Positions 1 through 64,000 of a stretch of 64,000 bases of DNA are shown piece after piece. The notes beneath the pieces were generated by a model that searched no databases, had not been told where the DNA came from, and worked only from the letters and a program-made list of their open reading frames with translations. The position numbers and the translations under genes were made by a program. Origin of the DNA: Dryococelus australis. Taxonomy: Eukaryota > Arthropoda > Insecta > Phasmatodea > Phasmatidae. The stretch spans positions 301,607,466-301,671,465 of the forward strand of contig CM057009.1 of assembly GCA_029891345.1 (NCBI GenBank), in the 5' to 3' direction. The first letter of the stretch is position 1; each line of letters begins with the position of its first letter.

Positions 1-180
1 TACATTCAGACGCAATAAAGTAGCTTCGTATTATCAGGTTATTGAAATACCTATAGTAAATTATTAAACTATTTCAACTTTTAGTAATGTTAGAGCGTTT
101 GTTGTTGCACGTGCTATTTTTTCATGTTTAAATTAGTAGTATTGTTTAGCGCGAATAACCTAACTGCTTCACGAACAGTA

Positions 181-355
181 ATTTTCTAGTTACAGCGGCG
201 AAGAATGCTTCGTGTATCCTCGGCATTGTTCGCTCCCGAGAACCGAAGCTGCTGGAAATACGGAGAAGGTTCCGTATTTTGTACGAGCGGGAGTTCAGTT
301 CTGTATTTTGTCATTAGAGAGCGCGTTTCCATATAATAATTGCATATGTCCTTAA
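181..355 (+). repeat. Dispersed repeat family R1, copy 1
   Basis: This stretch shares long blocks with two other places in the window: 2755-2945 (opposite strand) and 38100-38335 (same strand). Shared words include GTTACAGCGGCGAAGAA, CTCGGCATTGTTCG and GAAGCT followed by GGAAATACGGAGA. The copies differ by many substitutions, so the family is old. No coding frame is shared. The class of element is unknown to me; a non-autonomous transposon is the simplest reading. Confidence 0.6.
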
Positions 356-429
356 AAAAAATTCCGCAAGGGTGCGGTAATTTACAAGAGTGTACGTGAA
401 GCGAAATGGCTACTAATTCGTTGACACTT

Positions 430-905
430 CAGCGGCCTTTCCACTACGTCGTAACATACGTCACAGTTTGAGTGTCTGCCTGTGGAGAACTCTGGTTTGG
501 TGACTCGCCAGGCATGCCCCGGGGGCGATCCTCCCCGCCCGTGAGCCGGGAGATCAAAGAGGCCGGCCCAGCAACAGGCTTTCGTTGTTGGTAGGGACGG
601 ACGGCGCAAACAAGCTGGCCGCGCAACGTCGCGCGAACGCGTGCTGGTGGAATAGGCCGCTTTCCAGCAGGCGGGAGTGACGTCAGCCTCGCACGCGACA
701 CGGGCCGATCTGCTCCGCGAGCATCTTGGAGAGGGACTGGCAGTGGCGACATAGCCCGTGAAGGTGTTACGGGAAAGGGGCGAGAGGGGTGCTGAGCTGA
801 ACCGGGTTGCACGGTGACGCGGCCGCGCGTAAAACAGGGCGCCGCTCACTTGTTCGGCTCTTCTCGGCTCGGCTCGGCTCTGATCGGAACCGGCAACTTC
901 CGCGC
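430..905. other. GC- and CpG-rich block without a credible gene
   Basis: The base composition changes sharply from AT-rich flanks to a CpG-rich stretch ending in CTCGGCTCGGCTCGGCTCTG. Open frames of up to 155 codons exist on the minus strand, in two overlapping frames, but they are Arg/Ser/Pro-rich as expected of random GC-rich sequence and show no family motif. It could be a promoter island or transposon debris. I make no gene call. Confidence 0.4.
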
Positions 906-989
906 ACTTGATCAGACCACATCGCCGTCTTTCAATCCCTACTCCCTACGCTTGAGTCCGTTGATATGCTCACGACACAAGTAGGCTGG

Positions 990-999
990 TATATAAAAG
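990..999 (+). promoter_or_regulatory. Possible TATA box
   Basis: The sequence TATATAAAAG lies just downstream of the GC-rich block. Weak initiator-like words (TCAGATT, TTACAGTT) follow 35-45 bases on. No supported coding region lies downstream, only a microsatellite, so this may be chance. Confidence 0.2.
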
Positions 1000-1259
1000 T
1001 GAGCATTTTTCCTACGAAGAAGGTTTTCAGATTACAGTTGCGTGTAGCGAGATACAGAAACGATTAGCAAGATTCTGGATTCATAATATATTTTAATAAC
1101 TATTAATTTTGTACCTTCAGGGATCTCAGAAGATACAAGAACTCATAGTAACGATGTAATACTATAATATGTTGTTTTGTAGGTCCATTGTTAAAGATTA
1201 ATATAGGCCTATTTACAATGCATGTCAGTGGTTTCTTATATTACAAATTTTACTACGGA

Positions 1260-1428
<169 letters not shown>

Positions 1429-1499
1429 GAGAGCCTATGCACATACACACTTACATGTTGTCATTGATACTTTTCAATATATAAGTGTGACACTTTTTC

Positions 1500-1990
1500 C
1501 ATCCAGACAGATCGGAGCTTCAGAACTTTTTGCTCTGGACATCAACCCAGCGAGTTCTGTTCGGAGCTGACGGCAGAAAGCCGAGGCTAGCCGAGTTGGG
1601 CATTGGAAGTGCGCGGGCTGCTACGTGAAAACGTGCTTTTTTAAATTTTATTTTTCCGAAACGTCCGTTCCGAGCCGAGCCGAGCAGATCCGACCTGAAC
1701 AAACGTGCGCTCTCCTTGACACTGCCCCCTCCAAGTCCATTAGTCCCGAACATAATCTGCAACATTCGGGACTCTTCTTAGAAAGCCTGTGTGTGGTGAC
1801 GGAAGGTCACTTGGCCTGCCCCTCCCGCAACATCCCCCCCCCCCCGGTCAGGCCCAAATCCACCCAAAAACCGGCCACACTGTGAGCCAACACTGTCAGG
1901 TCCCTACATTCGGGACAAACGGCCGTCCCGAATGGCCCTCTAAAATATTCCGGACACGGCCTTGAAAATCGGGACGTCTGGTCACCTCAC
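1500..1990. other. GC-rich block with possible hAT-type transposon end
   Basis: This block contains several copies of the words CCCGAA, TTCGGGAC and CGGGAC, partly as inverted repeats, and ends in CGGGACGTCTGGTCACC. Read on the minus strand this begins GGTGACCAGACGTCCCG, which resembles terminal sequences of some hAT transposons. I cannot find the partner end or a transposase. Part of it (1669-1700, GAGCCGAGCCGAGC) is complementary to the CTCGGCTCGGCTCGG of 855-880. Confidence 0.25.
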
Positions 1991-1999
1991 ACTGGCTGT

Positions 2000-2754
2000 C
2001 CTTCTCTAAATGCCTCGCCCACAAACCTCTGGTCTCATCGAGCATTCTGTTATACTTTGCGTTTTAAGGTTTGGTCAAGAGATCCGTGAGAAATAAACTA
2101 GGAATAGGGATAAAGAAATCGTTAAAAAATAACTACAGGTATTTGTAAGACTTAAAATAGATATATATTTATTATACGAATAGTGGCCTCGGTATAAACG
2201 GAATTAAGGCCAGAGGGAAGATCGAAAAGGATAATAAGGAAAAGGACTTGTCCAACTTCGAACTCGTGTCCGCTCGCTCCCCCGCCAGGGAGTGTGGAAG
2301 ACGTCCAGGCAGCTGGTAGCTCGCCGAATGCGATTATCACTCAGTTCGGAGCCCTGCCTGCTCTTCTCGACCCTCTCCTTCTGCTGCTCCCCCCCCCCCT
2401 TGATTGTGATTGGTTGTGATGTGGTTTGTAGGTGGAGCTTAGCTTCAGATAGCTGATAACCATTCGTCACTTTGACTAGTCATCTGGACCCTAGAATGTG
2501 GCCCTAACTCGGCAGATTGTCCAGCTTGTTTGGACTTCCAAAATTTCAGCTCAGATTTGGAAAATGTTTTACAAACAGCGTGCTACCCTCTTTTCAGGAA
2601 TGCGTGAGCGACTTTCACGATGGGCGAGTTTGTGTAACGAAGAGAAGCCGAGTGAAACGATTCGTTCTGACAGTTGACTGCGCCAGCTGAAACATGATGC
2701 CTCTTCTCCTACTGCTCCTTTCAGCCCGTTGAAAATTTCCTTAGCCTACATCCA
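2000..2754. other. No gene seen
   Basis: Unique-looking mixed sequence. Short open frames on the minus strand (60-90 codons) carry no recognisable motif. A C-run lies at 2388-2399. Confidence 0.5.
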
Positions 2755-2945
2755 AGGGAAAGTTTTACGGAAATGTAGAGGTTTTATATTGAAACACGAT
2801 CCGTGATGAAAACTGGAGCTGAGCTCGGTAAATACAAAATAGGCAATGTCTCCATATTCCCCGAAGCTTCGGGTTTCGGGAACGAACAATGCCGAGTCTA
2901 CACGAAGCTTTGCTCGGCCCTGCAGCCAGAAAATTTTAGTTTCTC
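2755..2945 (-). repeat. Dispersed repeat family R1, copy 2
   Basis: Read on the minus strand it matches copies 1 and 3: CTTCGTGTAGACTCGGCATTG, then GAAGCTTCGGGGAATATGGAGA, then TTTCCGTAAAA. The minus-strand 81-codon open frame across it is not conserved in the other copies, so it is not a gene. Confidence 0.6.
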
Positions 2946-3775
2946 CGGTAGTTAGGATATCAAAGCTACTTGTGCCCATTCCTTCAGCCATAAAAAAGAG
3001 CGTCAGTCACCTGTAGACCTAATTATCGGCAATATTTAAAACACTTAAACATTAATATAAACTGAGAATATTGTGTATGGCACATTCATTGAAATGGCAC
3101 GTTAATGCCATACAATATCACAAGAAATTTGTAGGTTCAATGGAGTCTACATCCGTAATGTATGTGGCCACACACCGTCTTATGGCGCAGGGGGCTCCGG
3201 GTTCGAGTTCGGGCAAGGAATAGGTGCATTTGTGTATGATTGCAAAAACGGTCACATTATTGCAAGTGAATGTGTGGCACGCAAAATAATAAAAAATTGT
3301 GGTCAGTGTTATAGACCCCAAGAGTTTTGATTCATGTTTAAATCTCGCTACATAATTTAATAAAAAAAAAGTTTTTACATTTATTTTTAGACACATTGAA
3401 ACACCCGCAATAACTAAAATTCCAGATTTTTCGTAGCCTACTGTAAATTTTTTTAAAATCAGAAATTTAAAAAATATCAGCAGGCAAGTTTACGGATAGG
3501 TTAAGTGATTTCAAGGAAAGTTCTCTAATAAAAGCACTTTTCCGTAAAACGACGATTATTTTATTACCAGTGAACGTTCCTTAGCTAGGCCCCTTGTATC
3601 CTTCAAGGAGGTTTTGCGGTCCCGCCTGTTTCGAGTAACGGCACTACGGAGGGTGGCATGTGACGTCACTGCGGTGCAGCGCTCCCCTGAGTCTAGGGCC
3701 ACCCGTGCGTCATTCATTGCTAGTTTCGGACAGCGGGTCTACCCGACCTGTTTCGTTGTGAACTCGTAGTCATAC
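2946..3775. other. No gene seen
   Basis: AT-rich, with a GC-richer patch at about 3580-3770 that contains the CRE-like palindrome TGACGTCA near 3661. Around 3180-3225 the word GGGTTCGAGTTCGGG resembles a tRNA B-box but no A-box or stem supports a tRNA. Confidence 0.4.
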
Positions 3776-3821
3776 CTGGCGCCAACGAGCATTTACTTCT
3801 GGCGCCAACGAGCATCTACTT
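3776..3821. repeat. Two-copy 23-bp tandem repeat
   Basis: The 23-base unit starting CTGGCGCCAACGAGCAT occurs twice in direct succession with one difference. Confidence 0.9.
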
Positions 3822-5323
3822 CTGCGGTAAGAGAGAAGAAACTCACGCATACACGCATACAACTTGTGTCGCTTGTTTTTAACTTCCGACTCTGTGAGGA
3901 CGACGGCAGCGACAAAGTTCACGTGGCGAGAATTGGAAACACAAACTTGCGCATGCGCACAGCAGCCCTCCCCCAACACCTCATTTTTTTTTTGTTTCTA
4001 TTTCGTAGAATTCGTTTTGTTTATGTTTTGCGCGTAGGCGTGTTTAACCTACTTTTTAAAATAAATACTGTTATATTACGCGTACGCTTATATGTAGTTT
4101 TGAACCATGGAAAATTACTGCAGTTAATATTTATCTTATGGACACAATAAAAAATGAAGTACAAAGTAAACACGAATGACAGTAAACGCACTTATTACAA
4201 TGGGACAACAGAAGAAATGGCATCAGTTAAATATATTTTTTAACGCACTGCTTTCTTGTGCTTTCAATGTATTGCTAATATAATATTGAATGTCGATTGC
4301 GATCCCTTACAACATAGTCGGGCTTTATTACAAAGTACTTGATTCTGGTTTGTGTAAATAACCGATTAGTACGGAGTTAATAAAGTGCAAATAACACTAC
4401 TTCAAAGCATTTGTTGTGGAAATGCTAACCAAGATTACAACGAAAGTAACATAACCCCTAAAACAATATGTTGCTGCTTACCAGAACACAATAGGCTTAT
4501 TCAAATCGTATAACATATAGATAAAACAGGTAATGCCACACTCGCCTGTATATTATGTGTTCATATAGATCAGGTGGGCTTCACAAATATTTGCTAACTT
4601 GAACAGTGATTGAATCTGTGATCTACTAATTGCGAAAGGCATGCTGTTGCATCATTAGTGAATATGACCATTGTACACACGTGCTTCAGCAAGAAATGAC
4701 AGTTCTCATACATAAACATGATTATCAGACATGTAATTTTATGGTAGGCGTAATGCAAAGCTTACTATTATTCTGAAATAACATTACGAAACCGCGATGG
4801 ATTAAAGTAAATTTATAAATACAATATAATTTTACAATTCTAAACTCGGCTAAGCAAACCCACAGAACTTGACATACCTTAATATGCTTATAAGACAGGT
4901 ATTCCACTTAAATACGTAAGTAATGAAGAGACAAGGGTTCTGAAGGAATGTAACTTTACTTTCAAATATGTTATTTAATTTTGTGCATTTAAATTCATTC
5001 TTCCAACAATATTAAGAGAAATAAACTTAGCCTTTTAGTCTAATAATACAGGTTAACAAGAAACATAACAATACAATTCATTTCAATTCCTTTATTGTTC
5101 CATGTGACTACAAATTTGCGCAATGTATGTAGATTGTATTGCTCGAATTCAATATAAAATAAGTAAATGATATAAAACTCACATTTACAAATAGCGTTCA
5201 ACAATTATAACAAACCAAAATACAAAAAATTCATAAATGGTAAAAAAAAAAAAAAAACCGTTCCAGTAGGAACAACATAAAATCGCTTACAGTAAAAATT
5301 ACACATTACAGTAGGTACTTGCC
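3822..5323. other. AT-rich DNA, no gene seen
   Basis: Beyond a 94-codon frame with no motif (3866-4150), this is low-GC sequence with a poly-A run at 5249-5266. No repeat or RNA gene was recognised. Confidence 0.5.
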
Positions 5324-5706
5324 TATAGTTCATTCATGGTTACTTCCAACTTTATGAAGCCCTGATATAGATTTACTTCCTAGATACTTCTCCGCCACAT
5401 GCAAACAAAACTTAATGGAGTCTATAAAATAACAACAAAGTTATTGGCACACCGCATTTGTGCATACCCAGTGTAATACTATTTTTGCTTAAGGACTATT
5501 TATTTCTAGGTATAACTAACACACCTATTTTCTCTCTGTTTTTATTAATTAAAAATATAAATGTAATGTAATTTATATACAAAATATAAATAAAATTGAA
5601 TTTACCTAAACATAACCAAACATGTGATATATGGGGTGATATTTCAAAGGTTTGATCCAAAAAGCGTGAAGAAAATGCAAATAGACTATACACAAGGTTA
5701 TATACA
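5324..5706 (+). mobile_element. MITE, family with TATAG..TTCA end (copy E, one end only)
   Basis: It begins TATAGTTCATTCATGGTTAC, and the following 380 bases align with 53874-54310: CTTCCAACTTTATGAAGCCCTG, GGAGTCTA, TTGTGTGCA-like and TTTGATCCAAAAAGCGTGAA blocks occur in the same order. The matching right-hand inverted end is not visible, so this copy is truncated or ends in a diverged terminus. No transposase is present. Confidence 0.6.
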
Positions 5707-6403
5707 ACCAAATGGTTTCTGTGCTACATTTTTTAAAAGGATTTGAAAGTATTATCAACATGCAGTGGTAACTTACGTATGTTTATATAACAGAAAACAC
5801 TATCAGCTTAATTTAAATGGTTAAATGTGCTTGTGTATTTCATGTATTTCCCAAAATAAAATTACGGAACATTAATTATGTATGCTGAAAATCTTTGACA
5901 AAAGCAGTAATCCATTAAGTATATCATATTTTATGTTTGGTTTTAATATGTTAAACGGTTTCGATACTACATGGAATTGTGTTGTATAATTTTATGGTAG
6001 AGTACAGGAGACCTTTTGAGAAATGTTATGTATTATGAAACCTTAAGTGTAATATATCATTGCTCTGCGTTAAATACATACGAATTTCAGAATTCTGCAG
6101 TTGTCCTCTAAACTGTGCATTTATAAGCAAAGAATACAATTTCGTAGAAATGTATACAGACTTGAAAAGGATATTATGTCAAATGTTCTAAAAAGATTTT
6201 TGCATGATGCTTTATTGCTACTGTTAAACATAATTGTTATCATAATTTTTTTTGATGTATGAAAATCTTCATTGGAGGTGTTACCAAAAAAAAAACGCAT
6301 CACACAATAAGACTCTTCATAATCATAGTAAAAACCTTTCATAGACTGAAAATTTATACACTTTGTCAATACTGTTTTTACGGCAAAGCACATTGCGTTC
6401 ATT
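5707..6403. other. AT-rich DNA, no gene seen
   Basis: Only short open frames with no motif. Nothing else recognised. Confidence 0.5.
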
Positions 6404-6644
6404 TATAGGCTTTCACGGTAAAGTGAGCACTTTTTAAGGCCCTCCCAAAAGGCATTAACCACTAATAAATATATCTTATTTTAGCCTCTGGCATTAAATT
6501 TTGAGGGTGGTGAAATGTATACACTGTGTTTATTCGTCACATTGCAATGTTTATATTAAAAAGCAGCAGGAAAATGGAAATAGAATGAAAGGAAAAATTA
6601 AGAAGGGCCTTAAAAAGTGCTCACTTTACCGTGAACAGCCTATA
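6404..6644. mobile_element. MITE with near-perfect terminal inverted repeats (copy A)
   Basis: The left end TATAGGCTTTCACGGTAAAG is answered at the right end by CTTTACCGTGAACAGCCTATA, with inverted identity continuing through GTGAGCACTTTTTAAGGCCC. The whole element is about 240 bp and is flanked by TA/TATA, fitting a TA target duplication of the Tc1/mariner type. The same ends occur at 20012, 47048 and 54712. The 65-codon open frame inside is short and not shared by other copies. Confidence 0.85.
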
Positions 6645-7012
6645 GATGTTCATAAGCATGTACTCCTAAAAGTTTTTTCACATATGTCCTGGATATGATT
6701 TCATTACTTCCTGTCCGTTAGGATACACAGGATTTATGAGCTTGAGATGGTACTGTTTAAAGTTCGTTTGTTCAAGTAGAACCAGTTCGTAATGCCCATA
6801 ATTTCTTGTTGTAGTATTGCAGTATCTAGAAAGTGATATCCAAAAGGACAATGAACATAATCCTATAAACTATACTCCATTGGATTCCGTACATGTAAAA
6901 CCAAGTAAATAAGTTAAATTGAAAAGGCACTAGCAAAAATAATATCACTTGTATGCCTAAAATGAATCTCACAACATAATATAAATAAAGGGAACAAATA
7001 AATATATTGTTA
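6645..7012. other. AT-rich DNA, no gene seen
   Basis: No motif-bearing frame or repeat recognised. Confidence 0.5.
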
Positions 7013-7320
7013 CGCACTGCAGCTCGCACGAGCTGCGAACTTTCGTAACAAGTGGTCCGGCGCTGTGGGGAGAGACACACCTCGACTCTCCCCTCCCCCT
7101 GGATCGGCACGCTCGCTGCCTTGTTGCATCCCTTCTCCTGGGAAGCCCGTGGATTATTGATAGCGGTTTTCAAGCTGTCGCGCCGCTCGACTCCTGTCTG
7201 GCATCACAGCCCCTCCTCCCCCCATTTGCCTACAAATGTAGCGAGGGCGCAAGAATATTCTGGGAGTTAGGAAACTCGGCGCAACTCGGGAATTGCCGAA
7301 ATTTCTGGATGACGGCCTAT
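7013..7320. repeat. GC-rich repeat with a short hairpin, related to 42548-42625
   Basis: The start contains GCAGCTCG-CA-CGAGCTGC, an 8-bp stem with a 2-base loop. The minus strand (GGACCACTTGTTACGAAAG...) matches 42548-42625 (GACCACGCATTACGGGAGCT...) including the TGCGAGCT block. The rest is GC-rich and carries no recognised gene. Probably the end of an unidentified repeat. Confidence 0.4.
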
Positions 7321-9645
7321 TTCACTATATTCTGCCGTGGCCCAGCCACCAGCAACAAAAGCAAAAAAGTTTCTCTTATACAGAAAAGTGCTTTAAGGAT
7401 AATATTTGCTAAAACAACCTTCATAATCTTGTAGGTCTTTGTTCAAAAGAGCTAGAATTTTACCACTAGCATGTTACTATATATAGTCTTCAATTTTGTT
7501 TATATCAAAAACCATAATTTCATTATTTCAAAAAAATTAATGTTTTCGTAACCATAACACGAGAAACAAAGAACTCATACACTAACCTCTCGTTAACTTA
7601 AAAACACTTCAGAAAGGGCCGTCTTGCTCATCAACTCAGATTTTTAACAGCTTACTCCAATATTTACATATACTATAAATTAAAATTTTTTTAAGAATGA
7701 ACTAAAATAATTTAAATGTGTAAATCATTTTATTCTTTCGATGAATATTTATGTGAGAAAAAATATATATTGACTACTTCATATATCCAATTATTTCTTA
7801 CTTCCATGTATCCCAATGACAAATGCCTACCCCATGATGTTGGGTGTGGGGGTGCATGTGAACAGCTAGCAAATTATAAGCCGGTGCTTTTTTTTTCTCT
7901 TGGTTTTCACAGGTTTTGGGGTTTTTGGACGAAATGTTTCATTTCAGAAGATGTGAAGCACCGATGTAGAAGAGTACGTTTTAATTATATGTTTCATTTC
8001 CATGTTTCTGTGTATTAATCATGTATCATTTACAACTTAACTTATCCTATATCTCTGTACATTAATGTACTTTTAGAAGATCTATTGGATGGATTCAATA
8101 AACTATAACCAAAACTCTACTTCCTGAAGCACGAGCAATAGGGAACACATAGGCCCACGCCAATTTAACTGCTTCATATTGTTTTCCCGGATAGTTGCAT
8201 ACATTATTTCGTACGAATTTGTTTAAAAAAAAATCATGAAGTAGGCAAATCAAAGCTACCCCACATACACACTATTGCTAGCACTATAGGAAGCAGAGTT
8301 GCGCTTATTTTGTGTGAAATCACAGTTCTAGGGCCATTTATAGAGTTTTGTGGCCTTATTTTTTCTACCACTCTGATGATTTGCTTGTATTTCTTTTGTT
8401 TTTAAATGTTTTTTAGCCCAAAATTTCCCTGGTTTCCATTTCCTTCCTCTCTGTCGTGTACCTTAGCTTGTATATGGCGTACCAATGGGACCATTTTTTA
8501 GTTATAAATAGTAGGTACTATCAATACATACCAATTTATGGTACTGTGAAAGTTTCCTTCAGATGAGCCGCTAACTTCCCATACTGAAACATTCACCAGA
8601 CTCAAAATGGGATTTACCATGGATAATAGATAGTATGGAAAGTCAAATCCTGTTCTCAGAATTTTCAGAGTAGAGAAGAGAAAAAATAACTTTACAGGTT
8701 AGGTAACGGTCAGGCTGTTACAACAAACTGTAGACTCTAGCACGATGAAAAGGATTGGCGTTTCTGCCTTCTTTCTCCGTAGACCACAGATGGGTGTCTT
8801 CTGTGGCAAACACAGCTCACATATACTTATTTTATTTTTATAGTCATCCCGTCTTATCACTGAAAATCGGCACATAATTTTCTGTGGCGTTTACTCAACA
8901 GTTTCAATTACATACAATCAGTTGGTTGTCGGAACATTTGACATATTTGGAACATACACTGTAAGAAATTATTCGAAAATTTACCATACCAGTCTATACG
9001 CTCAGCGAAAAAGCAGGATGGTAATGTTTTACCCTATACATTTGTAGCGTTCCTACATTTGCTCAGGAAACAGCCAAATGCATAGGGAAATTCCCAAATT
9101 TGTATAGTAGCGACGCCTAACATTCCTATGTCTGCAGCTTGATGTGTGGTATTATTAACATATCGTGTATAGGTTAAAAACTTCCAGTAGAGTTTAAGAA
9201 GTTTACCAGGAATTTTTTTACAATCTATGTGAGGAGTCGGCCTAGTTACTTGGCTTGTGCACTACGCTGGGAGAAGACTGTGGACACGTTTATGAGTGCT
9301 GGCGTTACAGCGCAATGGCACAACACATATGTGTAATATTAAAAATAAAACACTTAACAAGGACACTGAAATTTCAAGACCCCTGGAAACCGCATAACAG
9401 GCCCTGCATAAAGGCTGTGCATTTACTCCCCAACAAATAAGGAGCATTGAAATTATTCAGTATCCCAGACCAAAACTCTAGCCATGTGCTCACATAATCC
9501 CAACGAACATACACTAAGCGAACACGGCCATTTTTTGTCGTTGTTTGACACCTGCTACTGGCGCAGCTATTGTCGACAGGGTGGTTTACTGTAACTCCTA
9601 TAAAAAAATAAGCTACCCGTAAGTCCTAAACCAGTTCCCCCTGCA
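7321..9645. other. No gene seen
   Basis: Mixed AT-rich sequence. The longest open frame (7716-8018, 100 codons) has no domain motif and no supporting promoter, so it is not called. A short open frame near 9255-9440 is overlapped by one of equal length on the other strand. Confidence 0.5.
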
Positions 9646-9649
9646 TGGG

Positions 9650-10355
9650 GCCCTATTCTGTAACGTTTACTGCCGTTATATAAAGACATTTACCGCTTAA
9701 CTATCTTTACGAGGCAAAATGGTATCCTGCAACTCAATATGTCGCCATGACTGTCTTTTGAATGCTTCGTGAATGTTTTCATATAAAGACAGGTTAACGA
9801 GGTGTCTTTATAAACGAAGGTGAAAGAAAATGGTCGACGTATTGAAGTTAATTCTAGCAAACTCGTTCCAAAGAAAAAATATACAAAATGCTCCAGAAAG
9901 AATATACATAGGAATAACATTTTGTAATATTTCTGCACAAATAAACAATGTCTGGAATACATTTGAGAATTATGTTTTATAATTAGCATGTTATACACGC
10001 GCCTTAATGTAACTACGAAATGACGGGATCGGCTACGGGCCAGTGCTGTTATCTCGCGGTGTTCAAAATGAACCACTTCTATCAGAAATCTTTGTCTCCA
10101 TAGAAAAAAGTAAATTTATTTTCGAAACATTATTCAAAAATATTTTAGGAAATAAATTTCCTTTGTCATTTAAAATTCACTATAGGCCTAATAACAAAAT
10201 TTATGACACAAGACACTCTATAATAACGGAAAAAAATATAATCCAACAAGCAGATCGTTGATTTCAGAACACAGCTGGCTGCGTTGGCAAACGTACATCT
10301 TTGCACAAATTTATCAATAAAGGTAATGCTTACAGAATACCACATAAAGACTCTC
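9650..10355. mobile_element. Possible non-autonomous DNA element with imperfect inverted ends
   Basis: CCTATTCTGTAACGTTTACTG near 9650 and the complement of GGTAATGCTTACAGAATACC near 10323 form an imperfect inverted repeat, and both are followed inward by ATAAAGAC. The interior (about 700 bp) has no recognised protein. Confidence 0.3.
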
Positions 10356-10604
10356 CATTGTAATGCCCCTCTTTATCATAAAGACAATTACGTTGAACTG
10401 TCTTCAAGCAAGTTCGCAAACTCAAGTTGGAAAATAAGCGTTTTACATTGTTTAGTTTTCTAATTTTTTGCTGTATTTCGCTGGTACAAACAGGAAAGTC
10501 GGTGGTTTATTACTGCTAAGAACCACAATCGCGCATAGAAATGGATTTTTCTTAGTATGTCGTCGTTTTCATGGATGTGGCTGTATAGGCCCACTGTGTT
10601 AAAA

Positions 10605-12090
10605 ATGCCTGCTTGTGTGGTTGCAACTTGTAGAAACGAGTCTGGACGTGGTGTAGGTGAATTATGTTGTCATAGATTTTCAGACGATCATAATATTTTA
10701 CTAAATTGGGTGTTAGCTTGTAAGAACAAGTTCAATCGGAAAAATGTAACTATTTTTTTTTGGATCACTTCGTTTCTAGGGGCCACGGTGGCTGAGCACG
10801 CTCGTCTCCCATCAAGGTGAACCGGGCTCAATACCCGGCCGGGTCACCGGATTTTCGCAAGTGGGAATCGTGCCGGACGATGCCGTTGGTCGGCGGGTTT
10901 TTTTTTTTTTCGGGGATCTCCCGTTTCCCCCGCCCCCTCATTCCGGTGCCGCTCCATATTCACTTCAATCGCCCTCATCGGCTCTCAAGACCTCGCTGTT
11001 AAGAGCCGCCCACATCTCTTAACTCACTCACTCACTCACTTTGTTTCCGAAAACTTCGAAAGAGATTTACAAGCGGAACCTACGGTTCAGAGGAGAAGAA
11101 AATGCATGTTCTAGGCCGCATGTAAATCTGCCGAATAAAATTGTGAACACGTCCCGGGACACAGAACGCCTTTATTCGTGAACCGCGAAGAGAGATCTTG
11201 CGGACGAATTGCACCATTCGGTAATAGAAAGACGTAAGATAAACGATTCTTTACGCAGTAACGCCATGCATGACGAACAACGCGCCCAGACGTCAGCCAG
11301 TCACAGAAGAAGAGATGGAATCAGACGCTACGTTGTCAGCGAAATTCAAACCGCGGTGCAAGAAATTATGTTATTCAAAATGAAAGTGCCTGACCTAGCA
11401 AATGAAATAAAACAGAGACAAGAATGAGAAAATCGTTTGGAAAACTAAAACAAAATGTTGAAACAACAGCTGCTGCAAATGAAAATTTTGTATGCGGAAT
11501 GTGAGTTCACATGAGAAATAAAGTGGCTTTACCACATCCGGCGTCGTCGACTCTCCGAAAATGGACTCTAAATTTGAATTTTAGGCCAGATATTCAAGCT
11601 GACGTGTTGTCAGTCTTTGAATCTGCGTCTAAAATCACGAATAAAAGGGAGTGCTCAATAATTCTGTCATTTGACGAGATGAATGTAGATTCCAGATTAG
11701 GTTATGATCATAGTGAGGATAAAATACTTGTGCCAAATATAAATGAACAAATTAGCATGGTTCGAGGATTGGCTTTAAAGTGGAAACAGCCTATATTTTA
11801 ATACTTAGACAGAAAACTAGGGGAAAACTGCTTTACGAAATAATAATAGCGCTTAAAGAAAGGCAATTTTCTGTTGTTGAAATTGTGAGATGGGTGGAAG
11901 TAATATAGGCTTGTCGAAAGAATTGAATATATCCCCATCCAGTACAACGTTTAGAATCCCCCACAGTAACAACCCTGTGTGGGTTACGCAATATATAAGT
12001 CATGCCACAAAATTTTCACGCAATAATTTTTTTTTTTATTACAGAATACAACTCCCATGTGGAACAGTTGCTAGGAATGATCACGTGTAA
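10605..12090 (+). pseudogene. P-element / THAP9-like transposase relic
   Basis: The P-element transposase family cuts and pastes DNA using an N-terminal THAP zinc finger, a coiled coil, an RNase H-like catalytic domain and a GTP-binding insertion. The order seen here matches. The THAP start is MPACVVATCRNE at 10605 with HRFSDD after it; a SINE interrupts it at 10780-11040 and VSENFERDL resumes after it. A helical stretch lies at 11209-11427. From 11511 come PHPASSTLRKW, SFDEMNV and GLALKWKQPI, matching the conserved P-element transposase region. From 11890, MGGSNIGLSKELNISPSS followed by YRIQLPCGTVARNDHV matches the GTP-binding insertion. Several frames and stops separate these blocks, so it is dead. 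The C-terminal third was not found. THAP9 genes of hosts are the alternative, but the decay argues for a transposon copy. Confidence 0.8.
10780..11040 (+). mobile_element. tRNA-derived SINE, full-length copy 1
   Basis: It begins GGGGCCACGGTGGCTGAGCA (A-box-like) and includes a GGGCTCAATACCCGG B-box-like block, then GTGGGAATCGTGCCGGACGATG, CCCGTTTCCCCCGCCCC and CTCTCAAGACCTCGCTGTTA, ending in (ACTC)n. The same body occurs at 39566, 51285 and, inverted, 52123. A probable target duplication is CACTTCGTTTC (10766-10776) versus CACTTTGTTTC (11037-11047). It inserted into the THAP-coding region of the P-element relic, so it is younger than that element. Confidence 0.85.
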
Positions 12091-12094
12091 GTAA

Positions 12095-13640
12095 TAGTTA
12101 ACCCCTTAATACATTATCTTGAGTATTCTCGTTCACGTTCAATAGGCGATATCATGGTCGGTGGTGTACAAGATCAGGAAAAAATAACAATATAAACAAC
12201 GCCATTTTCCAAGCCAATGCTATTGGCTGTTGCTAACACACGAAAATTATATCATTGATTCCTGCCAGTGCCATAGACCAATAGAAATTCTTTTCATATG
12301 TTCTATCATTTTGGTTATTACAAGGAATTCTTAAGTACATCTCAAACCAAAAATCTCCTCTTTCGCAACACATGGAGAGGAAAATTAATGCTTAAGTCAA
12401 GGAGTTAAAAATACAGAACTGAAATTGCCTACAAAACTTACATTCCTTGATATTCAGGTTGAGAGGAATACCTATTCGCCAGAAAGTAAAATTTGCTATA
12501 CAACTGTTTCCGCACCACACAGCAACACGACATTCATAAAAAAAATATCCGGAACACCCGGAAATCGGTTAATTTTTTGATTTGGTTGACACAGTTTTTG
12601 ATGTGACGAATGCAAGATTCATTCACGACAAACGTAAAGCATTGCACAGGGCTTTCGGGTTTCGATCGAAGGAGCAGTTATAAATAATTACATAAAACAT
12701 TTATGTCGTTTCAGAAAAGTTTATTAAGGTATGTTATAACGCCATGGCTACAATAACGCTACTTTTCTTTGTTTGTGTGTATATCTAGTTTTTGCCCGCT
12801 TTTTATACCAAACTGTCGCTAGCTCTCTCACAGAGAGCTCGTGACAGTACTTCACAAGTCCTGAACTTTAAAATTCCGCGCTGATAAAATCAATTAACTT
12901 CACCACTCTCTTTTATCCCGTACAGGCAGGGAAAAAGAGAGTAAAAATCAGTTATGGAAACAGCTCCCAGGCGCTACCCTGGGAATCCTGTACAATAGTG
13001 TTGCTTTGCAGCTTGAAGTATGTTTGATGGGTGCGGAGGGGGGCGGGGGTTAGCCTCTCCTCGCCTCCGCAAACTAATTGATAACCAACTGGGTGGCCAA
13101 GGTTCCTCACAAGGAGCCGATCTACCCCCGCGCTGAGGGAGTAGCGTCCCAGTGATGTAAAATGGCGGGTCTAGTTTTTGCAGCAGCCCCGACTACCTGC
13201 GCCAGGTAGTTTTCGCCGTCCCTTCGTGAGGCTTCAGTTGAGTTACAAACTTTGCGTAAGTAGGACGCACCGTTATTTAGACAGCACACCAGAAACCATA
13301 TACTTGCTGTATACTGCTGATCCGAGTGAGTAGAAATTTACGTTACCTTGACGTTATTCGGTTTACATTAAGAATGCGCGCTTCATAAGTTTTGCATATA
13401 AAGACTTTGGCGCAACGTAATATCTATTATATATTTAAAAAAAGTGTATTTTTTATTAAGACTGTTACATAGGCAAATATAAGTTTAATGCAGCTGTTTA
13501 TAATAACGCCTTACTTCATGGATGAAATACTACCAGTCATTAAAAATGTGTGGTACTGGCGGAATATTACTATATCATGTAGGTACAGAGGTCGTATAAT
13601 TACTCAATGTTTTTAAAAAGCCTTTTGTGAAGCTTTTTAT
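12095..13640. other. No gene seen; GC-rich patch in the middle
   Basis: AT-rich except about 12985-13260, which is GC-rich with G-runs and the inverted pair CTACCTG/CAGGTAG near 13193-13210. No coding motif was found. Confidence 0.5.
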
Positions 13641-13654
13641 CGAAAAAAATGTTC

Positions 13655-14062
13655 TGCATATGAAGAGCATAATTAATACGAAGAAAATTTTAAATTCATT
13701 CTTAGTTTTTTAAGATATAATTTTACAGTTTACTAGTAAAAATACTGCTCAACAGCATAGAATTTAATATTTATAGTTTATAGGGAACAGTATTATATTT
13801 TGTTGTTAATAGGAGAAAGTACTGTTCAACAGCATAACATTTAGTACCTATAATTTGTTTTTAGTAAAAAAATCCCATAGTTTATTAGGAGAAAGAACTG
13901 CTTAACAGCATAAAATTTAAAATTAATGCTTTCTTTTTAAGAAATAATTTCGTAGTTTACTAGGAGAATGTACTGCTTAGCAACGTAACATTTTAAATTC
14001 ATTATATGTTTTTTAGAAATAATTCAATAGCCTACTAGCAGAAAGTACTGCTCAACAGCTGT
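13655..14062. repeat. Degenerate minisatellite, unit about 80-90 bp
   Basis: The block AGGAGAAAGTACTGYTCAACAGCAT recurs about five times, each followed by an AT-rich spacer with TTTTTTAGAAATAATT-like words. Copies are strongly diverged. Confidence 0.75.
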
Positions 14063-14079
14063 CCAGATTTTTTATAGGT

Positions 14080-14150
14080 CGACCTCTGGTGTAAGGTTAA
14101 GGTTGTTTGCCTGCTTGGAGGTCGTGGGTTCCAGTCCCATTTCAGACATA
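14080..14150 (+). other. tRNA-like sequence (pseudogene or SINE head)
   Basis: TGGTGTAAGGTTAAGG resembles an A-box and GTGGGTTCCAGTCCCAT forms a good T-arm with a B-box. The acceptor stem does not pair well, so a working tRNA is unlikely. Confidence 0.35.
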
Positions 14151-14634
14151 TTTTTACAAGGCAGTTTTAATTGTAAGTTACATAACAATCCAAGCCATCC
14201 CCTGTTACTTCTACGGCATAAAACGAGTGACATCAATAAGAAATAAGTTATAAAACATGTTTGTAGTAAAGCTTTTTTCGAGATATCATAGTTACGTAAT
14301 GTTTTCCGGTGGATTGCTTCATTTCCTCATCCCTCCCAACGTATAATTTCACATAACTTATTTAGTTCGACGATTAGCAAGTTCTTCATGACGAGAATCT
14401 TTTCTTGTGGTCCGTATCAATGAAAGTAAATTAATTTCCGAACAGTATTTTTTTAAAATAAATATTTGCTTTTTCCCTGCTTAAAGTACTGTATGGGCGG
14501 CAGAGGAATGGCTCATATACGAGCTAAATATAAATTAACATCAATGGCTTGCCCGGGACAGCGCCAAAATCTTACGCGCGGAGCAATTTTCTACGAAAAG
14601 ATACCTAATTAAGGTAATTTTTTTGTAGGGATTT

Positions 14635-15840
14635 ATGGGGCGATACAAGTCACAAGGAATTCGAGGAAACTGGCCGCAAGAGCAACTCCTCAGGGCGGTA
14701 GAACTTGTCCGGCAGGGCTCCAAAGTAGAAACTGCTGCCAGATGCCAACATCCCACGCAGAACATTGCGTGACCACTTGTTACGTAACAGTTGTGTTAAG
14801 AAACTTGGACGAGACCGAATTTTGGCACAAGAACAAGGAAATCAACTCGTCGGTAGAATTAAAAAAAATGCAAGCAGTTGTTTCTGTTTGACAAGCAGGT
14901 TTGTGAAGTAGTTGTCAATTACTCTGCTTCAAATAAAATTAAAAATCAGTTTCGTGGTAGGAAAGCTGAAAGAAGGTGGTTTGATACTTTTATGCTTCGT
15001 CACGCTGAACTGTCAATGAGAACTCCAGTATCTCACAGGCATAGGAGGTTGATGTGTTTCAACAGAGAAACACTAGGGCGATATTTTCAACTTTTGCTAG
15101 TAACTATTGTTGAAATTCAGTTGTCCAAATCACCACAGCTAATTTATAATGTTGATGAGACAGGACTTCAGTTGTGTTATGGCTCTCCTGAAAAACTTCT
15201 TGCCCAGAAAGGAAGCAAAAGGACCAATGCAGTTACAAATGCTGAGAAAGGGGAAACAGATTCTGTTTTAGCCTGTATAAATGGAACAGGGACAAACCGG
15301 ACCCCCCTTTCGTAATCTTCAAAGTTAAAAATAAGAAACTCGAATTTCGGGATGGACTTCCATCTGGCTCAGTTTTTGCGATGACTGGAAAGGACTACAT
15401 GCAAACCAAAGAGTGTTGCGGCTGGCTTCAGTGTTTCAACAAGCATCGTTTAACAGGAAATCTTCTCCTAATCTTGGATGGACATGCAAGTTACCAAGAT
15501 GTGAGTGTGCTGGATATGCGGAATCACTTAGAATTCAACTTTCAATTTTACCTGTTCATTGCAGCCATTACCTCCAGTCTCTGGACAAAGGATGTTTTAA
15601 GGCTTTGAAAGTTACTGGACGGAAGCTGTTGACACATTTCGAAGAGCAAAAAATCTGGGGCGTCCTATTGGAAAACTTCAGTTTACTAAAATCTTTTGTG
15701 GAGCTTGGCTTAAATCAACAAGTCCTAATAACGCTGTTTCGTTCTTCCATGAAACAGGGATACGTCCTTTTAAGAGTGTTATATAGGAACCTCAAACTCG
15801 GTGTTCGCCTCTCAGGACTGAAAAAAAAGGAGCATCTGGG
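14635..15840 (+). pseudogene. pogo/Tigger-type transposase relic
   Basis: Tc1/mariner-superfamily pogo elements encode an HTH DNA-binding domain and a DDD catalytic domain. Here MGRYKSQGIRGNWPQEQLL (from 14635) begins a Psq-type HTH. After a frameshift, NIPRRTLRDHL and LAQEQGNQLVGRI follow. The catalytic part has YNVDETGLQ with the first Asp at 15154, LLLILDGHAS with the second Asp at 15477, and, after another frameshift, LPVHCSHYLQSLDKGCFKAL with the third Asp at 15584. LAQKGSKR and AEKGE between them are typical of the family. At least three frame changes break it. TTTTTTTGTAG just before 14630 looks like a splice acceptor and may be chance. Family assignment is firm; the exact subfamily is not. 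Confidence 0.85.
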
Positions 15841-16955
15841 CGGAGTCTCGGGGCCGGGGCGTGGTCAACTCAGGGCAGGTGATGCCAGACCTAGGTGTGT
15901 GGAGGGAACGGACTCGCCTTACCCTCCCAACAGTGGGGCGTCATTCTCTCTCCATGAAGGGCTGGGGTAACATCACCACAGAAATCCCTGACCACCTGTT
16001 CCAAGACCACTGCTTGCTGCGCGACCACCATTCAACGTAGTAATCAATTTATGAATATAGCCTGTTCGTGGTTTATTCACATTTCAAAAATTAAATCTTT
16101 GAAAATCACTTTGTGTATGACGTTATTGGTTGTTTCCGAAATAATGCCATGTATAACAAACATTTTATGAACTTTAGTTAACATAGAAATACATTATTTT
16201 TTTGTTCAATCGAACTTTTAATTATATTTTGTCTATAAACTTAATCATTTCATTTATAATCAATATGCATGAAGACAGGGAGGTGTAAGTACGTTGGTAA
16301 TGCCTAGTAAGAAGTGGTTCTTACGCAACTTATTATTAAACTCAGTGCACACGAATGCGGTGCGCTGTCCCTTTGGTGTCATTCTTAACTGGGTTAAGCT
16401 TTGTTCGCATTAGGCGGAGGAATATCCTGGAAGTATAACTTTAGCAAAGCTTAAAAAAAGTTTGAAGTTATAGGCCTATAACTTATTTCGATTGGAATGT
16501 AAATTTATTTGAGGAAAGAAAATCACTACAATGAGCTTACTTGTCGGAAATTCCAGATGACCTTGTAACATTAAGTTTGTAAAACAAAATTTTGGTTAGA
16601 TGAAACCTTCGAATAAAAAATTCGTCACCATACATAAAAAAAACCAGATCTCTTTCAAAGTTTTTGGCTTCGGTCCTTTTCTCATGTTGCACAAAAACAT
16701 GTCTTTAACATCATAATTAATTTCAATCCAATTACCCATTTTGTTTATAAAACTCTAACCTCAACTTTAACACAAACAAAAATTTTAAGATGGTGACTTG
16801 TGGTAGTGGCAACCTTGTGTTAAACCAGCTAACGAGAACTCAGAGTAGCTGCTAGTTTAACAGAAATTTCGACATTGAATTCAGCGATAACAAGGAGTTG
16901 TAAAAGGCGCTAACAAAAACTTCGCCATTAAAGTGACAGTTAAGGGTTAACGGAC
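15841..16955. other. GC-rich tail then AT-rich DNA, no gene seen
   Basis: 15841-16030 is GC-rich and may be the tail of the pogo-like element or another insert. The remainder is AT-rich with no recognised motif, although the missing N-terminal half of the downstream DNA polymerase would be expected here. Confidence 0.4.
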
Positions 16956-19640
16956 ACTGTAACAAATATTTGTAAAAGTGGCCCTAAGAATAACAAAAAA
17001 GTCTTTGTTTGCGATCGTTGTCTCCAATACTTTGTCAGTGAGGAGAAGCTCGCAAATGATACTATTATCTGTCAGCAACAAAAGTCTGTTCGCAGTACTT
17101 TCCCTAATAAGAACGATAAGTACTTGGAATTTCAAGATTATAGCAAACAGCAAAGATTGGGTTTCGTCGCCTATTACGATGTAGAGAGTTATTTAAAACC
17201 CTTGTCCACTTGGCTGTCCAATAATGAGACAAGTAACACAACTATCATAAACCAACATATTATATGCTTGTAGCATTTTGTTGGTATGTTTATACAGTCC
17301 GGCTTTATCTGACTACTTTGTATTTGTGGGTGAGGACTGTATGTATCAATTAGTAGATAAATTGGTTGAATTGGCAAAGTGGGTTGCAGGAATATACAGC
17401 GTAACTGTCCCGATGAAGCCAAAAATTGCTGCTGATGAAGCTAGGTTGGTGGCTCTAAAAATTTTTTCCTATTTGTAAGAAAGAGCTCGGTACAGATTTT
17501 GTGGTCGATCACGACCATATGACGGGAGAAATCAGAGGTGGTGCACATAAAAATGCAACTTGAACTTCAGACTAGCACAAAAAAAAATTGTAGCTGTATT
17601 TCACTACCTGCAAAATTATGATACTCACTTTCTTATAAAGCCTCTGGCTGAACATCACGTAACACAACCGAACAGATCCGTGGTAATTGAAAACCCGGGT
17701 ACAATTAAGGTGATTGGAATGACTCTAGAAAAATATAAATCCATTACCAAACACATTCTCAATGGGACTGACTTCAAGTCGTGCATTTGCGTATCATTGA
17801 CTCATTTCAGTTCACGAGCGCATCTCTGGACTCTTAGGCAGGTAATTTGTAGGCAGGTAATTTGACACCTACGGAGTTAAGAATCACCCGCTCACTGTTT
17901 CCAGACAATACTAAGTTTGAATTGGAGAAAAGGAAGGGAGTATTTCCTTATGATTTTGTTAAATCTGTAGACAGTATGATGTATACATCACTCCCACCAA
18001 AGGACGCATTTCGTAATGTTGTGAAAGGCGAAGGCATTAGCGATGAGGATTACGCTCATACCCAAGCCGCCTGGGATGTGTTCAACTGCATAAACTTGTT
18101 GAAGTATGCCATTCAGTATTTACGTGTGGACACATGTTTTCTGGCGGATGTTTTTGAAAATTTCAGGACTGTATGTTTGGATAATTACGGTCTTGACCCC
18201 GCCATGTATGTCACAGCTATGTCCCTTTCATGGGACGCCCTCTATTTGCAAAGACAGGTGCGTGGTTAGAGCTGATGACTGATCCCGACATGTATCTTTT
18301 TGTAGAACGCGGGGTTTCCAAATTCCAGGTTTCCAATTTGCATGCAGAAGCCAAAAATATTTACATGGGTGAAGAGTAGACCCTGCTGTGGCATCGAAAT
18401 ACATCTGCTATTTCAACGTAAACTTATTGTACAGTAACATAATGAAATAGAAGCTTCCGACTGGCAATTTTGAGTGGGTTAAGTCGGACGTGTTTTTATC
18501 GTGGGATTTCACCAACAATGTCAATGATGGGAACACTTGTTTTTTCGCAGAAGTGCATTTGTCTTTTCCAGACGAATTCCACAATGCGATAACTGATCTG
18601 CCTCTTGCCCCAGTAACTGGCATAGCTTCGAACGGTTCTCATGAAAAACTACTTCTGACACTGTGCCGTGGAAAAATTATGTTGTACATGGTGTAACACT
18701 GAGGCACTATTTGATGTATGGAGCCAAACTCTATGCTGTTCATCACATTCTGCACTTTGAACAGGATGCATGGATTGCTCCATACATCATATTCAATATT
18801 GAGAAATGTACCCAGGCTGCAAACAAATTTGAGAAATAGTTTTTTAAATTAATGAATAATTCCATATATGGAAAAAACCTTGCAGAATGTCTGCTGCGAA
18901 CGGGACATAAGAGTCGTATCGTGGTATGACACTATTAACAAAGTGGAAGAATTGAAAGGCATCCTACATTCCAGGCACTACAAATTATCGACAAGAATTT
19001 TGTCCTAATCGAGATCTCGAAGAGCTGTGTTGTTTAACAAGCCTTTGTACACCAATGTTGTCATTCTAGTCCTGTCCCAATAGACCCATTATGAGTTTCA
19101 CTGTCAATATATGCATAAGAAATTTCCTCCGAGAGCATTGCACCTGATCTATTCTGACACATACTCGCTCTTGTATGAAATTCATTGTTATAATGTTTAT
19201 AATGTAATTGCCCCAGATTTGAAAGTGCGGTTTGATACATCTAACTGTGTGCTCGATAATCCGCAAAAATTCTCATGTGAGAACAAAGGCGTAACTGGAG
19301 TGATGAAGGACGAATGCACTGGCTGCATAATCATACACTTTGTAGGTTTATATCCCAAGCTTTATGCATACATTGTTGCCAATGAACATTGTATACACAA
19401 GGCAAAAGGCTTCAAACCTTTTTTTTTGCAATCACTCAATTACTAGGATTATCGAGAATTCATTGACCATAGTTCAAGGGTACTGGGGACCCAATATCAG
19501 TTCCGGTCGCGCGGTCCCAATGTCTACACCGAATGCATGACCAAGGTGGTCTTATCAGGTTTAGATGACAAACGTTTCATTGAGCCGGATGGTGTGTCGA
19601 CTTTACCTTGGGGGTACTACCGAATCGCGAAATAAACCTT
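16956..19640 (+). pseudogene. Polinton/Maverick-type DNA polymerase B relic
   Basis: Polintons encode their own protein-primed family-B DNA polymerase for copying the element. Blocks seen in order: a zinc-binding-like VFVCDRCLQYFVSEEKL (17001 on); VAYYDVES, the Exo I site with Asp at 17178 and Glu at 17184; GEDCMYQLVDKLVE; CKKELGT followed by VVDHDHMTGEIRGGAH (17505-17543), a signature of Polinton polymerases; YLQNYDTHFLIKPL; KRKGVFPYDFVKS; LDPAMYVTAMSLSWDAL; WIAPYIIF; LMNNSIYGK; LIYSDTYSLLY at about 19150, where the catalytic DTDS has become DTYS; and GVMKDECTGCIIIHFVGLYPK. It ends near 19640 (STLPWGYYRIAK). At least eight frame changes and several stops break it. The N-terminal half is absent. 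Pieces lie on one strand in the right order, so this is one decayed gene. Confidence 0.92.
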
Positions 19641-19794
19641 TTCCCCAACCCTTGAATCACTGCAACAACAGCCGGCCAGCCTACCACAACTGCCAACCTC
19701 TCATACCAAATGGGAGCCAAACAACAAGTGAGCCACACCACCATCAACTGGAAGCCAGACGAGTGAGCCACACCACCTATTCCAAGAATGCATT

Positions 19795-20590
19795 ACATCA
19801 CAGCTGTCTGCAACATGACTGCCTGTCATCAATGCATCATTCTAAAAGATTATGCAAACGCGTATCTTCACTCTACAGCATCTGCTGCATAAGCACCCTC
19901 GACAGCATTGAACCAACAACCTCTCTCTGCTCGAGACTACATTCATATCCGCTGGATCGCTCGGCGGGCCCTGTGCCTTTCTACCTGGACCACGCGCATG
20001 CATCCTGCTGCTATAGGCTGTTCACTGTAAAATGAGTACTTTTGAAATTCCTGCTTAAGATATACTTGTATGCACATTGTGTATTCTTCCGCCTTATGTA
20101 AAATTAACATTTTGATAGGTCTCATTACTTTATTCATGCATCGGTAAATTAAAACTGTGAAATTATTAGAAAAGTAAATACTTTACAAATCTGTTCTGTT
20201 TTACACTTCAACACATTAAAATAAACAGAAAGCAAAATAAATAATTTATGTTATCACAAATGGTTACCTAAGACTTTTTATTTTATTTTAAGAAAACGAA
20301 TTACTTTACATCCATTGTTACCAACTTTACTGGGCGCATGTCACTCAGTGCATCCATTACAATATATGCGAGTAGAAGCAGTGATTATTTTCTAAGGTTT
20401 ATTTCTAAAGTTCTTACTTTATTGTGAACAGCCAAGACATGCAGACAACTGCATAAACATAGCTACCTGTCTTCAATGAGTTTTCAGCACTCTACCACTG
20501 TTTCTGTGAAGGCGTATCGCCACTTTACAACATCTGCTGCATAAGCAATAGCATCGAACCAACAACTTGCCTATGTTCGTGTATGCTACA
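19795..20590 (+). repeat. Direct repeat pair interrupted by a MITE
   Basis: ACTCTACAGCATCTGCTGCATAAGCA plus ATTGAACCAACAACCTCTCTCTG (about 19868-19940) recurs as ACTTTACAACATCTGCTGCATAAGCA plus ATCGAACCAACAACTTGCC (about 20520-20572). MITE copy B lies between the two. The relation to the polymerase just upstream is unknown. Confidence 0.6.
20012..20434. mobile_element. MITE copy B
   Basis: The left end TATAGGCTGTTCACTGTAAAA and right end ACTTTATTGTGAACAGCC are inverted copies of each other and match copies A, C and D. The interior AAGATATACTTGTATGCACA and TGTGTATTCTTCCGCCTTATG blocks are shared with 47048-47395 and 54325-54712. Confidence 0.8.
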
Positions 20591-20942
20591 ATACCACCCT
20601 CCCCCTTGTGGGCATATGTATGCCTACCTACCTGCATAGTTCACTGCCTGGGTGTGTATCTATCTGCAAGGGGTATTGGATACTTCGTAAACAACAGTTT
20701 CCTACAAGCATCACTGCAATTAGTTTACCGCACAGTGAGGGACATTCCATACCACACCACGCCTAGGAAGTTTCAACATACCAATACATCACGACTCCTT
20801 TTTGAAGTTTCAAACTATTTCTTCAAAGAATCGTCTCGCCTTCCCCCGACATATGTTGGTAGGTGCATCGAAAAAGTGTGAGCTTGACAATAAAAAAAAT
20901 CCCAATTATGACAACATAAATATATATAAATTGTGACAAAAG

Positions 20943-21115
20943 GATACCCTTTCATTGTGCCAAAATTTATCATTAGTTAATCTTTAAAATGATGCCCTTT
21001 CATTGTGCCAGTATAAATAATTAGATTGTCTTTAAAAGCATGCCCTTTCACTGTGCCAAATTTTTTTATTAGTTGGTTTTTAAATGGATGCCCTTCATTG
21101 AGCCAGTGTAAATAA
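20943..21115. repeat. Minisatellite, unit about 48 bp, four copies
   Basis: TGCCCTTTCATTGTGCCA recurs at about 20946, 20994, 21041 and 21089, separated by AT-rich spacers with TTAGTTAATCTTTAAAA-like words. Confidence 0.85.
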
Positions 21116-24100
21116 TTGTTTTTAATAATTAGTTTTCAGTGCGATATTGTAAATAATTTCTCAAGACATCCATACAATTGTCAAATTTTATTGTGAGATG
21201 TTTAAATATATGTTTCTACAGGTTACGACATGACATAATCTTATACAAGAATGATATTTACAGTGTTTTTGTTGAATATTTTTGTGTATTTAATCAATAA
21301 TGTTTTGTTAGAAGAAGAATTTTTAAAAATGTTTTAAATAATTGTTTTTAAAACAGTGTTTTTTGAAAATAAAATAAAAGTTATTTGTGTGAAATCTGTA
21401 TGTAGTGGAACGAAAAAAGTAAGTGATAAATTAAATATAATAGTGGATTTGTTTGTGATTTTAATTGCTTTACTAATTTAAATACCTCAGTATAACATTT
21501 CACTGTCACGCTGTAGTGTTAATGCAATATGTGTTAAGTAAATGTGTGCTTAAACAGGGAAAACTTTTCAATTGAGAGTGCTGGCAATAAACAAATGGTC
21601 TTACATAAAAAACATAAAGTCTTATACAAAAAAACATTTATTTTACATGACAAACATTTTTTATGTGTTAGAATCCACATCTAATATTTAAATTTAAAAA
21701 ATGTTGTGTTTGGAATAGGTCAGGGGAACACACAGATCAATAGTCAGCAAAATAATAATAATAATATTTTACTGACTAATTTGAATTAGTAACTATTACA
21801 GATACAAATGGAAACAAAAATAAATTTACTGTACCTTGTTAAAATATTATGTGAAAGTAATATACGAGTGTTGGGAGATTACCACAGGGGAATGTTTAAT
21901 TATTTGCAGGTGGAATCTCTTTACAGAGAACAAATTTTCAAATTTACTAACAAATATATAGATGGTATAAGGGAGAAGAATAAATGTTTGGGTGGTAACA
22001 CGATAATGGTTAATAAGATTAAACACTTAATTTTCAATCACATACCCCATTGAGTGTTATCTTAAAAAACTAAATACTTAACATGTAGAATAATTCTTTG
22101 AAAAAAAATACCATTTGTTCATTGAAAGGTCAAATATTCAAGTTTATAAGTTTTCAAGTTTAGTTTATAAGTTTTCTACAGCAGTGATTGAATGTGTCAG
22201 CAAAATCTGTATGCGGTGTTGCTGTCTGCTGAGAGATGTTGCTGCTTGGTGGAGCTATGGGCTGCTACACATGGAGTTTGGTGAAACTCTGTGTACCACA
22301 GACATAGCCTATGCTACAATATATACACACCTAATTGAAATTAAGATATTTAATTTACTCACAATGTAAGGGAAATATTTATGAGACATAGTACATGTTG
22401 TGGGGCCACACGACTGACTGTTTACAATATCGAAAAACATTTTAGACTTGTTCGGAAACATTTGCTTTTTAAAATTAATATTTATGAGTTAGATGTTGAC
22501 ATACTATGGTAAAAACTTAAATTAATGCTATATAATGTGGGATTTCTTGTTATGTACCAACATTTTGTGTAGCATACTTTTAAACTGACATGATTAGTTT
22601 AAGTATTACACATTGACTAATGTCAGTTACAAAGGTAAGTTTGGTTTCTTATATATTAAATGTTTGTCAAATCTTCGAGTATTATAACAATAAGTTTTTA
22701 CTAACACAATGTGTGACACCTAATATATTGGATAAATTTTAAATGGAAAAAATGTATGTTAGTTAGCAGATTCATATATTGGAATGTTTTGTGTAAAAGC
22801 CTAAAGTAGACCTAGAAGGGCGATAAGCAACACCACAGGCTCTGGCAGTTGGAAAACAATTTTTGAGTATCATTCAGCCAATATTACTGTCAAATAATTT
22901 TTGATGGTTATAGTATTTTAACACTATAACAATGACAATTACATTTTTAAAACACAATGTATAGGCAATGGCTTGGCAACGGGATGTTGAGAAAAGATGA
23001 AGGTGAGCGGCGAATCGCGCAACCCATTAGAATGTACCATATTTAATTTAGCAACACTAGCTATAGTTACCAAAGGAGGCACATTGTGGAGTATTTGCCC
23101 TGGGGTATTGTATAGTGCGCGACTAATGATATTTGTTTAGTTTGTTGCTATATTTGATACTGTATATTTATTTACTTGTAATGTTATATTTAATTAATTT
23201 TCCTGGAATTGTGTCGGTTAAAGTTAGTTGGGATGTAATTCTGCTTTAAATAGCAGTAGGGAAGTGATATTTGAATTTTCAACGGCTGTTTCATCAATGC
23301 CCTAAGCGGATGTGATGAGAGAGGGTACAAGAGAGAGAGAGAGAGAAAGTGTGTGTGATAGCTGGGGGAACTGCGCAGATACAAATACGTACAAGGTCTG
23401 TCTGGTGGTCAGTGCAGAGTTGATTATCAAACCTGCTGAGCTCCCATTCATTATTTATATATCACAGTCATACTTGCATGTGTACACATAGGAAATTAAG
23501 TTCGTAAATTTACTAAACGAATTGTCTATTAGCATTTTGAATAGCAAGATATATGTGACTTAGCATTGGAGCGAGAGCCAATGAGTGTGGAGCAGGGCCT
23601 GGGTGGATTGCTGCGGGCTGGATCGGCACATAAGGCTTAAATGTAAGTTGTATTGCGTGGCTAGTAACATGCTTGTTTAAACTTAATGTGTCATGAGTGA
23701 TCATTCAATGAGTGGTTTTACAGAAATATTTCTCTAGTTATATATATATTTCATTTGATGTGCATATTTGTGTTTCATTCGTTTTGTGTGGTTTGTAGTT
23801 GTATCGTCAAATAAAATGATAAATTGTCTCATTGCATTATACTAGGTTTCGTTTTTACTTCATTACTTGTGGTTGTTTTTGATTAATTGCATTTTGTTGG
23901 CTGTTTGCCGTAGGTGTTTCATGTAGTTGTATTTAAAAGTAAGTCGTTTTTTATGTTTCATTAGTTTCTTGTGGATCGTATTTGTTTCGTGTAGTTGAAA
24001 TGTAAGTTGTCTCATTGATTCTGGTTAGTAAATACATCATTGATTGATATGCTATTTAGTTTCTCTAGTATATTTTTAATATTGTGTGTTTGGTAATAAT

Positions 24101-25149
24101 TTGATATCATGGGAATGGTAATTATTTCATGTTTTGGTTTTAGTATATTTTCAAACAATATATTTTCATATATCATTGCATGTAATTAGTAAATGAGTCA
24201 TTGATTGATTTGCTACTTTGTTTCACTGATAAACTTTTTAAAGTTGTGTGTTTGGCAATAATTCTTTGTTTCATTATTTATAATTATTTAATGTTTCAAG
24301 GCATAGTCATGCCCTTCAAATGCTATATTAGTGTATTTAGTTATTTTAACGCACATCACAGCCACTAAGGTGGCTGATTCCCCTCCCCCCTCACACAGAA
24401 TCCCAGCAACCAACTTCATTTCAAACTCAGCCTCCACTCAAGAAGGATCTACTCCTCTTTCCCTCACCCACCCACTGAGCTCAGTACAGTCTGACTTCGC
24501 AGATGATGGACCTAATTTACTTTTATGCCCTCCTCATATATGCTGCTGCTGACACCCATCACAGCTCATCACCTGCCAGATGTCCAAGGGTGAAGACCTA
24601 TGGTGGTGCTCTTGATGTTAACCCTTAGGCCACTCTTGTCCCAAATGACACTTATGTCACTCTTGCACCAAGGACAACACACACACATATATATATACTG
24701 CTGCCCCCCTTTTCTCAGAGCTCAGTCGACTTTAAGATGTCCAATGGTGAACATCTAACCATTTCGATTTTAAAAACTAAAAAAAAAAGAAAAATACAAT
24801 TAAAGGATTATCCCTTTTTACACTTATCCCTTTATCTTGGATCATCTGCAATTAACCCTTTACCTGTAATTAACCCAGGTAAATAAATCCAGGTGCGATT
24901 ACACAGGTGCGAAAAACCATTTACTGTTTCAAGACGTACATGCTCACCCTACTGGTGCCATGTGGCTCATTGTCATGCCCATTATACATACTGGTATGCA
25001 ATGTGATTGCCACAGTTCAGAATAAGTGCCACGATCATGCACTGTGTTACTTATTGCCTTATCGTGTAAATAAATCACTTTATATACAATTCACAAAAAG
25101 TTTGGAATATTGTGAGATAAGGCAGTTTGTGTGGTAGGAGTTATGTAGT
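21116..25149. other. AT-rich DNA, no gene seen
   Basis: About 4 kb with only short open frames (the longest 84 codons) and no domain motif. It holds a GA-rich microsatellite at about 23329-23347 and a CA/TA patch near 24680. If the polymerase and the capsid genes belong to one Polinton, this would be its decayed middle, but nothing here shows it. Confidence 0.45.
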
Positions 25150-25418
25150 GGTTTTGTGATCAACAGAGAGTGCACTATCGCATTGAACATGCCTGGGACA
25201 AGCTGAAAACAGCTGGTTTTGATCGTCCACGACCTCCAGAAACACTTCCAGATCTCATAAGTACTGCCCAGATGGAATTGGACATTCGTCCAGAAGATGA
25301 CATGAACACATTGATTACAAGCATGCCAGGGCGTGTTACGGACCATGGGACCTGTACAATGCACATGGAGGACATACATGGTACTAAGATGCAGTGGGAT
25401 GAAAGAAACCCTCCGTAG
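25150..25418 (+). pseudogene. Tc1/mariner transposase C-terminal fragment
   Basis: IEHAWDKLK, then PPETLPDL, then a run ending NTLITSMPGRV matches the C-terminal end of Tc1-like transposases, where HxWD, PxxxxEL and LIxSMPxR are conserved and the last catalytic acid sits in the first block. The frame is 82 codons long and no earlier part of a transposase was found upstream, so it is a short scrap. Confidence 0.55.
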
Positions 25419-25972
25419 TTAGCGACACCATTAGGTTAATTTTGTTATTCTCTCATGTTTATTTGTCTGTGATATTGGACAAATTTTTGTTTGTTAAAAA
25501 AACTTTGAATTTCACGTTTTGTACCGGTACTGTTGGTAACTAATAAATGTTAAGCTTTCTTTTATGTGTATTCCATACTTTTTTGTACTCTGTATGTATA
25601 TTCCAACCTTTTTGTGAGGTGTTTATATATTTTTGTTTACACTGTCGTCTCCTTTCCCGCAATGTTTCCACATTTCCATTGGCAATTTCCTTACACTTCA
25701 CCGATTTAGCATCACTCTGCTTACAATAACTTATATATATTAATATACATATATGGGGCTGATTAATTAAATTGTGATTTCAAGCAGCCATGTTTGTCTT
25801 TGTTCGTTGCCAGACATTACTGCATCCATACCCCATGTTGTGTCACCTTAAAATGTACATGTTGCACACTTTCAACTATGCATAGTTCATTTCCTGTGTT
25901 GGGTCATTTTTGGGAGATAAACAATAGTTGCCACGAATCCTGAATCAGCCCTCATGTGTGTATATACATATA
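25419..25972. other. No gene seen
   Basis: AT-rich sequence with no recognised motif. Confidence 0.5.
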
Positions 25973-26283
25973 TATAGTCCATTCTCCATTGGAAGAGATT
26001 TTCTTGGAGCCCTGCTAAATGTCTACTTGCAGGCATATTTCATATCCTTCTGCCAAATGTAAACAAACATTGCCATGTGACTGCCATGTAGCATCTGCCA
26101 AAACCAATGTTTTCATTCCATTGGATGTTTGTGTGCACATGTGATCGTATACTTTTGCTACACCTTAATATAAACATTGAAATATGACTTCTACTTTTAT
26201 ACCTGTCAAATGTGTTGTTGTAATTAACAGCAATTTATGCAGTATATTTCCCTGCATTGAAGTTAGATGGAGAATGGCAAATA
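25973..26283. mobile_element. MITE copy F
   Basis: The left end TATAGTCCATTCTCCATTGGA is mirrored by AGTTAGATGGAGAATGGCAAA at the right. About 240 bases of the body (GGAGCCCTGCTAAATGTCTAC, CCAAATGTAAACAAACATTGC, ACTTCTACTTTTATACCTGTC) match the left part of the larger element at 56221-58043. No protein is encoded. Confidence 0.8.
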
Positions 26284-26323
26284 AGTCTAATCGAATTCGT
26301 TACTTGCAACAGCTAACCAAACA

Positions 26324-26554
26324 TTGATATGCACAATCAATCATTTGTGGTTAACAATGGCAAAAACCTACATCATTGTGACACTGATAGGTTCTTATGA
26401 GTCGGATGACTTAGAAACATTCATTAAAACTGCATTGCCTAAAGAAGTGCATTTGCAATTACATGGAAATCCAAATACATTACCTAGTGTGATGTATATT
26501 AAGATTGATATCGATATCTCGGAAGACAACTCAAATGCAAATATGTTGAAATAA
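26324..26554 (+). CDS. Unrecognised 76-codon open frame, doubtful
   Basis: An open frame directly right of MITE F. Residues 12-75 read like a compact protein (MAKTYIIVTLIGSYESDD, then SVMYIKIDIDIS), with alternating hydrophobic residues and no low complexity. I do not recognise the family. It is short and overlapped by a 62-codon frame on the other strand, so it may be chance. Confidence 0.2.
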   Translation: MICTINHLWLTMAKTYIIVTLIGSYESDDLETFIKTALPKEVHLQLHGNPNTLPSVMYIKIDIDISEDNSNANMLK

Positions 26555-26699
26555 GCAGTTGTTACACACCTCTTTCTGCACATTATTTAAGGGAATAACC
26601 TTTAAGTCTAATGGAGTGCAACAAGAACTAATTTTCGTTTTTTAACACATTTTTCCCTGATTTGATGATGTTTGTTCAATTTGGAGCTTCTAAGCTCAA

Positions 26700-27150
26700 T
26701 GCCAGAGGCAACACTGGAGGCAGCACTGTAGACACTCTCGATGCCGGAGCCGGCACTCCAATTCCTCTCGATGTTGAAGACAGCATTGTAGACACTCTCG
26801 GGTCCGGAGGCGGCATCAGAGTCGCACTCCAATTCATCTCGATGTTGAATACTATGTTGTAGATACTCTCGGCACCAGAGGCTGTGCTCCAATTCCTCTT
26901 GTTGTAGAAAACAGTGTTGTAGACACTATCAGCGCAGGAAGCGGCGCTCTACTTCCTCTCGATGTTGAAGACAGCATTGTAGACACTATCAGCACCAGAG
27001 GCAGCACTCTACTTCCTCTGGATGTTGAAGGTGGAGGTGTAGATATTCTCGATGCTGTAATTGCCAGAGGCAGCGCTCCAATTCCTCTCAAAGTTGAAGG
27101 TGGGTGGTGTAGCTATTCTCGATGCTGTAGTCGATGGTGGCGATGCTGTA
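26700..27150. repeat. 60-bp tandem repeat, about six copies, open on both strands
   Basis: GATGTTGAAGACAGCATTGTA with CTCCAATTCCTCTC recurs at about 26770, 26841, 26901, 26961, 27021 and 27091, mostly 60 bases apart. Sixty bases is 20 codons. The plus strand is open over most of the array with a repeat such as PLDVEDSIVDTI, and the minus strand has SVYNAVFNIERNWSAASGA with a few stops. A smaller related array lies at 62200-62340 in the opposite orientation. A repetitive structural protein is possible; strand and function are unresolved. Confidence 0.7.
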
Positions 27151-29779
27151 GACAATCTCGATGCTGGAGGTAATTGAGATACCCCTAAGGAGGGCATTGA
27201 CATTAGCAATGGTTGTAGTGTAGGACCATTTCCATCGTCATTGTCCAAAGAATTTGTCGAAATTTTAATTAAAGGATCTGAACCATTCACTATCTCATTA
27301 AATTAGTCCCACTTAAAATTTTCAAGTTCGATATCAAAGTCTTGGTTCGATGAAACAAGCAACTAATCTTCGTAGGAAGCGACATCGCAATGCGAACCAC
27401 ACAGGATAACTACCAGAAACAATGGAAGGGGGCTACATGCTAAACCCCTATTTATAAAAATGTTTATATTCTCAGGTAAATGGTCAAGAAACGACATTTC
27501 TCCCATCCAACCCGAAGATCAGAAAGGCAAACACCCCCTTCCATTCCCTCACCCTTGACTTTCAAATAACTTCACCACATCATCCCAACCTCTGAGACAA
27601 ACCTCTATACTAAGTTTCGTCCTCAAATAAATGAAAACCTATCGATTTCATTTAAATAAATAAATAATTTATGTTTCAATACAAATAAAGATATTACAAA
27701 ATTAATTCTGGATGATTATTGACAATAATATTAAAACTATACATACAATAAAGGCATATGATTTGTATTGTGCAGATTTACTGGACTTAGTATAATCTGT
27801 TAAAAAAATCGTTATCGGTACACGATAATCCTACTTTTAACTTTTTCTATGATTAGTTTTACCTGTTAAAAATAATGTTAATAAATTGATTTATATATTC
27901 TTTTGAAGCTTTGGATGTAATATCTGTTTAATAACCTGGGCTATTACATTATGTATTACTAAAACCTTACCGAATATTTCTATAAACCATAAGAATAAAT
28001 TTTTCTCTACCCCTGAACTTATTGAATTCAACAGTAATTTTTGCAAAGTATTTTAAGCAAATTAGGTTCCCTTTTTCTTATACTGTATATTCTCATTATT
28101 ATTTGGGATATACATGTACATATAACTTCCATTAATTTACTCATTCATTATTTACTATGATTAAAATTATATTTTATAGGACAATTTTTTAAAGCTTTGT
28201 GTGTGAGTGAAATAAAGCTTGTTTCCTAAATTATTATTTGATATAAGTCTTGACTGTTTCGAAATAGTATAAAAGTTTGTTGTTTTAATTTCTGTATATT
28301 TTCTATTGTAATAGAGGTTGGGAAGTGAATATTAATTTTATTAAGTAGAAAAATATATATTGTTTGCGAGTTTACATTCAGGTAAGAAGGCATTTTCGAC
28401 TTGGTAGGTTCAATGGTTAAATAGTTGACCTGGATACTAGCAGGGATGCGGAAGGCTTTGACTGTCTGTTTCATGAGAATCTAGGCACCTGGGTTGTCTC
28501 CAGGGTATAATAAAAGCAAAGTGCTTTCTGTGAGGTTTGTTGGACTCAGGAATGCACCCTCTGTGATCTCGGTTTTTGGTTGGTAACATTGAAAAGATGT
28601 TGAATTTAAAAATGTTTATATTTTGTAACTCTGCTCAAAGGTTGGTAGCACTGATAGACCTGTATAGCTCTAAATGCGATGGTTTTTAAACATCTGGAGA
28701 CATTTACAATTCTATACGTCTAGCAATTCGAAGCCATTTACTTAGGTTAAAACATCTGTAACATTGAACATATCTTACCTTTCAACAACATAACTTAGGT
28801 ACATTTTATTAAACAAGGATAATCTTTTTTTCTTAGGAAAACCAGTTCACTTTTAAGAAAGAATTTTATAAATAAAAGTAAAAATTCATTTTTAAGACAT
28901 ATTTATTAATAAAAATATATAAAAATACACTTTATTTCACAAAGTTATGTACATTTTTGATGGCACAGGATGATACAAAATGTTAAAAAAAAAATTTTTC
29001 TGTAACAAAGTCGAAATGGTTTACTGCAATGTGTTAATAATTTGCTGATATTTAATTTACACTTAGATTTCTGTATGCACGAAAAGGTGATTTCGTTGTC
29101 TTCTTGATCCATCATTAAGAAATATTGGATTACACACAATATAATACTTTTTAATCTAAATTTAACTCATTAGTTCACAATGTTCTCTCATCCCAAATAG
29201 TGCCATATCACTCATATAATATCCATGGGTTATTCAGGAGAAGAATCATCATAATCTGTTTCACCCCAGTCAGACATGATTGCATAAGATAGCATTAATT
29301 TAGTGTTTTCCTCTGCAGACAAGAATGTTGAATTAGATTGGTGTGTTTTACATAATTGTTTTAACTATGGGCAATCATACTATTTTTGAATACCTCTTTC
29401 TTTCCCATTACACATATGTTCTAAAATGTGTTTTGCTCGACTCCACCTACATATATTTCCCAATTATTTAGGCATTGTTTGCAAATATCTTCAATATTCT
29501 CATACTCCATACATCCACACTCCCATTTTAAACCATGGTGATGGTTGTTACCCTTCTAATAGCTTCGTGTGTTTGGGAGTTATGTATTTCCAGTTGAATG
29601 GTACTTGAAGTTAAAAATATTTGTATTATCTTCCATCAGTAATAGCTCATTTTTATTGGAAAATTTATCTGATGATTGAAATCCTTGTACATTGCAAAAC
29701 ATCTCGCCATAGCTGTGCTTCGTCGCCTACTGAATCAATTCATTATTTTCACCAGCTTATCTCTGACATTGAAACTCTC
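27151..29779. other. AT-rich DNA between repeat array and capsid gene, no firm gene
   Basis: Several minus-strand frames of 60-80 codons occur. One near 28226-28474 contains KAFRIPASIQVNYLTIEPTK and one near 29225-29275 starts MSDWGETDYDDSSPE, but I recognise neither. In Polintons other virion genes often follow the capsid gene, so decayed remnants may be here. Confidence 0.4.
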
Positions 29780-30960
29780 TTATCTATTGTGAATTATCAA
29801 AGCAAACACTTGCATATTTTCTGGAATGGGTATATTTGCATTTATTTCAATTTGTGAATCAATTATGGTATTGGTGATTGTGGCATCTTGTTTGCTTACA
29901 TCAAATACAAATAACATTCTTCTACTTTTAAAAGTTTTGGGATCTAGTATTGGTGAACTCATTTTGTTATAATATGATTGTTGAAACTATGTATACATGT
30001 CATAGCATATAAGCAATTCCCCATTATCATAATTTGTATTAAAACCAACATAGGGATAAGCTTGGCTGTTTAGATATAGATTAATATTTTTTGTATCACA
30101 ATTACCAAATAATGTTCGATCTGCTTTTAAATTGTTTTGCTGGTTTGTTTGAAAATATATGACACAAATCACGGTTTCTCAGATGAAATCTTGATTTCAC
30201 ATGCCATACTACTTTTTGTGTAGTTGGTAGAGTTATAAAAGACACCAGAGCCCATGATCTGTATGCAATGTCTAAATTCTTCCCTTTTTCGATATATTTT
30301 AAAACTTTACACAATTGTGTGTGTTAATTTCAATATGTGGCAATAGCCATTCGACACTGTTTAATTCAAATCCTACACCTTCCTAGATATTAGCTGTGTA
30401 ATATATGGCATTAAAATGCATGTTAGCAAATAGAATAATTAAATCTTGTTTAGCATTAAAATAACATGTTTGTGGTCTTCAGCAATGCCCAATAACCTAC
30501 TTATTGGCATAACAACTTCGAAATTTCTGCCTGGATTTATTTTTTGTTAATAATTGCTAACATTGCTCCACCCAGCCATCATACATGTATAAATACTGTT
30601 TACAGTTTGCAAAAGATAGTTTTTTATTGTGGAAGTAATTCCAACATATCTTGGCTGATTGATTTCCACTCCACTTAGCAAATACGGAATTCTATCGATA
30701 AAATGAAGTATTTTGTTTCTTACTATTTTTGTAGTAACTGGATTGCTTGCATCGACTGTTTATTAAATTGTTTCTCTAAACCTTAAATTTTATTTCGTTG
30801 GTAATGTGTAAATATCGTTATTTTGTATGGAAATCTTTATTTCCAATGGAAATGAATACGGACCAATTCGGAATGGTTTATTCACATGTATTTCAGTATT
30901 TGTGATTGCATCTTAATATCTGATCGGTTCTTCAGCATTAATTATGTCTTCCATTTCGTT
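29780..30960 (-). pseudogene. Polinton/adintovirus major capsid protein relic
   Basis: Polintons and adintoviruses encode a double jelly-roll major capsid protein. Reading the minus strand from 30960, blocks in the order expected of this family are: FPLEIKISIQNNDIYTLPT; IPYLLSGVEINQPRYVGITS; FEVVMPISRLLGIAEDHKH; YRSWALVSFITLPTTQKVVW; QTNQQNNLKADRTLFGNCDT followed by NLYLNSQAYPYVGF; and MLFVFDVSKQD with ENMQVFALIIHNR at the end. These lie in different frames with many stops, so the gene is dead. Length (about 390 codons) is shorter than the usual 550-700, so parts have been deleted. A penton-like remnant lies just upstream on the same strand, the usual neighbour. Identification rests on remembered family patterns; a profile search would settle it. 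Confidence 0.85.
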
Positions 30961-31056
30961 TAACCATGTATCCTAGTTCTTTTAAAAATAAATTGTTGCC
31001 TCTTGTTAACTTCACACGTAACTTATTTGAAGTGAAACTTATTTATATGTCTCAAT

Positions 31057-31440
31057 TTATGTCTTTATATTCTTCATTCTTCGGAATACGTTTGTTAGTG
31101 AGATATTTCTTAAAAGAATGGCATACTTTATGTCTGTATTAGGTGTTATACACAAAATCCATTTTGAATGTAATGCACATGGAATGAACTGATTATATAG
31201 CTTTTTTAAATGTAAAGAGATGGTAATTTCTTCAATTCTAAAATGAATAAGTTTACCATCATGATCGACAATTCTAACAACTATTTCATCAACACAATTC
31301 ACTATTTCTGGAAGATATATCAATGTATTCGGTATTTCAATTATTTTATATGCTGGAGCCACCACACATGTGAATTCATTAAGTGTATTTGTCAGTTTCT
31401 CATTAAATATGAAGAGCCTACGATATTATAATTTATACTA
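31057..31440 (-). pseudogene. Penton-like minor capsid protein, C-terminal part
   Basis: The minus strand reads VVAPAYKIIEIPNTLIYLPE, then VVRIVDHDGKLIHFRIEEIT and SLHLKK. The IVDxxGxxxxFRxEEITxxLHL pattern is the C-terminal end of the Polinton/adintovirus minor capsid (penton, single jelly-roll). After LHLKK about 50 further codons carry no conserved pattern. The N-terminal two thirds are missing: the BRO block begins immediately upstream, at about 31500. Position next to the major capsid gene supports the call. Confidence 0.7.
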
Positions 31441-31502
31441 CATACATTTACCAACAATATATTAACCTGTTTAGATGATTTGTGTAATTAATTAGTAGGA
31501 TA

Positions 31503-31902
31503 TACTCTCCAAAGTGACGCCGGACATTGAGGAGCTCAACAAAAACTCGTATGACGATGCGCTCAAAGACTTGTTTACCAGAATTCAGCCCGACATTGAG
31601 CCAACAAAATGGTATTTTAATGACCACTCACTGTGCCTAGACAGGTTTATAAAAATAATACTGCTGGGCATGTACGACATGGTCGGGGCGTTATGACAAC
31701 CGGCACCGATGGAGATCACGCACGTAACATTATAGCGATTTTGTGTAGCATGTCGTACACGCCAGGCCAATCGCAAACAACACTCGAGCAATTACGTGCG
31801 AGACAGTACGACTCGATGTGCGGATATTTACAAATCCAAGACAAGGGTATGATCACGCAGGTGTTGAGAAAAATGGCGCCCACTTCTGAAATGTTCAAGT
31901 AG
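31503..31902 (+). pseudogene. Unidentified virus-like coding sequence, C-terminal part
   Basis: Two plus-strand frames follow one another. The first runs from about 31503 (TPDIEELNKNSYDDALKD, then PTKWYFNDHSLCLDRF) to a stop near 31696. The second begins within the overlap and runs to TAG at 31900 (GTDGDHARNIIAILCSMSY, LQIQDKGMITQVLRKMAP). Codon use and composition are unlike the AT-rich flanks and like the BRO genes beside it, so it probably came with them. One frameshift near 31690 breaks it. I do not recognise the family. It converges on BRO copy A, with a hairpin between. Confidence 0.5.
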
Positions 31903-31903
31903 G

Positions 31904-31929
31904 TATTTAGACGCCACGGCGTCTAAATA
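31904..31929. terminator. Perfect 12-bp hairpin between convergent genes
   Basis: TATTTAGACGCC, two bases, then its exact complement. It starts two bases after the stop of the plus-strand frame and lies 28 bases before the stop of BRO copy A on the other strand. Such a hairpin could serve 3' end formation of convergent viral transcripts; that role is inferred. Confidence 0.5.
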
Positions 31930-31956
31930 ACAAACAATGTCGATGCCTTGACTACG

Positions 31957-32588
31957 TCATGCCAATTCCTCGCCGTATTTGCGAATGGATGGTAGCACAT
32001 TTTCGTACACCCAGTTCCTGAATTTTTCAGCAGCTGCCATCTTTGGTTTCATGATCAATGCATACAAGTCTGGTTCATTGATGAATACGGTGTGTGGATG
32101 TGTGGTCAGCAAGGGTCGCGATTCGTGACCCTCTATATAAGCGTGATTGCTTATATAACAAGAGAAGCGAATCGCTCCTCTCTATATCAGCATAGGATTG
32201 CCCATTCAAAGGGGGGAGCGAATCGTTCACCCCTTAGTTCAGCATAGAATTGTCCATTCAAAGGAGGGGAGTGAATCGCTCCTCCCTATATCAGCATAGG
32301 ATTGCTTATTCAAAGGGAGGAGCGATTCGTGACCCTTTATATCCAATATGATTGTCTATTCAAAGGGGGTGGCGATTCGCTCCTCACTATATCAGAGTAT
32401 GATTGCCTATTCAAAGGGGGTCGCGATTCGCGACCCCCTATATCTGCGCATGATTGCCTATACTTTTCTCTGACACATTCTCTGATTGCTTCTCGCGGAT
32501 TTGTGTATTCCAAAATCACCGTAACATCTTTTGTTTTGAATCACCGTTTGCCTTCTCCATCCATTATCCCATACACATTTAAATTCAT
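31957..32588 (-). pseudogene. BRO family gene, copy A (BRO-N domain with repeat insertion)
   Basis: BRO proteins are DNA-binding proteins of baculoviruses, ascoviruses, entomopoxviruses and relatives. The frame starts at 32588 (MNLNVYGIMDGEGKR), meets a stop, continues with FKTKDVTVILEYTNPREAI, then enters a tandem repeat (32108-32465). It resumes with HPHTVFINEPDLYALIM and FRNWVYENVLPSIRKYGE, and stops at 31957. Both ends are halves of one BRO-N domain, and the frame at the two repeat edges is the same (ESRP). The C-terminal domain of copies B and C is missing: the protein stops four residues after the BRO-N domain. Its ATG overlaps the stop of copy B (ATGA at 32585-32588). Two or more stops in the repeat make it non-functional now. 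Confidence 0.85.
32108..32465. repeat. 51-bp tandem repeat with palindromic core inside BRO copy A
   Basis: Seven copies of a GCGATTCG or GCGAATCG-type core are at 32118, 32167, 32218, 32271, 32322, 32372 and 32423, so the spacing is 49-53 and mostly 51 bases (17 codons). In most units the core is the centre of an imperfect palindrome, the best being GGGGGTCGCGATTCGCGACC at 32416-32435. Between cores is CTATATCAGCATAGGATTGC then CTATTCAAAGG. On the gene strand one unit reads NRQSCADIGGRESRPPL. The design recalls palindrome-bearing homologous regions of insect DNA viruses, which act as origins and enhancers; that comparison is by form only. Confidence 0.9.
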
Positions 32589-33304
32589 GCACGACTCGCG
32601 AACGATTTTATGCGTATGATATCAGCGATGAGGTCATCACAACGCATCGTCGTACTGAAGCAGTTACCTATCGATGTGATGGGCCACTGCTCTTTCATGA
32701 GGTTGTACAGCATTATGGGATTGATGTTGTCGAGAGACAGTAGCACTTGCATCTCGGGGTACTCTTGCCTAATCGCATCGAGTCGTACACTCACCAGTCG
32801 CTTTTGACATCCGATGGCATAGTAATCATTTCCACCGAGTGAAATGAACACAAACTGGTAATGCTTACCAATATCGCCAGTAGGCGGCAGCGCATGCTTG
32901 TCAATGATACTACTTTGTGCAGCGAGGATTGTGTTCGCAGCATCCAGTAGCGGTTTTACTTTTTCTCGATTTTGCACTCGCCGTATTTGCGTATGGATGG
33001 TAGCACTTCTTTTGTCACCCACTGTTTGAAATATATGGCCACGGGTAGTCTAGATGAGAATATCAGTTCATACAACCCGGGCTCTGAAATAAAAACCGTT
33101 TGAGGATGTGCATTCCTAAAAGGGGTCCCTCGAGGGACCCCTTTTATTTGTGACAATGGCTTCTTATACTTTCCCGTTACATTCACTCGCAATGTTTTTT
33201 CAGATTGGTATATACCACAACGTCTTTAACCTAAACCACGAATTGCCTTCTTCGTCGATGATCACGTATACTGTCTTACAGTCATAGACTAGTTTATCGT
33301 TCAT
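32585..33304 (-). pseudogene. BRO family gene, copy B (most complete)
   Basis: From the ATG at 33304 the frame reads MNDKLVYDCKTVYVIIDEEG and NSWFRLKTLWYI, the first part of a BRO-N domain. After a frameshift near 33200 comes TLRVNVTGKYKKPLSQIK, then HPQTVFISEPGLYELIF and FKQWVTKEVLPSIRKYGE, the second part. After another small shift near 33000 the C-terminal domain follows: DAANTILAAQSSIIDKH, LPPTGDIGKHYQFVFISLG, YPEMQVLLSLDNINPIMLYN, and it ends IIRIKSFASRA at 32585. N plus C domain together are the usual BRO layout. The linker in the BRO-N domain contains a perfect 28-bp palindrome. The stop overlaps the start codon of copy A. A start upstream of 33304 is possible since the frame stays open to about 33350. 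Confidence 0.88.
33118..33145. repeat. Perfect 28-bp palindrome inside BRO copy B
   Basis: Centred on CTCGAG with GGGGTCCCTCGAGGGACCCC as the inner 20 bases and four A/T pairs outside. It encodes part of the BRO-N linker (KGVPRGTPF). It sits at the place where copy A carries its repeat array. Confidence 0.95.
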
Positions 33305-33419
33305 GATATTGACGAGCGATTGCACTTTGTTAGACTCGCACAGGCTTACACATGATACTCGAACAATTTATGGCATGCTTTGCTTGTGATATTTCAAGAC
33401 GTGATGTCATCTCGAAACA

Positions 33420-33910
33420 CTACTGGAGCGGACTTTGCAAACTGTCTGTCTCGAACGATTTTATGTGTACGATATCAGCGATGAGGTCATCGCAACACAT
33501 TGTCATGCTGAAGCAGTTACCTGTCGACATGATGTGCAACTGCTCTTTCATGAGGTTGTACAGCATTATGGGATTGACATTATCGAGTGACAGTAGTACT
33601 TGCATCTCGGGGTACTCTTGCCTAAGACACATTTGACATCTGATGGCAAAGTATTGGTTTCCATCGAAACTGATAAGCACAAACTGGTGATGCTTAATGA
33701 TATCGCCAGTAGGCGGCAGCACGTGCTTTTCAATGATACTATTTTGTGCAGCGAGGATTGTGTTTGCAGCATCCAGTTGCGGTTTGTACTTTTGCTCGAT
33801 CTTATACTCACCGTGCTTGCGAATGGACGTAGCACTTTTTCGTACACCCAATCCTGGAATTTTTCAGTAGCTGCCATATTTGATTCCATGATCAACGTGC
33901 CCATACACAC
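33420..33910 (-). pseudogene. BRO family gene, copy C (N-terminally truncated)
   Basis: It begins inside the BRO-N domain: TLIMESNMAATEKFQDWVYE at about 33905. A small deletion shifts the frame near 33830. The C-terminal domain follows from 33815: YKPQLDAANTILAAQNS, KHVLPPTGDIIKHHQFVLIS, YPEMQVLLSLDNVNPIMLYN, IADIVHIKSF, ending at 33420 with a short tail (ETDSLQSPLQ) unlike copy B. It is very close to copy B in DNA, so the array arose by recent tandem duplication within the virus or after insertion. The first half of its BRO-N domain is absent; unrelated plus-strand coding sequence abuts the break at about 33900. Confidence 0.85.
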
Positions 33911-34190
33911 CAACTTTTTCGAGAATCAAAGCACCGACTATGTAAAAGTTGATAACGGCGATTGGACGTCAGTGTGGAACTAATTCCAAAATGGTTAATG
34001 TGTAAATGATGTTGATGCTTTTGGCGATGGCCTATTCCATACACATCGCCAATTATCTCCACAATGTAGCTCTAGTGCATAATGTATTGTGTGGTCCATC
34101 ATTTTTGCAATCGTTCAGTTTGGACGAATTAAACGTCTGGACCCAGATGGACGAATCTTTTTCGCCATCGCACGGCGCAGTAACATGATG
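33895..34190 (+). pseudogene. Unidentified virus-like coding pieces
   Basis: The plus strand carries the end of a frame, NFFENQSTDYVKVDNGDW, stopping at 33983, then a 60-codon frame from 34006 to 34188 (MAYSIHIANYLHNVALVHN). On the minus strand a basic stretch, AMAKKIRPSGSRRLIRPN, is also open. Composition matches the BRO genes rather than the flanks. No family is recognised and neither strand can be preferred firmly. Confidence 0.3.
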
Positions 34191-34322
34191 CTCGTACAGT
34201 ACATTTTGTAGCACATTGCGAAGTCAGAGCGATAATTGTGTTTTAATGATTGGATAACCATTAAAACTTTATTGAGATATGGGCACAAATAAAAATAAAC
34301 TGTTGTCTAATACGACGATAAT
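34191..34322. other. Right edge of the viral block
   Basis: The sequence turns AT-rich again over about 100 bases. Two inverted words, GTTTTAATG and CATTAAAAC (34229-34268), flank GATTGGATAAC. Confidence 0.4.
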
Positions 34323-34617
34323 TTACTCTTTAATAAAACGAAATAGAATGCCTTTGTTTATCCCCCAATCCACCATTCCATCATATGCAAAATTTATACC
34401 TCCACGATTAACACCATCTAAAACTTTTTCATTGAAAATCTGAAGATATCTGTCTGGCAAGGTTACTTTAAAATTCCCAGAAGTAATTACCACTTTGTAT
34501 CCATACCATGTATCATTTATTTCAGCATGGTCTATGGGATAGGTCTGTCCAATTCTAAGTTCGGAAAGTTTCTTAAATTGTTGGATTCCATTCAATATAT
34601 TTAGCAACTGATCCATC
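34323..34617 (-). CDS. Intact 97-codon frame, mobile-element type small protein
   Basis: Starting at MDQLLNILNGIQQFKKLSEL (34617) it continues with LRIGQTYPIDHAEIN, YGYKVVITSGNFKVTLPDRY, and ends at a stop at 34323 with no break. A pattern of short leader, LxxGxxYPI, and VxLPxRY is one I associate with small proteins in arthropod Polintons and similar elements; function is not known to me. The frame stays open upstream to 34793 through a minisatellite, which would add a Lys/Thr/Cys-rich repeat, so the inner ATG is the better start. It lies on the same strand as the capsid genes, on the far side of the BRO block. It is the only open, unbroken candidate gene in this region. Confidence 0.45.
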
Positions 34618-34675
34618 TTTATTATGGACAATATTTTATTTTTTATGTATTCAAATTTCTTGAGCCACTCTTTGC

Positions 34676-35130
34676 AACTTTTTGTAGTCACTTTTTGCAA
34701 CTGCACTCTAATGCAACTTTTTGTTGTCACTTTTTTGCAGATGCACCCAAATGCAACTTTTGCAGTCACTTTTTGCAGATGCCCCAAATGCAACTTTTTG
34801 TAGTCACTTTTTGTGGTTGCACTCTAACGCAACTTTTTGCAGTCACTTTTTGCGGTTGCGCTCGAATCGGCAGCTGATGTTTTCCTGATGGCTCGTGCAT
34901 TCAATTTGCTGTAGGTTTTATGATGGTTGGGGGCTGCTACCAAACGCAACTTTTTGCAGTCACTTTTTGCGGCTGCAATCTAATGCAACTTTCGCAGTCA
35001 CTTTTTTTGCGGCTGCGCTCGAATCGGCAGCTAATATTTTGGATCAGGAAAACAAACGGTAATTTTTTCTGATGGTTTTCTGATGGTTTAGGCATTCAAT
35101 TTGCTGTTGGTTTTCTGATGGTTGGGGGCT
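34676..35130. repeat. Nested minisatellite
   Basis: Units of about 53 bp built on GCAACTTTTTGCAGTCACTTTTTGC recur from 34676 to about 34860. A larger unit (CTCGAATCGGCAGCTGATGTT through GATGGTTGGGGGCTGC) is then repeated, so 34860-35130 contains two diverged copies of a roughly 170-bp block including more of the small repeats. Confidence 0.85.
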
Positions 35131-36985
35131 GCGCTCGAACCAGCATTTCTATACTACTAATGCAAATGGATTTTTTTGAAGGAATCTGCATTCCGGGGCA
35201 TGCTGAAAGATTATGTTGCACTGAATCTGACAATTTCGTCGAAATATGTTTGCTCGTTCCGGTCATGTGTGAAACAAAATTTAATAAACCAACTCACAGT
35301 AGAGATGGAAAAACAAGGGCCTGTAAAATATAATTAAAGGTTGTATTGTCTGTAAACGAAACCAGAACCGAACCAGGACGAACATTGCAGAAGAGCATTC
35401 AAGAGTGTAGATGATAATATAAAAAAGGTAAGTTGAGAGGAAGAAGAAATGATAACGAAGGGTTCGGGCTGGACACTCGATTCGGTGGATCATCTGCAGT
35501 TGAGAACGAGTGCATACCAAAATCTTACGAATTAATGTGATGTCCTCTTCTTGCCTTCGAAAAAAAAAAATTGCTTAAAAATATTTGTATGTAAAATTTT
35601 GTAAATAGAAATAGAAATATATATATATATATAAATTTTTCTGTGTTTTATTTCTAAGGTACACTTATTTATAAAAATTAAAAAATTTAGTTAATATTCT
35701 TTTATGAAAAAAAAAGATTCTAAGTTCTTACGTACATGCCTAGAGTGTGGTGTTTAGGCCAAGTGGATGTTGAGTAAAGATGAGAAATTTGTCCCTATAT
35801 GAAAATAAAATACTTAAGTCTGGGATAGTCAAAGAATATTATATGTACAACTGAATATTAAAAATAATTCTGGGATAGTCATAAAATATTATATGTACGA
35901 AAATGCGAAAATAAAAAAATGTATACTTAAAATATAATTAAAAATATCTATGATGATATATTTATTAGTTTATTATAATTTCCTTAGCTCTTAAATCCAA
36001 AATGGTGGTCCTGGCTTTGGGTTACATAATTGATATGACATCACGATCATATGGGCCTTGAAAAGATGAGTCCGGTGATATATAACACTTAATACTTATG
36101 CCTTTAATTTTTTTAATTATAAAAATATATTTCAATTTAAAAAGGTAAATTTTTAGATTTCTGGGGTTAAACATCCACACCGGTCCGCTCTCCTGACCCC
36201 CCAGTCCACCTGGGTCTCAAGTCCGCTCTGCCTGCTCTGACTGAATATAGACTTTACTGGGGAGTCATTTTTCGCCAAATTAGAAAGAACTGGAAATTTT
36301 TAAGGAAAAGAGGGAAATTTTAAGTTATTTTTGGGCGAAACCGTACGATTTTGTGTGAAAATGAATGATGTTTGAAAAAAATTCCAACATGGCAGCCGGC
36401 GGCACCTTGGCTCCAGCTCCGTCTCCTGCCTCCTGTTCTATAACAAACTATGCCCTACTACTTTGGTTCAAACTGAAAGAAAGTGTTGAACAATTTATGA
36501 GGTCTTGTATTTAACGTCTTGGCAACGCCTTCAGTTATTCAAACTGGCCAAGTTATATAGATATTTGAATCAATATTCATACATTATTTTGTTAATAATG
36601 ATTTCCTCTCATTAATGTTTTTTTTCTGGAAGTATACTGATATTTTTGGTGCTATGTTATATATTATTATTGTAACCACTGTAGGGCAGTCAATCTATAG
36701 TAACATGGTAAATGCTGTTCGTGGCATATAAGGATGTTTTAATATTGATCTGAATCACGCACCATTTTTGTGTCACAATATTATTGCTGGTTAAGCAGAT
36801 TCTTCCTAAACATCATTGCAGTGTGAACTTTTCTTGTACCTGAATGTAATTCATATATGCTCTGTTTGTCAATCAAATACTTTGAAGTGACTTCTTGAAT
36901 CATAGTTTGTACAATACTGTGCAATAATAAAAATAAAGATTTGATGCAATCCCTATTCATTTATAATGTTTTGTACCGGAATGCT
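35131..36985. other. No gene seen
   Basis: AT-rich. It contains a two-copy direct repeat of TCTGGGATAGTC with ATATTATATGTAC (35820-35900) and a 36290-36400 patch of AGGGAAATTTTAAG-like words similar to the repeats at 46.3-46.7 kb. Confidence 0.45.
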
Positions 36986-37260
36986 CATACCTATAAAAAG
37001 ACAGCGAAAACATCCGGTCGAACCATTCTCACTGACACAAAAACATGGTTTAGAAAGAATGGCATAGCAAATCGTGAGACGTCCAAATTTCCTGCGGTTC
37101 GAAATTGATTTCCTGGGGCATGTTGTAAATACGGCGGGGAGATGGATAAACCCGGAACCAGTACAGGCAGTTGTTGATCTCGTGGCATCACGGAACCACG
37201 AACAATTACAGAAATATTTGGCATCATAGGAAGCCATGACAACTGGCTCGTAACATGTCA
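36986..37260 (+). pseudogene. Ty3/gypsy reverse transcriptase fragment
   Basis: The plus strand reads RFEIDFLGHVVNTAGRWINP then EPVQAVVDL and NHEQLQKYLAS. FLGHVV followed by a Gly and Asn-Pro, then a short helix and LxxYL, is the end of the gypsy reverse transcriptase domain and start of the RNase H junction. Only about 80 codons are left, with a stop before and after. Longer open frames on the opposite strand are shadows. Confidence 0.65.
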
Positions 37261-38099
37261 CGGTCACTTTCGATGAGCTATTGTTTAATGAACTCATTGA
37301 AATGGTTCTTGTTGCTGCTCTTATGTATTATTATTATTAGTCTTGAAGGCTTTCACCTGCATTTATCTTTCTAGGGTGTTATCGGCGATACCACGTAAGG
37401 AAATGTGATAGAACTTTTGTGGGATACAGAGTGTACCTACGCTAAAAACAGTATCAGACATATGTTTAAAAGCATACCCAAGAGCAGTGCATGCTTATCT
37501 CCTGATACAAAATACTCTTGCCACTATCCTTTGGGAAGAAAGCTTCCAAAATTACACCTTTACTGGCACTATCCAAATTAATAATATACCATTGCTTCAC
37601 TGAAAAATAAAAACTATTTCCTTAATTTTTCGAAGAAATCCTGGGAAAACTTATCAAGAGTTGTCCGTAACTCTCGGTAAAATTACGGAAACCGTTTTTT
37701 TTTTTTTTTTTTTTCTTCCAAAAACGGACTATCCTTAAATTTTACCAAAGCGAATTTACGGAACCTTTGCGTGAATTTTCTATTTAGTTTTCTGTACTTC
37801 TAGTTTAAAATAGAAAGATATATAAGAAAAAGTATTTAATTATCGCTATGTGTATGTTCTACTGCGTATAAAAACATACCAAGATAGATGAAATATTTTA
37901 TACTAGAACAAGAATTAAATCCGAGTCAAATGATTGAAAGCGCACGACTCTAGCCCCCCGCTAACGATGCTTGTAGTATAACTTTGATATTTTTAATGGA
38001 GTAACGTAAGTAACTTTGTCAGTTTCTATTCATATTAGTGTATTGTAAGTGTTGCAAAATGCCACAGATGCCTGATACTATTTTTTGAAGTATAGTTCA
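37261..38099. other. No gene seen
   Basis: AT-rich with a T-run at about 37696-37715. Words such as ACGGAAACC and CCGTAA around 37660-37770 resemble those in and near R1 copies, so part of this may be one larger element with R1 copy 3. Confidence 0.4.
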
Positions 38100-38335
38100 T
38101 AGCAGCGTGGATAACCTTAACTGCCGCAGAAACGATAATGTTCTGGTTACAGCGGCGAAGAAATCTTGTGTTCACTCGACATTGTTCGTCTCCGAAACAC
38201 GAAGCTATAGGAAACACGGAGACTTCCCGTATTCGCTATTTACGGACTTAACTCCGTTTTTCGTCGTTACCGATTGCGTTTCCGTATATTTATTGTACAT
38301 TTCCGTAAAAATTTCCGGAAAAATAAGGGAATTCT
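38100..38335 (+). repeat. Dispersed repeat family R1, copy 3
   Basis: Matches copies 1 and 2 in order: CTGGTTACAGCGGCGAAGAA, GTGTTCACTCGACATTGTTCG, GAAGCTATAGGAAACACGGAGA, TTTCCGTAAAAATTTCC. It is the longest of the three copies. Confidence 0.6.
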
Positions 38336-38389
38336 TAACAGTGTATAAATTTCACCAATTCGTGTTACTGTGCTTGGTTTATTAGTGTG

Positions 38390-39410
38390 TCTGTTTCAAT
38401 CAGTCAAACGTATCTGACTGATTCAACAGTCACGTCTGTGAATTTAACTGATGAATCAGTGAAAAAATTCCAGATTTATTTCACTTATTGATTCAGTGAC
38501 ATTTTCCACTGATTCAACAGTGATTTTTTTTTTCACTGTTTACTCAGTGGTTTATTTTCGACTGATGTATCAGTTAAACAGTGTGTTAAAATAGCTGTTA
38601 AAAAAGTTTAAGAATTGCAGTTCAATAATGCGTATCAAGTGAATAAAACAACAACGAATAAACTAATAAAACCAATACAAAATACTATCTAAAATTTGTT
38701 TTGTATTTTTAAACGCCATTTTATGAGGTAATAGGAACGCGCAGCCTTTCATTACGTTTTTAAGTGTTTCATTTCGTTTTCATTTAATCGTCACTGCGCT
38801 CTGTTTGAAGGTTTAAACTGCATATAATGTGATGAACAGAGTGCACTCATATATTAAATTTGTTTTAACATTCCTAACGGTACAAAAAAAAAAAAAAAAA
38901 AAAAAAAAACGAAAAGTAAGAGCATACAATTTAAATCTTCATGATTTCGAAGCGAAAATATGCGACAAATGTTTTCCACCCAATAATTCTTTTATGAAAA
39001 AAAAGATTCTAATTACCATATCTAAGTAAGATATGGTAAGGTAACGGCCTAAAGTCGAAAGGTTTGTTAATTCAATCCCGGCCGCCGCTAATAATTTTTT
39101 ATACTTTTTTTTTTAATTACGGTAATTTGAGAAATACAAAAAGGAAACTATCGTAAATGTGTTTATTTAATGTAATTATTCGACTGAATTCTATAAAAAA
39201 CAATATTTAAATCGCCACTGTGGTCGGCCATCACTTATTCAGTCAGTGTAATAATTTCACGTAACTGATTCAATCAGTGCAATTTTGTCACTCAAGCGAT
39301 CAGGGGTTTTCCACTCGGTCTAAGTGGAGCCATTTTCACCGATTCGAGTAGTTGAATTTCAGTGCGACTCAGTGGTTTCCTCCTACTGGTTCGAATTTAG
39401 AGTGTCAGGA
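38390..39410. mobile_element. Possible non-autonomous element with ACTGA-rich inverted subterminal repeats
   Basis: The left flank (38395-38590) is packed with CACTGATTCAACAGTGA-like words in both orientations, and the right flank (39235-39375) with CAGTCAGTGTAA, ACTGATTCAATCAGTG and similar. The interior has a 27-bp poly-A run (38883-38909) and a tRNA-like AATTCAATCCCGG word near 39070. Clustered subterminal repeats at both ends suggest a hAT-like or similar MITE; exact ends are not resolved. Confidence 0.4.
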
Positions 39411-39565
39411 AAAATGTAGTATAACATTTTACCTTGAGTCTGCGACAAATGCTTTATTAGTTAGATTGAACATCTAAATGCGAGCACAAGTAGCAAAATA
39501 CCCTAATTAAAAAAAAAATTGCGGGGAACTCACAACCGGATATTTTAGATTTTGTTAGGATTATT

Positions 39566-39819
39566 GGGGCCGCGGTGGCCGAGCGGTTAGCGTGCTCGCC
39601 TCCCACCATGGCGAACAAGGTATAAATCCCCGGCCGGGTTACCGGATTTTCGCATGTGGGAGTCGTGCTGGACGATGTCGTTGGTCGGCGGGTCTTCTCG
39701 GGGAACTCCCGTTTCCCCCGCCCTTTCATTCTGGCGGTGCTCCATTCTCACCTCAATAACCCTCATCCGCTCTCAAGACCTCGCTGTCACGAGCCGCCCA
39801 AATATCTTCACTCACTCAC
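39566..39819 (+). mobile_element. tRNA-derived SINE, full-length copy 2
   Basis: It starts GGGGCCGCGGTGGCCGAGCG, where TGGCCGAGCGGTTAG is a near-perfect tRNA-Leu/Ser A-box. The tRNA-unrelated body (CGGATTTTCGCATGTGGGAGTC, CCCGTTTCCCCCGCCC, CTCTCAAGACCTCGCTGTCA) and CTCACTCAC end follow. This is the copy with the best-kept A-box. Confidence 0.88.
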
Positions 39820-39889
39820 GCTTAAGATGATCGAGGAATCGAATGGAAGGATCTCCGCAAGGTTCCAAATTTTCATTCGGAATGTCTAG

Positions 39890-41360
39890 CGACATGTGAG
39901 AAAAATACACTTCACACGGGTTCTGAAGGGAGCGGCTGGCAATGGAGTGGCCACAGACGTGAAACTCTACTCTACCCGCGGGGCGACTGCAACAGATGTT
40001 GCCCCTCAGTAGTGCTGGGAAGAAGGTTCTTCGTGGGCAAGGTCTGTAAAAAGATGAGGTTGGCTCAAGAATGTGTTACTCGGGCGGCGGCCCTCGTGGC
40101 GGACAGTCGGGAACCCGGGTAGCTCAGTTGCTGATGGCTTCCCGCATCCGCTGGGGGCGGCCCAACGACCAAGGCGGAGGATGTTGGGGGTAACCCGGGG
40201 TGCTGAAACATGCGAAGTGTGGCGAACCACTCCACTGCTGGATTCTGCGGGCTGTCAACTGTAGGTGCGTGCGGAATGGAATGGAACAGCATCGGATTGG
40301 ACGCAATTGCGTCAGCCTTCACTCGTGGGCCAGCGGATTCGCCTCCACAACTGGTAGCTCCTGGATGTCTCGCCGAGCGCTGCTCACCTGTGACCGAGGG
40401 AGATTTCGTTGGAGGGGGAGGGGGTGGCTACCCGACGCATTTCTCCCCACCTTCACCCGCAGGGTGGAGCTCCTAATGTCGGCGCAGAAGAGCGAAGATG
40501 GAGTAGGTGCCATGATCGAGCTGCCAGGATTTCTTGCGCCCACGACTGGAAGCTGAAGGACCCTGCCTGATGTCACTGCTGTCGATGTTGCTGTGCGGGT
40601 AGTCAGGCTGCCCGCGCAGGACCATGGATGACAGTTCCACCTCAAGGGAGCATGTGCCTTTAACATGCTCGTCCAAAGCCCCGCCACCTGTCTACTACAT
40701 TCTTCGCTCCAATATTAAACAGCATGGACTCCACACCTGCATCTCCTTTAGCATTTCCAGTAGTGCTCCAACGAGTTTAACTCATTTTCTGTCGGTTAGG
40801 GTTTTACCGTGTCTATGCGGGTTTTACCACACCCCTTCTTAATGTGGCTTTAACTACACTACACTTAGGGAGGTAGCCATGGCCCCAAATTGATGGCCAT
40901 GCCTACCCATTCCCTCTCGGCCACGATGCCCGCCTCCTTTGTATTCGATTCCCTCTCCTTTAAGCGAAAGGGGCTCAGCCCTGAGATGCAATTAGAACCC
41001 GAACCTACCTTCGGACTTACACTTGAGGCTCGGTCTTAGTCGCCAGATATTGGAGTTGTAGCCATGGGGTCTCGGAGGGGTGGAAAAGCGAGCAGTCTTT
41101 ACAGAACATTCCTTTTCCCCTCCCAAGGCTAGCCATGGGGGTTCGTACCCTCCCTCTCCACTTCGTGAAGTCGTGAAACCGGTATTTGTGGACTGTTCCC
41201 CTCCCTTTTCAGCCCTGCGATGATGACACCCGGAACTCTACTGTCCTCACTCAGGCCACAGGGATGCAACATCCGTCGGGCAGGCCGTACCTCGCATTTC
41301 AGACACCTATTCGCCTCACGCGGACATTATCGGTTACGCCGAAATCAGTCAGATAGTTCC
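39890..41360. other. GC-rich block without a credible gene
   Basis: About 1.5 kb of GC-rich sequence in which many frames on both strands are open by composition; none shows a family motif. Repeated short words (TAGCCATGG at 40872, 41061 and 41132; CCCTCTC; TTTTACC) suggest untranslated or transposon-derived sequence. Probably a GC-rich retroelement remnant, unproven. Confidence 0.35.
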
Positions 41361-43077
41361 GCCTGCGTAGTTTACAGATCTGGTAACACAGCATTCGGTC
41401 CAGGCTTCATCACTGGTTTGTTATTAGATCAAATCTGTCAAGACCATGTCAGTAAAAATAACTTCCGATTAGAATCGAAAATATATTAAAAGAGTTTGAA
41501 ATTCAGCTTGACCTAAAATGATTCCGCGAAATTTATGGGCTTTGTCGATTGATTCAATTAAAGTAAATAAAATCTTTAATCATCCACTGGAATATATACC
41601 AAACCTAATACTAGTTTTAATCATTTTGCGAAGAAAAAAAGAACGCAATTTACTTTACAGGGAAATTGACATTTGTTGGCCTATTCGTATTCTATTATTT
41701 AAGGCGCAATAAAATAAAGATTATTTTATAAAGCTTTCTTGTATGTTAAAACTAGCTAGCATTTCTCTCCCCCCCCCCCCAATGATTAATATGAATGAAA
41801 TCATTCGAATATGGAAATATTGACTCTCCGAGTACACTCCAGGCTTGAAACAGTGAGGACTGAGCCAAATAAGTGAAAACAGTGAGAATTGGGCAACTCA
41901 TAATCGTTGCAGATAACTAATTAACATAGTGATTGAATTCCACTTGTTTGTTTGTGATTCCCACTGAGTATCAAGAATTACACTGCTATAAATCACTTAT
42001 TTCGAGTTAAATAACTTGATATCCCGGATAGCTGTAGTTTATCAACTGACTTAAAGAGAATGTTATTTCACTGTTTTGATACCACTGATTCGGACTTGAA
42101 AGTATAGTGTAATCGGATATGTTCTGAAAGATTAATCAAGTGCAAACAAACACACCTTAATATTTTTTTCATGCAGACATGAAAGTATTTCATTACACGC
42201 CGTCACATCGAAACATATGTGGATGAAAATAATTTATAAATATTCTCAATTATATTTTCTTAGCTAGGACATCTTCAAATTCGTATACGTGTGTTTAAAC
42301 TATTGATATTATTTTTGTTGTAATCTTTATACACATGTATGGCTATGCAAATACCGTATTGTATTTGGAACGCATTTGAGGAGTTTTTACAATTGTTTTA
42401 ATATGTTCATTTCCCCCAAGGGAAAGAACTTTTACAATTTGTTCCACGAATATATTTGATTGATTTTCATTATATACATTTTACTGAAAGTACTTCATTA
42501 TAGATTGGGGAGGGGAGGGATGAGTTGGTTAACCTCCCCCCCCCCCCCCCCCCAAGACCAGACCACGCATTACGGGAGCTCGCGGCTGGTGCGAGCTACA
42601 GCACGTGACAGTATGCTAGATGGTTCCTTGCATACACCTGTCTTGTAATACTGGCCAGAAAATGTATATACTCTTTATATATTTGACGGGATACACAAGA
42701 ACAATATTTTTAGTAAAGAGTTTTGTTAAATTTAAATTTTCAGCAACAAGTTAGTTTTTAACGTAATTTAAATTCAACTGAAAATGTGCATTTATGATAT
42801 TCTAACAATAGGGCTATATCTCAAAAACTAGAGAAAAGTAATTTTTTCTTGGTTATATTTTATTTCCTTGCATATAAATAAATGTTAAAATTCAAAAAAC
42901 AAAATTTGGAAACGAATTTTTTTTCAAAATTTGTTGGCCAGTGTAACATAACTATTGTAAATATGACTAGCACACTTACCTACCTACACAAACGAAAGAG
43001 CTGCCGAGGACTGGTAAGTAAGTCTTACTTCAAGAGCTAAGAATTAATTTTTTTGATCCAACTCCCATAAAACAAAC
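41361..43077. other. No gene seen
   Basis: AT-rich. It includes C-runs at 41768-41780 and 42534-42553, and a stretch at 42548-42625 that is inverted relative to 7013-7100 (shared TTACG, GAGCTCGC and TGCGAGCT words). Confidence 0.45.
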
Positions 43078-43448
43078 CAAACAGTACACAAATACTGTTA
43101 AGTCACCCAATACAAACAAGCCAAAGCATAGTACACAAATATTTCATTACACATGGTCCAAACAAACCAGAACATTGTACACTTAAACTACAAGTCATTT
43201 CACACAAACAAACAAAACTATAGTACACAAATCTTGAAAATCGCCTAACACAAACATAACAAAATGTAGTACACAGATACTGTAAGTAATACAATACAAG
43301 CAAACTGGAACACATTACACATGTACTACAAGTCACATAATACAAACATACCAAAACATAGTTCACAGATAGGGTCTGCCACAAGTCACGTATACTTACA
43401 AACCAAAACATAGTACACAAATATTGTAAGTCACCAAATACATGCAAA
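43078..43448. repeat. Minisatellite, unit about 48-50 bp
   Basis: AGTACACAAATACTGTAAGTCA with CAATACAAACAAACCAAAACAT recurs about eight times with moderate divergence. Long minus-strand open frames across it are repeat artefacts. Confidence 0.85.
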
Positions 43449-44189
43449 TAAAACTTATCACAAAGTAAATATTTTTAGGTAAAAAGGGAAGTAATTGCAG
43501 AAATTCATTGTGTTAATTTTAAAGTTCATTTATGAAATAACTGTTACTACATTTATTACGTCAGCCCGCGCTCTGCTGGAGGGGTGGTATCCTGCTGGTG
43601 GTGGGGGAACAGCCCTCGCGGTCGAGCGCTCTTCTGGCAAAGGTCTCAACTAAATATAAATATTTGCGTGGCCGTTTATAAGCAAACTAGCATTCGAATG
43701 TATACGAATGTATATATTTAAACTCGTCATACGATTTTCTTGTCCGCTGTTTTAAAATAAATCCATTTTTTGTCAATTTGAATTTTTATTTATGTTTTAG
43801 AATTATTTAGGAGCTAAGTTATGTAATGGCGGAAATAACAGCAATGTGTTCTTGCTGTAGAAAAAATTTTTTTATACGTTCCGATGATTCTAAGCCGAGC
43901 TATGAGTGCAGCAAAACCATTGTATTCTCCATCCTGCGTGCACTATGAGACTGAGCCTTAACACTTAGAATAAGGTAGTTTAGAAAAAAAAAAAAAGCCA
44001 CTATGTTGGTGTCTGGGGGGTGGAGGGGGGGCGAAGGGTAGAGGCGTGATGTAGGTTGCAGCTCTCCGAGGCAACTTGGAAGCCCTCCCGCGTCTTACTT
44101 GCTGTCCTACACAGGCAGGGTGCTTCGTTTTCCTGTAGGTAGGCTACTGGCCCCCCGTGTTGTGTTCTCATGTCCGCGTAATCTCTTCG
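43449..44189. other. No gene seen; GC-rich patches
   Basis: Contains GC-rich patches at 43560-43640 and 44005-44190 in AT-rich DNA, the second with a GGGGGGTGGAGGGGGGGCG run. Nothing coding recognised before 44190. Confidence 0.4.
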
Positions 44190-44415
44190 ATGCCTGGTAA
44201 AGGACGCGCGGTTGTAGTGTGCGACAGCAGTTTAGATAAGACGGAAAATCATGCGAGTGGATGCACGGAAGAATGAATGGATTGCTAAATGTAGGGGAGG
44301 TGACCAGTTCACGCCAGATACGTCATACATTTGCTCTCAACATTTCGATGAAAATGATTTCGAAAGAAATGAGCTGTTCGGAATAACCGCAAAATATATT
44401 ATGGGGAAAAAATAA
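44190..44415 (+). pseudogene. THAP-domain fragment
   Basis: THAP domains are C2CH zinc fingers of P-element-type transposases and of host regulators. Here MPGKGRAVVVCDSS at 44190 looks like the start. In another frame from 44251 come KNEWIAKCRG, then PDTSYICSQHFDENDFERNE, with the CSxHF pair of zinc ligands and the DFER end of the domain. A frameshift separates them, and a stop ends the frame at 44415. No transposase follows, so it is a lone relic unrelated in position to the P-element at 10.6 kb. Confidence 0.7.
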
Positions 44416-44724
44416 GGCGAAGATAATATGTATTATTGGCCAATAAATTTAAAGTAATTAGGCAACACTTCTGTAAAAAAAAAAATTTGGTTTATATTAT
44501 TATTTTGTTTCACCTGTTGTGCAAATAAGATTGTTGCCATACAACGATGATAATACGTCGACAACGTACAGAATGCAATGACAAAAATTGTCTGAAAAAG
44601 TAAGAAACATTTTTATATCACATCAAAAGAAGACAAACCTTCTTTCTTTGCCAAAATTGCATATTTATTCGCTGTAAAATTCTATAGAAATAATAATTTG
44701 TAATTTAAAATTTATGTGTAGTTG
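44416..44724. other. No gene seen
   Basis: AT-rich joint between the THAP fragment and the integrase fragment. Confidence 0.5.
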
Positions 44725-44905
44725 CTGGAAAACCATTGGTGGATTTTACGCCGAAGAGATCTGGCATAAACGGTTTCCAGACATGTACTTGGTGGAGAAG
44801 GTGCTGAAACGGCGTAAAGGCTGTGTACGTAAGGTGGCTGGGTCACTCGAAGTGTGATAATTTCTGGGTCGACGAGGACATTTTGTCATTACACTCCTGC
44901 TACAA
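44725..44905 (+). pseudogene. Polinton integrase C-terminal fragment (chromodomain-like)
   Basis: Polinton integrases are retrovirus-like and end in a chromodomain-like module. The plus strand reads GGFYAEEIWHKRFPDMYLVE then KVLKRRKG, and after a frameshift AVYVRWLGHS and FWVDEDIL. FYxEE, then hydrophobic VEKVLKRR, then VYVRWLG and W-x-D, is the family's end. The catalytic core is not in the window. It is far from other Polinton genes here and in a different context, so it probably belongs to a third copy. Confidence 0.65.
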
Positions 44906-45059
44906 ATAACATTTAATGTACAACTTACAATTTTTTTTTACTGTAATACATCTATGCTTGTTTTACTGAACCGTTTTTGATTTCTTTCATGTATGTCCCC
45001 TGCCATTGCCTACAGGCTGTTGTGCATGTGCTCGCGGGTATGAACAATGTACTGTCTGT

Positions 45060-45140
45060 ATTGTACTAGGGTGGGTACCAGGTGTCGAACCTGGACCTTC
45101 TGTACGTCTTGGTGACATGTATACTTTTTCATAACTGAGT
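45060..45140 (-). other. tRNA-like sequence (pseudogene or SINE fragment)
   Basis: On the minus strand CCAGGTTCGACACCTGG is a perfect T-arm with a good B-box, preceded by AGAAGGT as in tRNA-Val type sequences. The D-arm and acceptor stem are not convincing. Confidence 0.35.
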
Positions 45141-46299
45141 TTGTTCCGCCTGTATAACTAAAAAAATAAATTGGGTTTGTTCCCTCAGGGTAATATAGTG
45201 TCATGCGTGTTTTTTTCCACCAGTACTGTACCATTTTTTTTTTGTTGTTTTGTGTGTAATTTTTTTCTTGCCAGCACTGTACCATATTTTCTCTCGACAA
45301 ACGTAAACCTTTCTTTTTTTCCCGGCTGGGGGCGCGACATATTATATACTAATTGAACATGCGTCCCACTCGCTGTTGGAACTCGCTGTTGGAAGATATT
45401 AAGAGTGAAATAATTTCTGTGCATTGATAGCTGGCGTGAATACAGTTCCTGGCGTGAAGTCTCCTCTGGAGCACGCTTGCCTCTCTGCGCCTGGCCGGCG
45501 AAGGATGCTGTGGCAGGGTGCTACATTTCCACTCAGGTGTAAAAGCGCCGACTTACAAACTCCTTCCGGCCGGCACGCTCGTCTGCTGGTGCCTCGAGAG
45601 TAGCTAAAATTGCAGTGCTTGGAGTCTACAAGCGCTCTTGCTTCGCTTACGTTCAGCTGCGTTAGTAAAACTTAATTTGTATTTATTTGTGACGGCTCGC
45701 GTCACAAATGTATACCAGCCGTGCATTTTTTCCCCCGGCTTTTACGATGAAACATGTCCTGTGCTGCCATGAAGTTCGCAAGTCTACAAACTGTTTGGTT
45801 TCGCATATACTCGGGGACAAGTTGGTGCGAATGTAGATTTTACCGAAAAAAATATATATGTTTTAGACGCACTTGCAAGTTTAATTTATTTCTCGTTTGT
45901 CATACATTTACAAGTACATTATTTAGGAATTAAAATATTTAATAATGTACCGCGATATTAAAAAAAAAAAAAAATCTCACTTTCGTAACTAATGCATGCA
46001 TGTAGTTAAAACGGATGTTGATTGGGTAAAAACTAAGAATGATAAAATATTATACGAATATTTTTTTTGAGTCTATAAATATGAGTGTTGCTCTGCCGAA
46101 ATCCATATTGGCAGTAAGCGGGAGGGAGACGATGCATGCCCCCGCGAAAAAAGATTTTTAAATAAAAATTGTTTACAACATTTAAAAAATAAAGTGAGAA
46201 CGTACCAATATGACAGTAAAGCGGTTGCGACTAAACCCTAATACACTAGCGCAACCTAGGTGAATTAAACATAACAATTTTTTAAATAATATTTCTTAA
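45141..46299. other. No gene seen
   Basis: Includes a T-rich stretch near 45210-45260, a GC-richer patch at 45420-45660 and a poly-A run near 45960. No motif recognised. Confidence 0.45.
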
Positions 46300-46740
46300 G
46301 GGACATTTAGAGGGGAAAAAAGAGAAATTTCGAGGGTAAAAAATGGAAATTGTTAGGAAAAAACAGCAACACACGTAAATTTTTTTAAGTAAAATTTTTT
46401 AAACGATATTTAAATAACATTTTTGTTAAGGAAAATTTTGAGTGAAAAAAAGGGAAATTTCGAGGAAAAAAGGGGAAATAGCTGCCAGTGTTAAAGACTA
46501 TTTTATAAAGAAATTTTGTAAAGGATTTGTTAATAAAAAATATTTAAAACAAATTTTGAGGAAAAAAGGAAATTTCGAGGAAAAAGGAGAAAAACGGTCG
46601 CCGGGGATTAAGACTTTTTCGTTAGCAAATTTTTTAAAAATTTTTTAAATAAAAATTTTTAAAGGAAATTTTGAGGAAAAAAGGGACATTTTGAACGAAA
46701 ACAGGGAAAATGGCCGCTGGGGTTAAAGACTTTAATAAGG
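46300..46740. repeat. Degenerate AT-rich tandem repeat, unit about 105-120 bp
   Basis: AGGGAAATTTCGAGGAAAAAGG followed by GCCGCYGGGGTTAAAGACTTT recurs at about 46486, 46590 and 46706 with an earlier decayed copy near 46330. The short plus-strand frame at 46442-46648 comes from the repeat. Confidence 0.65.
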
Positions 46741-47047
46741 AGTTTATAAAATAAAATTTTATAAAAATCAATCAGTTAATAATTTTTAAAAAAATTTAAA
46801 CGACTTATAATTTTTTAAATAAATTTTTTATACTTTTTTTTTTAACGATTTTTAAGCGATTTTTCAATTTTTAGACGATATTTTGATTCCGTTTTTTTTT
46901 TCATTTCATTTTATTTTATTTTTAAAAAAGAATTTCGCAATTTTGTTGGTTTTTGGGGTCAGAGATCACTGGGGTCAAGGTCATGGGTCAAAGTTCAAGG
47001 GCAAGGTCAATGACATCCAAGACGGTGACGTAACAATATGGCGGCCT

Positions 47048-47395
47048 TATAGGCTGTTCACGGTAAACTGAGAACTTTTGAAAGCCCTGCTTAAGATCTA
47101 CTTGTATGCACGTTGTGTGTTCTTCCGCATTATGTAAAATTAACATTGTAATGAAACCTCATCACTTTACTCATGCGTTGGTCAAGTGAAAATGTGAAAT
47201 TATTATAGAAGTGAATATTGTACGTACCTGCTCAATTTTACACTTCGCTGCACTAAAACTTTTGATTCGACGTTATGCTATGGAACTATTGTAACGAGCG
47301 CACTCAGTGCGCCCGTTACAATATAAGCAGGTAGGAGCAGTTCTTTTTTTCTAAGGTTGATTTCAAAAGTGCTCACTTTATCGTGAACAGCCTTT
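47048..47395. mobile_element. MITE copy C
   Basis: The ends TATAGGCTGTTCACGGTAAAC and GCTCACTTTATCGTGAACAGCC are inverted copies. The interior AAGATCTACTTGTATGCACG, TGTGTTCTTCCGCATTATGTA matches copies B and D. About 350 bp, no protein. Confidence 0.85.
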
Positions 47396-47399
47396 AAGC

Positions 47400-50390
47400 A
47401 CATTCAGCACCTGAAAAAAGCTGGTTTCGCGCCTATCCAGGAAAACATCAGATCTTCAGCTTATAAATTAGCCGACATCGGTTCAATTCAGATACTGGAA
47501 TGGCTGGCTATGTTTTCAATTGATAAATATAAATAAATATAAATAAATATATATATATCAATAAACAATTTGGTTCGATCTAGTGGAAAAGCGGTTAAGA
47601 TATAGTTTGAAGATATATTGTTTCGAGTGTACTAGCTATTAAGTAAAATTATTGTAAATATTAATTTTTATATATTGTTAAATTTAATTTTTGTGTTCAT
47701 TTTTTGTTTCCTTTCACCGTCAGTATTCGCCTACTAAGCAGATATGAGTTTCGTAAGGGGAAAAAAAATATATATTTCGTTACTTAACCGAAAATATGTA
47801 GCGTAAAATTTTATGGAATTTATTTCCGTTTTTAGTTCAACAGGTAACATTAGGATTGTTTAAACAAATGGTACGTATCAATGCCCTCACTTCACCACAT
47901 GTCGTGTAGTTTAAACGTCAAAACCGAGCGCTATGATAGTACGTGAAAACCAAAGTATAAATTTCCATGCTACCTCGTAAAATGATATTATTAAAGACGA
48001 AAACAACATTTTAAAAAGTGTATTTTATTGGTTTCATTAGTTCATGTGCTGCTTACGTTTCTATCTGTTTATGAAAATATTTTATTACAAGTGTATTAGG
48101 GAGGCAAGCCCCGTAAATGCAAAACACACTGAAATATGCTTGTAAATTTGAAGGCTGCTATTATGGTGCAACGACCGATGAACTCAGGAGAGTTAAGTGC
48201 AATAAAACATTCCTAGTTATGGTATAACTGTTTTATTACCGTTAAGGTACAATGGAATGTTACTGCACTTGTGAATGTGTACCTTAGTTAAGCGAACCCG
48301 GCACTCTGGACCTGCGGGTGGTCGCTATTGCTGGAAAATAATACATGGGCCTTAGATTAATTACGTGAAATGTGTCCTGCGCGTGACGTCATGGTATGTT
48401 ATGTCAGGATACAGGGAGACCTCCCCATGGCAAAATAAAAGTACTAAAAGGTTCTTGAATTACGTGAACTATGGATACAAAATAAAATTCAGCCTATATT
48501 TAATTGCCTTGGGTGGAGGGGGGGGGGGGGGGGGTTACGCGGAGCTAACCGTCTGCCCTGCCGGTTGTCTGGAGTTCTGAAGTCTGACTAACGACATAGC
48601 GTCGGTTTTGCCACACGTCCGGCGAATCCGGTGCAAAATTAAAACATGAAAAAAAACTGAACTTAATGAATAACGTGATAAGTGAAATTGATGTTGTGCA
48701 TAATTAAGATTGCTAAACTAAAACATATCAGTGAAATACTCGTGAATGCTGGAGCCCCAGTTATGGCTAAGAATGTGACGTCACGAGAATGTCACCGCAC
48801 TTGAAGGCCTACGTACGTTAACTAACAGAGCAGCCGAAAACTATATCACCGAAGGATCAGTAACACGGTTGGTTAACACGCCTGTGGAAAATGGAACCGT
48901 GGTTAAGCTACGGGAAGGGACACGGGTGACATGTAACCTTCCAGAGCTCAAACCCTTAATAATTTTACTTTCGCACACTGGGTAGTTTGGGGGTAAAAAA
49001 TGTAGCAACCCAAAAAAAAAAAAAAAGCACAGCGGAGGACCCTCGTGCTTTTACCCGATATTCCGGCAGTTTATGGCATCATAAAACCATAAACCCACTC
49101 CCATCCGTCAGTAGTAACTTTAGTCGTTCAAACGAACTTTCATCCCAAGCAATCGGCGTGAAAGACTTTTCAGTGCAAATAGTGTGAACTGATCTCAAAG
49201 ACATAGCAAGAATACACTTATACCACGAAAGCATATTCAGAGTGTGTAGTGTAAGTGTAAAATGCACGACTACGAAATAATAATAATAATAATAATAAAT
49301 CGTCTTTAATTGGCGCAGCAAAGGCATATCTGCCTTCTCTTACACTAGACCGTTTTTATAATTTGCAGTTACTTATTACGATTTAGAAGAAAACACTTAT
49401 AATAGTGCTTACAAATTAAGAAACACTGCAGAAAATCAATAGTCGTTACTAGACATTGATGGAACAGGTAATTGCTACTAAATATTAACATGCATGTTTA
49501 AGTACTGGAAAATGTTTAAATTTAGGTGGTGATTATTAAGTTTAGACAAGTCCATAAAACACTGAATAACTGGCAGGTCTTAAGCCAAATTGTTACTATG
49601 TACGAGCATGAATATTGCAAATATGCATAAATGCAAAACATGCGTACATACCTGCACACGTCAGAATAGGTCCCTGTAAATCGAACGATAAAATATAACT
49701 CAATTTAGCTGCAACAACAAAATTGCAAGTTCTAAGGCTCTTATCATTAAAATGCCTATGACACAATCTGACAATTATAATAATCAATACACATACACTT
49801 TAAGATGGAGAAGCATTTAGACTTCTACATGCTTAAGCGTATCAAAAAAAATTTATTATAAAAAAAGAAAAAGAAAGAGTTAGGAGTTGAAACTAAAATC
49901 AGTCCCACAACCACTCATTCAACCATACATTCAAAATGTTCCACTTTACGCGTCGTGGTGGCGTGACAGCAAGTATGTCACTTCGTTCAGCCCTCTTCGT
50001 TGAAATATTCATTTCGCAAACTGCAAGGTGCAAATATTTGCAAAGTTTACCTCAGATATTTACATACTTTAGTTTCGAATCGTATGGTGGGTTAAAAATA
50101 ATTTTCTTGCCAATGTTTATGCCTCGCTTTAATTGGCCAATGTGCAGGCTATCAAATTAACCAGTAAACATGGCGAAAAGTTAGCAATATTTTGTTTAAA
50201 TACGTCTATATATATATATATGTATATGGTGAATGAAATCAAATTATAATATACACCAGAGCGGGGTAGACGAGTACAAATGGAGCAAGTAGTGACCATA
50301 TTTAATCGAGAAACAATTTGTCTAACGTTCATAGTTACCCCGCTATAAGAAGTGGCAATGTGCAGCGGCGGGTATGCAATTTTGTGTACT
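47400..50390. other. No gene seen
   Basis: Three kilobases of AT-rich sequence with a 17-base G-run at about 48518-48534 and an (ATA)n stretch at 49279-49302. Open frames are under 85 codons with no motif. Confidence 0.45.
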
Positions 50391-50392
50391 TG

Positions 50393-50985
50393 GTGTTGTA
50401 ACAAACCTGTGCGCAGCTCTAGGCGCCTGACAATACCGCTTTGTACCGCGTGACCTCAGTTCCAGTGGTGCTACGTAACTCCAGTTCCTGAGAACTTGTT
50501 ACTGGAATACTTGGAGGATGTTCCTTTAGTTGCTCGTGAGGCGATGTGGTTTGCAGCAGGATGGCGCCACACATCATTTCGCCATTGGTGTTGCCTGCGA
50601 CCGCGATGTGCACTCCCTGAACCGGTAGACACGTAGGTAGAGGAACCCCCCCACAGCATGGGCACCACGCTCACCTGTCGTCACGCCATCTAACTTCTGG
50701 CTGCGGGGCCACCTCATTAAGCGATTGGTGCACGCCACACCACTTGACGCGAAGGATGAGCTCACGACACGGATTCGGAGAGCGGTTTGACACCACCAAT
50801 GCACCACCAATGCGACACCTTTGCAATGCGCGTCGCAACATGCTTGAGCGCTGCACTGTTTGTGTGGCCAACGGTGGCCGGCACTTTGAACAGACACTGT
50901 GAGCGGCATGCCTTCTGCCCACATGTGTAAATAAACTGTCTTTTCATTGCACTGCCTGTTTCCTCATTATTGTGGTTTCATACAC
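50393..50985 (+). mobile_element. Possible solo LTR or transcript end
   Basis: A GC-rich segment that begins TGTTGTAACAAACC, contains AATAAA at about 50930 followed by a T-rich stretch and GCCTGTTTCCTCATT, and ends near CATACA. The TG...CA limits and late poly-A signal fit an LTR. No target duplication or second LTR is visible, so it is only a suggestion. Overlapping minus-strand frames are not gene-like. Confidence 0.25.
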
Positions 50986-51284
50986 CCCCTGCATATTGCC
51001 GCTGCCATTGTGGGTTAACGGACGATAGACAATTTGTATCTTGATTAAATATGGTCCATTTGTGCTCATCTTCCCCACTCTGCTATAATTATTTGTTCGA
51101 TTACGCCCGGTATATCTGATAGCGGTATACTTTCTGTTAGATATATTTAATAAGAAAATGGCAGGCGACTATAATGTTCTGATAATATTCATTTATAGTA
51201 CTTGTTTTGGTTCATTAGCAGGGTTAACCTTACTTCCCTTTTGAAATGAGGAGAAATACAAAGAATATTCTGTAAAGGTAACTA

Positions 51285-51540
51285 AGGGCCGCGGTGGTGT
51301 AGTGGCTAGACTACTCGCCCCCCCCTTAACAAGGCCAATCGGGTTCGATTCCCGATGGGGTCGCTCCCGGAATTTCGCATGTGGGAATCATGCCGGAAGA
51401 TGCCGCTGGTCAGAGGGTTTTCTCGGGATATCCCGTTTCCCCCGCCCCTTCATACCAGCGCTGCTCCATACTCACCTCGCTCCACCTTAATCGGCTCCCA
51501 AGACCTTGATGTTAAGAGCAGCCCAAATCTCTTCACTCAC
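51285..51540 (+). mobile_element. tRNA-derived SINE, full-length copy 3
   Basis: AGGGCCGCGGTGGTGTAGTGG is the A-box region and CGGGTTCGATTCCCGATGGG carries a perfect B-box (GGTTCGATTCC). The shared body and CTTCACTCAC end follow. This copy best shows the tRNA origin; the T-arm CGGGTTCGATTCCCG pairs fully. Confidence 0.9.
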
Positions 51541-52122
51541 ACTGGAGGAGGCCTGGAGAGATCCCCACTCTCCGTGACAGGCCGGCCGGTGAGCGGCAAC
51601 CTGCTCCGGCTGTACACTGGAAAGGCACAGGGGGGTATGGATAGAACCCCGGTCAGACCACACGCTTGGTTTCTGAGGACAAGGATCTCAGAACCTCTGT
51701 GGTAGAGGGGGCGAGGACGTGCGGACGTGCCAGGCTTGGGCTTTGGGTCTGGCCACCGGTCGCATTAATCTTGGCCTTCTTGCGTTGAGAGGACGTGGTT
51801 CCTCTTCCCCGCCTATTGGAAGGCCGAAGCGTGGTAAGGCCGTAAGGCTAAGAGCGCTGCGTAAAAATACAAAATACATGACCAAGAGGTCCACTGTAAC
51901 TGTAAAGATGACTGAGGGTAATATGGCTTTATTAAAAAAATTAAATAGTATTAAATAAATATTGACATTAAAAAGCTCTTTAAGATGACAAAAACTATTC
52001 GTTTTTAGTTAATAACTTTTAGAAAAATAACGGATCCTTACTAGCCATACTGGCGAAGTGTTGCAATCTTAATTAGGTGACGTTTTAGTAATTAGGTATG
52101 TAGTAATGTGGAGAGGTTTTTT
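51541..52122. other. GC-rich then AT-rich spacer between SINE copies
   Basis: 51541-51860 is GC-rich. A basic 79-codon plus-strand frame (51719-51958) ends GNMALLKKLNSIK; it has no recognised domain and is overlapped by a minus-strand frame, so it is not called. Confidence 0.4.
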
Positions 52123-52260
52123 GCAGCTCTTAACATTGAGACTTTGAGAGCCAGTGAGGGCGACGCGCGAGATGGACATGGAGCAACGCCAGAATGCAAG
52201 GGAGGGGAAACGGGAGATCCCCGAGAAGACCCGCCGAACAGTGATATCGTCCTGCACGAA
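52123..52260 (-). mobile_element. tRNA-derived SINE, 3' fragment
   Basis: Read on the minus strand it carries TTCGTGCAGGACGATATCAC, GGGTCTTCTCGGGGATCTCC and CTCTCAAAGTCTCAATGTTA, i.e. the body and end of the SINE at 39566. The tRNA-derived head is missing, as is usual for 5'-truncated copies. Confidence 0.8.
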
Positions 52261-53873
52261 ACAATACTTAAAAAATATAGGCCTAATTAACTATAAGAGA
52301 AAAAATTTATAGATCACCACTAGATCACTTTTTAAAATGAGTTACGAAAAAAAATGGAAAGTACTTTTTCCAATTGAGTACTGATATCTGAAATTATTAA
52401 CTATCCTACGGCCATGATTTTTCACCTGAGGTCCGCTTCTGCAAAATCGTCATTATACGACTGTATGGCTTTCAGCTATCCCCGCCACTGTTTTTTAATT
52501 ATAATATTTTATACTTTATACGTACATTATTTTTATTAATTTAGGCTCATATTTTTACAATCATCTGAGAGATTGTCATGACTAACTACTCCCCTGCACA
52601 TTTATCTTGTAGGTACGCAAAGAGCTTCTAATTGTTAGGCATCACGGCAATATATACTATATTTGCAAGGACAAGATCTGTTTTCACGCAAGAATATCAT
52701 TCCCACCTTCTTCTGATACGAACAAGTATAAATTAGGTACGCCCTCCAAAACTCTTATTACGACAATGAATGTTTCTCGGATTCCTTTTTTAAATAACAA
52801 AAACAGTTCACTCAATTAAATCAAACGAAGGGTTTAGGGCAGTGAGAAGAGTGGCTTATCTAAAAATATGTCACCTAATAAAAAGCTGAAAATTTTCAGA
52901 CTACAAGAAACAAGTACGAAACGTGATCTAAAATTAACCATCACTGCTTAATTATCACTCATTCTGCAATGTCTGTTTCATATGATTACAATTGCTTGCT
53001 TCTGACATCACGTTTATTTACACATTTAACGAAATATTATTAATTCTAAAAGTGAACGTTGCTGCTTAGTTTTCTTTCACCCGTTATCCGACATCTCATC
53101 TCATACACACATTTACGTCTCGCTGTTATTACGGTTACACAATTCTGGCAAAGAATATTCATTTTCAACGTCATTAACATATCCTACACGTAAACTGTTT
53201 CTCTCTCTCTCTCTCTCTCTCTATCTTTTATTTATGCGTATGTTACCCTAGATGTGGGCACGGCCACAAACACATAGCCGTCCCACAACTTATTTTACAG
53301 TCCTGACGCCGGCAGCAAACACCCGACAGGAAGGTCCTGCGAAACCTTGACTGCCTGACAAGAATTTCCTACTTTCCCCACGATCCCGCCTTCGCTTTTC
53401 CAACCTCTTTATCGTCCCTTTTTCTCTCCGTGCCGCCAAAGTAATTGTGCACGTGCAGAGGTCCATTTGGAAAGGGGTAAGGAGGGGGAGGGGGCATACA
53501 AAATCGTGGGTCATTGTCCTTCTGGATACAGACAGCGGAGTTAATTCTCTTGCTGGGGTCCGAAACACTGAAACCCCCCCCCCCCCCCTTTCTCAACCCT
53601 TTTTACAAGAGCTGTCCTGTCGACGACCCCGGGATTTTGACCTGCTCTGTGTTTTTTTGTCCTGAACACGAACCCGCTTCGGCTTCCAGCCGCCAAGAGC
53701 TCTGAGAGCCTTTGGCTTTCTGTTTACAGTAAGGAAGATGAAGATTACAAAAGTTGTCCTTCCTCCCTGATTTATGGCCTCTTAGGCCTATTGAAATGAC
53801 AGGCCAAGGTTGTCAATTTAGTGAACACGCCCAGAGTTTCGTGTCGCATGTTAGATCAATTCATAACCACTGA
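52261..53873. other. No gene seen
   Basis: AT-rich, then GC-richer from 53270. A (CT)n run lies at about 53199-53223 and a C-run at 53573-53588. Overlapping frames of 60-92 codons on both strands at 53290-53705 lack motifs. Confidence 0.45.
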
Positions 53874-54712
53874 TATAGTCCATTCACGGTTACTTCACAA
53901 TTTTCTGAAGCCCTGCTAAAGTTCTACTTCCATGATATTCCTCCGCCTCGTGCAAACTAAGCGTAACTGAGTCTAGAAAATTACACCAAAGGACAGTGCA
54001 CCGAATTTGTGTGCACTCATTTGTAATGATAATTGCATGAGAACTATTTCTTACTAGGCACTACCAACGCGCATTTTTTTCTCACAGTTTTTCTTAGTAT
54101 TTATCGTAAATGAATTATCATAATTTAAAAATAAAATACAGATGAAACTTCCCTTTAACGTAAAATAAGATACTTTCATGTTAAAAGATGTATAAGACGT
54201 TTGTGATACGTCGCATATTTAGGAAATAACAAAACACGTCATACATGGGGTGATTTTTCAAGGGTTTGATTCAAAAAGCGTGAATAAACCGCGAGTAGAT
54301 TATACACATTTGAATAGTTAACTGAGCTTTTTGTATGCACACTGTGTATTCCTACGTCGTGTGAAATATTAACATTGCCATGAGCCTGGTCACTTTATTC
54401 GTACGTCGGTCAAGTGAAGCTGTGAAATTAGGACAACACTAAATATTTTACAAATTTCCTCATTCTTGCACGTACATGCGTTAAAAAAAAAAAAAAAAGA
54501 CAGATAGCAAAATAAATCATTTCAGTATTCCCAAATGTTTACATAAAACTTTTAGTTCATCGTTCAAAGATGGAACTACTTTCCCTACGTCGTTACCAAC
54601 TTGACTGGGCGTTACTAGTCAGTGTGCCCATTAAAATGAATGCAGGTATGGGCAACGACATTTAACAAAGGTTTATTTCAAACGTGCTCAGTTTGCCGTG
54701 AACAGCCGATAC
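53874..54712. mobile_element. Composite MITE, copy D
   Basis: The left 430 bases (TATAGTCCATTCACGGTTACT onward) match copy E at 5324-5706. From about 54325 (GTATGCACACTGTGTATTCC) to the right end (GCTCAGTTTGCCGTGAACAGC) it matches copies B and C. So it is a chimera of two subfamilies, or one inserted in or recombined with the other. A 16-base A-run is at about 54483-54498. Confidence 0.75.
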
Positions 54713-54837
54713 AGAGCTTGCGTACCACTTCGTGCGTTCCCGCGTACACATCCATTACACTTTACCATTTGCTCATCAACTTCAAGGACAATGTTCGCCC
54801 TTTTCGCAAGGACGCGCTCAGTAGAAACACATAAGGT

Positions 54838-55780
54838 AGAATGTTCTAAGGTATACCTGTTCTAAGTTATGTGGTTCTAAATAAAAAACTTTCTAAGTTG
54901 TGAGATTCTAAATTACGATAGTTTTAAGTGGAGTATTTCTAAATTGTGACAGTTCTAAGTTGTACGTCTCTAAGTTGTGATAGTTTTAAGATATGATTTT
55001 CGAATTTACGATGTTTCTAAGTTATGTGGTTCTGCGTTGTGTGTTTTTAAGTAATTATATTTCTAATTTGTATGTTTCTAAGTTGTGACTGTTCTAAGTT
55101 ATGTTGTTTATAAGTTGTATGGTTCTGCATTGTATGTTTATAAGCTGTTTGTTTCCGAGTTATGATAGTTCTAATTTGTATGTTTATAAGTTATGATCAT
55201 TGTAAGATATGATTTTCTAAGTTATGATGTTTCTTAGTCATGTGATTCTTCATTGTGTGTTTCTAAGAAATTATCGTTATAAGTTATGATTTAAGTTATG
55301 ATGTTTCTAAGTTATGTGGTTCTGCATTGTGTGTTTTTAAGTTGTGTGTTTCTAAGTTGTAATAGTTCTAAAGTGTGTGTTTCTAAGTTATGATCATAGT
55401 TGTGTCGTATCTAAGTTATATGGTTCTGTGTTGTGTGTTTCTAAGTCGCGTGTGTCTAAGATATGACAGTTCTATTTTATGATCGTTATAAGTTATGATT
55501 TTCTAAGTTAAGATTTTTGTAAATTATGTGAGTCTATATTGTGTGCTTCTAAGTTGTTTTTCTAAGTCATGATAGTTCTAAGTTGCGTGTTTCTAAGTTA
55601 TGATAGTTCTAATTTATGACTTTCTAAGTTACAACTGTTCTAAGTTGTGCTTTTCTAAATTACATTTTAAAGTAATGAGTTTCAAAGTAACGACCGTTCT
55701 AAGTTATGGTAGTTCTAACTTGTGTGGATTTTTCAAGAATTCTAAGTTATGGCTGTTCTAAGTTGTGATTTTCTAAGTTA
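54838..55780. repeat. Degenerate minisatellite of TTCTAAGTTRTG units
   Basis: For some 940 bases the words TTCTAAGTTATGATAG, TTCTAAGTTGTGTGTT and close variants recur about every 14-16 bases, with roughly 60 copies. Divergence is high but the TTCTAAGTT core persists. No long open frame results. Confidence 0.92.
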
Positions 55781-56220
55781 TGTGTGGTTCCCGTGACTGC
55801 CGACGTGCCAACTTCGCCTCCGTGTGCTCGTTCGCGTGGACACTTGCGCTCTGTGGGCGTTGCGCGAGGCGAACACGATCGTTCTCCGCAACATTTAGCG
55901 GCAGCCTTGGGAAGAAATGCCACGACTTTCTCTATACGCCTCTCCCTGGTTCTGCGCTAAACATGAACTCGTGTCGATGTCAACCTTGTAGTCGCAGACA
56001 CTGTCTCATTTACGCAAACCTCTGCGGCCTTCAAATATATCGGCCAGCTGGCGTGCCTCGTTATTTTGCGCAACAAAGACGCAGAAACTGGTTTATTTCA
56101 CGCATGTACGATACTACACTGCGGAAAATACAGCGGCACGTTTCCAACTTTCATTCCATTGTTCCACATACGACTCTGCCACGGTCGCCCTGAAAACCCT
56201 CACCCGTAGTCTATTTCGAC
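55781..56220. other. GC-rich segment with a 137-codon frame, not called as a gene
   Basis: The plus-strand frame 55780-56193 is Arg/Cys/Ser-rich with no recognised domain, and it starts inside the preceding minisatellite's edge. A minus-strand frame overlaps its end. It lies between two repeats. A unique-sequence exon is possible but unsupported. Confidence 0.3.
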
Positions 56221-58043
56221 TATAGCCCATTCCCAATTGGAAGCAACTTTCTCGGAGTCCTGCTAAATATCTACTTCCAGAGCCCTTTCGTATCCTCCCG
56301 CCAAATGTAAACAAAAATTGCCATGTGACTGCCATGTAGCATCTGTCAAAATCAATGTTTACATTCCATTGTGTGTGTACATATGTTCGTATACTTTCGG
56401 TACACCTAAAAATAAACATTGAAATGTGACTTCTACTTTTATACATGTCAAATGTGTTGTTCACTGTTTACAGCTTTTTAAAGAATTCTGTCATATTCCA
56501 AAAACCATTCCGTACGAATATTCACAGTTTAGGCCTCTAACATTATTTAAGTCAGCTTTATGACGTTTTAAAAATGCCTGAATTGACGACTGTTCTTACG
56601 GTTATTTTACATTAACATATTTTGTTTTCCACAACATAGCTCAATACATGTAATGCACGTTAGTATTTTGCCGCGATTGGTGTAACACTGTTACAACTGC
56701 GAGGTAAAGGGCTGTACTAATTGAAATTATTCTTTTGTTATTGATATGTGCTGGGTCATTTCTTTAAAAGGATGGCCTCAGATGGAATAAATATTAGAAC
56801 GAAGGAACAGCCAGTCAAACGAAAAAGGCACATTGAATTTAAGCACGGAACTCGTGTTTCTCATTTTTGTCATGCAATCTTTAAAAGATAGCAGTGAACA
56901 TGCACACAAATAAATCTACAATAACTTTTATTCCGCTCATATTTCTATGTAGTGCTAATTATTGTTTACTAGGTTTATTGAAATTTATTGGGGCTGAACT
57001 TAGTATTTTTCTTCTGGGATTGTCGCAAAAATCGTTACACGACTGTGTTTCAAACCCCTTAGGGCAAAGGTACAACGTTGTGTTAAATAAACGCATATCG
57101 ACCACGCTGCACAAAGGCACGCCATTTTACAGACGCAATAATTAACGAAGCACACGTCACAGTATATTTATTACTGCCGTGGAAACACAGATTTATTACA
57201 ACATCGTAACTTGCCTAGGTAGGTTTAAAAAACACAACGTCTACAAACGTGATGGGTAAATTTGAAGTATTTTTCAGAGTAACAATAATTTACGTTTCGT
57301 TTGACAAAAAGCAACACGCCATGTAATGGCTCGTCACGTCTGCCAACTTCACTAGGCAACTGCCCCGACATCATATCTAAATATGTTAAAATAAGTATTC
57401 AAAGATTAAAATCTCTTTTCAGTTGTAAATTACAAATTCAAAAATCATTATTTTGCTGTATTAAGTATGAAATATGCTACAATTGAAAACATTTATAATA
57501 TCATTGCTTACTAGCGAAGTGAAATTTCCCGAGTTTGAAAGAGACGAAGAAAGAGAAAGCAAGCTACAAGTCTCGCCCAGCAGACAGTTTTTCAGATGCT
57601 TTCTCACTCGATAAAACAACACCGTACCATAACGGCCAACTCACTATATTTTCCGCTGTTATTTTAAACTATAAAAATGATATATGTTGCCACCGGGGCT
57701 ACCTAAGTATTTCAATAGGCACTGTTTAATTTACAAATAGTATTCAAAAAACTGGGTTAAAATAATATTTTTGCTGTGAACTATTTCTCACCGGTCTTTG
57801 CCAACACGTCGCTGCTCTCGCTGTTGTTAATTCATATCTAAAAAGAAATAAATATTAAAAGTTATAGAAGATACTAAGGTAGAGTTTCATTTATTAAATA
57901 ATACAGTACTCTAAAGTTAACCACAGTGTTATATATTTGTGGAATACAGGCTATTGAAAAAAAAACAAGTTGACATGTTATGCCTAGAGTGTTTTTTCAA
58001 AGGTTGATTTCCATAAGTCGCTTCCAATCGGGAATACACTATA
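56221..58043. mobile_element. 1.8-kb inverted-repeat element (copy G)
   Basis: The left end TATAGCCCATTCCCAATTGG and the right end CCAATCGGGAATACACTATA are inverted copies over about 20 bases, with the match fading inside (AAGCAACTTT versus AAGCGACTTA). The left 240 bases match MITE F. The interior has only short frames (83 codons at most) without transposase motifs. It is the longest member of the group and could hold a decayed internal sequence from the parent element. Confidence 0.75.
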
Positions 58044-59048
58044 GACACACTGGGATTTCTTGAAATTATTCGATAGCTGAGCTAAACGACATTTCCGCCT
58101 ACACTCCAGGCATTGTCATTCGTCGTTAGCTGGTGTCTTCACGTCGAGCTATTTATCCTGCCCACTGACTTGTGCGTGATAAGTTCTGCATGTGTGATAC
58201 TGGTTCACATTATTGCAGGGCGTGTTAGGAAACAATTTGCCCAATCATGAAAGTAACCTTCAGTAAAGACTTTTCGCGGTTAATTGAGCATTTTTAAAAT
58301 CAAATTTTGAAAATGTTAGCTGTCCGTACCTACATGTATCCTAAGGCGCAGACTGACCGGTGTAGCTTCACCCAGTAGGCCTAAAGTTGGTAACGATGGA
58401 GAGAATGTAGGTCACCTTTTAAAGTTGGTTCCAAATTGTCAGGTAATAATTTTTGCTTCCTGGTTTTTAAATGAATATTCGTGCAAGTATTGGCAAATTT
58501 GTAAAACATTTATTTTCCAATAATGACACAGTTTCACTTGACTGACGAATGAATAAGGTCCCGTCCACATTTGACATGGGGCACATAACATACACAGCAT
58601 AAAGGAGTAAAAACCTGTATTTGAGATTGTAACGCCTACAGCTAGTAGCTTTTGGCATGACTTACTTGGCGTTATTTGCGTGAGATTGTGAAACGGCATA
58701 AAAACTGCTGTAACCAACAGTAGGGGAGCGTAGGACTTTTAAAACACTAAATGAGGGACGATCTCCTGGACAATCTTGCAACTATAACCCCAATCATAAA
58801 ATCGTACTAATGACAGACTGTGGCAGGCTCTTCGGTCTCCTGTATGGCTATTTATTCCGAGCTTACTAAGCAAGGCTACAGGACCTCTACAATGTCATAT
58901 GGACGGGTGCAGTAACGTTCGATGGTGTATCAGGGGGCCAACACTTTCTCGTCTCCCAGGGGATTTTTATACTGGACATCTGAACCTCCTCCACCCCAAC
59001 TCCCCTCACACACCAGCACTCGGGAGGTTACCTGGAAGGCGAGCGGCA
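58044..59048. other. No gene seen
   Basis: Mixed sequence, with frames of up to 92 codons lacking motifs. Confidence 0.45.
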
Positions 59049-59290
59049 ACCCTTTTATAAGCATACTGAATCATAATTTCCCATATACCAAAGCTACGAT
59101 CATCAAATTCATAACATACACATCGACCCCACAACAAGCAAGACTATGAGGTTAAACACGCCTAAGGCCCTTTTATAAGCATACTGAATCATAATTTCCC
59201 ATATACCAAAGCTAAAGTCAACAAATTCATAACATAGACATCAACACCAACAACAAAGGCAGCTACGTGGTCAAACACACCTAAACCCAT
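59049..59290. repeat. Two-copy tandem duplication of about 117 bp
   Basis: CCCTTTTATAAGCATACTGA through AAATTCATAACATACACATC is repeated directly from about 59167 with about 90% identity by eye. Confidence 0.9.
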
Positions 59291-59427
59291 TTTATAAGGC
59301 TAAAACTTTCTCGCAAACCTCCGAAGAACAGCATGTTTAATTGCTATCTATACAGCTTAACATTCTGAGAAACTGTAAAAAAATTGTATCAGTCATGTTA
59401 GATTAGGCTAACATTGGGATAGTTGAC

Positions 59428-59472
59428 CACACACACACACACACACATCATCATCATCATCATCATCAATCA
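59428..59472. repeat. Compound (CA)n/(CAT)n microsatellite
   Basis: ACACACACACACACACAC is followed by (ATC)n. Confidence 0.95.
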
Positions 59473-61088
59473 TCACGAATAAATTATGTATATTCACATA
59501 ACCAAAACACATATTTAGCGAGAATATTTAAATACAAGTATTATATAAATAGGGATTCAAGAACCATACAGAATAAATAGATATTTATTTTAATCGAGTA
59601 TCAAGTAAATTAACAAAAGTATCGGTGTAATGAATATCCAACTGTAAGTAGTATTGATGTAACAAGCTGAAACCAAATACTCATCGACAATGAAAAACCA
59701 AAAATAAAAACAAACAAAAAAGGAATAGAACTATAAGTTTGAGAACATGCTCATTGCTTCACTGCAAGTCAAACTCACTTTTTAGTTCTAGTATTTATAT
59801 ATTGAATAACTAACATGATTATTTTCACTCGAGATATACATATTACTATAAACAAACATAACATATTTGTGATATTATGCATAACTTAGTTACATGAGAG
59901 CTTACACACACTACACATCAAACACCTAAACAATATAACTTTCCATTAACTATCTCACTCTGTATGCAATTCCCATACAGTATTCATCAGATCGCTACAC
60001 CAATCCAGCACAGCTCATCGACAACAAAGAACCCTATATACACAACCACACAGGTCTCCATCAGTGGAACGTCATCTCTGGTAGAAGAACAACGGTCTCA
60101 TGGAAAATATGGACATGAGTGCTTTATCTAGGAAGGCTATGCAACCACAAACTTCACTACTTATATATGTAATTACAGCATATTCTTATACATTTTTTCT
60201 TCAAAAATTCATACAAGCATGTATGAAATTACTACTCTACAAATCATTCCTCATTCCTCGGTATGAAAAATCATTCCTTATTCCTAAAAAATCGTTCCTT
60301 ATTCTCCAAAGAACACATCTAACAAGCTAACATAACACAATAAAACATACTTAGATATATCCCAACACACACACACTCATTATATTCAATGTAGTAGAGA
60401 ACATTTTATATAATAAATACTTATGTTACACTCATCAATCTCCGACACAATATTCACTTATAAATTTAAAATTTTAAGTTCGTATTATATTGTAATTGTT
60501 TGATACACTCAGTTATTTTTTCAGACTTATAGTTATAATATTTTTTTCATTTTACATATCCTGTTGTCAAAGCTTCATTTACAGAAACAGAGAGCTCATC
60601 ATATCATCAATCCACACACACACACTCACACACACCAATCTTTAACAAATTTGCCATCAATCCTTACCAATCATTAACAATCTTTCAATCAATCGTCAAC
60701 AATATTTACCGATCCAAGATTTTATAAGTCCTCTCTATCCATACACATAAGAAAAATGTTTCACCTATTGTCTCCAAAAATGTATACATATCGGTAGAAT
60801 GAATGTTTATATAGACATTCAACTACCCATACATTTTTATATTTAACTCCTTGTTATAATCCTCTTAACTTTTATAAGTGTTTGCTCATAGCAACACTTA
60901 AAATTTGGAAGGGATAAAGTGAATAAAAATAAGAGTCTTTCATAAACTTTATTTTTATTTCACCCAATTATAAAACAATAAGTAGTAATACTTACAAACA
61001 CGCAATCATATTCTCATTTCAACCAAAGTATTTATGATTTACTCTGAATTTATACATTTCCTGCAGTAAACACTCAAGGTTTCCCTAC
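59473..61088. other. AT-rich DNA, no gene seen
   Basis: Contains a small direct repeat of TCATTCCTYATTCCT at 60242-60307 and CA-rich patches near 60370 and 60612. No motif. Confidence 0.45.
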
Positions 61089-61440
61089 TCACATATACAA
61101 CATTATATTAAACACATGTATTGGTCTTATAACTAATTGCAAACAGACAGTTGCTATCTTCATGTTGTCTAGTGCTAAACCTAATCGCAAATATATTGCT
61201 GTAATTCTTGCATTCCCTTCCCAATGATCGACAAACATTACAGTTACACTTCTTATGTCTGTATAGGATATCACTATGAGTAAACACAGTATCACACTTA
61301 TCACAGTGGAATGACTAGTATGCTGAAGTGGACAAACCATAACTACATTCATGTCAACATACATGGCAACTTATAGTAAAAGTATTTTCCACAATAACAA
61401 TATTGGTCTGTATTGCTTCTACAGATTCATCAGAAAACAT
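61089..61440 (-). pseudogene. C2H2 zinc-finger protein relic
   Basis: The minus strand from an ATG at 61440 reads MFSDESVEAIQTNIVIVEN, then SCHVC, a stop, HECSYGLSTSAY, a stop, and FHCDKCDTVFTHSDILYRHK followed by KCNCNVC. CxxC plus 12 residues plus HxxxC/H spacing marks a second finger, and CHVC the start of a first. Two in-frame stops kill it. It is on the same strand as the pX-like and PLA2-like genes 1.3 kb away, so it may belong to that Polinton, but C2H2 fingers are common and this is inference. A 91-codon frame in another phase is a shadow. Confidence 0.5.
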
Positions 61441-61699
61441 TGCTGAAGGTGTTACAGAAGGTAAGTCTTCAACCATTTTTATCATCTTCATATGACAAAA
61501 GTGTGCAATATCACTATATAATTCCACTCGTCACGATCTGAATTCCATCACAACCGTCCAAGAAGTGAAAACATTCATTCAAAACACACAATTATGTACT
61601 ACTTCCACAATATAACAAATTATTTATGATTCACTCAAACTCGCACAGAGAAAGAGGCAACATTTACATTATCATAATATATGTCTTTAAAAAATTATT

Positions 61700-61784
61700 T
61701 ATCTGGTGTGAAACTCGAACCAATGCTCCCATACAGGGAAGCAGGTCTTAAATCTAACACCTTAAACCACTCATCCTAACCGAC
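61700..61784 (-). other. tRNA-Leu(TAA)-like pseudogene
   Basis: On the minus strand GATGAGTGGTTTAAGGTG is a good leucine A-box, AGATTTAAGACC would hold a TAA anticodon, CCCTGTATGGG forms a long variable arm, and TTGGTTCGAGTTTCAC holds the B-box GGTTCGAGTTT. The order and spacing fit a type-II tRNA. The anticodon stem and T-stem are imperfectly paired, so it is probably a pseudogene or SINE source. Confidence 0.5.
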
Positions 61785-61811
61785 ATTTGTAGAAAATGTT
61801 TTATTATAATA

Positions 61812-62195
61812 AAAAGAAACATAATTTTTAGAAAATTTGTAAATTTACAGAAAAAAACACGAAACCTTCGCGACTGGGAACATTTTGAGGAAACTCAAGT
61901 CTTAACCTTTAACTTGGTTAATATCATAGGATGAGGACATAGCATCTTAAACTATTGTTCAAAACTTACTGTATAAACAAAAAGAGAAATTTTAGCAAGA
62001 ATGTAATTTTATAGAAAAAAAAATGAAACCTACATGATTGGGAACACCCTGAGGAAGCTCAAGTGTCAGCCACTTCATTGGTTAGTGTCATAAGATAAAG
62101 GAATAGTTTATTAGCTAATATTAAAAATCTACTGTATAAAACAAAAAGAAACAGACTTTTTAGCAAAATTGTAATTGTACAGAAAAAATCATAAA
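61812..62195. repeat. Tandem repeat, unit about 166 bp, 2.3 copies
   Basis: AAAAGAAACATAATTTTTAG with TTTACAGAAAAAAAC...AAACCT and a downstream GGGAACA...GAGGAA...CTCAAGT block starts at about 61812, 61980 and 62144. The third copy is cut short. Confidence 0.85.
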
Positions 62196-62345
62196 ACCTT
62201 CAATGTTGAGAACATCTACAGCAATGTCTGTCGCGTTGCCTTCAACATTGAGAACAGCTAAAGCAATGTCTGCAATGCTGCATTCAAAGTTGAGAACATC
62301 TACAACATCTGCCACATTACGTTCAATATTGAGAATGTCTACAGC
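62196..62345. repeat. 42-bp tandem repeat, about four copies, open on both strands
   Basis: TTGAGAACATCTACAGCAATGTCT recurs at about 62205, 62248, 62290 and 62329. Forty-two bases is 14 codons. The minus strand is open across it (DILNIERNVADVVDVLNFEC, then ALAVLNVEGNATDIAVDVLN) into a stop at about 62165. Sequence words are shared, in opposite orientation, with the 60-bp array at 26.7-27.1 kb. Confidence 0.75.
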
Positions 62346-62724
62346 AATGCCTAAGAAACACCATTCAGTTTGCTAACATGATTGAACCTGATAAAAACTT
62401 TCACGAATTTTAAGACTTGTTTTACAATTCTAAAGACTTGTTTATGATCCAAAGACCCATAATTCAATTTGTTAAACAGTTTACGATTATAAAACTTGTT
62501 TTACAATACTTATATGCCCTATTTATAGCCAAAACATGAAAACATAAATGTCTGCAATTGATTGTATTTGGTTATTGTTCTGTTTTGTAATTGTATTTTA
62601 ATTGCGTATTTTAAAAAAAAACTACTTATTTCAATTGGAGGACATAAATCGCCAAAACTCTCATAATACAATCATTGATTTATGTTTTAATTAATGCAAC
62701 CCAATGAATTCCTTCATTTTGTTT
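62346..62724. other. AT-rich spacer
   Basis: No gene recognised between the repeat array and the pX-like gene. Confidence 0.5.
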
Positions 62725-63050
62725 CTAATTTAAATTATCAATCATACATTCACGAATATTTGGTTTCTTTGGTAAATCGTCTCTCATATAGGGAATATCC
62801 AGTTTCTTTACAAATACATTAATATCTTTGTTTGGTAATGCACATTTTGGAAGATTATTTAAGACTTTCTGCATCTTTTCCCACGTTTGGAGTTTTTTCG
62901 TCATTGTCCAACTGTATGGTTTCAAATACATTCCTTTGCCTTTTGATTTAACTGCTCTACTAATTGCCGAAGCCCCTCCGAGGATTGATCCAAGAGCTGT
63001 TAATTCTGGAAATAGGAATAGAATGATTCCTCCTTTCTTTGCTTTCGTTT
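62725..63050 (-). pseudogene. Polinton pX-like membrane/basic protein
   Basis: The minus strand carries GGIILFLFPELTALGSILGG and ASAISRAVKSKGKG, then MYLKPYS, and closes with IPYMRDDLPKKPNIRECMID and NLN at 62725. A Gly-rich hydrophobic segment followed by KGKGxYLKPY is the hallmark of a small virion protein of Polintons/adintoviruses likened to adenovirus pX/pVI. LPKKPxxxECxIxNL is its usual C-terminal end. It is joined to the PLA2-like frame by a frameshift at about 63040, so both may have been one polyprotein or two adjacent genes. Confidence 0.78.
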
Positions 63051-63438
63051 GGTTTTGTGTTTTAAGCCCATGCCTCTCTTCAACTTCGAGCACATAACTT
63101 TATCAACAACCCAAGCACCTAGCTTTTCACCTGTAGATGTAGATGGATTATTACTTTTATTTACTGCCTTATTGGCTAGAATTTTATCTGCTATATGTCT
63201 TTCTTTTAAATCATTTGTTCGATTGTAAACTATATTGTGTTCTTTACAAGCTATATACAAAGCATTTATTCCTTGATAGTTCCGGGCCAAACGCTTTGCA
63301 AGTTTAGTACCTGGTCCACAATAATTGTATTTCTGTAAATGTAATTCAAATGGTAATTTATTAATCAATGTATTCAATACACCACACCATTGTTTGATAC
63401 GTTTAGTATGAGGAACTGTTTTAAACTGAACAGTGGCC
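63000..63438 (-). pseudogene. Phospholipase A2-like (parvovirus VP1-type) virion protein
   Basis: The family, found in parvovirus capsids and in Polintons/adintoviruses, is thought to help particles cross membranes during entry. The minus strand reads LPFELHLQKYNYCGPGTKLA, with the YCGPG calcium-loop motif at about 63320, then NALYIACKEHNIVY at about 63240, where the usual catalytic HD pair is HN and the upstream Asp is Tyr. KRGMGLKHKTKRKQRK forms a basic tail. The frame is open from about 63438, but the first ATG is lost: the family's usual NTLINKLP start now begins with a TTG codon. Missing active-site residues and start codon mark it as decayed. Confidence 0.82.
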
Positions 63439-63450
63439 TATATATAGGCC
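63435..63450. promoter_or_regulatory. Palindromic TATA element between divergent genes
   Basis: GGCCTATATATAGGCC is a perfect 16-bp palindrome. It lies about 60 bases upstream of the PLA2-like reading frame and about 130 upstream of the ATPase reading frame, which are divergent. Its use as a shared promoter is inference. Confidence 0.45.
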
Positions 63451-63569
63451 TAGATTTACAGTTTTATGTTAGTATGTTATGTAATACTGTGTAGTTGTGT
63501 AAAAATAATGGCTATAACACAAAATGTACATACACCTGCTGGTAATTGTAAATACAAAAGAAAACGTAA

Positions 63570-63991
63570 TTGAACTGAAACATGAAATTCTTTTACCATC
63601 AAATATACGTTGTATAGTAAGCTGTCCTTGTTGATGTGGAAAAGCTTGTGTTTTTATGTCGTTGTTGGAACATCCGAATGGAATTAAAATTGAAAACATA
63701 TATGTGTTTTATAAAACAATACAAGAAGAGAAATATCAACGGTTAGTCAACATTTTATCGTTAATTGAAAGAATGCGATATTTTCCTTTTACAAATAAAG
63801 AAGATATAGTGCCTCCAAATGAAGCATTACCCAATTCAGTATTTTTTTCTGACGATATTTGGTGTGAGCTGCAGGGTGAAATGCAGAAGTACATCAGTTT
63901 TGGCTGACATTCATCTGTTGATTGTTTCTATCTATTTCAAAGTTATGCACGTATACCGAAACAAAATTTATGCACTAATGCTACATTGTAA
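63570..63991 (+). pseudogene. Polinton packaging ATPase (FtsK/HerA type) relic
   Basis: Polintons encode an A32-like ATPase that drives DNA into particles. The plus strand reads HEILLPSNIRCIVSCPC, a stop at 63632, then CGKACVFMSLLEHPNG, in which CGKA sits where the Walker A CGKT/S is expected; next NIYVFYKTIQEEKYQRLVN, PPNEALPNSVFFSDDIWCEL where the Walker B acid pair (DD) is intact, and MQKYISFG. A second stop at 63905 is followed in the same frame by HSSVDCFYLFQSYARIPKQN, a conserved later block. The last base-readable codon stops at 63991 and the window ends soon after. Two stops make it a pseudogene. Confidence 0.85.
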
Positions 63992-64000
63992 TTGTATCAA

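What the first reader, a model, noticed from the sequence alone, without database searches (positions are those of the whole stretch)
29780..34617. BRO-gene block embedded between Polinton capsid genes and another element-type gene
Seen: decayed major capsid and penton C-terminus (minus strand) end at about 31440; immediately afterwards a GC-richer block (31503-34190) holds three BRO copies and unidentified coding pieces; at 34323 an AT-rich, intact mobile-element-type frame resumes on the same strand. Known: BRO genes belong to large DNA viruses of insects and some phages; Polintons carry capsid genes. Inference: either a Polinton-like element captured a viral BRO cluster, or a separate insect virus integrated into a dead Polinton and removed the N-terminal part of penton. 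A BRO-bearing adintovirus-like element would be unusual and I know of no close example.
Basis: partly seen in the sequence, partly recalled or inferred. Interest (0 to 1): 0.8.

Follow-up and report, generated by a model that had tools for sequence, protein, structure and literature searches.

The report
BRO-carrying Polinton virus-transposon fragment
The block is a broken copy of a virus-like jumping gene (a Polinton) that multiplied in this large genome while carrying BRO genes, and a short form of it also carries membrane and oxidase genes resembling those of much larger DNA viruses.

Summary
Window 31509-35158 is a left-truncated copy of a multicopy Polinton family whose gene set includes BRO. 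In 18 of 20 BRO loci fetched from the same genome (the 20 best matches after the window) BRO sits beside a protein-primed DNA polymerase; in 17 it lies between that polymerase and a double-jelly-roll capsid gene. One 14.5 kb copy and one 5.4 kb copy have terminal inverted repeats, AGTAGTAT ends and identical 6-bp flanks. The '34.3 kb gene' lies inside the terminal repeat. The window piece belongs to the short form ('type B'), where I found no polymerase, integrase or capsid. It carries BRO, an iridovirus VP88-like protein (E 3e-9), in three loci an Erv1 sulfhydryl oxidase, and a ribonucleotide-reductase stub. The neighbouring capsid gene belongs to another multicopy Polinton family; 10-11 kb of each of two of its copies gave no BRO hit. 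The join at 31509 was seen only in the window. BRO in Polinton-like viruses is known from a protist; I found no report for animals in the library searched.

The parts
31509..35158 (.). Left-truncated copy of the short form ('type B') of a BRO-carrying Polinton; right terminus intact
   Evidence: blastn to 20 fetched BRO loci: L017 and L026 hold the stretch in pieces from 31509 to the right end; no listed alignment goes beyond 35164. Junction query, 41 rows: 28 match only from 31509 or further right, 12 only up to 31509-31511, 1 (the window) both
31508..31896 (+). C-terminal part of a 208-aa unknown gene (g208), frameshifted near 31690
   Evidence: tblastn with L026:3920-4543, 79-83% identity in two pieces; no homologue in the protein search or the PDB
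31969..32576 (-). BRO unit 1: Bro-N pieces at 32576-32439 and 32112-31969 separated by the 51-bp array
   Evidence: tblastn with L020:4441-5301, E 1e-6 and 1e-12
32166..32461 (.). Tandem array, 51-bp unit, about 5.8 copies
   Evidence: Tandem Repeats Finder; similar stretches in L009, L014, L019, L020
32585..33325 (-). BRO unit 2: Bro-N plus DUF3627, frame-broken
   Evidence: Pfam Bro-N 4.6e-14, DUF3627 9.4e-5; tblastn E 2e-68
33420..33913 (-). BRO unit 3: end of Bro-N plus DUF3627
   Evidence: Pfam Bro-N 0.002, DUF3627 0.0018, both below Pfam cut-off; tblastn 72% identity, E 3e-61
33879..33999 (+). C-terminal stub of a ribonucleotide reductase small subunit
   Evidence: tblastn with L032:4613-4999; that protein hits Ribonuc_red_sm E 1e-6, below the Pfam cut-off, and PDB 9dws E 3e-8
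34323..34616 (-). 97-aa gene inside the terminal inverted repeat (TIRg), open here, function unknown
   Evidence: Present at both ends of copies L036/L038 and L033/L039; no Pfam hit above cut-off; no homologue; fold pLDDT 47, unusable
34666..35016 (.). 39-bp tandem repeats within the terminal inverted repeat
   Evidence: Tandem Repeats Finder, two rows 34666-34867 and 34932-35016
35142..35158 (+). Right terminus ...TTTCTATACTACT; the next six bases (35159-35164) are one side of the presumed target duplication
   Evidence: Terminus motif search; 2 of 2 copies checked at both ends have identical 6-bp flanks
26546..31509 (-). Neighbouring Polinton family 'P1' (capsid, penton-like C-terminus); a different family
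   Evidence: Collinear with P1 copies L034/L030 and L035/L029; 29740-31460 has 39 other scored copies at 77-84% among 4136 candidates
26238..26547 (+). P1 piece with a weak match to the first part of the penton-like gene, inverted relative to P1 copies
   Evidence: L029 and L030 continue after 31509 with the reverse complement of 26547-26238; penton-like match E 0.002

Best explanation
The block is the right-hand 3.65 kb of a short member of a BRO-carrying Polinton (adintovirus-like) family that multiplied in this genome. SHOWN: the long form is about 14.5 kb in the copy seen end to end, with gene order TIR gene, penton-like gene, packaging-ATPase-like gene, adenain-like protease, PLA2-like protein, rve integrase, double-jelly-roll capsid, BRO cluster, protein-primed PolB, ribonucleotide reductase small subunit, TIR gene. 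The short form (5.4 kb in the one copy seen end to end) shares the terminal repeats and, in most copies read, the BRO cluster. No polymerase, integrase or capsid was found in it. It carries a VP88-like protein, a further frame with a C-terminal hydrophobic stretch, g208 and in some copies Erv1. INFERRED: the long form copied itself by protein-primed replication and inserted by its integrase (6-bp target duplications). The short form, keeping the terminal repeats, was copied and inserted, and perhaps packaged, by long-form proteins. BRO would be a DNA-binding regulator of the viral stage, by analogy with BRO proteins elsewhere. In the window the element has lost its left half and is joined at 31509 to a point inside the penton-like gene of another Polinton through later rearrangement.
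For: BRO DNA has 40 scored copies at 83-100%, the window included (782 candidates). I fetched the 20 best places after the window: 18 hold PolB, 17 capsid, 17 PLA2, 13 integrase; in all 17 with capsid, BRO lies between capsid and PolB. Pfam on 127 open frames of these loci: Bro-N 15, DJR 12, PolB 10, DUF3627 10, PLA2 6, rve 1. Terminal repeats and identical 6-bp flanks in both copies tested at both ends (GACAAT, 14,473 bp; AACGTG, 5,433 bp). Short-form genes: VP88-like E 3e-9 over residues 1-182, Erv1_Alr E 7e-7. In another short-form copy (L042) the terminus motif lies left of the Erv1/VP88/g208 cassette. The window's right end has the same CTATACTACT terminus.
Against: The window copy's left end is gone, so its own target duplication cannot be tested. 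Integrase was not found in 5 of the 18 long-form loci, and many frames are broken, so mobility is inferred from structure. PolB matches were below Pfam cut-off in the frames scanned singly. The protease match is weak, E 0.013, so is the ATPase, E 0.003, and the penton-like gene has no family hit. The 20 loci are the nearest to the window, so more distant BRO copies may differ. That long-form proteins moved the short form is untested.
Confidence: 0.88

Rival explanations
1. A separate large insect DNA virus (nudivirus, ascovirus, iridovirus, entomopoxvirus) integrated a BRO cluster into a dead Polinton.
For: BRO with DUF3627, Erv1, a VP88-like protein and a ribonucleotide reductase are genes of large DNA viruses (matches); the join with the P1 Polinton was seen only in the window.
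Against: BRO sits beside Polinton genes in 18 of 20 loci, and one unit holding VP88-like, g208 and BRO genes is bounded by the same termini with a 6-bp duplication. No long large-virus stretch was noticed in the loci read, though the direct genome searches for it did not run.
Confidence: 0.04
2. BRO is cargo of the neighbouring P1 Polinton whose capsid lies at 29.2-31.4 kb.
For: Adjacency in the window.
Against: 10-11 kb of each of two P1 copies hold no BRO hit (L029, L030, L034, L035). They continue after 31509 with other sequence that both share. None of 40 other listed matches to the junction query spans it (40 of 1557 candidates scored).
Confidence: 0.03
3. The short form is only an internal-deletion derivative (MITE-like), and its Erv1/VP88/g208 genes are passengers from a lost larger parent.
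For: PolB is missing between BRO and the reductase stub; alignments to the two sides overlap by a few bases around 33887-33895. The VP88 match is truncated in L026, L033 and L043, and PLA2-repeat and reductase fragments lie at the left end in L042. Differences in VP88 and g208 are not concentrated at third codon positions.
Against: The cassette was found in none of 18 long-form loci (each about 10 kb of a 14.5 kb element) nor in the one long copy covered end to end, so it is not simply what a deletion of the long form leaves. The TM139 frame does show a third-position excess (0.124, 0.075, 0.151). Erv1 and an L1/VP88-type protein form a coherent pair (recalled from poxviruses).
Confidence: 0.55
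4. Assembly join at 31509 or 35158.
For: The 31509 join was seen only in the window; no reads are at hand.
Against: 35158 is the recurrent terminus of the family, so that edge is biological. A false join at 31509 would not change what the block is.
Confidence: 0.05

Closest known systems
Maverick/Polinton elements and adintoviruses (Eupolintoviridae)
   Same: DJR capsid, rve integrase, protein-primed PolB, PLA2-like protein, weakly matched protease and ATPase, terminal repeats, 6-bp target duplications, about 14.5 kb. Drosophila-associated adintovirus 1 is 14.5 kb with PolB and integrase (PMC8363768, passages read; the whole word BRO does not occur there).
   Different: Carries a BRO cluster, a ribonucleotide reductase small subunit, a gene inside the terminal repeat, and a short companion form with large-virus-type genes.
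Oxyrrhis marina polinton-like virus OmPLV
   Same: A polinton-like virus with a Bro-N domain, in many copies in a host genome (PMC12721341, passages and half of the reference list read).
   Different: Protist host; Bro-N fused to VRR-NUC; tyrosine recombinase instead of rve integrase. Here BRO is Bro-N plus DUF3627.
BRO genes of ascoviruses, iridoviruses, entomopoxviruses, baculoviruses
   Same: Bro-N, DUF3627, multiple units.
   Different: Embedded in a Polinton. The list of virus families is recalled; one review table groups PF02498 and PF12299 in one cluster of large-virus genes (PMC8715426, one passage).
Iridovirus VP88 (PDB 8hif) and viral Erv1 oxidases (PDB 3gwl)
   Same: A short-form frame aligns with VP88 residues 1-182 including the MGAA-S start; the best PDB match of the Erv1 frame is 3gwl, E 9e-5. 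The virus names, grouper iridovirus and African swine fever virus, are recalled.
   Different: Encoded by a short Polinton-ended unit, not a large virus.

Membership tests
Polinton/Maverick (adintovirus-like), long form | Protein-primed PolB | tested here: met
   10 of 127 open frames hit PF03175, best 9e-12; homologous frames in 18 of 20 BRO loci; frames scanned singly were below cut-off
Polinton/Maverick (adintovirus-like), long form | rve integrase | tested here: met
   L022:7687-8118 rve E 2e-12; homologous frames in 13 of 20 loci
Polinton/Maverick (adintovirus-like), long form | Double-jelly-roll major capsid | tested here: met
   L009:6070-7347 DJR-like_dom E 1e-19; homologous frames in 17 of 20 loci
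Polinton/Maverick (adintovirus-like), long form | Adenain-type protease and A32-type ATPase | tested here: inconclusive
   Peptidase_C5 E 0.013, Pox_A32 E 0.003, both below Pfam cut-off
Polinton/Maverick (adintovirus-like), long form | Penton (minor capsid) gene | tested here: inconclusive
   A gene at the left end is labelled penton by position and recall; no Pfam family
Polinton/Maverick (adintovirus-like), long form | Terminal inverted repeats and 6-bp target duplication | tested here: met
   One long copy: repeats 88% identical, GACAAT on both sides. That 6 bp is the Polinton length is recalled
Polinton, short form (type B, the window piece) | Same termini, repeats and 6-bp duplication | tested here: met
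   One copy: repeats 84.5% identical, AACGTG on both sides; the window has the right terminus only
Polinton, short form (type B, the window piece) | Own PolB, integrase, capsid | tested here: not met
   No hit in L017, L026, L031, L032, L033, L039 and L042, L043, most of them partial stretches; L033+L039 cover one copy end to end. So Polinton-derived and probably non-autonomous, not a full Polinton
BRO family | Bro-N domain | tested here: met
   Window E 4.6e-14; L020 frame E 6e-25
Large nucleocytoplasmic DNA virus integration | Large-virus capsid and replication genes nearby | not tested
   The planned genome searches for the Erv1 and VP88 genes did not complete (between), and no search for a large-virus capsid was made

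The most novel reading that the evidence does not exclude
The two forms are two segments of one divided Polinton virus. A 14.5 kb segment makes the capsid and copying machinery. A short segment with the same ends carries an L1/VP88-type membrane protein together with the Erv1 oxidase that could make its disulfides, plus BRO regulators: an entry or membrane module taken from a co-infecting nucleocytoplasmic virus that the Polinton may have parasitised.
Probability: 0.12. Interest if true: 0.88.

Novelty: new variant of a known kind. Interest (0 to 1): 0.62.

Why it matters
Polintons are proposed intermediates between transposons and large DNA viruses. A family that multiplied while carrying BRO, a ribonucleotide reductase subunit and, in a short companion form, a VP88-like membrane protein with an Erv1 oxidase shows gene traffic between large DNA viruses and an integrating element, with many decayed copies to study. 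It makes two things testable: whether animal Polintons act as hyperparasites of large viruses, and whether a Polinton can have a divided genome.

Tried and rejected
Independent virus integration and P1 cargo: rejected, see rivals. dN/dS of BRO (medians 0.46 and 0.36 in two dS bins): dropped as evidence because antisense frames of the same DNA gave 0.49 and 0.39. Codon-position counts were used instead: BRO differences rank third > first > second position in all bins (and, by another method), whereas capsid and PLA2 in the closest bin show no clear third-position excess. In one search (closest bin) VP88, g208 and the one Erv1 pair also show none; TM139, TIRg and, slightly, PolB do. Pairs are not independent, so this is suggestive only. 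Fold of the 97-aa TIR gene: pLDDT 47, not searched further. Viral contigs: no relatives of capsid or BRO. Protein search: the BRO frame found 3 proteins, each with Bro-N and PF03374; g208 and TIRg found none. L017 was tested as one palindromic element; no second terminus was found where expected. DNA left of L032 showed only a PLA2-type repeat fragment of the family. Papers: 'adintovirus'+'BRO', 'Polinton'+'baculovirus repeated' and 'Bro-N'+'Maverick' each found only the Oxyrrhis paper; 'polintovirus'+'BRO' none; 'Polinton'+'sulfhydryl oxidase' 4 papers, listing only; further listings (a guess at a cockroach host, nothing came of it). Passages without a BRO gene: PMC11071308, PMC10328495, PMC12567637; PMC12220804 showed 12 of 19 passages, none on BRO genes; PMC2836005 was looked at for Polinton termini, no 6-bp statement on Polintons seen. 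The founding adintovirus paper, a coral polintovirus paper and two polinton reviews were not held, so absence in print is weakly tested.
Full report
What is there. The window lies in an unnamed 3.4 Gb genome (G000, contig C17). The host was not established; the size and gene set suggest a large-genome animal, probably an arthropod, but that is inference. Three broken BRO units lie on the minus strand at about 31969-33913: Bro-N E 4.6e-14 and DUF3627 E 9e-5 for the best unit, and tblastn E 2e-68 with a frame from another copy. The first unit is split by an array of 51-bp repeats at 32166-32461. Right of the BRO units are a C-terminal stub of a ribonucleotide reductase small subunit (33879-33999) and a 97-aa open frame (34323-34616). 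Left of them is the C-terminal part of a 208-aa unknown gene (31508-31896).

The block is a multicopy repeat. The BRO DNA has 40 scored copies at 83-100% identity, the window included, among 782 candidates; this is a lower bound. I fetched about 10 kb around the 20 best places after the window, so the sample leans towards near relatives. In 18 of the 20, frames of a protein-primed PolB lie next to BRO; 17 have a capsid gene, 17 a PLA2-like gene and 13 an integrase. In all 17 with a capsid gene, BRO lies between capsid and PolB on the PolB strand. Pfam on the 127 open frames of at least 140 aa from these loci gave Bro-N 15, DJR-like 12, PolB 10, DUF3627 10, Endonuclease VII 9, PLA2-like 6, rve 1. 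The other two loci, L017 and L026, are the short form.

Termini. No listed blastn alignment of window 24000-40000 to the 20 loci goes beyond window 35164. The shared terminus reads ...TTTCTATACTACT and ends at window 35158. A long copy on contig C4 runs from 28269741 to 28284213 (14,473 bp), with terminal repeats 88% identical and GACAAT on both outer sides. A short copy on C15 runs from 88454606 to 88460038 (5,433 bp), with repeats 84.5% identical and AACGTG on both sides. These are the only two copies I could test at both ends; both gave identical 6-bp flanks. The 97-aa frame of window 34323-34616 is present at both ends of both copies, so it belongs to the terminal repeat and is not another element.

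The short form. It was found in seven other loci (L017, L026, L031, L032, L033, L042, L043) and in the window; 28 rows of the junction search match its g208 region. I found no PolB, integrase or capsid in the stretches read. It has a gene whose first 182 residues align with iridovirus VP88 including the MGAA-S start (E 3e-9), followed by a frame with a hydrophobic C-terminus (TM139, no PDB match below E 0.7) and by g208. L017, L032 and L042 also have an Erv1/Alr oxidase (Pfam E 7e-7 and 2e-6 for the first two). These genes were found in none of the 18 long-form loci nor in the fully covered long copy on C4. In L042 the terminus motif lies left of the Erv1/VP88/g208 cassette, so the cassette lies inside the mobile unit. 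The copies are not uniform: L031 and L032 gave no BRO protein hit, the VP88 match is truncated in L026, L033 and L043, and L042 has PLA2-repeat and reductase fragments at its left end.

The neighbour. Window 26546-31509 is collinear with another multicopy Polinton family, P1. It holds a capsid piece (E 7e-7) and the C-terminus of a penton-like gene (E 5e-9 to the BRO Polintons' gene; the name penton is a label by position). The pieces fetched of two P1 copies, L029/L035 (11 kb) and L030/L034 (10 kb), gave no BRO hit. In them the sequence after 31509 is the reverse complement of window 26547-26238, followed by sequence like window 62508-63995. A weak match to the first part of the penton-like gene (E 0.002) lies at 26324-26554 in the opposite orientation. 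So a P1 copy seems to have been cut inside that gene and partly inverted, and one cut end now meets the BRO element at 31509. Of 41 rows for a query across that join, only the window spans it; 40 of 1557 candidates were scored. The order of events is not resolved; my planned test of the 26546 join did not complete (last try).

Decay and constraint. In the closest bin, capsid differences are 0.099, 0.097 and 0.097 at codon positions 1, 2 and 3, as expected if copies drifted after insertion. BRO differences are 0.225, 0.163 and 0.289 in the 15-30% bin; a second method gave the same order. This suggests that BRO units diversified under protein constraint before insertion. The short form gives a mixed picture: no third-position excess in VP88 and g208, an excess in TM139. 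Pairs are not independent, and a dN/dS control failed to discriminate, so I give this little weight.

How it most likely worked. The long form replicated with its own protein-primed polymerase, integrated with its integrase and probably formed virions (capsid, penton-like, ATPase-like, protease-like and PLA2-like genes). BRO most likely acted as a DNA-binding regulator in the viral stage. The short form has the ends but, as far as read, not the machinery, so the long form most likely moved it. These steps are inference from gene content.

Novelty. The library searches found BRO in polinton-like viruses only in the dinoflagellate Oxyrrhis (PMC12721341, passages read). Its introduction also states that Bro-N occurs in some polintons, citing a polinton review that is not held and a review of large DNA viruses in which the one passage I saw does not concern polintons. 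The Drosophila adintovirus paper does not use the word BRO. A paper on hyperparasitic viruses of entomopoxviruses was seen only as a title in a reference list and is not held; it may bear on the hyperparasite idea. I therefore call this a new variant of a known kind.

Noticed in passing
window 17320-19323 (+): A decayed protein-primed PolB, 26-57% identical in pieces to the BRO Polinton's PolB region: apparently a further Polinton family in the same window.
   Followed up: partly
window 62479-63982: Protease, PLA2-like and ATPase-like pieces within sequence like the P1 Polinton; may be the other half of the P1 copy broken at 31509.
   Followed up: partly
L017 (C17:164813000-164822999) and C1:295100190-295100976: Short-form copies in inverted pairs; in L017 the two arms share about 2.9 kb at 89% around a centre holding Erv1.
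   Followed up: partly
L025 4865-7250: Five separate open BRO frames in one element, the most in the list of BRO frames.
   Followed up: no
L009, L013, L015, L016, L023: An Endonuclease VII-like domain in the long form; in L009, L016 and L023 it stands in the same frame directly before the PolB match.
   Followed up: no
window 26721-27030: 60-bp tandem repeat inside the P1 Polinton, possibly coding.
   Followed up: no
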